DNA of 64,000 bases from Cliona cf. orientalis (taxonomy: Eukaryota; Porifera; Demospongiae; Clionaida; Clionaidae), in NCBI GenBank assembly GCA_963930775.1, contig OZ005699.1, positions 6,965,501-7,029,500 on the forward strand, given 5' to 3'. The notes beneath the pieces were generated by a model. The model had not been told where the DNA came from and ran no database searches. It saw nothing but the letters and a program-made list of their open reading frames with translations. The translations under genes were made by a program, and so were the position numbers. Positions 1 through 64,000 of the stretch are shown in pieces (position 1 is the first letter of the stretch; every line of letters begins with the position of its first letter).

Positions 1-703
1 CTCGATGAAAGAGACAGTAGCCGCTTCATTTCAAGAAGATTAGTGTGTAGCTCAAGTGACAGTTCTTATAACTCGATTGACTCATCACTAGGCTATCAAG
101 TACGCTTCTTGGCTTTATTTTGCACTAGATCTACTGATCTGGCATGCACATGGTACTATTACGTAATACTGTGCAATCAGTAATGAATTCTTGTATTTGT
201 GGTTATAGTTACTCTCTAACAGCAACAAAGTGTTGCAGGCTTAGCTTGCAAATTTGCAACATGTAGACTACTGCAATAAATCTCATAGCGCCGAGGGTTT
301 AGCACCATGCAATAGTGTTCATTGTATAAACTGCTATAATGGACTAAATTTAACAATGATTTACAATCACTGTGATCTGATTGGTCACTTAGAGGTCTCT
401 GTGTCTCATAGAGACCTACAAGTATATAATCAAGGGCAAACTGAAAGGTGCACAGTGCAACAGTAGCCTAGTCCTCAGGTCAACTACCACGGTACCGTTA
501 GAGTTGCTATAGTATTCTAAATCAGTTACTAGATAGATGTACCTCATCCAATGGTTTCTACACTTAAGAGACCCTCAGGTCCTTGGTATAGCACCCTCGC
601 TTCGCTTGGAATACTACAGCCTCGGGCCTTTGAGACTCTTAAAATGTATAGAGACCTTGGACTTGGTCGTTAACTATTATTTAGTAACTTATTCGATATA
701 TAG
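1..703. other. Left edge, no gene recognised
   Basis: No coding exon could be supported here. The short reading frames lack codon structure and splice signals. Positions about 395-660 contain GAGACC/GGTCTC words and a CTCGCTTCGCTTGG block that recur elsewhere in the window (compare 3290-4350 and 9310-9400), so this is probably repeat-derived. Upstream exons of the coiled-coil/Death gene that starts at 704 may lie here or to the left of the window. Confidence 0.4.
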
Positions 704-1990
704 CTTTGAAGGAAGAGTTCATGACAGTGGAAGAACACCTAAGCAGATTGAAGACAACACTAGACCGCATCAATCGTCAGGGTCAGGATTATGGGGATGA
801 CTTTAAGATTGGCGTGAGTCAGTGCATTAAGACATGTGATATTATAAGGAGGAAATTTGCTGATGAAAGGAAACAACTAACTCAACGTATACAGTGTCTG
901 GAGGACCAACTTAAATCACATGGTAGCTAACTATATTAAGTACCATAGAGATAATAATATATTATTATAGCTAACTACCATGGCCGGCAATAATACCAGT
1001 TGCAATGGTAGCTACCTGTAGCTATGTAGCAAGCTAATGAAGCTAAAATTATATTTGTAGCTAGCTGCTATGGAGCATCAGAAAGGATAATAATAGTAAT
1101 TTTATAACACTTAGTACCTGGCATATACCGTAGGTCGGGTCAGTTTAATTGCGAGTATCTAGATATTAATTGCAAATTGCGAGTTTTTCTACGTTTCGCA
1201 ATTAATAGATTCGCAAACATAAATGTGCATGTATACTACAGTACTACAGTACGGTACAGGGTCGTCCATCGCAGTTATTGGATTCACAATTTGACCTGAC
1301 TTGACTGGAACGCAATTATTTAACTATACGCAATTAAAACCCGTCCTTCAGTATTGGCATGTACGTAATACCAGCACTCCCCACGCCAATTATCGGCACC
1401 TAGTTTATGATGTATACGGACATCGCTGAAGCGTTTACGGACCTGAAACTTTCAATAGCCATATTGCACACCAAGAAAAATAAATAGGAAGAAAAGGACG
1501 ATATCACTAGCAAGAATGCGTGGCAAAGTAGCTCTATGTCCTTAAAATTAATATTGTGTAGCTAGCTAGCCACTTGTATGGGTCAATACTATAATATTAT
1601 TATACCTATCAGTCTGAGCTACAGCCATTATTATTCATCATTGCAGATTCCAGTAAAAAAAGTGACAGTTCTAATAGACTAACTGAACAGCATATTCCAC
1701 TCCTACTTCAAGAGCTGAACCAACATGCTACCAAGTGGCGGGAGATTGGAACTTGTTTACGATTCCATCCTGGTGAACTAAACAATATCCAAGCACGTCC
1801 AAATCTGACATCAGAAGCACCAAAGAGCTGGCTAGGGGCCTTGCTAGAGGAATGGGTCCAGTGGGCTCCAAGAGACCATCGACGGAGCTCTGGCTTTGCC
1901 ACTGTTGAAGCCTTGATGGAGGCACTTAGAAAAGCTAAACTAGCAGCAACTGCTCACGACTTAAACTTGCTACTATCAGCTGAGAACTAG
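704..1990 (+). CDS. Coiled-coil plus Death-domain protein, 5' end missing
   Basis: Two exons are supported: 704-922 and 1647-1990 (stop TAG). The first follows a TATATAG acceptor and encodes about 73 residues rich in E, K, R, Q and L with a heptad-like pattern, probably a coiled coil. The second follows TTGCAG. Phases agree: one base before the intron, two after. Exon 2 encodes about 114 residues with Death-domain features: LLQELNQHATKWREIGTCL, then a tryptophan-rich helix (LLEEWVQWAP) and a last helix ending LLLSAEN. The Death domain is therefore C-terminal, as in adaptors and receptors that recruit partners by Death-Death contacts. The start codon was not found. The donor GTAGCT is weak but is the only one that keeps the frame. 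The coiled-coil exon resembles the exon at 13122-13369. Confidence 0.65.
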
Positions 1991-2025
1991 ATCAACTGGC
2001 TACAATAACTAGCCTTAGGTAGATA
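1991..2025. other. Short spacer after Death-domain gene
   Basis: Only 35 bases separate the stop codon of the coiled-coil/Death gene from the TIR element that starts at 2026. The polyadenylation signal of that gene is therefore likely inside or beyond the element. Confidence 0.4.
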
Positions 2026-2696
2026 TATGTGACCCTCCACGAGTAAACCAAGCATAATGCGCGGAAAAAGTTTTTGAGTTAAGGCCACCATTACCAACTA
2101 CAACCTTTGAACTATTGCTCCAGCAAATTTGAAGTCTCTAGCCCGTGTAGTCATGGAGATATGAGCAAAAATATACCCGGATCGCCCGTACTCAAGTATT
2201 GCAAAAAATTGCATTGAACATTGCTACGTACGTTGCACGCGGAAGTCCGTATATTCGCCGTTTATGGTAAATACGTGGCCCCGCCCACTAAGTCAAAGAG
2301 CCAGATGGCTGCTAAAACGTTGGAAAGAGAGCAGCAGCCGGAAAAGAACAAAAAGATAAACGTATATATAGATCGTTAGTATACAAAATCGAAGAAAGAA
2401 GTGACTGGAGAGTTCTTTCTGTGCAGCTGCCGTGCTTGCCTAGCTGCAACTATGGCAACGGCTCCGTATCATGGACGATCATTGTTAGCTACACGGCCAA
2501 CTTCTTCGAGCCATAACTTGGTAAGTATAGCGTTCTAGAAGCTACGAAGCAGATTTTTGTGTAGAGGAATGATTCCTCTATCGATCTATACCAAAAAGTG
2601 AAAAATGATAATTATCACCTTGGGTAACTATTTTGGCCTGTATCTCAGATTGATATCCAGCGCATTATGCTTGGTTTCCTCGTGGAGGGTCACATA
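2026..2696. mobile_element. TIR element, about 670 bp, non-coding
   Basis: The ends are inverted copies of each other over about 35 bases. The left end begins TATGTGACCCTCCACGAG and the right end reads GGAGGGTCACATA on the plus strand. No transposase-like frame lies between them, so this is a non-autonomous (MITE-like) element. It sits directly downstream of the coiled-coil/Death gene. Its superfamily was not determined because no clear target duplication is seen. Confidence 0.65.
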
Positions 2697-3007
2697 TTAT
2701 ACACACTGAATTAGCAAGTCGTCTGTGTACTATTATAATATTATTATTATATCTGCATTTATTTATTGGGGCGAGCCTGAGTGAGCCCCACATAAACGGG
2801 AATGAACTGCACAAAAATTAATTAATGATAATAATTAATACCTTAAAGTTAACTGCATCTTAATTTAGCAAATTCACAAAATTAACATGAAGCTTAAATT
2901 TCTTTGCGACGACATAATTCTTATAATAAGCTAGGCGCCACCCTAATTTAGGCACCTACACAGCACGAAAGACTTAAGTGCACAAGAGTTCCATGGCTTG
3001 TTCACTG

Positions 3008-3147
3008 AGAGTTTCCAACCAGTTTCCAAGTTTGGGAAATGAACTCAGTGTGCAAGCTTGGACACTCAGGAAGTTAATGTTATCTTGCATTTGTGGTTGC
3101 TTGTACACTGAGTTCATTTCCCAAGTTTGGAAACTGCTTGGAAACTA
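3008..3147. repeat. Foldback repeat, 140 bp
   Basis: Two arms of about 40 bases are near-perfect inverted copies. The left arm contains AAGTTTGGGAAATGAACTCA and the right arm its reverse complement. A loop of about 55 bases separates them. The structure could form a long hairpin. No coding content. Confidence 0.6.
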
Positions 3148-3269
3148 CAAGTGAATAAGAAGTGTAACACTTGTGCACTGCCATCGTTCATGCAGTGCTA
3201 GTGAGTGAGAAAGCCCCTGCACTTTAGTGTATGTTTAAGCGGAATGATATTGCTTCAGCCTCGCGATCG

Positions 3270-4500
3270 GAGACTTTTGCACTGTTAGTGAAGTGAGGTC
3301 CTCTACTCGGACTCGGTCGAGATCATATGGCTTCAACGGCTACTTTTTGTGTGCCGCCTCTAAAATTTTATTCTTGCTTACCACGGTGAATCAAGCTCCA
3401 TCACCAGCTAGCTCTAAGGATTTCAAACATGCATGGTCAGCTACATTCATGAAGAAGAACCATGGTAGTCACAGCTACACAGTTTTGCTGATTTCATTCA
3501 ACGGACCATAAAAATTTAATGGTATGTCGACTTCAAGATTGATTTTAAAGCCTCGCCTTTCTTCGTACAATTCGACACTGATTTCTTTTCAGTAGCAGTA
3601 AACGTCAAACATGGATTTCTATCTTGTGAAACTCTCACAGAATGTATGTGGCTACAGCACCGCTGAACTGAATCACCCCCAAAAGTCTTTTTCGCAATGT
3701 TCCAAGCGAAGCGAGGTTTCTATATACCGGTACCCGGATTCGATTGATTTTTGTACGGTTTCTTTGCGAGCTTCTAAAAGTTCATTCTTGCTTTCTATAG
3801 TGAGTCCAGCTCCAAGGATGTTAAAAACAGTGATCTACTTTCACGAAGAGAGATGGCAGCCACAAGTTTATGATTGTCCTGGACTCCATGACCCACCAAA
3901 AAATTTTTTGCATCGTTCTTAAATCGTCGCCCTTCTTGGTGAACAGCGATGTTCTTTTTGGTGGTAACAGGCATCAAACATAGTTTTCTATCTTGTGGAA
4001 CTTTCATGGCTGCCACATGGCTGTAGCTAGTAGCTATCACCAAACTTTATTCTCTCATTGAACTCATTTCGCAATGTTTAAAATCTTCGCTCATTCTTGG
4101 GTTGAGCCGGCTGCCATCCTCCCTCAATACTTCATTACTATCCACAATAGTGCCTACAATACCATGAATAGCTAATTCATTAAAATCCACATGCGCACCA
4201 GCCAAGCTGATACATGTATAAAGATAGTTTCTGCTTATTTGAGCTGAGTGAGGATGTTTATGCACGAAGTAGCTATACTGCTATAGTTTCGAGCGAAGTG
4301 AGGTCTCTGCTCGGGCTTGAGAGTTACGTGACTCGCAAGCCTGAGTAGTGACCTTGCTTTGCTCCTGGGCATATCTTTTGTGTGCATCTAAATTTTCTTT
4401 CTTACTCTCTTTGGCGACTCAGGCCACATCACCATGTGTTACTGAGTCAAAAGTTGTGGACTTCCTCCAGATGGTCATGCAAGGCCTACAAACTCTACCT
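3270..4500. repeat. Three diverged copies of a 400-600 bp repeat
   Basis: Three segments begin with a variant of GCGAAGCGAGGT (near 3290, 3706 and 4290). Each is followed about 50-70 bases later by CTAAAA/CTTTCTTGCTT-type blocks and a TCAGCTCCATCACC-type block. The order of blocks is the same, so they look like tandem or clustered copies of one dispersed repeat. A related start motif occurs at 61310. Long frames here (such as 3611-3922) cross the repeat and are not considered genes. Confidence 0.4.
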
Positions 4501-5050
4501 TTCAGCTCAGTCACTGGGTAAATTAATGTTCCCGTGGTCAAAATGATCGCACCTTCTTGGCCCAAAGTTGTTCGTCCCGTCACTGATGCCAGGGTAAGGA
4601 TGTTGCTAGATGTGGCCTGTCAATTGGCATATTCTTGGCTTCATTGTTTCACGACTGATGACACAGTGGACCTCCTTTTGTTTACATGTTGCAATCTTTG
4701 GCCTTTCTCTGCATCTGAGTGGATGCCCAACGTCCTGAACTAGAGATGCACCCCTCCAATTTTTAAGGGATATACCGGGTAATCAGCTCTACCTCTACAT
4801 GCTTACAAGCAGCTCCTAGTACATCAATGTACGCACTCAGGATTCTACAGGAGTTTATTACTGGAAATGGTCGTCGTTGAACTAAGCATCAGTTCACAGT
4901 CCAGTCCATATACCCGGGACCCGTGCTGCATGCACTAATACACCACACCCTTGTCACGTGATCTAACTATAGCGCGCGCACGCGCATGATGATATGAGCA
5001 TGCAATCTCGAAGAGGAAACAGTACAGGATATTGGCACGGTGGCGAGAAC
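4500..5050. other. Intergenic, nothing recognised
   Basis: No exon, RNA gene or clear repeat ends were found. A GC-rich purine/pyrimidine run GCGCGCGCACGCGC lies near 4973. The region leads into a TATA-rich stretch at 5054 that may be a promoter. Confidence 0.4.
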
Positions 5051-5053
5051 TGC

Positions 5054-5067
5054 TATATATATATATA
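5054..5067 (+). promoter_or_regulatory. Possible TATA box of Kelch/Death gene
   Basis: A TATATATATATATA run lies 44 bases upstream of ATG 5111, which is followed directly by a GTAAGC donor. The spacing would allow a short 5' leader. AT runs are common in this window, so this is only a positional argument. Confidence 0.3.
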
Positions 5068-5110
5068 CACGAAGGTGCAACTCTAGTAATCATAACAAGC
5101 CGAGATCATC

Positions 5111-8100
5111 ATGGTAAGCCTGAATGGCTAGCGCTAGCCATAGAGGGGAATAATATATATATAATCTAGGCTAGGCTGACTTTGCGGGATCTACCTAAAA
5201 TTCATCCCGTACATGAGGGGTCAGGGGTTGGGTTTTGGGTAAGATTGTTTGTCAGGGTTAGTCTCCAGGGTCTCTATGGCATCATAGATAATAGATGGCA
5301 GGGTTAGTCTCAAGGATTAGTCTCCAGGGTTGATTTCAAGGGTTTGTCTATGTTCGAACTTTGCAGGTAGATCCTAAAAGTCAGTCTAACCATAATCTAT
5401 GCGTTAGTTGATTATTACTAGTGGGGGGCGTTCACAAACAGGTTTTAGGGGGGGGGGGGGGGTCTCGCAACGCGACGTTATGAAAAGTGCTGACTCAGCA
5501 TATCATGTACCAGAAGAAGTGCATGTAGCTGCAGCTACATGTACTAGTACCACACGTTGCTTCCAACCTTCATTGCTGGATTGTTGCCTATTTTAATATT
5601 GAAGATAAAAACGATGGTCAAAAAGTCAAGTTTTCCCTTGGATATTTATGGTGGTCTCAGTGTGTGGTGGGAATCGTTAAGAGGAGGCTGGGGGGAGGGG
5701 GATCTTGAGTTAACATCAAATTCAATTTGACGTTAAGCATGACAGAAACCTGTTTGTGAATGCCCCCTTATAATATCATGACAATAGATCATTTACTAAG
5801 TTTGTAGCTTTATTCCCCCACCCTCGCTCCATGGGCCCCTTTTGTTCCGAGCCTGCTATAGCTAGCTACCTAGTGTCGTGCCCAGCCCCTCCTACGCAAA
5901 AAGGGAGAAAGGGTTGCACTACCGTGTCCCTCCGGAATGCAATAATTGGTATTTTGGTGTGTGTTAAATAAGTACCATGCGCGCGCATAGCCGCATAGGT
6001 CGGGTGCATGCGTGCAACAGATAATTACATTCCAACCATCATAACTACGCTACTGCAATCTGATTGGCCACGTACGATTTTCAACGTGGGAACACGGCAG
6101 TGCGACCCTTTTCACCAGACCCTTTCTCCCTTTTTGCGTAGGAGGGGCTGGGCACGAGACTAATAGCTACCGTAGGCACTCATTATTTCTATGGGGTACC
6201 AGTTTGGCAGATACATGTACATAATTTAGTGAGTAGCCAGTTAAACTGTCTAATCGGTACCATGCATAAGTGAGATAATTAGTTCCTGGGTTGTATCAGG
6301 CATTATGATTAAATTTGCTCCTTTGGGGGGAGCGGGGGAACCCTGAGGAAGGAAATTTACTGTGATAAAATGCGTGAGATCAAGCGGTCAAGCTATAAAC
6401 TTGGAGATGATTAAGCGATCAAGGCATCCGTTTATAGACTAGTGCTCAAATTTCTCAGAGCACTTACCCTACATGCACACTACCATATTGTATACGTAGT
6501 GTACTTACTCACTGACAGTATTATTACCCCTTTGCTCTATGGCGTTATTCAGGATCATGTTGAAGAGATCAATGTTGATCATAGTAGTCTCTGGCATCCA
6601 TCTTTCATGCTTAAGGTTGATCGATGCTGTACAGCTTTCCCTGGAGGTCTGGTTTTCACTGGAATAAAACCAGTCCAATCTGTCTACTTAAATAATCATC
6701 TCTTTGTTGGTGGATTATACTCTGGAAGTGAACGAGAAAAGTGCAGGCTATTTGAGTATTCTGTTTTGCTCAACACTTGGGATATATTCGATATCAACCT
6801 TGCTGATTTTTGCCTTGCAACATACCAATCAAAGCTCTTACTAATAGGAGGTAGGGAGTGCAAATTCGACCTTAACGGTTTCTGCAGTGCTAATAAATCT
6901 GCGACAAAGAAAGTATGGATCTTAAATGATCAGTATCAGTTGCAGGAAGCTGATATTCCTCCAATGAACAAAGCACGAAAGTCTGCACTTGCTGCTAGTC
7001 ACCAAAATTATCTCATCATTGTTGGAGGGGATGATAGTAAATATAGCACAGTTGAAATTTATGATGGTGAAAAGAGAAAGTGGTCATTTGCCCCTTCTCT
7101 GCCTGAAACATCGCAACTGCAGTCCATTGTCGTGCACCCAAATGGTAACTTGTATATACAATTGTCTCATATAATGTCGAGCAGGGTATTCTGGGCAACT
7201 CTGCAATCACTGAGTGGTTCATGCACTCCAAATATTCAAGAAAGTAACGCTGAATCAATGTCATTTTGGAGAGATTTAGAGATCCCCGATTCGGAATCCT
7301 TGGATACAGTCTTTTCAAATCTAATACTTTGCCATGGTAACCTCTTAATACTTGGTGGTTCACATCAACATGATAAAAAGTATGTATTTGTTTATCAACC
7401 GTCTGTCAGTGATCCCAAACAACGATGGATTGACATTGCAGATATTCCCGTTGACCTTGATAAGTACACTACCGGTATGGCCCATATCATCAGCCTTCCA
7501 GATGACCAACTTCTACTATTTGGGCATGGTGGGACTTGGACGGAGGTCATGTTTCTCATATCATTTCATGGTACTAAGACTTAAACATACTAAATTAATT
7601 TGCTCCTGGGGGCTGGGTATATCAGGTTTTAATTATAATGTACCTCAGTAAATCAGTTTAATAAACTTTTTTAGTTTCTAATCAGGTTATGATTACGTTT
7701 GGTGTATATTCTTTTTTTTTTCAGTTTCAGCTGTTGAACTAAACTGCCTGTTTACACTGCGGGATCTTGAAAAGCTTGAATTAGCTAATCTACCGGTGTG
7801 CCAGAAACTAAAGCCATTTGCCTTTGATATAAAGACGAAACTTGGTCTTGGGAATCTCACTAAGGAGGAGACTCTCTTCCATAGAATTCATCATGGTAAT
7901 TCAGATTCTATCCGTACCTTTATTATCAGGTGGATTGAAAGTAGAAATCCAGACATTGAACATACGTGGCAGAGTCTCATCCTATTTCTGGAGGAATTTG
8001 GTGAGAAGAAGATTGCAAATGAACTGAAGCACTACTTGACCTGTGCTCCAGGGTATGCCATTTCTAACGAAACCAGCATGGAGGAATTGAGTACGTTGCT

Positions 8101-8131
8101 AACAATAATATGCATACATGCTGGCTTTTGA
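5111..8131 (+). CDS. Kelch-repeat plus Death-domain protein
   Basis: Proposed exons are 5111-5113, 6553-7570 and 7725-8131. Exon 1 is only ATG followed by GTAAGC; it is the least certain part. Exon 2 follows GTTATTCAG and gives about 340 residues with Kelch-like blades: repeated hydrophobic strands with GG pairs (LFVGGLYSG, LLLIGGREC, LIIVGGDDS, LLILGGSHQ). That predicts a beta-propeller, usually a protein-binding surface. The donor is CATG|GTACTA. Exon 3 follows a T-rich acceptor at 7724 (or 7730, also in phase) and encodes a Death domain: CLFTLRDLEKLELANLPV at its start, TWQSLILFLEEFGEKKIANEL at its end. The true 3' end could instead use the donor-like GTACGT at about 8091. Intron 1 would hold three TIR elements. 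A cytosolic scaffold is inferred; the ligand is unknown. Confidence 0.6.
5167..5392. mobile_element. Small TIR element with internal short repeats
   Basis: The left end (TAGGCTGACTTTGCGGGATC) and right end (GATCCTAAAAGTCAGTCTA) are inverted copies over about 24 bases with a few mismatches. Between them are several degenerate copies of CAGGGTTAGTCTCCAGGG. Non-coding. Confidence 0.5.
5423..5767. mobile_element. TIR element with 22 bp ends and a poly-G run
   Basis: The ends GGGCGTTCACAAACAGGTTT and AAACCTGTTTGTGAATGCCC are inverted copies with one mismatch. A run of G lies just inside the left end (about 5448-5462). No coding frame of the expected kind. A non-autonomous element of unknown superfamily. 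Confidence 0.6.
5871..6162. mobile_element. MITE of the TAGTCTCGTGCCCAG family, 292 bp
   Basis: The ends read TAGTGTCGTGCCCAGCCCCT and, inverted, AGGGGCTGGGCACGAGACTA; the inverted match continues for over 40 bases. The flanks are CTAGCTACC and ATAGCTACC, an 8-of-9 match that looks like a 9 bp target duplication. Nine-base duplications and long TIRs point to a Mutator-like (MULE) origin. Other members are listed at 10381, 12203, 13568 and 29306. Confidence 0.7.
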
Positions 8132-8213
8132 TAGTTTCTTGGGTAGCTATATAGCCTTCTCTGGCTTTTGATAGTTTCTCAGGTAGCTAGCCTTCTCTAC
8201 AATTCCTATCTAT

Positions 8214-8400
8214 ATACCGCATAGCCGGAAATATTGGCGGGAATTAAATTTGGCGGTTGAGTCCAAAATCACTATTGCAAGAGTATTGGTGGATTTAAAT
8301 TTGGTGATTCGGTACGGGATCACCACACGTATATATCCAAATGGGAAATTGGGCAGATTTTAATTTGGCGGTTGTAATATAGACTGCCAACCACCAAATT
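8214..8400. mobile_element. Degenerate TIR element, same family as 51719-51962
   Basis: The block TACCGCATAGCCGGAAATAT followed by TGGCGGGAATTAAATTTGGC matches the left end of the element at 51719. The right end is eroded and its exact limit is not clear. Confidence 0.45.
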
Positions 8401-8403
8401 ATG

Positions 8404-8700
8404 CACTCAGTAGCAATTTACTTTTTTGCGGTTATTAGGTAATTATGTGTTAATTACGATGAAACCTATGGTGTAATCTCTTAGGTATACTCTATGAGAT
8501 AATTATGAGAAAATTAGGCCTCGATGGAGCCCTTCTGGGACTTGAAATTCAGTGAAATATATAGAGTATCTTGCGCGTGTATCCAACGAATACCTTACAA
8601 GCATCGTGTTGCCTTCTCTGATGAGCAGCGATGGCCGAACTTCACGCGTTCTCTAGGCTGATGTAATCCCGTAGATATATATAGATAGCCCTGCGCTATA
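8404..8700 (+). repeat. Dispersed repeat, copy 1 (AGTAGCAATTTACTTTTTTG)
   Basis: This segment starts with CAGTAGCAATTTACTTTTTT and ends near TGATGTAATCCCGTAGATAT. Colinear diverged copies start at 30605 and 33508. No TIR and no coding capacity are seen. It may be a SINE or a fragment of a longer element. Confidence 0.5.
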
Positions 8701-9039
8701 TATAGCACGCACCATGAGCAGCGTGCCGCCAGACCAGTCTAGCTGTACTGCACTGTTGAGTTCTCAGCTTGCGTTGAAATTTTCACTATCGAGGTCCAGA
8801 GACACTCTCAGATTCCCGATGATCCGAGGCTAGTCTGCGACTAAGGTGCCGGCATCGTACTGTACAGTGAAGTGAACCCACTATATTGACGACCTTTACC
8901 ACCTACACCATTTCAACTATGCAGCTACTGAGTGCATGGTCAAGTGTTCATTTAACTCCCTGCCAAATTTTCTGGCTATACAGTAGGAGGATCATTATTA
9001 TGCATTCACTGTGGCTAATGATCTGAAGTACTTCAATGC
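8701..9039. other. Intergenic, nothing recognised
   Basis: Low-complexity AT and GC patches only. No exon or RNA gene is supported. Confidence 0.35.
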
Positions 9040-10333
9040 ACATAATAATCCCTATACGAAATCTTGTGCATGTAACATGCATGTTACATGCGTATTTCAG
9101 GTGATGACATGCACTAACCTTGGCGCATGTTATATGCAGGTTCCATTTGTATCTACATGCACGTAGCACGAATATTTCAAGTAACATGCATGGATTTGGG
9201 ACGATTCCATGCATGCTACATGCATGTTACATGACATGCATGTAACATGCGTAAGGATTAAAATAGGCGATTGAATCGCTTTCCTCATCTGTGTACACAT
9301 ACATGTATAGGTTATATCACGAGGTAGAGGTCTCTACGCGATTTATACACTGAGGGCCGCAGGCCCGAGGCTGTATAAATCACATAGGGACCGATACCGA
9401 GTGATATAACCGACTTGTACCATGGGCGATATGGTCTAACAACGCATTTATGGCCTAGCAACTACAGCGTACGCTATAAAAGATTCAAGCGCGTGCCTAG
9501 CAACAGTTCAAACTATCGTAGAGCGTTCTGACGCTAGACCATGATCCACGGCGACGCCATTTTTCTGTCCGAGTTCGACATTAGACTGATCACAATCCGT
9601 GGCGATACCATTAATTTTTTTAGTGTCCAACTCTAGCATCATCCTTGACATTCAGAACCACAGTCGCTGTGTCGATTTCAACTTGAAGAAATCAGCTACA
9701 GCGGCTCTTCTTTCAACTACTGACTAGGCATCCTATTGCTCCACCCACAAGTAACACGGAAACACCTGCCCACTAATCATTAGCGTAGTGCTCTGCATAT
9801 ATAGCGCCATTACACTATCTTCTCTTCTTTCATTACTGTAACTAAGGCACGATCATACAAAATTTCATAGCCTCAGCGCCATTACACTATCAGAAATTTA
9901 TACACCTACAAGAGGTGTATAAGTGATTTATACACCTTCAATAGAGCAATCTGATTGGTCAGATTGTTACAACCGTGGTACAAGTACATCATATAGATCT
10001 AGGCGGGATAGGGTCAGCAAACGTATAAACGTCAAGAGATTCAGAACGAGTATGATATACTTAGCACATACAAATATACATTAAACATGTCATGTCACTT
10101 ACACATGAAACATGCATGTCACTTGCCTGTTATATGCCTGTTACTCCTGCTACATGCGCTGTGCAAGCTACCCCTTATTTTGACATGTATACAACATGCA
10201 TTTTGTCCCTAGTGCTTGACATGCATTACACATGGATATAACATTCATGTTACAGGCATGTTTGGGTCAACATGCATGTAAGTGCTAGCAACATGCATGT
10301 TACATGCATAAGATTTTGTATAGGGATATTATG
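9040..10333. mobile_element. 1.3 kb TIR element rich in CATGCATGTTACATG palindromes
   Basis: The left end (AATCCCTATACGAAATCTTG then TGCATGTAACATGCATGTT) and the right end (inverted, with two mismatches) define TIRs of about 45 bases. Just inside both ends lie many imperfect copies of ACATGCATGTTACATGCA, itself nearly palindromic. The middle (about 9305-9990) holds another repeat with TTATATCACGAGG and GATTTATACACC blocks, perhaps a nested insertion. No transposase frame. Confidence 0.55.
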
Positions 10334-10380
10334 GTACTTTCACAAAAAAGGGCCCATGGGCTGTTGATCTTATTTTGGAA

Positions 10381-10657
10381 TAGTCTTGCTAGCCACACCC
10401 TTCAATCCCAAGAGAAAGAGGGTCTGGTGACCATGCGTACAGCAAATTGTTCCATCGGAATGCAATAATTGCAAAATACGTCACGGGTAACCACAAATAA
10501 TGCGGGGCCGACTATATTGCGCACGTGCCGCCAGTGAAGTGTTGCCAAGCAATAATTTCAAATCTCGAATCTGATTGGACGCGACCAACAACTCGTTGTA
10601 CGCATGGTCACCAGACCACTCTTTACCTCGGATTGGGGGGTGTGGCGTGCGAGACTA
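10381..10657. mobile_element. MITE of the TAGTCT family, 277 bp, with direct repeats
   Basis: The ends TAGTCTTGCTAGCCACACCC and GGGTGTGGCGTGCGAGACTA are inverted copies. The flanks carry ATTTTGGAA on both sides (10372-10380 and 10658-10666), a clean 9 bp target duplication. The match extends to 12 bases if the next three are counted. The interior has no gene; a short frame at 10525 lies wholly inside it. Confidence 0.7.
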
Positions 10658-12193
10658 ATTTTGGAATAGGGCAACTCCAGCCCTGTATATGTCAGAAAAG
10701 GTTCAGTAGGTTCAAAAGGTCATCAAGAGCACCCCAGTAATGTGCATTCTTGTTCCAATTGCAAATTTGGACAGTCTTGGTGATGAATGCTACTTTCTCC
10801 GAGGCAGTGACAAAGGTTTTGAAAGTATACCGTAATTTCATTCTTTGTGTTAGAAATATTCGTATAACAATACTTTCGTCACTGAACTTGAAGCATGCGC
10901 CATGTATTCGCTGTATAAGTTAGTTTAGGTAGACTAGTTTCGCTTATTGTCGCTTTGCGAAAAAGGAAAATTTAACAATGAAATTTTTGCGAATTATGGT
11001 AACCAGCAGCTTTTCTATGGCATCATTCTTTCTTGCCTTGCTATCAAAGAGGTAAAATGGTAGCCCAGTAAGTCGTTTACGAAGGGTACAGGGCTCGAAG
11101 TAGCATTAGATGTGACCAATGGCTTATAGACTCCTAAAGGAGAAGGGGGTATGTATTAAACTAGAGCTCTATAGAACACATACCCCGCGCGCGCTGGAGC
11201 TGAGCATCGATGTCAGAGCATAATAATATTATCCATGGTCAGAGAACTCGATGATGCAAGCAGCCTATTGACGACCTTTACCGACATACTGTGCCAGGTT
11301 GTGCGCATGAGCAGAGAGCACATTGTGGGGTAGTGTACATAGGCGTGGCCAACAAAACGCAGTATTTGCAACGCTTGTGGGCCTTATCAAACGATTCGAA
11401 GCATACTGAAGCCAGTTTTTCGGCGATATTTACGGATACATTGCATTTACGAGTCGCTCAGATGCCTAGATCTCCAGATTTGGCGATATTTGTGCTAACG
11501 ATAGATGACAGACAGGCAGACAACAGACAAAACCGATCATATTTACCCCTTGTGCATGCACGCGGGGTAATAAGCACCTGGCAAAATTCATAATATATAA
11601 GCTAAAAATAGTAGAAATCCTCAATATGGATAGTGAAATCCAGACAGCAGCTGTTACTATGATTAGTTACAAACCACTGATCTGAATTTTGCTAGGTACA
11701 CAGGACAGTATGGCAGTTAGTAAACATGCATCTATAAGATAAGCCCTTGACTTGATGAAAAATACAATCGATACACTTTCGTAGCAAGATATCTGCGGTA
11801 CAGCAGTGAAATCAATACTCTCATACAAACGTACATGTATCGGTGCACGTGATTAATTGGTTGTGACATTTGACCCTGTTGAACCTCTTCTGTGTGTGCA
11901 TGTATGTGCATGCAGACTTATGAAAAAAAATTATGTGAAGTTCAAGAGCTCTGTTGGAGGAGGTATATTTAATATGTTATCAAAACTAAAGCAGTGACAT
12001 AACATAATTTGCATACGCATAACTTGCACAGATACATTCCTGATGATGTAGCTTAGGACTCGAGCTCACCAGTGTGACATGTGCCTGCTTGTCATGTGGT
12101 GCACCCATACACAGCTGCTGAGTCATTGTGGTCAATGTAGTTGATGGGTGGGTGCCCACCCTAGCCAACCACATGGTCCTACATACTGATACT
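10658..12193. other. Intergenic, nothing firm
   Basis: No exon, RNA gene or well-bounded repeat was found over about 1.5 kb. The frames at 11291 and 11986 show no domain and no splice context. A GGGGTATGTATTAAACT / CATACCCCGCGCGC pair near 11140-11195 is a weak inverted repeat. Confidence 0.35.
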
Positions 12194-12202
12194 GCTAAGG
12201 TT

Positions 12203-12780
12203 TAGTCTCGTGCCCAGCCCCCTTCATGCACACGCGAGAAAGGATCTGATCCAAAGGTCGCACTTCCTTGAGTCCTCGAGGTATGTATAATATTATTGCG
12301 GCCCAACCAGATTGCAGAACCAAGGTCACATGACATTAGTGGAATGTAATTTCCGTGCGTACAAGCATCTGCTTGCCCTATGCACACGGTACGGAAGTGC
12401 ATGGTGGTTAGTTTCTATTTTACGCACACCATAATAATAATTGAAGGGCCGAGAACCATAGTGGGCTAACCCCAAATTAAATGTGGGGATTGTCTAAAAA
12501 GCCCAAAAATGGACTAAAGACCATACATTGTACTCTACCAAGTTTACTTACTGAAATTTTCAGAAATGTGAATTTTCTGCAGCTCATGAAACACATTTTA
12601 AACATATTTTCAAGATTTGGGGGACTAATTCAACATTTGTGGGTTAGCCCACTATGGCTCTCAGCCCTTCAATTATTATTGTCAATTATTGCATTTCCAG
12701 CCGGATATGTTAGTGCAATCCTTTTGACCAGCTAAACCCTTTCTCCCTTTCTGGGTAAGAGGGATTGGTGCGCGAGACTA
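12203..12780. mobile_element. MITE of the TAGTCTCG family, 578 bp, carrying a nested element
   Basis: The ends TAGTCTCGTGCCCAGCCCCC and, inverted, CGCGAGACTA with CCCTTTCTCCCTTT just inside match the family at 5871. A GCTAAGGTT direct repeat lies immediately left (12194-12202) and again at 12791-12799, ten bases beyond the right end. A second element sits inside it at about 12431-12681. Confidence 0.6.
12431..12681. mobile_element. Nested TIR element inside 12203-12780
   Basis: The ends contain AATAATAATTGAAGGGC and its inverted copy, followed on both sides by CATAGTGGGCTAACCC or its complement, about 40 bases of TIR in all. The element lies within the larger MITE and so inserted later. The frame at 12481-12735 crosses it and is not a gene. 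Confidence 0.6.
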
Positions 12781-13121
12781 GCCTAGCCTAGCTAAGGTTG
12801 TAAACAGGATGGTAGTCAGACGTTAGCAATAAAAAGTGGGTCATGGACAAACAAAGCAGTTACACAACACTGACTGGGTGTATCATGCTATTAAGTGTGT
12901 GCTGATGTATCACTAGATATTTGTAGTGCATACATATAATACAGCATTAAAAAATTTGTGAAGTTGCCTTCAGTTTTTATTAGCTATCTGAAACCATAAC
13001 ATTATAGGCACGTATGCATATTATCATTAATTTTTACGCCAAGTTGCAAAATTGAGTAGCTAAGTTTTTCCACTAGATAAAGTTATGGTATAATAATTTA
13101 TTATTATTTTCTCCACTCCAG
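12781..13121. other. Possible intron or upstream spacer
   Basis: No feature is recognised. The stretch ends in a T-rich tract and CTCCAG, the acceptor of the coiled-coil exon at 13122, so part of it may be an intron. Confidence 0.3.
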
Positions 13122-13369
13122 CAACAAAGAAATTGGGAAGTATCAAGCAAGATATTGAGCAGCTCTGTAGCCAAGACTTGCTGAAGGATGCAGATATCCA
13201 AATCCACCAACAGCTACAGGAGTGTGTTAAGCTGTGTGATTCAGCCAAGACAATGCTCACTGAAGATTATCAGAAATTTGAAGCAAAGCATGAAGAACTT
13301 TTGAAGGAAAAGGAAGAATTGAACACCCACCAACTGGAGTTGCTGAAACAAACTAAGGTTCACAAGTGA
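13122..13369 (+). CDS. Coiled-coil exon, paralogous to exon at 704
   Basis: After a pyrimidine-rich tract and an AG acceptor the frame stays open for about 82 residues to TGA. The protein is rich in K, E, Q and L (QECVKLCDSAKTML, EELLKEKEELNTHQ) and is predicted to be a coiled coil. It enters in the same phase as the exon at 704-922, and the central QC.K.CD / EC.KLCD pattern is shared, so the two are probably duplicates. Unlike the first gene, no Death-domain exon is visible before 14100. It is either a truncated duplicate or the last exon of a gene whose first exons I could not find. Confidence 0.45.
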
Positions 13370-13567
13370 CTAGTATGCACACGTATTAATTTTATTTATG
13401 CACCTTAGCACACAATGTCATTATAATTATTGTATCCAACAAAAATTATCCGGTATTTGAACGCACTTGATGTTATATCAGTAACCTTAAAGTTTGTTTA
13501 TTACCCCAATTCTAGGCCCATTAACGCCAGTTAGTATAATTAATGTGCTAGGTAGCTAAGTAAGGTC

Positions 13568-13641
13568 TAGTCTGGCGAGCTAGTCCCTCCTCTCTTACTT
13601 CGCATGTGCAAGAAGAGAGGAGGGGCTAGCTCGCCAGACTA
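13568..13641. mobile_element. 74 bp minimal MITE, almost all TIR
   Basis: The arms TAGTCTGGCGAGCTAGTCCC and, inverted, GGGGCTAGCTCGCCAGACTA face each other with a loop of about 15 bases. The flanks AGTAAGGTC and AGTAAGATC match at 8 of 9 positions, a likely target duplication. This is one of the smallest members of the TAGTCT family here. Confidence 0.65.
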
Positions 13642-13650
13642 AGTAAGATC

Positions 13651-14124
13651 GAGCAGAACTATGCAAATGCGTGGAATCATGACAAAAAGATCACAGATAA
13701 ATTCAGTATGATTATAATAGCTAGCTATTTCTGAGAATATTGGTATACACTACAATAATAATTATGTGCATAAACTAGGGAGTATAAACCCCCCATAGGA
13801 GATTTGGAGTATATATACACCCTTGAAATGCATTGGTATTACAATTATTAATTTTTATTCTTGGCACGATAAATTCTAATCATAAGACTGATCATGAAAT
13901 GATCATGAGCGTGCACATGAGTGGATACTATGGGGGACTCTAGTACATAGAGGCACTCAGAAAAGTTGCACATTAATAGCCGTAAGCTTAAGTTCAGTGC
14001 AAAAGTTAATCATCAAAATTTAATATAAAACAATTCAATTGCAAGTTATATTGTAGATACAACCTTTACAAAAAAATATTTATATAATATCGATCTCACA
14101 TAATATCATAACCACCCTTGTTCT
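13651..14124. other. 3' region between coiled-coil exon and RLR1
   Basis: AT-rich sequence with no recognised exon. It should contain the 3' untranslated region and poly(A) signal of RLR1, which is transcribed leftwards; TTTATA/AATAAA-like words are frequent so no single site is called. Confidence 0.35.
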
Positions 14125-17100
14125 TTACTGTTCATCGCTATCAGATTCTGTGCCTTTTTTCTTACGCTCAAACCACGAGGAGAGATCAGCGAGTTCAAAG
14201 GGCGCATCGGACCATTTGCGAATCGCTCGTGGTTGGCCATCACTCTCGAAAATAAACTGTTTGCATTTGAGAACTGGGAACTCCATTCCTTTCGCTGGCC
14301 AGGTAGCCATGATCCCCCACTCAGAATCACATACAGCACAGTATATCTTGTGGGTCTGTGCCATCTGCTCTGTCAGCTGACGAGGCGTTTTGTGAGGTTT
14401 CTTTTTAATCTTTTCTTTGAAATTCTCATCTGGAACAGCGTGGTGGAACGTCCCATCGATTAGGTACACGTCTGATCCAATACATGCAGGAGTTTTGCAA
14501 TTCTTGCACATCATTCGGAAATTTCCGGCCTTGTGCTGAGAAGAAATCTGTTTGCGAACGATAATCTTCTGTTGGTGATGGGTAAGTATCGCCCTCTGTC
14601 GTCTTTCAATCTCCTGGATAAGAAGTTGGCCCTTAGGAAACCACTTATTCTGCATACATTCCTCCACAAGTCGAAGTAGTTCGTCATTTTTCAACTCCTG
14701 CAGCTTCTTCTTGGAATTGCTGGCAAGAATGGTAAATCCCTCGCTCTGCTCTGCCCTAGCCCTTCCCTGAGTCTGCGTCTTGGCAATTTCATTGGAAACG
14801 TGCTGGAAGCGTATGACTAAGTTGCACGCTGGAACATCCAGACCCTCCTCGGCTACAGAAGTGGCAATAAGGAGATTGCAGCCACTCTCTCGAAAGCTGG
14901 TCATAACTTCATTCTGCTCTACTTGAGTCATTCCAGTACCAGTCTCCCTGGTGTGACCTGTGATAAGGCGTGGTTTTATGGCATATTGCTGTGATTCAGG
15001 TAGATTTTCCATCCATTTGCAGATCGACAAGGCATGGTTTTTCGTTCGAACAAAGATGATTCCTTTTGAACTTGGATTGCTTGAAAATGCGATGACAAGT
15101 TTCTCCTTTGCTGCATTCAGAAGTGGGTTTTCAATTGGTTCTAATGTCCTCAATGTGGTCAGCAACTGGCGAAGGCCTACCTTCAGAGAAATCTCTTTGG
15201 GAGTTGCTTGACTGTCATCAGCAGGCAAGCCCTTATACTCTGCCAGGATACTAATAGCATCATCACGTGTCAGATCCATATACATATTGAGCGCCTTCGA
15301 GTAGCGTCTCAACAGACGCAAGGTGCTTATCTGATCTCGGTATTCCGGCTTAAGGCTGATCTCAAGCTGCTGCTTCAACTGCTGCACTATCGTTTCATAC
15401 TCCTGCGACCACTTTGGAAAAGCGCACTTAAAGTTGGGTACGGTTTGTTCGTACTTCATCATTTCGTGGACAATGGTTTGGATGAACGGCTCAGTTTCAC
15501 TGCGGCTTGGAGGGATTTCAAGTGTGAAAGATGGCTTGTTGGTGTTGCGATCGAGCTCCTCCTGGTGTTGCTCGACCATTTTGATGCCAGACGTGGCGTC
15601 CATCAGTGCACAGAGGTTGATTAAATGATCGATGGTTCTCTTTTCTTCAAGTTGTGGATTATCCCCCGCTCCTGGTGAAGCAGTCAGACCAATTACCTGA
15701 GGCACCTTGGATGGATCTTTTTTCTTGCATTGGAGATACCTCAGCATGACGTTAGCTTGAGGGGAGCTCTTCTTGGTGTGATGACACTCATCTATCACGA
15801 TGAGGCTAATCATATCAAAGGTCACCTTTCCTCCCTTGATGGAATCCAGGAGCTTTCCTGCCGTACAGACGATGATATCATGGTGGGGGAGCAGATCAAA
15901 AATGGCCGGACCACCGTCACCTATGCTGCAGTCAACGTGAGCTCCTGGGATGAATTTCTTTAGCTCTATCTTTTGCTGCTCAGCTAGGGGTTTGGTGTTG
16001 ACGATAAACACCACTTTCGCCTTGTCATCCTTGTGCTGATTTTTGTCCAGGTGGTCGGATATGACCAATGCAGCAACAAGGGTCTTACCACTTCCTGTTG
16101 GAGCTACCACGATGTAATTTGCACCATTGATCCCAGGTTCAGCAAGCTCCTTCTGGTACTCACGGATTTGCTTTCCTGGATCCAATTTCAGCGTGTAATC
16201 AAACGAAGCAGGAATGGACTCGGTCTCCGACATTTCAATGTCGTGTGATCCTTCTGGCTCACAAGAATCTTGTGGTTCCAATGAATCTTCTTCTGACTCG
16301 CCTATTGGTGAGGGCTCTTCATCAGTGGTAGCAAGAGAGAGTGTATCTACACTGCTTGATGTGGCATCATTGCTAGGACTGATAGTAGTCTCGTCTGCAG
16401 CTGGGAGACTTGAAGCGGAATCGACAGAACTCTCATAAACTGAACTTGTCCCATTGCTTTGCAGAGCCAGTGTCTTGTTATCAGGTGATTGGACGGAAGC
16501 AATAATTGGAGAACTCTCATTGGTCGAGGGTAATTGAGAGGTGGAGGTGGTAGGTTGACTAGGATTTGCTGAGTCAGATGATACTGCATAGGTGGGAGAC
16601 AGAGGTGTGTACTCACTATATAGCTAGTGCATACATAACACAATATGAATAAGGGGACACACCCCCAGTAATTCATATTGTACTCACACAATAAAATTCA
16701 TGGCTTCACTGGTACTAGGGATGATTATGCTACTTTACAGGAATGGTCAGTCCCAGGGAAAGTTCGAGTCCCATACTATTTCAGACAAAACATTAGTCAG
16801 CTCTTTGTGCAGGGATATTTCTGGTTATCCCACCCTTTGGCTTTCACAAAATTCCTAAGAAAGTGCTGACAATAATAATGGCTTGTTATCTCTCACAAAT
16901 TAACAGTAAATCTTCTATTTTAGTACATTTCTGGGCACCAGGAGCCATTCCCAACACAAATTAGGGTAATGGTTTAGTGCATGGCTGTTATTGTCATGCT
17001 ATAAAATTTAATAATAAATTAGCTATGTATGCACCAGCATGATACTGCTGCAATTAGCCAGGGGGAATTCCCTGGTAAGTCCCCCCAGCCAAGTAGTAAA

Positions 17101-18039
17101 CAATGTGGATGGGATATCATGATACATATACATGTACCAGCCATAGTTGATCAATAGCAACTCTGCCTGGAATAAACCACTGTATCTAGTGTATCTATCT
17201 CCAAAACATGACATTGTACATAATACTGTACTAGTCTCATCATCGCCTTCTGCATACGCCTATGGGAGAGGGTAATTTACAGAATATTATGGGTTTGTTC
17301 AGCTAGAATGCAATATGTGCATATGCTGGTGCATACTGTATAGTGGGTAACTTTGGCGAACATTACATTGATTTTTGTGAAATGGCTCTCCATTGGTATT
17401 GACAAAGTTTAAATCTGGTGAAGTTTCCTATGCCTGACTATCGTCTCAATAGATGTATGATGTTTAACGCACAACTTTGCACCCATACATGACTATGGCA
17501 ATACAACTACAATAGACTGGATTCACCCTGTAGGGGACATTGGAATAACTCCGTGTAGGTGTATACGTATAGTGGTGTAAAGACTGACAATGCAAGACTA
17601 GTACCAGTTGTGTTTACATCAATCTAGCATACCGGAAGTCATCAACTGAGCCACAATCTGAGCAGCAACTGGCTCCAGTCCCTCCATGGTCTTGATGACC
17701 TCGATGAGCGTAGACCAGGTCACTGGCTGTTCCGATGGTGCGGAGCGTAGCCAAACCTTCATAGTGTCGTGAAAGCACATACTGCTGTCCCCGCTCCGGC
17801 TCGCTCGGATTTCGTCCAGCCGTTTTCCATCGTCTTCGTCGGCCAGACCCAGCGCCGTGCCCAACTCCTCCCATCTCTTCGCCAAGTGTGGCTTCACGAA
17901 ACGCTGCAGCTCGCTTGGTTTCGGCTTTGACTCAAGACCTGCATGAATGATCATGAATGTGCGGCAGTACAGTACGCGATGTTTTTGTCGCGTGTTTGCA
18001 GCCACCCGCGCATCGATTTTAATCGAACTTACCTTCCAT
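14125..18039 (-). CDS. RLR1: RIG-I-like receptor with N-terminal Death domain
   Basis: Exons on the minus strand: 18039-18033 (ATGGAAG), 17938-17633 and 16583-14125. All junctions are GT-AG and phase-consistent, giving 923 residues. Residues 1-104 form a Death domain (ELQRFVKPHLAKRWEELG, ALGLADEDDG, TWSTLIEVIKTMEGLEP). A Ser/Thr/Glu-rich linker of about 130 residues follows. The helicase has motif I APTGSGKT near residue 268, motif II DECHH, motif III TASPG, IFVRTK, SVAEEGLDVPACN and the motif VI form QGRARA. This is the RLR/Dicer type of SF2 helicase. The C-terminal domain has CKNC and CAVC pairs, as in the zinc-binding RNA-sensing domain of RIG-I, MDA5 and LGP2. The inferred role is cytosolic sensing of viral RNA with Death-domain signalling. 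Vertebrate RLRs have CARDs here instead. It is divergently transcribed from the GNAT gene. Confidence 0.9.
17061..17075. promoter_or_regulatory. kappaB-like palindrome in RLR1 intron 2
   Basis: GGGGGAATTCCCTGG contains GGGGAATTCC, a match to the classical NF-kappaB site GGGRNNYYCC. Equivalent sites occur in intron 2 of RLR2 and RLR3. Binding is inferred only. Confidence 0.4.
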
Positions 18040-18103
18040 GAGGCTCATGGTGTATTTTCGAAGAAATATAAGTCGATTGAATAAACAAGCAATGGATACT
18101 CAG
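18033..18103. promoter_or_regulatory. Divergent start region of RLR1 and GNAT genes
   Basis: The RLR1 start codon (minus strand, 18039-18037) lies 52 bases from the preferred GNAT start (18092). An in-frame upstream GNAT ATG at 18038 would even overlap the RLR1 ATG. The two genes must share one promoter area, with 5' ends that touch or overlap. Confidence 0.55.
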
Positions 18104-19247
18104 GTAAGATGGCTCCATTCTGCGGGTTGTTTTATAGATGCAGATCGGGAGCTGGGTTCCGCCCCAAAGCTGCTGACTCAGCGATTCGGTAAGAGGTCGT
18201 CAATGAAACAATTCCAACACTGCGCGTGCGCGTTCAAGTACTCTCCATTAGTGAGTGCATGGAAGGGAAACCCTGCACTTGATGCAGAAGCAAGATTTGC
18301 AAATGGCCGTTCCTCTGTTGGATAAATTCGTGGTCAGAAATGCAACCGAGGGCGAGCTAGATGTCGCTATTCGGCTGGGAGTCACTGTATTGCCTGAATG
18401 GCATGTCAGCCCGTCAGAATTCGCGTGTGCATACGCTCTCGACCCAACTGGATTTTATGTGGGCGTGCTAAACGGAGAAATCATTAGCCTCATCAACTGT
18501 ATCAAGTATCCGGGCCACTCTGCTTTCATTTCTACGTTTCTGGTCAAGGAAGAATACAGAGGGAAGGGCTATGGCAGGCAAACCTGGGACACTGCTTGGA
18601 AATCTCTCAACAAGAGCATCAGTTTAGGTCTGGACGCTGTCACTGACATGGTTCCAAAGTACGAGACTCTAGGATTTCGTTCATTCTGGAATACCTTGGT
18701 AGTTGTGTTGGATCTAAAAATGATAACTGAAAAGTTTGCTGGAGTTTCCGATTCTGCTGTCTGCATTAAACCGATCAACGCCATCGATGTGACTAAAGTA
18801 ATCGAATACGATGCTTCCATATTTGGAACATCTCGTGAAGGATTCACACGAGCATGGATTTCCATTCCTGGCAGCCGAGGCTGGGTAGCTATTAATGAGA
18901 GGGGAAGTCTCATTGGGTATATTGCCATCAGACCAGTGATCAGTGGAATCGATATGAAAGTTGGACCACTTAGTTTGGGACCGCTCTATGCCGACAGTAA
19001 TGTCATAGCGAAGCTCCTCCTAAAAGCCATGGCTGAGAGTTATATTGCAGACACAACTACCCAAGAAACACAAGTTGAAATGCTGTGCTGTGATGGAGGT
19101 GAATATGGTGACCATGGATTGCAGACGGTTGCTGGTGTTGAAGCAAGGCCGCCGATTGTCATCGGCCCAAGGATGTACACTAACGGTATTCCCCCAGGGA
19201 GGCAACTCCATAAAATATACGGAATCATGTCTCCAGCTTTTGATTGA
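18092..19247 (+). CDS. GNAT-family N-acetyltransferase
   Basis: Two exons: 18092-18103 (MDTQ, then GTAAGA) and 18288-19247 after GATGCAG. This gives 323 residues. The N-terminal half carries a GNAT acetyl-CoA site: EEYRGKGYGRQTWDTAW, with the RGxGxG-type pyrophosphate loop, preceded by the strand FISTFLVKEE. The C-terminal half (GPLYADSNVIAKLLLKAMAE) resembles the extra domain found in YitH-type and related two-domain GNATs. The acceptor molecule is not known. An in-frame ATG at 18038 would add 18 basic residues (MRLMVYFRRNISRLNKQ), which could act as a mitochondrial targeting sequence. The gene is head-to-head with RLR1. Confidence 0.85.
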
Positions 19248-20010
19248 GTAGCTAGCTAGTCTCCTGCATGATCAATTCATGACTGTGACTGCTGCTAATC
19301 TATTGATAGCTCACCGAGAACCTCAGATAGCCTTCATTATTATTATACTTACCTTAGGTTGGTTGTCTCCTTATAATATTATTATTATCTTGAGCTGGCT
19401 AGCTATAGCTCGTAGTCATACAGTGGTGTTTGGTGAAATTCGTATGAGTGTGGAGTACTACTTCAGGAAATTTATTGCTGTCCAACTGTTAATCAGACTG
19501 AGCCAATCCACAATCATAAAAGTTGACCACTAAACCAAACTTAGACTTACAGGAGCATAGCCCACATGTGACAGCCACAACAAAAATAAAAAAAAAAACT
19601 TCGAGATTATCATGATTCATGAAGCGGCACAGTGGGAATTATGGTCGCATGCCACCCCTGGTCTGCTGGCTTCACCATACACTGATAGAATAATAGAATT
19701 GTTTGACCATAGACAGAATTTCTGACAATCGTGGCAAATTGTATTAACCGTTCGCTTGAAACAATTATGGAGATTACATCTCCCATAAATAATAATTATT
19801 ATTGGCCCACTAAAGGAGTTTAATATCTAGTGCCTAGTATCTCCACTCAGTGCATGAGGTGACCTCAACTATTCCATTTTTGGTCAATGGTCTGTACCGC
19901 GCCGCCACGTGCATGCGCCTAACGATTATGACGTCATAATTTCCAAGCATAAAAAGCGAGCCATAGCTATAGCAAGGAAGAGAACTGATTTACAGTAATA
20001 CAGCGTCGTG
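19248..20010. other. Intergenic region upstream of RLR2
   Basis: The first 500 bases show no gene. The last 150 resemble the region upstream of RLR3 (42880-43080) in block order: a GACCT(C/T) block, a CCGCCAC..CATGCGC block and a TTTCCAAGC block. These are candidate promoter elements kept after the duplication. Confidence 0.4.
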
Positions 20011-23000
20011 ATGGAAGGTAAGGCTGCGCTCCTAATTTGGTAGCACACATGATGTACGCTTATGAGTATCGACAGCGCTAGCGTTTTATAATTGCAATGC
20101 CAATGGTTTCTGCGGTTAGCCGCTCCTCCTTGTGGTAGATTTATATTAACCTATTAATTAACCTTCAATCTTCACCTCTAGGATTGAATAGCAAACCGAA
20201 GCTGAGCGAACTTCAAAAGTACGTCCGACCCTATGTCGCTGAAAGGTGGGAGGACGTTGGCTACGCGCTGTGTCTCGCTGATAGCGACGATGGTGAGCAA
20301 ATGGATAAGATCAAGGAGGAGAAAAAGGGCGACCCTAACTCGTGCTTCAACGAGACCATGAAGCTGTGGCTGCGATCCGGCTTATCGTGCACTTGGACCA
20401 CCTTGATCGCAGCTATCAAGACTGTTGGTGGGCTGGAAGCTACTGGAGCTCAAATTGAAGCTCAGATTCTGGCTGCAAGTAAGACTTTTTGTTGTGTGCA
20501 AATGTAATAAAATACCTATAAGCATTGATAATTAGTCCTGGTTAAACTGAGGAATATTGCTAATGTACATACCTGCCACTAAATGTTTATGCTGCAATGT
20601 CATGTATAATAGCATAAAAGAACCTCTAATTGAATGTGTGTACTTGTGCACTTGCCTAAAAAGGGAAATTCCCTGGGACATCCCCAGCCTATGGAGCGGG
20701 GAGTTGTCCAGGGTATTTCCAGGCCACATCAGGATCAAAGGAAGTAAACAACAAAGCTTGTTATCACCTAAGTAGACTAAGAGTAGTGCTTGGTAATTCT
20801 AGGAGATTTGTGGTACATATTCCAGATAATAAGCTATAGTCTGCAAAAGGAACATAGGAGTACTAGTCTTAGCTGATACTATTTTTAATTTGCCAAAGAT
20901 GAGGTCAACATAATCATTGTGTTGGTGGTAAACAATGAATATGTTTTTTTGAGTGTGCATGATGTGCACAAATCATATCAATAATCATTGAGCTGAGCCA
21001 ACAGATTCATATATGAATTGATTATTTCTTGGGAAGTCCCTGCATGGGAGTCAAGGTGCTATTTCTGTGGCTTTGAGTCTTAGCTAGAGTAGCTATTTAA
21101 AGGACAAATGTTTTTTTATCTTCTATCAGAAACAAGTCCTCCACTGCGCCAAGCAAATAATCAACCAGCCAACTGCTCTCCCCAGGAAACGAGTACCCCT
21201 TCGACCGATGAAGACATGGATACCCAAATCAGCAGCGCTAGCACTAGTGTCACAGAATGCCCCAATGCTGCCAATGGTGATAGCATGGAAGCTATGCTAG
21301 CTAATGGACTGACAGCGGAGCCTGAAGAATTTGAGATCACTATTGATTACTCCATAAAGCTGGGGGCTGGAAAGCAAGTTCGTATGTATCAGCATGAGCT
21401 CGCGGAGCCTGGAATCAAAGGAGAGAACTGCATCATTGTGGCTCCTACAGGAAGTGGTAAGACCCTTGTGGCTGCTCTCGTCATCTCAGACCATCTACAA
21501 AAGAATCAATGCAACGTCAACAAGCCTACCGTTCTTTTTATCGTGAATACACGTCCGCTCGCTGAACAGCAGAAAAAAGAGATCAAGCAATTTATTCCTA
21601 ATGCTAGAGTTGAGTGCAGTATGGGTGACGGTGGACCCTCTGTTGCTGATCTACTGACCGACACTGATGTCATAGTTTGCACCGCAGGAAAGCTTCTAGA
21701 TTCTGTCAAGGGAGGAAAGGTGACATTTGACCAGATTAGCCTGATAGTGATGGATGAGTGTCATCACACAAAGAAGGAATCTTCCCAGGCTAACATCATG
21801 AGGAGGTATCTCGAGCATAAAGCAGAAGGTACGTCAAAGTTTCCACAGGTTATTGGTCTTACAGCATCACCTGGAGCAGGGGAAAACCCTGATCTTGATG
21901 AAAAGAAAACCATCGATCACCTGGTCAACCTCTGTGCTCACATGGACGCCACTCGAGGCATTGTGACCGTGAAGAAACATCAGGAAGAGCTCGATCGCTG
22001 CACTAACAAGCCGTCGTTTACGCTGGAAGTGCTTCAACGACGTGATCCTCAAGAGCCTTTCATCCAGATGATTATCCGTGAAATGGAAAGGCTGGAAAAA
22101 CATGTGCCATTCCTGAAATGTGCACTTCTGAAGTGGTCACCAGAATATGAGACAAAAGTTCAACAGGAAAAAGCACCGCTTGAGCTGAGCACCAATCCTA
22201 AGTTCAGGGATCAGATTAGCACTCTCTGTCTACTTCGCTGCTATTCTCAAGCCCTGAGCATCTACATGGATCTTCGCAGTGACGATGCAATCAGTGTCCT
22301 GCAGAGCTACGATGGTTTGCCTTCTGATGATAGGCAGGCGACTGTACATGAGCGAAATCTGAAGAAAGCACTTCAGCAAATGATGGTTAGCTTAGGACAC
22401 CTCCCTCAGACGGAAAACCCTCTCCTAAACGCTGCAGAGGAAAAGCTGGCCAGCGTGTTCGAATACAAACAAAATTCGAAAGTAATTTTCTTTGTCCGAA
22501 CGAAAGTGCATGCCCAGTCCATCTGCAAATGGATAGAGAGCCTACCTATTGCTTTAGAATACAGCATCCATCCACGTGTACTTACAGGCCACACCCGAGA
22601 CACTGGGACAGGAATGACTCAAGTAGCGCAGCAAGAAGTGATGGATAGCTTTCACAGTGGAGAATGCAACCTCCTAGTTGCTACTTCAGTAGCTGAAGAA
22701 GGTCTTGACGTACCTGCCTGTAACCTCGTTATTCGATTTCAGCACGTCTCCAATGAAATAGCCCGGGTTCAGACACATGGACGAGCTAGAGCTGATGAAA
22801 GTGAGGGATTCACAATTCTCTCGTGTGACACGAAAAAGAAGTTCCAGGAAATGAAAAATGAAATGCGTCTACGATTAATGGAAAGTTGCATGCAGTGGTT
22901 CCCATCTGGTGAGCATCTGGTACGCAAGATCATAGAACGGCAAAATGATATTATCAGCCGTCATAAGCGTAAGGTTGCTCTTCGTAAGCAATTGAATTTA

Positions 23001-23417
23001 AAGCAAGACTGCAATAATTTCCAGCTGAAGTGCAAGAAATGCAAGGTTCTAGCGTGTTCTGGATCTGATGTTTTCCTGATTGAAGATGCGTCCAATCACC
23101 ACATGGTCACAAACGAGGAATTTCGTACAAAAAAGATCATCATACGACCTCACGATCAACCACGACTCCTCTCTCAGACTGCCGAAATTGCAAAAACTCA
23201 TAAAATCTATTGCGCCAAGTGTGATGCTGACTGGGGAATAATGGTAACCTGGCCTACAAAAGGGTATCAGTTTCCTGTCCTAAAGTGCAAGAGCTTCATT
23301 TTTGAAGCTAAGGGAATTCCTCAGCCAGTTGGCAAGTGGTCAGATGCCCCGTTTAAAGTATCTGTTTGGATGGACCTGCAAGATCAGGATGAAGAGTCCA
23401 GCGATGATGACCAGTGA
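20011..23417 (+). CDS. RLR2: RIG-I-like receptor with N-terminal Death domain
   Basis: Exons: 20011-20017 (ATGGAAG|GTAAGG), 20182-20478 and 21130-23417, phases agreeing, 863 residues. The Death domain spans about residues 6-100 (ELQKYVRPYVAERWEDVG, ALCLADSDDG, TWTTLIAAIKTVGGLEAT). A short acidic/Ser-rich linker follows. Helicase motifs: APTGSGKT near residue 209, DECHH, TASPG, FFVRTK, SVAEEGLDVPACN, HGRARA (His where RLR1 has Gln in the motif VI QGRAR position). The C-terminal domain shows CKKC and CAKC zinc-ligand pairs. It is the sister of RLR3; the coding exons are very similar and the two were made by a duplication that includes introns and flanks. The same-strand RLR pseudogene lies about 650 bases downstream. 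Confidence 0.9.
20663..20677. promoter_or_regulatory. kappaB-like palindrome in RLR2 intron 2
   Basis: GGGAAATTCCCTGGG contains GGGAAATTCC, a full match to GGGRNNYYCC. A second related word, GGGAAGTCCC, occurs further down the same intron near 21030. The surrounding 80 bases are kept in RLR3. Confidence 0.45.
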
Positions 23418-24086
23418 ACAGTTTTGAATACTTGGTTGTGCACCATAATATTATTATGCAAATAATATTATATTGTTATACAAATTAAAGAGGTGTACTT
23501 TAAGAATGAGTCCATGTATATTACCAGTATTATTTTTTTATGTCTACTATAATAATAATAATAATATTATCCATATAATAGCAATGTCAATGAATTATAT
23601 TCCCGAAGTCCCAATCCGCAACTGAAAATAATAGTATTAAATGAGCATCGAAGCAATGAGCACAATAAACTTTTATGGCAATACAATACATATTATCCGA
23701 GGCCATTATAATAACTGTCCATAAATAAAGATACAAAATTAAAAACAAACATACATGCATAGCTAATGGTAATCATATTATGCCATATGCAGTGAAGTTG
23801 TATAGCTACTGATAGTGATGAGCACAAAAAAGTGGTCCATACTAAAATAATTCAAATCTCAGCTGATATGCACAGAACATTCTAGAACATTGTCATACAC
23901 TAACTATATCATATTATGCCTGCTGCTTTTTGTATACTGTGGTCAATTACCGGTATTAATTTTTCAATCTATTGCTAGTACAACTATAGATATTATTACT
24001 AAAGTTGAGCAATAGCTAATCTTCCAGATTGTGACTTCTGCTAATTCAGTGTTGAAGCTAGCTATAGCCATCTCCAGACTCAGTTT
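23418..24086. other. RLR2 3' flank, shared with RLR3
   Basis: The stretch at about 23690-23860 (TATTATCCGAGGCCAT, TGGTAATC, GTGATGAGCA, GTGGTCCAT) reappears in the same order at 46807-46970 downstream of RLR3. The duplication therefore extends at least 450 bases beyond the stop codons. No gene is seen. Confidence 0.5.
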
Positions 24087-24532
24087 TGGCTTTTTATTGT
24101 AGCTGAAGGTCTAGATGTACCTGCCTGCAACCTTGTTAGCTTTTCGATTTCAACACGTCTCTAATGAAATTTCCAAGGCTCAAATAACTGGACAAGGCTA
24201 GAGCTAAGGATAGTGAATTCTGAAGGATTCACTATCATCTATCATGCAATCCAAAGAAGCGGTTTCAAGAGAAGAAAAACAAACTGCTTCTTTAGCTAAT
24301 GGAACTTGCATACTGCAGTGGTTCCCAACGGCTGAGCATCTTGTGTGTGAGATCTGAGAATGACAAAAGCAGATAATCAAACACCTCTGAGCTAGGAGAG
24401 AGAGCTGGAATACTGGCAGAGAGGGAGTACCTCAAGAACAACTATATATATATTTTAATTTTATCATCAAACTCATCCAGAGTCAGAGTGTAGCTAACTG
24501 GCCTCTTCTAGCTACTTACATAAAAGTTCAAC

Positions 24533-25773
24533 ATGCCACCTAAGAAGCCCAAGCCCAAGTCCGCTACCTGTGATCTTTGCAGCAAACAGATTCAAGAAGG
24601 CAAGGAAGAGGCCCTCCACTGCGAAGGTGGCTGCGGCCTCTGGTTTCACCGCTACTGCGCGGGTGTCTCCGTCTCCCTCTTCAAAGAGCTCGCCTGCAGC
24701 CCTGAACCGTTTCTGTGCTATATTTGCTACCAGCGTTCACAGCTCGCCGTCACCGAGGAATTGAGAAACGAAGTAGCCCACTTGAAGAGAGTGAAATCAC
24801 CAAGCTATCGGAGCAACTGGCCATGGCCATGCAGTCAAGTCCAGGGCCAGCAAAGGATCCAACCACTGTAAGTCAATCATCCAATAACACTAGCACAAGT
24901 ACAAGTACCACCAGCAATGTACCCACATATGCTGCATCCCTAAAACAAACCAACAATCCTGCTACTGCCTCTGCCAATCCTAACCGAGGTTCTGCCTCTA
25001 ACAAGTATTCATCAATAGACAAAAAATTCAATGTTGTTATGTATGGCCTGAGCGAGTGTCTCAAAGGCTCTCCAAGACACGAGCGCATATCCTATGACAC
25101 AGACCTGGCATGCAAGATAATCAAAAGTATATGTCCTGACATTGGTGACTACGCTATATGTGACTGCAGCAGGATTGGTTCATACTCCGAGGCCAGAACA
25201 AGACCTTTAATTGTTAAATTTGCCCGCTCTTATGATGTTGCCACAGTTCTCTCAAACAGGTTCAGAATATCCAAATCCGAACACCCCAATGTGTATATCA
25301 AACCCTTCATGTCAACCATTGAACGAAAAATTGAGTCTACACTACTCAAAGAGAGAAGAACCCTCATAGACAATGGAGTCGAGAGAAGGCTCATCAAAAT
25401 ACGTGGTAACTCTATATACGTAAACGGAACCAAAGTAGGCTCAGCGAACGAAGACACCTTCATTCGACTCAATCAACACAGTACCCACGGTTTACCGCGT
25501 GATTGTACGCCAACAGTCAACAACAGTTCTATCACCATGTCAATGTCTACAAGTAGCAATCCCAACGGCACCTCAAGCTCCAACGCCATGTCTAACAGTA
25601 CACTGTCTTCAGACAACACCAACACTAATAATGCCATGTTTACAACTACAAGTGACCCAAACAACATCTCTCTTACAAGCAACACTGCCAATGCCATGTC
25701 TACCAGTGACACCCACAACACCAGAGTTGCAGGAACTACGTCTCCCTCAACCCTGCTACCCAATCAAGACTGA
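24533..25773 (+). CDS. LINE ORF1, PHD finger protein with one frameshift
   Basis: The frame from ATG 24533 gives about 85 residues with a PHD-like zinc finger: CDLC, CEGGCGLWFHRYCAG, CYIC. Between about 24770 and 24795 the coding frame shifts; the continuation in the next frame (EESEITKLSEQLAMAMQSS onward) reaches TGA at 25773. The second half contains an RRM/ORF1-type region (FNVVMYGLSECLKG, RTRPLIVKFARS) and a long Ser/Thr/Asn-rich tail. ORF1 proteins of this class bind the element's RNA. This copy's ORF1 is broken by that single shift. Confidence 0.75.
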
Positions 25774-25866
25774 CTAGTACCTTCCAACAACAATTTAAAT
25801 TCAGATGCAACAATTCTCTACAATCATGATCATGTTACAAATCATCCCACAAATTTCACCAACTCC

Positions 25867-28779
25867 ATGATTACCTGCTGCTATCTTAACATTAGAAGTA
25901 TAGTTAACAAATTATCTCTATTCCAATCTTATGTATACTCCTCCGATTTTGATGTAATCTGTCTAACCGAGACGTGGCTATCAGAATCTGTATTCGACCA
26001 GGAAATTCTCCCTACAAACTACAACATCCACCGTAAAGATAGACCCTCATGTGGAGGTGGAGTGTTAATTGCTACAAAAAGCACTATTCCTGTTTCTGTT
26101 ATCTCATCTGACTCACCTAACAATTCACTTGAAATCTTAACGGTTCGGCTTAACCTCAGCAAACCTGTTACACTCAGCTGTGTTTACTCTCCTCCCAACC
26201 CTAGCGATTCCCTCATGTATGATTTAATCTTGGACCTGACTCAAATCGTCCAATCCAACCTATCAACATATGTTATTATTATCGGTGACTTTAATCTACC
26301 TGACATTAATTGGCACACTCTTTCCTCAACCTCCACACTATCAAATGCCTTCTGTGACTTTATCTTCGACAACTCATTGTCACAACTAATTGACCAACCT
26401 ACCCACACCAAAGGCAACATCCTTGATCTTTTACTCTCAAACACAGACGAACTGGTAACCAACCTCACCATATCCCCCATCAACAACTGGATATCCTCTG
26501 ATCATTTTGTTATCGCATTCAGTTTAGCCCAGCAACTCATTCGAACTTCACCCACGATCCCCAAATATGTCTATGACTTCCCGAAAGCCAATTTCAGTGC
26601 CATACTGTCTTATCTACTCGACTTCGAATACTCACCCTGCTTACGAAGTCAGGATGTCGAATTCATCTGGCATGAAATAAAGAATTCTATTCATAATGCC
26701 ATGAACATGTTCATACCAAAGGTCAGGCTTAGGAGACACCAATTCCCCTGCTGGTATACACCTGAGCTTAGGCACCTTTCAAAATGCCTACGCTCGATCA
26801 AGAAAAAGTCCAGTAAACACGCAACACCCCATCTCCAACACAAAATAAATGACCTTGAATCTGAGTACCGCAGCAAGACATTACTTGCCAAATCCAACTA
26901 TGAATCCCAACTAATCCAATCTTTTGCTGGTTCACACAACTCAAAAATATATGATTACATCCGAACCCTATGCAAGAATAGCACCATACCCCCTATTGTT
27001 TCTCTTAATAACTCCAATGCGACTTCCGACACTGACAAAGCTGAGCTCTTCAATACCTTCTTTCACTCAGTCTTCACAGGTAGCTCTTTTTCTCTACCGG
27101 ACATGAGTACTCTTCCCATGCCACCTTCTTGCTTATGCACTATATCTTTTACAGACTCCGAAGTATTTGATGCCCTTTCATCACTTGACCCTACGAAATC
27201 AAGCGGCTGCGATGGTATTGGCTCCAAACTGATTAAACACTGTGCCATAGCACTCTACTTACCACTACACCACCTCTTCTCTGTGAGCCTATCTAAACAA
27301 TGTATCCCCCATGAATGGAAGTGCCATTCTATTACTCCCATCTTCAAATCTGGTGATAAATCCCAAGTCATAAACTACCGACCAATATCTCTTCTGTGTA
27401 TAGTGTCTAAAGTCTTGGAACACCTTATCTTTATTAAAATAAGTAAGTTCATCACAACTAATAATATCTTTTACCATCACCAATTCGGTTTCCGTCAGCA
27501 TCACTCCACAACCCAGCAATTGCTGATCTTTTTAAGTGACATACTCAGTGCCCTCAACAATTGCAGCTGTTCTCAATGTGATATTATCTATCTTGACTTT
27601 AAGAAGGCGTTTGACAGTGTACCTCACCAAGAGCTCTTGTTGAAACTGTGGAAGACTGGCATCGTGGGAAGTCTGTGGAAATGGTTCAGAGAATACCTAA
27701 CCAACAGATACCAACATGTAAGCATTAACAACAGTAAATCCTCCACTCTACCTGTAGTCTCAGGAGTTCCTCAGGGAAGCATTCTTGGTCCTTTCCTATT
27801 TCTCATCTACATCAATGACTTATCCTCCTCAGTGAAACACTCCAAAACTTTCCTGTTTGCTGATGACACCAAATGTCTTCGGCCAGTTTGCTCCCCTCAT
27901 GACTGTATCCTCCTCCAATCTGATCTTGATGCACTATCCTTGTGGAGCGCTGACTGGAAACTAAAGTTCAACGAGACAAAATGTTCTATGTTATCCATCT
28001 CTTCCCATGCCTCCTCCAATCACTGTGACACCCAGACGGATTACCTCATCAATGGTCTATCTATCGCCCGATGTAACCAACAAAAAGATCTCGGAATATT
28101 AATATCATCAGACCTATCCTGGTCTCACCATATCTCAAGAATAACTTCCAGAGCCTACAAAATACTATGTCTTCTCCGTCGCACATTTGCTTCATCCAAC
28201 AACGTCATCACCAAGAAAAAACTTTATATCTCCCTGGTACGATCTCAACTTACCTATGGATCCCAAGTTTGGAGACCACTCCTTCAAAAAGATATGAACC
28301 CAATCGAACATATTCAACGTCGTGCAACGAAATATATACTGAATGATTACACTTCTGACTACAGGACCAGATTAATCACACTTAATATTCTACCAATGTC
28401 AATGTTGCTTGAGCTCAGTGACCTGTGTTTCTTTGTTAAGTCTTTGAAACTCCATGAGTCACCCAACCAATCATTCAACATCTCCGACCACGTTTTCTTC
28501 AGCCACAACAACACCAGGTCTGGTACTTTTAACAAGCTAGTTCAACCTCCTATTAAACACAATAGAGACAAACAATTCTACTTTTACAGACTACCCCATC
28601 TATGGAACTCGCTACCTCCCATTGATCTAAACTTATCATTCATAACCATCAGAAAACAATTAATTGACATCTTCTGGAAGTCATTTCTCACCAATTTCAA
28701 CCCAGATATCAGCTGCTCATACTATTTCGCATGTCCCTGCCCAAGGTGTTTCTCCGTACCAAAATCCTGCTTCAACTAA
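25867..28779 (+). CDS. LINE ORF2, endonuclease plus reverse transcriptase, intact
   Basis: A 970-residue uninterrupted frame. The N-terminal AP-endonuclease part shows LNIRS, LTETWLS, GGGVLIA, IIGDFNLPDINW and SDHF. The reverse transcriptase shows YRPISLL, QFGFRQHHSTTQ, YLDFKKAFDSVPH, GVPQGSILGPFLFLIYIND and the catalytic FADD. The protein nicks target DNA and copies the element RNA there. No RNase H or zinc knuckle was recognised at the end, which ends in a Cys-containing tail (CPCPRC). The length is usual for CR1/L2-type ORF2. Confidence 0.9.
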   Translation: MITCCYLNIRSIVNKLSLFQSYVYSSDFDVICLTETWLSESVFDQEILPTNYNIHRKDRPSCGGGVLIATKSTIPVSVISSDSPNNSLEILTVRLNLSKPVTLSCVYSPPNPSDSLMYDLILDLTQIVQSNLSTYVIIIGDFNLPDINWHTLSSTSTLSNAFCDFIFDNSLSQLIDQPTHTKGNILDLLLSNTDELVTNLTISPINNWISSDHFVIAFSLAQQLIRTSPTIPKYVYDFPKANFSAILSYLLDFEYSPCLRSQDVEFIWHEIKNSIHNAMNMFIPKVRLRRHQFPCWYTPELRHLSKCLRSIKKKSSKHATPHLQHKINDLESEYRSKTLLAKSNYESQLIQSFAGSHNSKIYDYIRTLCKNSTIPPIVSLNNSNATSDTDKAELFNTFFHSVFTGSSFSLPDMSTLPMPPSCLCTISFTDSEVFDALSSLDPTKSSGCDGIGSKLIKHCAIALYLPLHHLFSVSLSKQCIPHEWKCHSITPIFKSGDKSQVINYRPISLLCIVSKVLEHLIFIKISKFITTNNIFYHHQFGFRQHHSTTQQLLIFLSDILSALNNCSCSQCDIIYLDFKKAFDSVPHQELLLKLWKTGIVGSLWKWFREYLTNRYQHVSINNSKSSTLPVVSGVPQGSILGPFLFLIYINDLSSSVKHSKTFLFADDTKCLRPVCSPHDCILLQSDLDALSLWSADWKLKFNETKCSMLSISSHASSNHCDTQTDYLINGLSIARCNQQKDLGILISSDLSWSHHISRITSRAYKILCLLRRTFASSNNVITKKKLYISLVRSQLTYGSQVWRPLLQKDMNPIEHIQRRATKYILNDYTSDYRTRLITLNILPMSMLLELSDLCFFVKSLKLHESPNQSFNISDHVFFSHNNTRSGTFNKLVQPPIKHNRDKQFYFYRLPHLWNSLPPIDLNLSFITIRKQLIDIFWKSFLTNFNPDISCSYYFACPCPRCFSVPKSCFN

Positions 28780-28917
28780 CTGGCACAAGAGCTGCATCAA
28801 TTGTACTTTTCTAGCCTAGAACGATTTACATTATACTTATTATATTATCTCTTTGCTATCTTGTCAGGCTGTTGCAATCATGTAACAGACCTTCAGCTAC
28901 ATGGTAGCTGTAAAGCA

Positions 28918-28952
<35 letters not shown>

Positions 28953-29305
28953 AGATTGCTCTACGCAAGAAAATGATTTTGAAAGAAGATCAGAATTCAA
29001 ATGACTTTCAACTGAAATGAGATCATTGCAAGATTCCAGTTTGTAGAGAATCAGATATCTATGTGGTTGACAACTTTAATCACAGTGACGTAGTTCAGGT
29101 GAGGAATTCCATACAATGATGATCACGGTAAAGCGCCTCCACAGAGAACTACGACCTATAACTGAACCATAACTACACCTTCACTCACTGGATACGCCAG
29201 ATTCAGTGCCACTTGCTTATATTCACTCTTTGACATTGTTGAAGTACATGCATGTGTGGTATTATAGGTAAAGATCGTCGACTCAATTGCTGGCAATCTC
29301 GTTCC

Positions 29306-29358
29306 TAGTCTCGTGCCCAGACCCCACCCAAAAAGGGTGGGGTCTGGGGACGAGACTA
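29306..29358. mobile_element. 53 bp minimal MITE with perfect 9 bp target duplication
   Basis: TAGTCTCGTGCCCAGACCCC faces its near-perfect inverted copy GGGGTCTGGGGACGAGACTA with only a few bases between. The flanks are TCTCGTTCC on both sides (29297-29305 and 29359-29367). It is the clearest case of a 9 bp duplication for the TAGTCT family and is essentially two joined TIRs. Confidence 0.8.
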
Positions 29359-29446
29359 TCTCGTTCCAAACTCACAGAGCTACAGTTGGGCTAGGATTTC
29401 CGGAACGAGAGTACACCTTAGCGCATGCGCTTGATGGGTGACGTGT

Positions 29447-29469
29447 GGGGGGGGGGGGGGGGGGGGGGG
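29447..29469 (+). repeat. Poly-G run of 23
   Basis: An uninterrupted G tract able to form G-quadruplex structures. Its length is likely unstable and hard to sequence exactly. Confidence 0.8.
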
Positions 29470-29631
29470 CGGGTATTAGTGTCACGAGATCGAGATCGCT
29501 TCAAGATCAAAGGACAAGAAGTTTAAATCGGTGTGATCTCAACTTAGTACTGTGAAATAAGACGGTGGGCGACCTATGTAAGTGATTTGGAACAAAAATT
29601 AAACCTTTGTACTAATCATAACCTGTATAAT

Positions 29632-29897
29632 AATTAGGCCAAATAAAATTGAATATTAGTTTCTCATCCCCGCCCGCCTCTAGTTTTTCCTCTGCCTGAC
29701 CACATTTTATTTCATGAATATCATTAAAATTATCTGCACAAGGCATAACGTCATAGACTCGCCCATTTTTTAATGAAATTCATGATGACATTTAATGATA
29801 TTCATGACAAAAAATAAAATAAAGAGCCACCCTCCCGCCTGGGGAAATTCCTGAACATAGGATGAGAAACTAATAATCAATTTTGCTTGGCCTTAAT
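29632..29897. mobile_element. TIR element, 266 bp
   Basis: The left end AATTAGGCCAAATAAAATTG and the inverted right end, with TTAGTTTCTCATCC just inside both, make TIRs of about 37 bases. No coding content. Confidence 0.65.
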
Positions 29898-30292
29898 ATG
29901 CTTTCGCGAGGCTGACAGCAATTGATGATGTGCTCTATGAGCTCTAGTTCATGTGGCAACTATACTAGGGTGGTATATTAAAAACATTTCAGGGAGGGGT
30001 GGGAGGCTTCGCTTCGCAAAATGGCTGTCAGAAGAAAAATGGTAAATTGTGCACAGTGACAGAGCTTTCCGAAAGTTAATAAAGTTCTTGACATTCCACT
30101 TTCTCAAGCATGTGTGATGTCATGCAGGTGATGTATCACTCTACATTGTACTTACATACATACGTACATACACAGTAAGAATATCGAGTCATTAAATTTG
30201 GCACAGATACAGGTGAATATGAAAAACGGTTCTTTAAAGTTTGTCATCTGTTTTCTTTGAAGTGACATCGTTCTCAGTTGCTCTGCATGAAT
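29898..30292. other. Intergenic, nothing recognised
   Basis: No exon, RNA gene or paired repeat ends were found. Confidence 0.35.
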
Positions 30293-30466
30293 AAACGAAG
30301 ATTCTTTTCGGACAACTTAACTGTTCAGTAAAACTTTCCGACATTTCGACTAGATACTCTAGTCATCCTCAGGGTAAAACTTAACTTTTACCCTGAGGAT
30401 GACTAGAGCATCTAGTCGGCAAGTTTTACCGAACAGTTAAGTTGTCCGAAAAGAATCTTCGTTTAT
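30293..30466. repeat. Foldback element, 174 bp
   Basis: The arms start AAACGAAGATTCTTTTCGGA and run inwards for about 75 bases with few mismatches, and a smaller palindrome (TTACCCTGAGGATGACTAGA) lies at the centre. It would fold almost completely on itself. GCAT lies just outside both ends. Confidence 0.65.
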
Positions 30467-30604
30467 GCATCTGTTTTCTTTTTCAAATTATGATGATTAC
30501 ATAACATTGCATAACAAAATGTATGCTACTTACATACGTAGTGACCCTTTACCATATACAATATGAAGCTACTATGGATGTGGTTAATCGTTTCACTACA
30601 TACC

Positions 30605-30850
30605 CAGTAGCAATTTATTTTTTTGCGGTTATTAGTTAACAATAACGTAATCTATGAGGAAATTCGGGGAGCCTTTCTGAGACCTGAAAATCTGTATATT
30701 TGTAGAGTATCTGATGCATGTATCCAGCAAATACATTACAAGCTGAGTGCTACTTTCTCTGACAAGTATATACCGCCGGGCGAATTTCACACGTTTTCTT
30801 GGCTGACGTAATCCCGTAGATAAATGAAGCTAGCCTTGTGCTATATAATC
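30605..30850 (+). repeat. Dispersed repeat, copy 2
   Basis: It starts CCAGTAGCAATTTATTTTTT and ends near TGACGTAATCCCGTAGATAA, colinear with copy 1 at 8404 but diverged. The reading frame at 30623 lies inside and is incidental. Confidence 0.5.
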
Positions 30851-31246
30851 ATAGAGTCGGTAGACTCTATAAGTAGGGATGGCACGGATACTCCATATAT
30901 GTAATACATTACAAAAATCCAAATATTTCAAAACAGGTAACTTTGTGAAATTTCTAAGTGTCAAAATCAGAATCTACAGCAAATTATCTATCTAATAAGA
31001 CCAAGATCATCCATCAACTCAATTGTATATGCCAGAACCAGATGTTAAAAAAAAATAGCCATTTGTCAATCTTTCTTTCTTTCTTTCTTTGTCATTTCCA
31101 GGGCTAACTCAAGACTTTCTGGACCTCTCACCTTGGTTCTCATATAAATCCACTCAATTTTGTAGCGCGCAGTGCAGTGGCACGCTAGTTTTGCGTTATC
31201 TCTCCAGTCACGTAAAGGTGGGTGTGTATGGCACATTAAAGATAGG

Positions 31247-32043
31247 GCCGGTGTCACAGCGGATTTGTTCCGGCTCGCGAATTTGTTCCGGGGGAACGTA
31301 TACGCTAGCGGAATTGTTCCGGTTTTCTAGGAAATCAGCGGATTCGTTCCGGGTGTCGTGCTTTGATAGAAATCTCAGTATAGAACATTGGTGACGGCTG
31401 AAAATTTGTATGTTCAGCTATCTACTTCCCGCTTTCAGATTATATATGATACAGGGGCTGCATGGGCACAAGCATAAAGAAAAAAATTACGAATTTGCAT
31501 GCATTCTTATAATAATATTCAGTATGTGTGGGGCGAAATTCTTTACTTGCCACGCCCATTTTTCGTGGTGCCTATTATTGTCAATAAAGGGATCTTTAAT
31601 AGCAAATCATAGTATAATCTTAGTTGTGCAATTACGCACTCCTGTATGGTTGTGTTCTATCTTGTACTGCCCGACAGTCCATCATCAACGTGCTGTTCCT
31701 GTGTACTCAGTTGACGATCACTTACCACAATCGTTCTGGGAAAGAGATGACCTGTGAATATCAAGCTGCTAGCGAGTCTTCTACTTCTAGTAGATCTACT
31801 ACACTATCATTGATACACCTTGAGTTCAGACATCCTACAATGGTTTAATATCATCAGATTTTGATTGTACACGTTCATTTACAGAGGCGGAACATTTACG
31901 CGGCCCGGAACATTTACGCGCGTGCGGAAATATTCCGGGCGGAACATTTACGCTAGCGGATATGTTCCGGGGGAACGTATCCGCTAGCGAATATGTTCCC
32001 CCGGAACGTTTTCGCGCCGGAACAAATCCGCTATGACACCGGT
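31247..32043. mobile_element. TIR element, about 800 bp, with GGAACATTTACGC-type subrepeats
   Basis: The left end CCGGTGTCACAGCGGATTTG and the inverted right end CAAATCCGCTATGACACCGG match with one or two differences. Both ends then carry several degenerate copies of a (C)GGAAC(A/G)TTTACGC / GCGGATTTGTTCC word, in opposite orientations, suggesting subterminal transposase-binding repeats. No transposase frame inside. Confidence 0.6.
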
Positions 32044-32576
32044 GTGTCTGATACGCCATTTTTGTCGTATAATGCGCATGCTCATAATGTGTTGCCATGG
32101 TGAAGTCATGTGACTGTAGTCAGCGGCGCGCGCCACCGCCGCTAGCAGCAAGCCAGCTAGCTAGCGCCTCGAACCAAGCTAGCTTAGCCTAGCCATAGTT
32201 AAGCGCCAGGCTCTTCCGCGCGAGCTAGGCCAGTGCGAGCGCGAGCGCGATAAAGCGAGAGGCTAGCGCGTGCAGCGCTAGTACTGCGCTGGGATATGGA
32301 GACTCGAGGCCTCAACATACGGGCGCGGCACGGCCCTCAGCAGTCAGTATAACAGCCAGCTCAATAGCGACGAAGATAGTCGATAAAATCAATAATAGCT
32401 ATACTACTCTACTACTAGAGTCTCATCGTTACTTGGCCGCCTGAAAACAGCTTTATCGCCTAGGCGAGTTAACGAGGGGCGCGGCTATTACTTTTACGCG
32501 CACGCGCGAACTTCGGCACCTCCCATCTGTACTTACTGTATAATAGTTGCACTCATGCAATAAAAAAGAACAGAAA
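32044..32576. other. GC-rich intergenic stretch
   Basis: About 32120-32350 is unusually GC-rich for the window (GCGAGCGCGAGCGCGA and many AGCTAGC words). No frame with domain content was found. It may be a CpG-rich regulatory or repeat segment. Confidence 0.35.
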
Positions 32577-32979
32577 CAAGTGTAAAAACAATTGAATAAA
32601 ATTGAAGGATGAAGTAGGGATGGCAACGCCAAAAAGTACACAAACAAGATTTTTAGGGATAAGAGATAATCACAACCACTATACATCCCTACGCTTGCTT
32701 TTTGAGTATATAGCATGGGGATCATAAATAATCAATAACAATATAAAATTACTGATAGGGACAACATTAATTTCTTCCACATACAAGTCAAGAACACTCC
32801 AAGGATAGCATGCCGTGAATAAGTCGACATCAATAGGTCTGTAGTTATAATCAAGAAAGCAAGCGTAGGGATGTATAGTGGTTGTGATTATCTCTTATCC
32901 CTAAAAATCTTGTTTGTGTACTTTTTGGCGTTGCCATCCCTACTTCATCCTTCAATTTTATTCAACTGTTTTTACACTT
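32577..32979. repeat. Foldback with two nearly identical 125 bp arms
   Basis: The left arm (32577-32704) and the right arm (about 32856-32979) are inverted copies with very few mismatches, for example AGTAGGGATGGCAACGCCAA and its complement. A unique 150-base loop separates them. The low divergence suggests recent origin or gene conversion between arms. Confidence 0.75.
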
Positions 32980-33507
32980 TAATATTATAGCATGCATGCT
33001 GCAAGCCATGCCGTGACCAACCTGATGTTTGGAAGCTGTACAGCTATAATGGGGATGTTTCAATATTATATCCCAAGTCCCAATGAACAAAAAACAATTC
33101 GGCCAACCGATGAGGTAATTATGATGAAATGATGATGAAAATTATGACGAAAATGTGGTTAAGATTGTTTCAAAATGTTTAGTACGCATGAAAGCTTATT
33201 GGGGCCCAGAATTCGAACCTAGCGTAGAAGAGATCGTGGATCGACTATCGAGGTATTATGTCGATTCTCTCAGTTCGCTTTCTTTGGTGAGCTCGCACTC
33301 GGGGTGATTTCCCTATTCATTCTAGTACATTGTAGGTGGAGATCACATCCGGGTCAACCGGCTCAAGCCGCGCTCTCCAATATACACGTAGCATGCGCAG
33401 TTTGTTGATGCATGTGTCCTAGTTCGAATAATGGCGGCGTACAGTAGCATAGTGTAATACTTTTCATGAGGAATGAGAGATGTAGTCTAAGTTTTTTTAT
33501 TACATCC

Positions 33508-33900
33508 CCAGTAGCAATTTACTTTTCTGTGGTTATGAGGTAATATAATATGATGAAACCTAATAGTATGGTATAATCAGGAGTACATTACATGGAGTGT
33601 GCAATATACACAGTAGTAGTACAAACATCTCTTTCTAGATTTGACATCATAACCATCCTTGTACATGGGCCTGAATATCATTAAAACGTACCTAAAAGTT
33701 GCAACATACCACTGCAAAAAGTGAAGGGTGTTTGTCACTCTTTTTTGTAACGTATAGCACTCTAGAGGAGGGATTGGAAACGCGCATTGCCGACAATCAT
33801 TATGAAGGATGCTAATATATCTCATGACCTACATTTGTACCTCATTCGAGCTGTAATCCCCCAGATAATACAGAGACCGCTAGTTGCTTCCCGGGTGATT
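33508..33900 (+). repeat. Dispersed repeat, copy 3
   Basis: It begins CCCAGTAGCAATTTACTTTT and ends near CTGTAATCCCCCAGATAATA. It matches copies 1 and 2 at both ends with a diverged centre. Confidence 0.4.
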
Positions 33901-34665
33901 GCTGAGGTGGGCAAGTATACATACTTGCCAGCTTGAATTTTATCATTTTTTTGGTTTCAGTAAGGTTACGGGATAGTGTCAAAGTTCACATGAATAATAA
34001 ATGGGACAGTTATATTGAATTTCCTTTTTATGTCCACATGGGAGAGAACATAAACACTGAGATTACTGTGTGTGCTATGGTACCTACCTAGAGGATGACA
34101 ATCACTGTGGCTGGAGTGCATCCAGCTGTGCTAGATCGATCCATATAATTGTATCAATGATGATGATCATCATCATAATACCATCGTGCCCCTCTATCCA
34201 TGCTACCTTAGGGTGACTATTTTTTGCGGGCACTAACGTTAATTTCTGCGGATTGGTCCAAAAGCGCAAAATTTTGTACCCACTAACATTAGCTATTTGC
34301 AGTATAGAGCATTAGAATTTGTCGATCCTATACTAGCTACCATTTTTGCATACTAATTACATAATTTAGTATTCACAAATTGTTTTATCAGAAAAAATTG
34401 TACCTGCAAATAATTATCGCACTAAGGTCTATAGTATTAGCAATATTATAGTTGCATATTATTATTATACATTATTGAACATTCACACATAATATTATTG
34501 AAACCAGCTGGTAAGGGGTATTCAAGGGTGCTGATTCTCATGGTATTTTCTAATAAAGAGCACTAGCTCGTTTTTACCACTGGCTGATAATCGTGTAGAT
34601 AATGTACGGAAATTAAGCTGATGATTGGTGGTTGTGGATGACAAGATTAAATTAAATTTTTGCAG
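33901..34665. other. Region before the NACHT gene, upstream exon not found
   Basis: The long exon of the NACHT gene is preceded by ATTTTTGCAG, a good acceptor, so an upstream exon (perhaps untranslated or a tiny start exon as in the RLRs) may be in this stretch or beyond. None could be placed. Confidence 0.35.
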
Positions 34666-34692
34666 GTTGGAAATAATTTTAACCAAACAAGA

Positions 34693-37600
34693 ATGGATGA
34701 ATTTTTGACTACTATTAAGACTAAATACCGATACTCTACTAGTAATCATGACCAGAAACAATGCCCACATTGTTACCCAAGTGAGCTAGTCAAATTAGAA
34801 TTGGTTGTGAAGAAAAGAGAACACGAGCCAACTAAAAAAAAGGGAGAATATGAACCCACTAGTACATGTCCAGACACTCAGCTAGTACCTTACAGTAACA
34901 TATTTAAGAAAGAAAAGGAACAGGCAGTTAGAAGGGTCCTTATTGAAGGTGTCACTGGAATTGGTAAAACTGCTTTATGTTTGTCAATCTCAGAAGAATG
35001 GGCGAATGAAAAGGTTTTTCAAGAATTTAAAGTGCTTCTTTTATTACCTCTTCATGAAAAGAGAGTAGCAGCCGCCAGTTCACTTGCTGAATTGTTACAA
35101 ATTTTGCAAGGGGTTGAAATTTTATCAGCTTCCATAGCTGACGATATAAAAAAGACAAATGGAGAAGGTGTACTTATTGTCGCTGATGGATGGGATGAAC
35201 TTGATGCACCAGAATGTTCAGAGTCCTTTTTGTGTAATCTTTTATTTGGTCATATCCTTGAGCTTGCTTCAATTGCTGTGACTTCCAGACCATCATATTC
35301 TGATTGGCTATGCAAGAATGGATGCTTTGACAGATTGTTGAGCATACGTGGCTTTGATGATGGAAGTATCAGACAATATATCCAGCTTGATTTTACCAAT
35401 AGTCAACAAAAATCCGATCATATTTTAAAGACAGTGGACAGCAATCCACTGATAAAAAGAGTGTGCCGTATTCCCTTAAACTGTGCCAGTCTTTGTTACT
35501 TATGGCGCACTGAATCTCGAAAAGTAACCACAATGACAGAGCTCTGCACCAAGATGATTTGGAATGTTGTTCTTTATAGCATCAAGAAAGCAGATAAATA
35601 TGAATTTCAAAGCATTTCACACCTGTCCATTGTTGAAAGGCTACCAGAGGAGCTAAAAAGTTCATGGTGGGATCTGTGTCGGCTTGCTTTCCAAACAATA
35701 TTTATTCAAAAATCTCAGCGGATCAACTTATCACAGTCTAAGTCCAATAATAATATGTTAATAAAGTTTGGCTTAGTTGAGATTGTCAATGAAGTGAGCA
35801 TGAAGTGTGACTTTCTTCATCCAGCATTTCAAGGATACCTTGCTGCCCTTCATGTTGCAAACCAGTGTCACAGTCCAGATGCACACATGCAAGATCAATG
35901 GATTCGGTCAATGGGTAAACAAGTCACTGAGTTTTGGAGATTTTTGTTTGGAATTTGTGGGCAGAGTAGAAGTAATTTAGTACTACTTGAGCGTGCCATC
36001 CAATTATTATCGAAATTTAATCATCTAAGGTGTCTAATTTGTCACTGTGCATTTGAAGCCAAGAATCTTATGATCGATAAGAAAGCTATCGAAGCACTTA
36101 GTACCCCATCTGGCTCTAAACATTTTGGTGATCCAAAAACTACTCATGATTGTGAAGCTATCCTATATGTTATCAAACAAATGGGAAACGTACAATCTGA
36201 TGCCAAACTAGAGCTAAACTTTAAGTATTGTAATTTCAAAAAACAACAGCTTCATGACTTAATGAAAATACTCACAAAGAGGGATAACAAAATTGAAGTT
36301 AAAAGTTTAAACTTGAGTAATAAATTTAACCTACCAAACAAGGAAGTAGCTGACCTTTTCAACAAGGCAAACAAGGAGTTGACTGCCTTTCAGACGTTGG
36401 AAAAACTTTCTCTTCGTAATAATAAGATTGGTAAAAAGATTGGAGAAGCCTCTTATACCATGAAAGCACTACGGTTTTTGAAGTGTTTGACTCAGCTAGA
36501 CTTGTCTTTCAATCGTTTGACATGTCCTGGTTTGGAAGCATTGCAAGATACTGTTAAATGTGGTTCTTTGGCACAGTTAGAGATCTTGCTCTTGCAAGCA
36601 TCACTTAGTCGTGATGCAAATGAAAACATTGATTTTCTCAAGACTTTCACACAATCCCTTGTACGTCATTGCTGTAAGTTGCGGGAATTAGACATCTCTA
36701 GAAATGATTTAGGAAAACCAGGGTCTCCATTTGTTGGTGCTCTTGTCGGTGCTCTTGTCGGTACCCTTACTGGCTTGAATCTTCATGTGAATAAAGAATA
36801 CGAGTCAGAAGTTGACAAAAATTTTATAAGAACAATGGAAGACTTAGTAAGACGGGAGGAGGAAATCAGTCATACTGTAGTTCACGGTGTAATTGTTGGT
36901 CCTGGACGATCTGGAAAAAATTCTCTCATGGATCGTTTAATGGGCAAAGGTCCTCTCAATCCAGGCACAGTCTCTCCTAGTACTGGTGTTTTAGACAGTG
37001 TAATCAAAGTGGAGGTGAAGAAATTGTGTACAATGGATTCAGCTACAACTAGTTTGAAATGGACAAAGTTAGAGTATGATGAAGAAGCCCTTGAATTAAT
37101 GATGATCACTATAATAACTCATATTGCTTCACTTGCTGATAAAGAAAGAAAATTAGAGGCTATACCAGATTTGGTTACTCGGATAAATGAACCCGTTAAT
37201 ATTGCATCTGCAGTAATAGTTGTTGAAAATAAAGGTGAAAGCGAGAGTGAAACAGAAAGTGAAAGCAAAATTGACAGTGATCAAGAAGAAGTAACAGTTC
37301 CTGAGGTAGCTAAGGGAGCTCTAATTCATCCTCATAATGAAATTGAAGTGCCAGTATCATCATCAGAAACATCAAAAATTGCGTATTCAAAAGAGTTTAG
37401 TTTACGTGAAGGACCTATGGATATCTTCAAACGTGCTGTTAAATTGCGACATATGCATGCACTTCGTGAACACCTTGAGTCAAAATGGTCCCTCTACCTG
37501 ACAAATACAGGAGGTCAATTGGAATTTCAGGAACTTATGCCGCTTCTTGTCTGTGGACCTTCTGTATTTTTCGTTACAATTCCTCTGAACTGTGATCTCA

Positions 37601-40600
37601 ATGAGCCTTACCCTGTACGATATCAGTATCCCAATGGCAAAGAGAAAATATATTTGTCGTCCTTCACATTGATGGACGAGATACTTCAGACTCTTGCCAC
37701 CATAGCAGCTTTAGATTGCACTGGATCTCAATTAGAAGAGGTTGATCATAAGCCTATTAAGCCTAAAGTATTTTTTATTGGTACTCATAAAGATCAACTG
37801 CCAGAGTCCTCAGCTGACGATAAGATCCAGGAGATCGATAAGCAACTTCAAGATATTGTCAAGCAAACATCACTTAAGCAAGATTCAATTCAATATGCTG
37901 AGGGTAGTGATCAGCTTATGTTTACGGTTAATAATCTTAACGAAGATGATTTTGATTTTCAAAAGATCCGTTCAGCCTTACAGAGAATGGTTGAAAGGCG
38001 AAAAGAATTCACAATACCATGCCCTTGCTCTTGGCTAGTTTTCAGCCTTGTTCTTCGAGCAAAGCACAAATCAAGTCAAGTCTTGAGTTATTATGAATGC
38101 CTTACTGTAGCACAAAGCTGTGGAATATCAAGCAAAGAAGGCTTTAATAAAGCACTACTTTTTATTCACCATAGACTTGGCTTAATAAGATATTTCCCTG
38201 TCAAAGGACTTAATGATCGTGTGATTATTGATCCTCATCTTATGTTTGATACAATCACAAAACTGATAGTAGAAACGTTTATTAGTGATCATGCCAATGA
38301 AAGAGAAATCAAAGATCTTCAAAAGAGGGGCATTTTCTCAATAGAAACCATGAGAACAATTATTTTGAAATATTCTGACTCACAGCTTCCATTTGAGTGG
38401 ATTCTAACACTTCTCAATCATCTTGGAATAGCTATTTTTTTCGAAGATCATGATCAAAAGAATTGCTTTTTTCCATGTGCACTTTGCCATGCTCCTGAGC
38501 AGCAAAGATCAAGTGTTTCAAATTGCTCAATCAAGCTACCACCACCTATATCAATTGCATTTAAAGGAGAATTTTGTCCAAGAGGCATTCCTGGAGCACT
38601 TATAAAATCTCTCATGGATATTGAAATGAAATCACCAAATTCTTGGAAACTTCATCAAAGGAGGGTATTCAGAAATCAGGTTTCCTTTAGTGTCGGGCCA
38701 GGTGATATTATCCTCAAGATTCTACCCACTCATATTGAAGTTTGCTTTGATCCTGAATCAGGAACAACTGACCAGAATGAAGTAAATGTTACCTGTGAAG
38801 AAGCTTACAAACAGATCAAGAGGGTTATGAGTGACATAATTGTGAAATTTCGTGAATGTAATTATTATTTCGCCTTCAACTGCACACGATCTGAATGCAA
38901 AGAACGTCCACATCCAGCCAAGATTGACTGGGATATAAATAAACTTGAGTGCAGAATAACTGACAGAAAGAGTCACTTACCTGATGGTTACAATTTATGG
39001 ATACAAAATGGTGCATATCAACAAGGTAATTGATAGTTGTATTGTGACCATCTAATATTATGACAAGCACAATAAATTATGATAGAGTGGGGGACTTTGC
39101 TGTAAAAGATATAGCTACCAATGACCTCAGCGTAAAGATTTGAGATTGATTATACAAATCTGACACGCCGTAAAGTGCTTTATTTTGTGTTATATAGTAC
39201 CTAAGACTTTCCATGTTTCCAAATTATGTTGAGAAACAAGCATGGTACAAAGCTAGGCATAAGGTGTTTCTATGTATGCATGTTTCTGTCTACTGTGCAC
39301 ACACATGTAGCTATTGTGCCATCTGAAATGGACAATACGGTCAAGTTTACCATTATCAACTCTTTATCTTTTGAAAATTATTGTCCATGATATTCAAAAG
39401 GCAGATCATGGGTTGAGCATATAAATTCAAATTTGTGCCTTTGTGAATGAGCAGCTCTATCTATATAATATTATACTTACCCTGCTTGTTCAGTGTTCGG
39501 TACACTGGTACACTGAAATCTGAAATCTAAGACTTACTTTCCTGAGCCTAGCTGCCTATTGGGCTACTAGATATATTATAGCTAGCTATCTAAAAGCAAG
39601 ACATACATTTTCCTCCATGTGTGCTATTGCATAGAAACATTGCCTGAACTTCGAATTTGGACCAAAAGGTAGGGCATTGCCAGAACTAAAAGTGCCATAG
39701 TTCATATGCCCACTGCCTATAAAGCCCTATGTCAATAATCCGTATTTCTGATATTAATTGCTCTCCATTGGTAATTCGCACTCTACACTATAATTATAAA
39801 ATATTCATGTTGTAATATTTTTTGCATATCCAGTTCTCAGGGATCGACACCTTGGACAAATAGCTGATGAAATGTGTGAATGGGAGGGGCGTATTGCTGA
39901 GCAACTGGATCTTACACTAGCTCATGTTGCAGCTATCAAAAAACAATATCCTGAAAAATTAGAACTACAATCGTAAGCTAAGAATCCATATGGTGCTTGC
40001 ATATTGCATGCTTTTGTAGCTACATCATGCATGCATGTACGCAGAACATTATGCGCTCCTATAATATTATAATGAAGTTGTAATGTTATTAATTTTAGGA
40101 GAGAAGCATTGCAGAAATGGAAACAAAAGCTTGGCACTAAGGCCACGTATAACAGTCTAATCAAAGTGTTTAAACAAGCTGGCTATGAAACTTATGCAGA
40201 ATTTGTTGAGAGTCTGGTGAAGAATATGCAAACGGATACTGAAGATTCCAATAGGAATGCAATTAATCAGTCTCCTCCCCCTCCTTTACAACCACCATTA
40301 CCAGTCTTTCCATCTGAGTTTGAACAATTTTCAGAATCACCATATGCTACTGCTGCTGGGGTTAAGATTCTACAAGAGGATTACCAATTAGGTACTAAAG
40401 AAGCAGTCAGGAGCATAATAATAATACCATGCATACATTATCTCGATGACACTAGCATTAAAATTAATATTACTGTTAAGATCGTACCTACTGTTATGTG
40501 TATACAACAGTTAAATCATTGTTTCATAATATCATTATACATCAGAGCGTGATCCAGGAAGTAGTACAGTACTGAAAGCTAAAGAAGTACATTGTGATAA

Positions 40601-42110
40601 TGACAGTTCCTCACAGTCACAGTCCAGCGAAAATGATGAAGACAGCTCTATGGAAGTGGAGCATCAAGGAGTCATGGTTAGTGATTTGATGTCACAGTAT
40701 TTCATCGTGGGGGCAAACTTGCTTATGAAATGATACTCGACGTGCCTGTGCCTCAATGATCTGGGCCAGCCCATCATTTTGTTCTTTGTCAAGTACCGTA
40801 TGGCGGGTAATTTTTGTGGGGTGCTAATTTTCGTTATTTTCATAGTTGACTTGGCAGTCACGAAATTTTCCTACCCACGAAAATTAATGCCTACGGTGAT
40901 ATGGTACTATGCGAGTCCATGATGATGGGCGTGGCCACAAACATCGTGGCAGCACGGCCAACACTTTCCAGTGTTAGCAAGCAACAGTAGCCACTGTCAT
41001 CCAGCTGATAGCATCTTCGACACTAATATTCTTCTATCTCATGCCTTTTGTCCAAGTCTCTGTAGGTACATGTATATGGCTTAGTAACAAAGAAGATCAC
41101 GAGTGCATGTATCGATTACATCATCACTTATGCAGCAGTGCCACGCCCCTAGACTGGTTGCTGTCACGAAATTCATATCCACGAAAATTAATTTTGAGGG
41201 CCTTTTCGGACTTTTACAAAAATTAGACCGCACGAAAATTATACCCGCCATACGGTATCTAGTGATTGACGTGTAAGATTGAGTTTGCAAGCAAGCAACA
41301 AGCTGGAACCTACTGATAAGGCTACTTTTCATAGCATTGTGACATATAGGCCTATGGGCTCATTTCTGGCTTCCTTCCTGAGCTCCTCTTAACTGCGCTC
41401 TTACTGTTTCTGACTCTTGTCTGGTTTGAGCTCCATTCTGGTGGCTTTTCCTAGCTTGCTGTCTTTCCGTATGTTCTCTTCTCACTCAGTTTCATTGGAC
41501 TATGGTTGTTTGAGCATACACACAAAAGAAAACATGTGTTATTTCCGTGTACATATGCATGCTTAATCGACCAAAGCACTTCCGCTGAATGAACGGCTGT
41601 GGGGCTCGCTTATACGCTTGCCCCAATTACCAAGGTATTATTATTTACTGGCTGTTGTATACTATAATATGAATAAGAGGGTCCATACTTACAATAAGTC
41701 AATTACATTGCATGTTATAGGAGTCATGTGACTATGAATTATCTGAACAACCAGAAGCTGAAAGTGTTGTTGCTACGAAAGACTCTGCTGAGTTACATAA
41801 TGAACTCGTTAGATCAACAATGGAATCTGCTCAAGAATTCTCCGACCATGCACATCAAAGTGTATTGAAACAAAGCAATGAAACTGATACTGAGGCTCAA
41901 TCTGAAAGCGAGCTGGAAAAAGAGGCTCTGTCCGATAACGAACAGTCTGGCTCAATGGAGAGAGCGGTCACTTCGTTAAAACAAAGTGAACTTGAAGGTG
42001 GGGCTCCGTCTGACAACAAACCATCAAGCTCAATGGAGAGAGAGGATTCTTCATTGAAACAAATCACACTAGGAGGTGAGGCTCTGATAATAAACTATCT
42101 GACTCAATAG
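34693..42110 (+). CDS. NACHT - LRR - Roc-COR - Death protein, about 1760 residues
   Basis: Exons: 34693-39025, 39834-39972, 40099-40391, 40546-40676, 41721-42110; all GT-AG, all phases agree. The first exon may start at the acceptor at 34665; I use the first ATG. Domains: NACHT NTPase with Walker A GVTGIGKT (residues 86-93) and Walker B VADGWDELD (about 162-170); leucine-rich repeats about 537-695 (LEKLSLRNNKIG, LTQLDLSFNRLT, LRELDISRNDLG); a Roc-like GTPase with GPGRSGKN at about 736, NTGGQ at about 938 and THKD near 1030; COR-like region about 1110-1290 (IIDPHLMFDTITKL); Death domain about 1445-1540, split by an intron (HLGQIADEMCEWEGRIAEQL, then YNSLIKVFKQAGYETYAEFV); an acidic tail with 26-residue-like repeats. 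The Roc P-loop has Asn where Ser/Thr is usual, and G3 has Asn for Asp. A cytosolic immune sensor is inferred; no ligand is known. Confidence 0.85.
40794..41257. mobile_element. TIR element in intron 4 of the NACHT gene
   Basis: The ends TACCGTATGGCGGGTAATTT and, inverted, AAAATTATACCCGCCATACGGTA are matched over about 20 bases. TA at both termini suggests a TA target site, as for Tc1/mariner-type elements. Non-autonomous. Confidence 0.65.
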
Positions 42111-42180
42111 AGAGAGAGGATAATTCATTGAAACATAGCAAACTTGGAGATGAGACCCAATCTGACAAACTGATGATGTA
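41820..42180 (+). repeat. Tandem coding repeat in the NACHT gene tail
   Basis: About four degenerate units of roughly 78 bases, each with a TTGAAACAAA..GAACTT..GACAACAAACC..TCAATGGAGAGAGAG pattern. The protein reads LKQSELEGGAPSDNKPSSSM. In the third unit four bases present in the earlier units are missing (after GAGGCTCTG, near 42081). The frame then ends at TAG 42110 although unit-like sequence goes on to about 42180. Confidence 0.65.
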
Positions 42181-43081
42181 GTAGCTAGCTAAGCGTTTAT
42201 GCAACTGGAAAGTGACTAAAGATTATTTTGTTTGACCATAGATAAAACTTGCACCGAGCATGGCAACCATGATTTGTATTAACAGTTACTGGTCACTGGA
42301 ATGGAGAGTACACCTCCAGTCCATGGATGTATAGGAGTTCCCTGTGGCCGGAGCTATACAATTTATCTATTGCCTAACTTAACCTAATCCCCAGGCCCCT
42401 CCCTATGTGTAGGAAGGGGCCTGGGCAGAGCAGATGGGACACGATTGCACATGATTATTAAGGAATTTAATTAACCCCGCATGTGTTTGTCAATTAACAG
42501 AGTATGATGAACTAAACCTTATGCTCGCTCCGAACGGTAGGGATTTAGTTAATAATTGTGTAGTATACAGATTTTAGAAAGGTTTATCTAGGTGCGTTAC
42601 GATTCCAATAGGCTGGATCGGGGTCAGTCCTGCATTTTTAGACAAAGACTTTCAATGTTACTAGCAGTGCCAAACTGTAGGGTACGGTGGCGCTCAGGCA
42701 TTGGAAATCATCTTTTAATATCGATATTGAGCGATGGCCAAGCCAGTATTATGATTGGTGAGCTACAGTGACTTGCCGTTTTATATTAGCAATTTTAGGC
42801 TCGCACGTGATTATGTCCTACCTCCTAGATCATCTGGGCGGATGAGGCTACTCCAGTAACTATGAACTATTGTATGAGGGGACCTTCAAATTTCAACATA
42901 ATGGTCTCCTACCGCCACACACATGCGCATAACTATGGTGGCTGAGGAAGACACTACCCATGGTACACATCAACTAAATGTCATTTCCAAGCTACGTACT
43001 ATACTCTAGATCTTGTCCACAAAAGTTAAGCCATAGTGAAGCAATAATAATTATAATTATTGCAAGCTAGGATATAGTGTT
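42181..43081. other. Intergenic region upstream of RLR3
   Basis: It contains a short hairpin at about 42392-42425 (CCAGGCCCCT facing AGGGGCCTGG) and, from 42880, blocks shared with the RLR2 upstream region (CCGCCAC..CATGCGC, TTTCCAAGC). No gene was found. Confidence 0.45.
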
Positions 43082-46000
43082 ATGGAAGGTAAGGCTGCGT
43101 TTCAAATCTCGTAGCACATGTACACTCATACAGCTTTAATTGCCCCTCCTTGGTAGATTGTTAATTAAATTTTTATGAATCTTCAATCTTCACCTTTAGG
43201 ACTGAATAGCAAACCGAAGCTGAGCGAACTTCAAAAGTACGTCCGACCCTATGTCGCTGAAAGGTGGGAGGACATTGGCTACGCGCTGTGTCTGGCTGAT
43301 AGCGACGATGGTGAGCAAATGGATAAGATCAAGGAGGAGAAAAAGGGCGACCCCAACTCGTGCTTCAACGAGACCATGAAGGTGTGGCTGCGATCTGGCT
43401 TATCGTGTACTTGGACCACCTTGATCGCAGCTATCAAGACGGTTGGTGGGCTGGAAGCTACTGGAGCTCAAATTGAAGCTCAGATTCTGGCTGCAAGTAA
43501 GCACATTAATTTTGTTGTGCAAAATTAATGCAAGCATAATAATTTGATGTTTTAGTCGTAGTAACTGAGAACTTTATTGAGTAATATTGCTGGTGTAGCT
43601 ACCTGCCACTAAACTTAATGTCCATGCTACAATGTCATGTTGAGTGAGCATACTTATATTATTCACTTGCCCCTGAACGGAAATTCCCTGGGACATCTCT
43701 TCTAGCCTGTGGTACGGGGAGTTGCCCAGTGTATTTCTTGGCCACATCAAAGGAGTATTAAATTTAGTAGACCAAGAGTAATTCTAGGAGATATGTGGTA
43801 ATAATTGAGAATTAGCCACTGTCTGCAAAAAGAAAGTGGGAGTTTTAGTGGCTGATTACTATCTTTTGACAAAGATGAGATCAACACAACCATTGTGTTG
43901 ATAATAAAAATGAATGTGCTGTTTTGAGTGTGCATGATGTGCCACAATTAAACATGAGCTGAATCAACAGATTCTGATTATTTCCCGGGATGTCACTAGT
44001 GTACTGTTTCTGTAATTTTAGGTAGAACAGCTATTTAAAGGAGGAATGTTTTTCCTTTTATTAGAAACAATTCCTCCTCCACTGCACCAAGCAAACAATC
44101 AACTGGCCAACTGCTCTCACCAGCAACTATGTACCCATTTGAATGATGAAAATATGGATACCAATAGTGTTGAATCTGCCAAATGCCCCGATGCCACCAC
44201 AGGTGATAATTCAGAACTTGTGCTAGCTATTGGTCCAACAGTAGAGCCAGAAGAATGTGAGATCACCACTGATTACTCCATAAAGCTGGGAGCTGGAAAA
44301 CAAGTTCGTAAGTATCAACACGAGCTCGCGGAGCCTGGAATCAAAGGAGAGAACTGCATCGTTGTGGCTCCTACAGGAAGTGGTAAGACCCTTGTGGCTG
44401 CTCTCGTCATCTCAGACCATCTACAAAAGAATCAATGCAACGTCAACAAGCCTACTGTTCTATTTATCGTAAATACTCGTCCACTTGCTGAACAACAGAA
44501 AAAAGAGATCAAGCAATTTATTCCTAATGCTAGAGTTGAGTGCAGTATGGGTGATGGTGGACCTTCTGTTGATGAACTACTGACCGACACTGATGTCATA
44601 GTTTGCACCGCAGGAAAGCTTCTAGATTCTGTCAAGAGAAGGAAGGTGACATTTGACCAGATTAGCCTGATAGTGATGGACGAGTGTCATCACACAAAGA
44701 AGGAATCCTCCCAGGCTAACATCATGAGGAGGTATCTTGAGCATAAAGCAGAAGGTGCATCAAACGTGCCACAAGTCATTGGTCTTACAGCGTCACCTGG
44801 AGCAGGGGAACATCCTGGTCTTGATAAAGAGAAAACGATTGATCATCTGGTCAACATCTGTGCTCACATGGACGCCACTCGAGGCATTGTAACCGTGAAG
44901 AAACATCAGGAAGAGCTTGATCGCTGCACCAACAAGCCGTCGTTTATGCTGGAAGTGCTTCGACCACGTAATCCTCAAGAAGAGCCTTTCATCCAGATTA
45001 TCATTCATGAAATGGAAAAATTGGAAAAACATGTATCGCTCTTGAAATATGCACATCTGAAGTGGTCGCTGGAATATGAGTCAATAGTGCAACATGTAAA
45101 ATCTACACTTGAGCTGAGTACCAATCCTAAGTTTAGGGATGATATTAGCACACTCCGTCTACTTTGCTGCTATTCTCAAGTTCTTAGCATCTACATGGAT
45201 CTTCGCAGTGACGATGCAATCTGTATCTTGCAAGGCTATGATGGCTTGCCTTCTGATGATAGTCAAGCAACTATACATGAGCAAAATCTAAAGAAAGCAC
45301 TTCAGCAAATGGTAGTTAGCTTAGGACGCCTCCCTCAGACGGAAAACCCTCTCCTAAATGCTGCAGAGGAAAAGCTGGCCAGCGTGTTTGAACACAAACG
45401 AGATTCGAAAGGAATTTTCTTTGTGCGAACCAAAGTACATGCCCAATCCATCTGCAAATGGATAGAGAGCCTACCCATTGCTTCAAAATACAGCATCCAT
45501 CCACGTGTACTTACAGGCCATACCCGAGACACGGGGACAGGAATGACTCAAGTAGCGCAACAAGAAGTGATGGATAGCTTTCACAGTGGAGAATGCAACC
45601 TACTTGTAGCTACTTCAGTAGCTGAAGAAGGTCTTGACGTACCTGCCTGCAACCTCGTTATTCGATTTGAGCACGTCTCCAATGAAATAGCCCGGGTTCA
45701 GACACATGGACGAGCTAGAGCTGATGAAAGTGAGGGATTCACAATTCTCTCGTGTGACACGAAAAGAAAGCTCCAGGAAATGAAGAATGAAATGCGCCTC
45801 CGACTAATGGAAAGCTGTATGCAGTTATTCCCAACTGGTAAGCATCTAGTACACATGATCAAAGAACGACAAAACGAGATTATCAGCCGTCATAAGCGTA
45901 AGATTGCTCTTCGTGAGCAATTGAAGTCAAAACAAGACCGCAGTGATGTCCGGCTAATGTGTAAGAAGTGCAAGGTTCTAGCATGCTCTGGATCTGATAT

Positions 46001-46337
46001 TTTCATAGTTGAACTTGCTGTCAATCACCACATAGTCACAAGTGAGGAATTTCGCGCGAAAAAGATCGTCATTCGACCTCACGAGCAACCACGACCAGTC
46101 TCTGCCAAAGTCGCAAAAACCCACAAAATCTATTGCGCCAAGTGTGATGCTGACTGGGGAGTAATGATAACCTGGCCTACAAAAGGGTATCAGTTTCCCG
46201 TCCTAAAGTGCAAGAGCTTCATTTTTGAAGCTAAGGGAATTCCTCAGCCGGTTAGCAATTGGTCAGATGCCCCGTTTGAAATATCTGTTTGGATGGACCC
46301 ACAAGATCAGGATAAAGAATCCAGCGGTGATGCATGA
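43082..46337 (+). CDS. RLR3: RIG-I-like receptor with N-terminal Death domain
   Basis: Exons: 43082-43088 (ATGGAAG), 43200-43496 and 44065-46337, phases agreeing, 858 residues. The Death exon is almost identical to that of RLR2 (same length, 297 bases). The linker between Death domain and helicase is the most divergent part. Helicase motifs: APTGSGKT, DECHH, TASPG, FFVRTK, SVAEEGLDVPACN, HGRARA. The C-terminal domain has CKKC and CAKC. Like its sister, it is expected to bind viral RNA and signal through Death-Death contacts. RLR2 and RLR3 together with shared introns and flanks show a segmental duplication of about 4 kb, now separated by the LINE-bearing pseudogene, 5 kb of repeats and the NACHT gene. 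Confidence 0.9.
43678..43692. promoter_or_regulatory. kappaB-like site in RLR3 intron 2
   Basis: CGGAAATTCCCTGGG is the counterpart of the RLR2 palindrome with the first G changed to C. On the opposite strand GGGAATTTCC still fits GGGRNNYYCC, so a site may persist. Confidence 0.4.
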
Positions 46338-47048
46338 CCAATGAACATAAACAATAATTTTGAGTATTTGATTGTGCATCACGTACAACTATAATAGTTA
46401 TAGTATAGGAAGTAGTGAGTTTGTATGTTGAATTTTGGTAGAATAACACTCTGAAATAGGTATTAATTTTGGTTCAAAAATTGTATGAGCAATGTATATA
46501 ATGTGAGGTGTGCATATAATAATAATATTATAAAAATTATTATTTTTTTGTGTGTCTACTGTATTATAATGAATTTAATCCCCAGAGTCCCAATCCACAA
46601 TTGAAAATGAAGCATTCTGAATTTGTCTGCCATATAAATTATCGAGGTTGAGAGTCGATCGATCTGTTGAGTTTAAATTTATCGCTCTGAAATATCAAGG
46701 TACACAATTATTATACTGAGTAAAGTATAGAGAATTTATGCTGTGGTGCTATGCACTGAATGTGATAGTATCACATAAAATTATTATAGTGGTATTATTA
46801 TACATAAAATATTATCCGAGGCCATAAAAATAACTATACAAGATAAAAAAAAAAAAAAAACATACCAAGTACATATATAATGGTAATCGTATACTGTATG
46901 CAATGAAGTTGTACTCGGGATACCGATAGTGATGAGCAACAACAAAAAAAATGGTCCATGTTAAATTCTTTGAATCAATGCACCCACCTACATGTATATA
47001 CAACAGCCAGCAAAACATGTTTTATTTGAGCTGAAAGATAAAGTCAAC
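46338..47048. other. RLR3 3' flank
   Basis: Contains the block shared with the RLR2 3' flank (46807-46970), interrupted by an A16 run at about 46844-46860. No gene. It ends at the stop codon of the minus-strand tektin-like gene, so the two genes converge. Confidence 0.5.
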
Positions 47049-58363
<11,315 letters not shown>

Positions 58364-58900
58364 CTCTCTCTAATGTAATGACAGTCTGAGCAAAGAATCA
58401 GAAATTATACATAATATTATACTTAGCTTGTCAGCAATATACCCTCTCATTCATTCTCTTCCCCCCCCCTCACACACACATATACATACACACATGCAGT
58501 CGTATAGCCACATATTATTAAGGGGACTGGCTATGCGAGACTACACATACACTCGAATTAAACACACGTACATAAGTTTAATACATAATCAATGGGCATT
58601 TACCCTTTTATGATGTCCAGCTAATCGTCACTTGTTAACAGCTCCACAGAGTTCAAAGAGTTCTCCTGGTCGACCGGTCCCGCGCACGCTGCTGCTTGAA
58701 AATATCCGTTGTCTTGGTAACTACACACGTGATTAACCATTTGACGTAAACCGCGTAGTATAGTGCGCATGCGCTCGTTGGCTTCATTTTGCCTAGTCAT
58801 TGTTTTTCTTGCCCCACCGATGATTACTATTACTACGTTGTCTTCATTATGGCATCTGGTCGTTCAGGTATAACCTTGCCAGAAAATAATCGCTGAAGAG

Positions 58901-60055
58901 ATGGAATCCAATTTGATTGACCCAACTTTTGTCCCAGAAGATAGAGAAATAAATCCATCAAATGTTGAGCAGGTCATAAGGCCAGGCAAACTGAATTCGC
59001 AGTTTATCGTCACCGCCCGCATGGATTTTCAGATTTTTCAAAATTTTCATATTTCAGATTGTATGCAGCAACTATATGGCACTTTGGCCCCGCCCCCTCG
59101 AGCGCTGCAATTGAAGGGCGTGGTCTCGGCGATCGCGAGTTCGAACCTAGCATTTCTCGCACTCTTTTACTAGTTTGAAATCTGAATAATGACCGCCCGC
59201 CCGCATGCAAAATCGAAAAGTCTGTGACGATAAACTGTGAATTTAGTTTGCCTCGCCTAAAAAGTAGTAGGTTCATTCGGTGTAAAGGGGTTGGGGAGAT
59301 TTGGCAAACATCGTAATCCAAAGGGTAAAGTATGCAAGAAATGCTGGAAATCAGCTCGTGCTTGGTGTACCATTGACTTAAAGAAACAGTGTATTGCCCA
59401 TCGTTGGAGTAAGAAGTGTAGAGAGTGTAAAGGGGAGTCCAAGACATGGTTTGATGAGCAAGCTCTTCAAAAGATGGCTGAATACGCTACTAAACTGTAT
59501 TTCTTAAACCGTAGATCTACTAATGGCAAACAAACTCCTCAAAATCCTAAGAAGAGCAATTTTGGTGATTACCCACAGATTGAGGGACCACCTTGTTATG
59601 AAGTTAGGTGTATCAAGTGTAGGAAGCTTGGCCGTAGTTGCTGGAAGAATTCGAAACATGTTTACGATGACCAAGAATGGTTGAGCACTACATCTGGCCA
59701 CTCGGTAGATGATTTTGATGATAATCTAAGTCTTATGAGTGACGATGAATATTGTTATGATCAATATTGCAAGGAAGAATCTGATGATCAATATTGCAAG
59801 GAAGAATCTGATGATGATTACCCCTACTATATCTACAGTGACTATGAAGATACCTCTGAAAGTGATAACTATAGTCTCTATGATCCTTTCGGATATTATG
59901 AGTGGGGTGAGGGAGATCTTTACAATTCAGATGGAGATCCTTATGATCATAGGCGGCGGAACAGGGGGGGCAGGGGGGGCACTCGCCCCCCCACTTTCAG
60001 AGATGGGGGGGGGCATTGCCCCCCCAAAATCCAAGCCAGTGATATCATTAAGTAG
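58901..60055 (+). CDS. 3CxxC zinc-finger protein, RTP-like, disturbed by two TIR elements
   Basis: The strong part is 59267-59950: GRFGKHRN then CKKCWKSARAWCTIDLKKQC, CRECKG and FDEQALQKMAEYATK. The CxxC pairs with WxSAxxW match the 3CxxC zinc domain of receptor-transporting proteins (RTPs), which in vertebrates help traffic receptors or act in antiviral defence. A second pair (CIKC) and a very acidic Asp/Tyr-rich region with two copies of DQYCKEESDD follow. The likely N-terminal piece MESNLIDPTFVPEDREI (58901 on) is separated from it by a 280 bp TIR element, and no GT-AG pair joins the two in phase. An alternative first exon, 58849-58867, does fit the phase. The last 35 codons come from a second TIR element. 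Start and functionality are uncertain. Confidence 0.55.
58979..59258. mobile_element. TIR element, 280 bp, inside the RTP-like gene
   Basis: The ends contain GGCAAACT and CAGTTTATCGTCAC in inverted form over about 38 bases (left AGGCCAGGCAAACTG, right CAGTTTGCCT-type AGTTTGCCTCGCCT). A GC-rich CGCCCGCATG word lies just inside both. It interrupts or forms an intron in the RTP-like gene. Confidence 0.65.
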
Positions 60056-60282
60056 CTACTTTTCACAACAAATATACCAAAATACCTACAAAAGCTGCCT
60101 AGAATAGCTTCGAGAATCGATCACAGTGCACATTTCCCACCATTTCTGACAGTACATGCAGTAGCAGCACCACCGATCGACACGAGTGACCTTTGAACTT
60201 CAATTAAGGGGGCGTGTCCCCAAAATTTTCGCGCGCAATTGTTAATCTTTGCCCCCCCAGTCAAAGCTTCCTTCCGCCGCCT
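59950..60282. mobile_element. TIR element with GGCGGCGGAA ends and G/C runs
   Basis: TAGGCGGCGGAA at the left and TTCCGCCGCCTA at the right are inverted copies; ATCA/TGAT outside extend the match. G7-G9 and C7 runs are frequent inside. It sits at the 3' end of the RTP-like coding region and supplies its last codons and stop. Confidence 0.65.
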
Positions 60283-60640
60283 ATGATGATATGTGTTTTC
60301 CATACTCATTACCATGGTTTTATTAGCTATAGCTCCTATAAAATTAATTAGTCACATTTAGTCTAGCTAGCTATATTATGCGTGATAGAAAACAATCAAT
60401 AGTGTATGCAATTATATACTGTACCTACATATTGGTTATGTTAGTATCTAGCCATCATAACATTATTTTCTATGATAACAATGGAATTCATGATTTTAAA
60501 TTCATCCCACTGGCTTAAAAATAATATTAAGCTAAGTACCAATATTATATTATTTATATAATCACATCACGGCACCTAGGCTAACTAAACTAGAGCTAGC
60601 TGAGCTCTCTAATTAACCATTTTTAGGCAATATTAAAATT
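60283..60640. other. AT-rich intergenic region
   Basis: Just right of the TIR element the bases GAT GAT ATG TGT TTT ... TTT TAT TAG would continue the RTP-like frame if the element were absent, so the first 50 bases may be the old coding end. The rest has no recognised feature. Confidence 0.4.
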
Positions 60641-60889
60641 TAATGATAACCATCAATGGTCTGCCTTTGAATTTGAGGCACTGTCAACTGAATACCTTAA
60701 AACCTTCTCACTGAAAGCTTATAAGTATCCAGCAAGATCGTGGACTAGACCTTAGCAAGCGGGAATTTGTCGTGTTTAATGATGATTCAGTAATGATAAG
60801 CATCAAACAGGCTATATGGCTAGCTAGAAGAGAAGACTAATGAGATCCAGCAGCTTGAAATACAAATCAGCGATCTACAACATTCATTA

Positions 60890-61170
60890 TGCACCTATCA
60901 ATGTAATGCCCCACTACCCCCCTCCCGGGCACCATAGGGGCAAGGTGGGGATTTGACTAATGAACTCGTCAACTTCCCGTAAGGTGGGGCCAGTCTCGTC
61001 TGTCAAATCCCCACTCTATCCCCCTTCCAGGGTGGGGAAATGATAGGGGATTTGACAAATATCGACTACGTGCATGTCAAATGCCCCTGCAGGCTGGGGC
61101 TTGGTTTTTTATGTCAATCCCCCTGTGTCGCCCGGGAGGGGGGTAGTGGGGCATTATATTGATAGGTGCA
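60890..61170. mobile_element. TIR element, 281 bp, with 40 bp ends
   Basis: TGCACCTATCAATGTAATGC at the left and, inverted, GCATTATATTGATAGGTGCA at the right, continuing through CCCCCTCCCGGGC, give about 40 bases of TIR. TTA on both sides is a possible 3 bp target duplication, as seen for Harbinger-type elements. Confidence 0.7.
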
Positions 61171-61251
61171 TTACAGGAAGCTGAATCAAGAGAGGAGCAG
61201 TGTTAAGTTGAAATTGATAAGAAAGATGAAAAATTAAGTCTGAAAGATAAT

Positions 61252-62509
61252 TACCGTATTGTCTCTAATTTAACGGACATATCTAATTATCCGGACACCA
61301 TTTTGAATTATTCCGAGCGAAGCGAGGTTCCCACTCTGGGTCCTGGTGACACTTGCATGGTTTCCCGAATTTCGAAAATCTCGCTCTCGGCCTCTAGAGC
61401 ATCACAGGCCAGCCTTTGCAGTTTATCAACTGTTGATCAGATTGCTAACCTGCTACCGAGTGTCACAAAGCCGTGCAATGCTTCGTCTTGCCTAAGTGTA
61501 TGTACCCCATTTGAAAAATTGTGCGCCTCCCTTAAAGCTCGCACTCCACTGTCACAGTTGTGACCCCAACTTCATTACTACTCACAGATTGGCTGACAAT
61601 CGGCCCACTCTTTGAACATGTCAAACTGACAACCTAGCTAAAAATTGGACTTACTGTGTGGGCGTAATGTTGCGTCCGTGGACTTTTTTGCACATATCCT
61701 GTAGTCCCTTTGTCAGCTCCTTCACAAACATAGGAGGTGTCTAAAGCCGGTACCTATCCAATACTAAACTTTCAGACTCCTAGTCTTAACTAGCGCCTCG
61801 CCAGAGACGGTCAAATAGATCTACAGAACGCAAGGATTTTAGCACCGTCTGGCTCGTATTGAGGTAACCTTGCCCCACCCTAGCTAGAGCCTCGTGCCTT
61901 GGCACGTGCCAAGCACGAGGCTAGCCCCACCCAGCGCTTGTCCTCAAGCTATATAGCTCTATATGGCCTACTTGCCTTGGGGGGTGTGGTGCAACGCTAA
62001 ATCCGCGATCCGGTAAGCTGACCGCGTACCGCATCCTAACCAATTATTGACTTGTGGGCATGCGCTGAGCGAGGAAATTCCTGCACTCACGTGTGTCCCT
62101 AGTTTATTTACCTCTAATTACACCGGACAGTCAACGAAGTACGAATTTTTGTTGTTCTAATCATCCGGACATCGTTGTTCTAATGCGGACAGCTCGGCTA
62201 GCGCGCTACCTATACCCATATCAGTGTATGAAGGAGGCGAGTTGTTCTCGTTCCCACCATGAACAGGGAGCTCCGGGTACCGTCTCGTTTACTCCATCTC
62301 TGCAGCTGGTCGATCGCACGCCCATTTGACCGAATGCGCATGCGTGAAAGCGTGTTCTAATTCATCGGACACTTCGAACGCCAACTATTTTCGTGCGTGT
62401 GCTCTAATTATAGTAGTCTCGTCCCCAGACCCCACCCCCAAAGGAGGAATAGGACATTGGCCAAAATAATTATTTTTCTGGTGTCCGTTAAATTAGAGGT
62501 AATACGGTA
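61252..62509. mobile_element. TIR element, 1.26 kb, TACCGTATT ends
   Basis: TACCGTATTGTCTCTAATTT at the left and AAATTAGAGGTAATACGGTA at the right are inverted copies over about 30 bases. TA at each end suggests a TA target. Blocks of GTCCGG/ATCCGGACA recur inside. A partial TAGTCTCGTCCCCAGACCCC end from the MULE-like family is inserted near 62413. No transposase frame was found; the frame at 61303-61563 lies within it. Confidence 0.65.
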
Positions 62510-62884
62510 TGAAATAAAATTAGCTGATAAGGATAGAGAGCTACAGATGCCATAAGAGAAGCCTGAAACAGCAAAACCAATAAAGAATGAGAGAAGGAAT
62601 TGATAGAAAAACAACGGACAATGATAGCAAGCTTGGAGGAACAGCTTCAACAGCAATCACCACCGACACCTGCAGTACATGTCACATCAAATCAGCAGCA
62701 GCAGCAGCAAGTACCAATGTCTGTTGCTTCAAGTGGTATTATTAATAATTATAGCCTACTACACACATCAAGCTTTGCAGCAGTCTTTAACAGAGAAATC
62801 GGCCAGCTTGACCTCAAACCTGCTGCACATCTACCATCAATGGAAAACATACAAAAAAATGGATCCTCCAAATTACTACAATGA

Positions 62885-63349
62885 AAAGGCATAATAATAA
62901 AAGCTAGAAACTATGCTGTATATTAAATAATCATGACATGTGGACGTCCTGACTCATAATTAGTCATCATCCATTGCATGAGGTTGATCATGCTCATGCA
63001 TGCAAGCGTAATGGTATAGCTATGTGATTATCATCATAATAAAAATTATTATTATTATGATAAACAGTGACAGTAGCTATAATAGTTTTTGGGCAGAAAT
63101 TAAAGATGAATAAATTAATTTATTCACAAAGTGCATTGAGATTAGGCCACATTGAGCTATTATTATTACAAATTAATGTCATGTATGGGTACTTAATTTG
63201 GTGACCATTACCATATGAGAAAGAAACGTGGCCTTGTGTCTACACGCTTTGGGAGCGGTAGCAACTGCAGCTTTACAACCAAATTCATTACAATTCCTTA
63301 ATAAGTATAATTATTATTGTCTATAATACTAAAACTAATATCAGTGAGT
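62885..63349. other. Intergenic between decayed gene and lectin gene
   Basis: AT-rich, with several ATTATTATTA words. No gene, RNA or repeat ends were recognised. It holds the 3' region of the minus-strand lectin gene. Confidence 0.4.
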
Positions 63350-63877
63350 CTAAACTGGTTCAAACTCCCACTGCTGTGATGATCCATCCTCTAGCTGCCC
63401 CCTTCTCTTCATCATGATGATTTTTGATCCAACCGTTTCAGGCTGCTGTACTTCCACCACCTGCCCATTCAATTGTGACACAATCACTCCCTCTTCTTCG
63501 TAAATTTTCCATTTTTGGTTAGCGATAACAGTAGGTGGTAAATTTTTTGGCCATATGATTAAAGGAGTTCCCATTTCCCATTTAGCTCCTTGGATATCCA
63601 ATAACATCCCATTCTGCTTTGAAACTATGTAGCAATAGCCATCACCTGCATCTTCCAAGTACCATAACTGGCTGTTAGCACTAGTTATGTCAACTATCTT
63701 CTCTTTCAGGACCACTAGGGTTCCTGCCAACTGTTTATCAGGACGATCAGGGTTACCATTCAGAGCCATGATACAGCTACGGTTCTTTATGTAGTAGTAC
63801 TTCTGAGGTATTGAAGGAGTATGGATAACCAGCTTTTTGACTCCTGTGGAGATCTCCCCACCTTCCATTGGCTGCAT
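63350..63877 (-). CDS. Ricin-type beta-trefoil lectin domain protein
   Basis: A single-exon frame of 175 residues from ATG 63877 to the stop at 63350. It is one beta-trefoil: three repeats each ending in a QxW-type motif, NSQLWYLE, NQKWKIYEE and SQQWEFEPV. The first repeat has YYYIKNRSCIMALNG, the second YCYIVSKQNGMLLDIQG and the third GVIVSQLNGQVVEVQQ. Such domains bind sugars. There is no signal peptide, no membrane segment and no enzymatic chain, so this is a lectin-only protein, probably cytosolic or secreted by another route. It could be the C-terminal exon of a larger gene, since no upstream promoter was identified in the 120 bases left in the window. Confidence 0.75.
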   Translation of the reverse strand: MQPMEGGEISTGVKKLVIHTPSIPQKYYYIKNRSCIMALNGNPDRPDKQLAGTLVVLKEKIVDITSANSQLWYLEDAGDGYCYIVSKQNGMLLDIQGAKWEMGTPLIIWPKNLPPTVIANQKWKIYEEEGVIVSQLNGQVVEVQQPETVGSKIIMMKRRGQLEDGSSQQWEFEPV

Positions 63878-64000
63878 ATTTCAGTACAGTTCCTGCTAGC
63901 ACATGTGAAAGGTCAGCTGAAAAAACAAAAAGGTGTGTCACAAACAACATTTAGCCCCTCCCATTTATGTACTAACACAGTCTGACTTGGAATAATATTG
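63878..64000. other. Right edge of the window
   Basis: Only 123 bases remain upstream of the lectin start. A pyrimidine-rich stretch and AG words would allow a splice acceptor on the minus strand close to 63880, but nothing decides this. Confidence 0.3.

Follow-up and report, generated by a model that had tools for sequence, protein, structure and literature searches.

A predicted sponge gene joining an NLR body, a Roc-COR module with an altered nucleotide site and a Death domain

Both NLRs and Roco proteins have ties to innate immunity and cell death, but as separate proteins, and the question raised by this locus of Cliona cf. orientalis is whether a single gene can carry both and, if so, what the two nucleotide-binding domains would do. 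In the window (the whole 64,000-nucleotide stretch of DNA analysed, whose numbering is used throughout), a stop-to-stop frame extends from 34651 to 39033 with an ATG at 34693. By the list of open reading frames both P-loops fall within this frame, which bears out the claim of the earlier note that two P-loop NTPases, a NACHT and a Roc-like domain, occur in one protein. The predicted protein of 1761 aa is encoded by the five exons below; its four junctions are all GT-AG with phases 1, 2, 1 and 0, so that the four phase-consistent junctions previously proposed, and their coordinates, hold. Splicing is required only to reach the Death domain, as NACHT, LRR, Roc and COR are all encoded unspliced in exon 1.

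34657..34665, + strand: probable acceptor (TTTTTGCAG) of an intron in the 5' leader, 27 nt upstream of the ATG
34693..39025, + strand: exon 1, 1444 codons and one further base, encoding NACHT-LRR-Roc-COR (ORF, exon model, other collinear loci)
39834..39972, + strand: exon 2, first part of Death, starting near 39848 (PF00531; present in 19 of 20 fetched copies)
40099..40391, + strand: exon 3, remainder of Death, up to about 40213, then a Pro-rich linker (PF00531; 19 of 20 fetched copies)
40546..40676, + strand: exon 4, acidic and Ser-rich (open frame, splice signals, match in copy L010)
41721..42110, + strand: exon 5, acidic tail based on a repeat with a 74-bp unit at 41950-42154 (open frame; copy L013 has a similar tail)

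That NLR and Roco proteins usually form separate families might suggest an artefact, with two adjacent genes or a mis-assembly being read as one. However, the domains of exon 1 share a single stop-free frame, exon 1 is matched collinearly at 31 other loci of the same genome (29 without internal stops), and NACHT and COR stand in one protein in 115 of the 119 homologues listed, on which grounds this explanation is rejected for NACHT-LRR-Roc-COR. Furthermore, 107 of the 119 stay below 90% identity to each of the 20 fetched copies, and dN/dS, as pairwise estimates without a test, is below 1 for most exon 1 regions and mostly so in both halves. We consider an artefact very improbable, and since so many other loci match collinearly, exon 1 cannot be a product of chance or mis-joining. 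The earlier observation that an NLR, a Roco module and a Death domain are fused in one predicted gene is confirmed, and the NACHT-LRR-Roc-COR combination occurs throughout a large family and is no mere curiosity. A pseudogene was also considered and rejected for the present copy; two of the other 31 loci have internal stops, one of them being L025.

At the 5' end, alignment by eye shows a CAG|GTT(G/A)G site at the leader position common to L010-L013, with a leader in L012 that differs in length by 7 nt. Since the length differs in this way, the leader is probably untranslated and the ATG at 34693 is the probable start. A hidden N-terminal effector exon was considered as well; there is an acceptor upstream of the ATG, but, as noted, the leader appears to be untranslated. 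At the other end, exons 4 and 5 are the weak points of the gene model, with few supporting copies. When six copies were searched at E <= 0.01, with about 4.2-4.3 kb of flank each, exon 4 was matched in one (L010, 67% over 46 aa) and the exon 5 tail likewise in one (L013).

The first half of the protein has the parts of an NLR in the usual order.

34930..35388, + strand: NACHT, residues 80-232, with Walker A GVTGIGKT, Walker B-like VADGWDEL and the sensor-1 Arg
35389..36162, + strand: helical, winged-helix and HD2-like region, approximately residues 233-490 (phmmer and model alignments to NLRP3)
36163..36807, + strand: LRR block of ribonuclease-inhibitor type, approximately residues 491-705

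Membership of the NLR class is given both by the NACHT domain, which matched its Pfam profile over the residues listed (4e-15, 56.5 bits, cut-off 26.7), and by LRRs C-terminal to it (LRR_6 in three stretches, 3.7e-10, 39.5 bits, cut-off 23.4). Similarity to NLRP3 was found by phmmer (1.3e-8) over residues 55-388. The predicted model of the NLR body (pLDDT 86.5) has an LRR fold, finds NOD2 and NLRP3 as its top fold matches and aligns over its full length to NLRP3 134-1024. The protein would therefore begin at the equivalent of about NLRP3 residue 134, past the NLRP3 PYD, and no N-terminal effector domain was matched by Pfam in the protein. Across the 119 homologues the ATP site is kept almost throughout: the Walker A Lys in 117 (2 gaps), the Walker B Asp in 118 (1 gap) and the sensor Arg in 117 (1 gap, 1 His). 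The winged-helix (WHD) His is present in only 88 of the 119, and therefore NACHT regulation may vary. In nine pairs no positive selection on the LRRs was seen (dN/dS 0.14-0.58), so that LRR variability is not taken as proof of ligand recognition.

The second half of exon 1 resembles a Roco protein.

36862..37962, + strand: Roc domain, approximately residues 724-1090 (predicted model against LRRK2, LRRK1 and C. tepidum Roco)
36898..36921, + strand: Roc P-loop GPGRSGKN, Asn (N743) at the Ser/Thr position, in the column aligned with the LRRK2 P-loop Thr
37138..37419, + strand: Roc insert with predicted disorder and low conservation, residues 816-909 (pLDDT under 50)
37504..37518, + strand: G3 motif NTGGQ, Asn (N938) in place of the usual Asp, Gln retained
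37780..37794, + strand: G4 motif GTHKD, aligned with LRRK2 GTHLD; Asp in 119 of 119 homologues
38023..38478, + strand: COR-A, residues 1111-1262 (Pfam)
38479..39024, + strand: COR-B-like region, residues 1263-1444 (predicted model aligned with LRRK2 RocCOR over fragment residues 25-742)

The domain search that the earlier note had proposed succeeded in part: NACHT and Death scored above their cut-offs, COR-A (3.9e-8, 33.7 bits) fell 1.6 bits below its cut-off of 35.3, and the Roc profile PF08477 gave no match in the present protein. The latter profile matched 6 of 28 members of A3 at 0.01, the present fragment not being among them. The outcome that the note had named as refuting its reading, profiles that miss COR or NACHT, did not occur. 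COR-A is precomputed in 117 of the 119 homologues, and the predicted Roc-COR model of the present protein, of moderate confidence (pLDDT 71.1), contains the COR fold and has a Roc-COR fold as in LRRK2, LRRK1 and C. tepidum Roco.

In ordinary GTPases the P-loop Ser/Thr and the G3 Asp hold Mg2+, a role known for Ser17 and Asp57 of Ras, and Ras S17N is dominant negative. Both canonical residues are absent here, N938 being at the position that, from the NTGGQ motif, we take to be that of the LRRK2 G3 Asp. Both are likewise altered in every one of the 119 homologues, with N in 96 and D in 23 at the P-loop and N in all at G3. Of the "Roc-like GTPase" described earlier, the fold stands in the predicted model, but the replacement of these two residues means that active GTPase chemistry cannot be assumed. 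Among 117 further Roc-COR relatives the P-loop/G3 pair was N/N in 57, D/N in 21 and S/D in 4, with no mixed pair in the 82 rows in which both positions are visible. In every relative of the same architecture examined, the second nucleotide switch is, to judge from these motifs, altered as in laboratory mutants that break such switches. The artificial DAPK1 T701N, described as disrupting GTP binding, increased kinase activity, and in LRRK2 T1348N the binding of GTP and GDP was lowered (PMC6320773).

The altered site does not look like a decaying one. The P-loop Lys, Gln942 and the G4 Asp are each found in 119 of 119 homologues and Thr764 in 118, which argues that the Roc site is constrained and disfavours simple decay. 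The two Roc halves are the best-conserved regions (mean top-residue frequency 0.79 and 0.76), residues 801-905 are the lowest among nine regions (0.37), and both Roc parts have dN/dS of 0.06-0.38 in four of nine pairs (L022/L029, L026/L028, L017/L018, L015/L016). Such constraint, together with the paired nature of the substitution, would fit a Roc that is still a working switch, in which Mg2+ or another metal is held differently by Asn/Asp plus Asn and GTP turnover is coupled to ATP exchange in the NACHT. In the 23 homologues with Asp in the P-loop a metal could still be bound, and with the Gln and Thr retained, hydrolysis by Roc is possible. However, 96 of the 119 rows have no acid at either position, and the equivalent Thr-to-Asn changes are those that impair nucleotide binding in LRRK2 and, as described, in DAPK1 (PMC6320773). 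We regard a working switch as rather unlikely.

The Death domain was matched on joined exons 2-5 (PF00531, 7e-10, 39.3 bits, cut-off 22.6). Downstream of all 20 fetched collinear copies, a count that includes L025 with its internal stops, at least one Death exon was found, and both were found in 18. Death follows Roc-COR, as in the DAPK group, and with ORF, Pfam matches and exon model in agreement, the previously proposed order NACHT, LRRs, Roc, COR, Death holds; the earlier interpretation is supported overall. For L032 and L033, two loci with the altered Roc in an ORF without NACHT, 2.6-3.0 kb of downstream sequence gave no Death match at E <= 1, and therefore Death need not accompany the altered Roc.

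We propose, at what we judge to be an even chance, that the protein is a cytosolic receptor in which a full NLR body lacking an N-terminal effector stands before a DAPK-like Roc-COR-Death, the NACHT cycling, Roc-COR serving as a non-cycling hinge and Death as the output. By analogy, the NACHT, with its ATP-site residues intact, would most likely sense through the LRRs, swap ADP for ATP and oligomerise as in NLRP3 or NLRC4. Roc-COR would most likely be a second dimerisation and relay hinge. Since the Mg2+-holding positions are Asn/Asp in the P-loop and Asn in G3, no GTP cycle is expected of Roc, and its nucleotide would be permanently bound or absent, and not hydrolysed in a cycle. The C-terminal Death domains, once brought together, would recruit Death-fold adaptors or caspases, leading to cell death or inflammatory signalling. 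The polarity would be opposite to that of ordinary NLRs, with the sensor first and the output last.

Amphimedon NLRs have reportedly been treated by Yuen et al. The present protein shares with NLRP3/NOD2-type NLRs the NACHT with its ATP-site residues, the helical/winged-helix region and the LRRs in the same order, and in the predicted model the fold of the first half. Unlike them, no N-terminal CARD, PYD or Death was found in it, and Roc-COR and a C-terminal Death follow the LRRs. DAPK1 (kinase-ankyrin-Roc-COR-Death; PMC6320773) also has Death after Roc-COR, but the present protein has NACHT-LRR in front, with no kinase or ankyrins among the Pfam matches of exon 1 or exons 2-5, and the family has Asn or Asp where DAPK1 has Thr701. 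It differs from LRRK1/2, MASL1 and C. tepidum Roco in its upstream NACHT, downstream Death, lack of a kinase and replaced P-loop and G3 residues. Other invertebrates also join an immune domain to Roc-COR, with LRR-GTPase-COR-TIR in sea anemones and Roc-COR in TIR proteins of Aplysia (PMC5094078, PMC9334734), but those have TIR where this protein has NACHT, and the available text of both papers makes no mention of NACHT and Roc-COR in one protein. Among the literature matches listed, no paper on that combination was found. The nearest is a 2026 study of the sponge Dysidea avara, which compares 11 sponge genomes and whose Figure 2 legend lists COR among the domains of bona fide NLRs, a term that there does not require an N-terminal effector (PMC12909245). 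These COR-bearing NLRs, compared by the legend only and in passages without Roc or motif analysis, are possibly of the same kind. A scan of prokaryote genome contigs for the fused gene returned 42 stretches with the pattern and no relatives, distant relatives being possible.

An ATP-driven NLR covalently joined to Roc-COR-Death would be a testable case of relay through Roc-COR without GTP cycling, a question also pending for DAPK1 and LRRK2, and the natural P-loop Asn provides an evolutionary counterpart of the laboratory Asn mutants in those proteins. Surveys of NLRs that end at NACHT plus LRR may overlook a large group with the effector at the opposite end.

The origin of the fusion can be considered from its relatives. 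All 43 NACHT-labelled rows form one clade among 89 rows, and in a second tree the 20 family NACHTs lie on one side of a branch from 8 others; L025 was excluded from the trees and included in one set of motif counts. Two further loci of the genome combine Roc-COR with Death, L030 and L031; both keep the G3 Asp, and L030, the only one of the two with its P-loop in the fetched stretch, keeps the Ser. L034 has an altered Roc-COR of the same type with ankyrin repeats in place of NACHT. The single clade, which suggests one fusion event, the altered Roc site and the occurrence of the same Roc-COR type without NACHT in the ORF (L032-L034) would be compatible with an integrated decoy, as proposed for plant NLRs, in which a Roco/DAPK-like copy was fused to an NLR and pathogen interference with it trips the receptor. 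However, a bait under attack should diversify, yet conservation is higher in Roc and COR-A than in NACHT and the LRRs, and the C-terminal Death makes the cassette resemble an output. We consider a decoy improbable. For COR-B, dN/dS was 0.86 against L010 and 1.04 against L011 (estimates without a test), and therefore this region may be relaxed or diversifying.

With the receptor reading retained, we suggest more tentatively that Roc-COR may be an interchangeable signalling cassette of sponge-type animals in which both Mg2+-ligand positions were exchanged together, Ser/Thr for Asn or Asp and Asp for Asn, and whose GTPase site is otherwise invariant. It would be a metal-independent, nucleotide-locked switch grafted behind NACHT-LRR, ankyrin repeats or no sensor in the ORF, and behind NACHT-LRR it would yield a two-NTPase, inflammasome-like receptor with C-terminal Death signalling, in dozens of genes.

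A Death domain in L034 was not scored by Pfam at 0.01; by eye, the C-terminus of L034 resembles the Death ORF at 1595-1990 of the window.

The gene proposed in the earlier note, with NACHT, LRR, Roc-COR and Death domains in one protein, is present at 34693-42110 on the forward strand, where an open frame (34651-39033), Pfam domains and predicted 3' exons were all found. The frame is stop-free and encodes, from the ATG at 34693, 1444 residues up to a GT splice donor, with NACHT, LRR, Roc and COR following one another in this single frame. The domain assignment stood for NACHT (4e-15 by Pfam) and for Death (7e-10 on the joined exons), but COR-A in the exon-1 protein (3.9e-8) scored 33.7 bits, below the cut-off of 35.3, and the Pfam Roc profile gave no match there. 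LRR_6 was matched at 3.7e-10. The four junctions of consistent phase were also recovered (phases 1, 2, 1, 0), giving a spliced model of 1761 aa in total with the following parts beyond exon 1:

39834-39972, forward strand, downstream exon
40099-40391, forward strand, downstream exon
40546-40676, forward strand, downstream exon
41721-42110, forward strand, downstream exon

Since near copies of the gene share a splice acceptor 27 nt 5' of the ATG, and the leader of one copy has a length that differs by 7 nt, it is likely that this ATG is the true start and that no N-terminal effector is missing. By eye, intron 4 holds a MITE-like stretch (about 40795-41258) with inverted ends GTATGGCGGGTAAT ... 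ATACCCGCCATAC. A tandem repeat with a 74-bp unit (41950-42154) makes up the acidic tail; its units continue beyond the stop at 42110, and since this period is not a multiple of 3, the tail's reading frame can shift from unit to unit.

When the exon-1 protein was searched against its own genome, at least 32 loci (own included) were found in 33 rows at 40-100% identity, a lower bound since 32 of 921 first-look candidates were scored. One locus, C1:241965-246050, accounts for two rows, and two loci have internal stops. We fetched 20 of the 31 other loci, and each is followed by one or both of the Death exons (tblastn, E <= 1): 18 by both, L024 and L029 by one. The Death exons are conserved downstream of exon 1 in these copies. 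The protein collection contained 310 homologues, of which 120 were listed, headed by the protein of the window itself. Among the other 119, precomputed annotation gave NACHT in 117, COR-A in 117 and both in 115. Not all of these come from outside the window's own genome: compared with the 20 fetched copies, 9 of the 119 were at least 99% identical, 12 at least 90% and 107 less than 90%.

The Roc nucleotide site is altered yet constrained, and the NACHT site is intact. At the P-loop Ser/Thr position, which a profile of relatives aligns with the LRRK2 P-loop Thr, the 119 listed homologues have Asn (96) or Asp (23), and at the G3 Asp position all 119 have Asn. The P-loop Lys, Gln942 and the G4 Asp are each present in 119 of 119, and Thr764 in 118. 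A search with Roc-COR only gave 133 proteins, of which 120 were listed and 117 were new. Both positions were visible in 82 of these 117 (one or both were not in the other 35), and the P-loop/G3 pairs were N/N in 57, D/N in 21 and S/D in 4, with no mixed pair among the 82. In the genome, the degenerate DNA pattern G-P-[GA]-R-S-G-K-[ND] had 57 matches against 1 in the reversed control (third position Gly in 42 and Ala in 15 by our count), and the same pattern with Ser/Thr-type final codons had 1 match against 1. The Roc-COR expansion in this genome is very large. A PF16095 search returned at least 150 COR-A matches, many of them in ORFs that, at 650-900 aa, have no room for an added NACHT-LRR.

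Among homologues, mean top-residue frequency was highest in the Roc halves (0.79, 0.76) and COR-A (0.73) and lower in COR-B (0.63), NACHT (0.59) and LRR (0.58), which argues that Roc-COR is a conserved working part and not ballast. Pairwise dN/dS, estimated without a significance test for nine pairs and nine regions, was mostly 0-0.6. Higher values occurred in the poorly conserved insert inside Roc (up to 0.79), the P-loop region (0.77 and 0.84 in two low-dS pairs), HD of one near-identical pair (0.64) and COR-B (0.86 and 1.04 against the genomic stretches L010 and L011).

Some Roc-COR relatives in the same genome have no NACHT in the ORF. L030 and L031 keep the G3 Asp; the fetched stretch covers the P-loop in L030 but not in L031, and L030 has retained the Ser there. 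Pfam finds Death in both loci, in the same frame in L031 and in a separate downstream ORF in L030. In L032 and L033 the site is altered and the ORF has no NACHT, upstream being covered to about 1 kb, and Death was not detectable in the 2.6-3.0 kb downstream. L034 (G000:C14:7550500-7560400, frame 3-7868, at least 2622 aa) has many ankyrin repeats, then an altered Roc (GPPRSGKD, LTNTGGQ), then COR, a DAPK-like layout without the kinase; its C-terminus is Death-like by eye and was not scored as Death.

A Roc-COR tree of 89 rows was built by a quick method. Besides the window's own protein, it contained 19 of the 20 fetched copies and L030-L033, 24 sequences drawn at regular intervals from the 119 homologues, and 41 from the 117 additional Roc-COR relatives, the last picked by visible P-loop, length and even number and including the four S/D rows. 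NACHT was labelled by a rough rule, more than 450 residues before Roc with a P-loop motif, and not by profile. All 43 rows so labelled fall in one 54-row clade (SH-aLRT 100), whose other 11 rows, short or middling ORFs, are probably fragments. In the closest large outgroup, Roc is altered and the ORF has no NACHT, and the canonical-pair rows lie outside. In a NACHT tree, 20 family members (the window's own plus all but one of the 20 fetched copies) are separated by a 100-supported branch from 8 other NACHTs of the genome. The simplest reading would be that Roc was altered first, that a single fusion to NACHT-LRR followed, and that the family then radiated, with root and order uncertain since both tree outputs carried long-branch warnings.

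The protein is an NLR by its NACHT and LRR and a Roco protein by its fold, but it lacks the N-terminal effector of NLRs and the GTPase-site feature that is canonical for Roco proteins. In the open-access literature searched, we found no paper on NACHT combined with Roc, COR, Roco or Roc-COR. Since COR is named once in an NLR architecture figure legend, without discussion in the available part of that paper (PMC12909245), the combination has probably been glimpsed already; this literature appears to contain no description of the family, of its Death end or of the paired substitution. According to the available part of PMC6320773, the artificial T701N raises kinase activity in DAPK1 and T1348N lowers nucleotide binding in LRRK2, so that most family members naturally carry what was engineered there. 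PseudoGTPases are classed, in the part of PMC5593906 available, as not binding nucleotide, binding without catalysis or retaining catalysis, and judged by sequence this Roc may belong to any of the three. We propose that the Death exons would be spliced to exon 1 in the animal, that NACHT would oligomerise driven by ATP, as in NLRP3/NLRC4, that Roc-COR would serve as a dimerising hinge without nucleotide cycling, and that output would pass through Death clustering. The direction of the signal would then be reversed relative to ordinary NLRs, in which the effector is N-terminal, whereas here Death is at the C-terminal end.

Three RIG-I-like helicases share the window with this gene. Short exons before them, at 17619-18044 (reverse), 20139-20507 (forward) and about 43202-43495 (forward), look Death-like by eye and have no Pfam match at E <= 1. 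The other features are:

1595-1990, forward strand, Death domain ORF (PF00531, 22.8 bits against a cut-off of 22.6)
14125-16623, reverse strand, RIG-I-like helicase with RIG-I C-terminal RD domain (domain search)
21093-23417, forward strand, RIG-I-like helicase with RIG-I C-terminal RD domain (domain search)
24706-28779, forward strand, retroelement with LINE-like endonuclease and reverse transcriptase (by eye from ORFs)
44022-46337, forward strand, RIG-I-like helicase with RIG-I C-terminal RD domain (domain search)
47491-51588, reverse strand, retroelement with Ty3/gypsy-like polyprotein in a single frame (by eye from ORFs)

Elsewhere in the genome, G000:C14:5415115-5417724 and G000:C14:7739010-7741595 each show two NACHT matches that apparently share an open frame, of 2612 and 2443 aa respectively, and these may be tandem-NACHT proteins.
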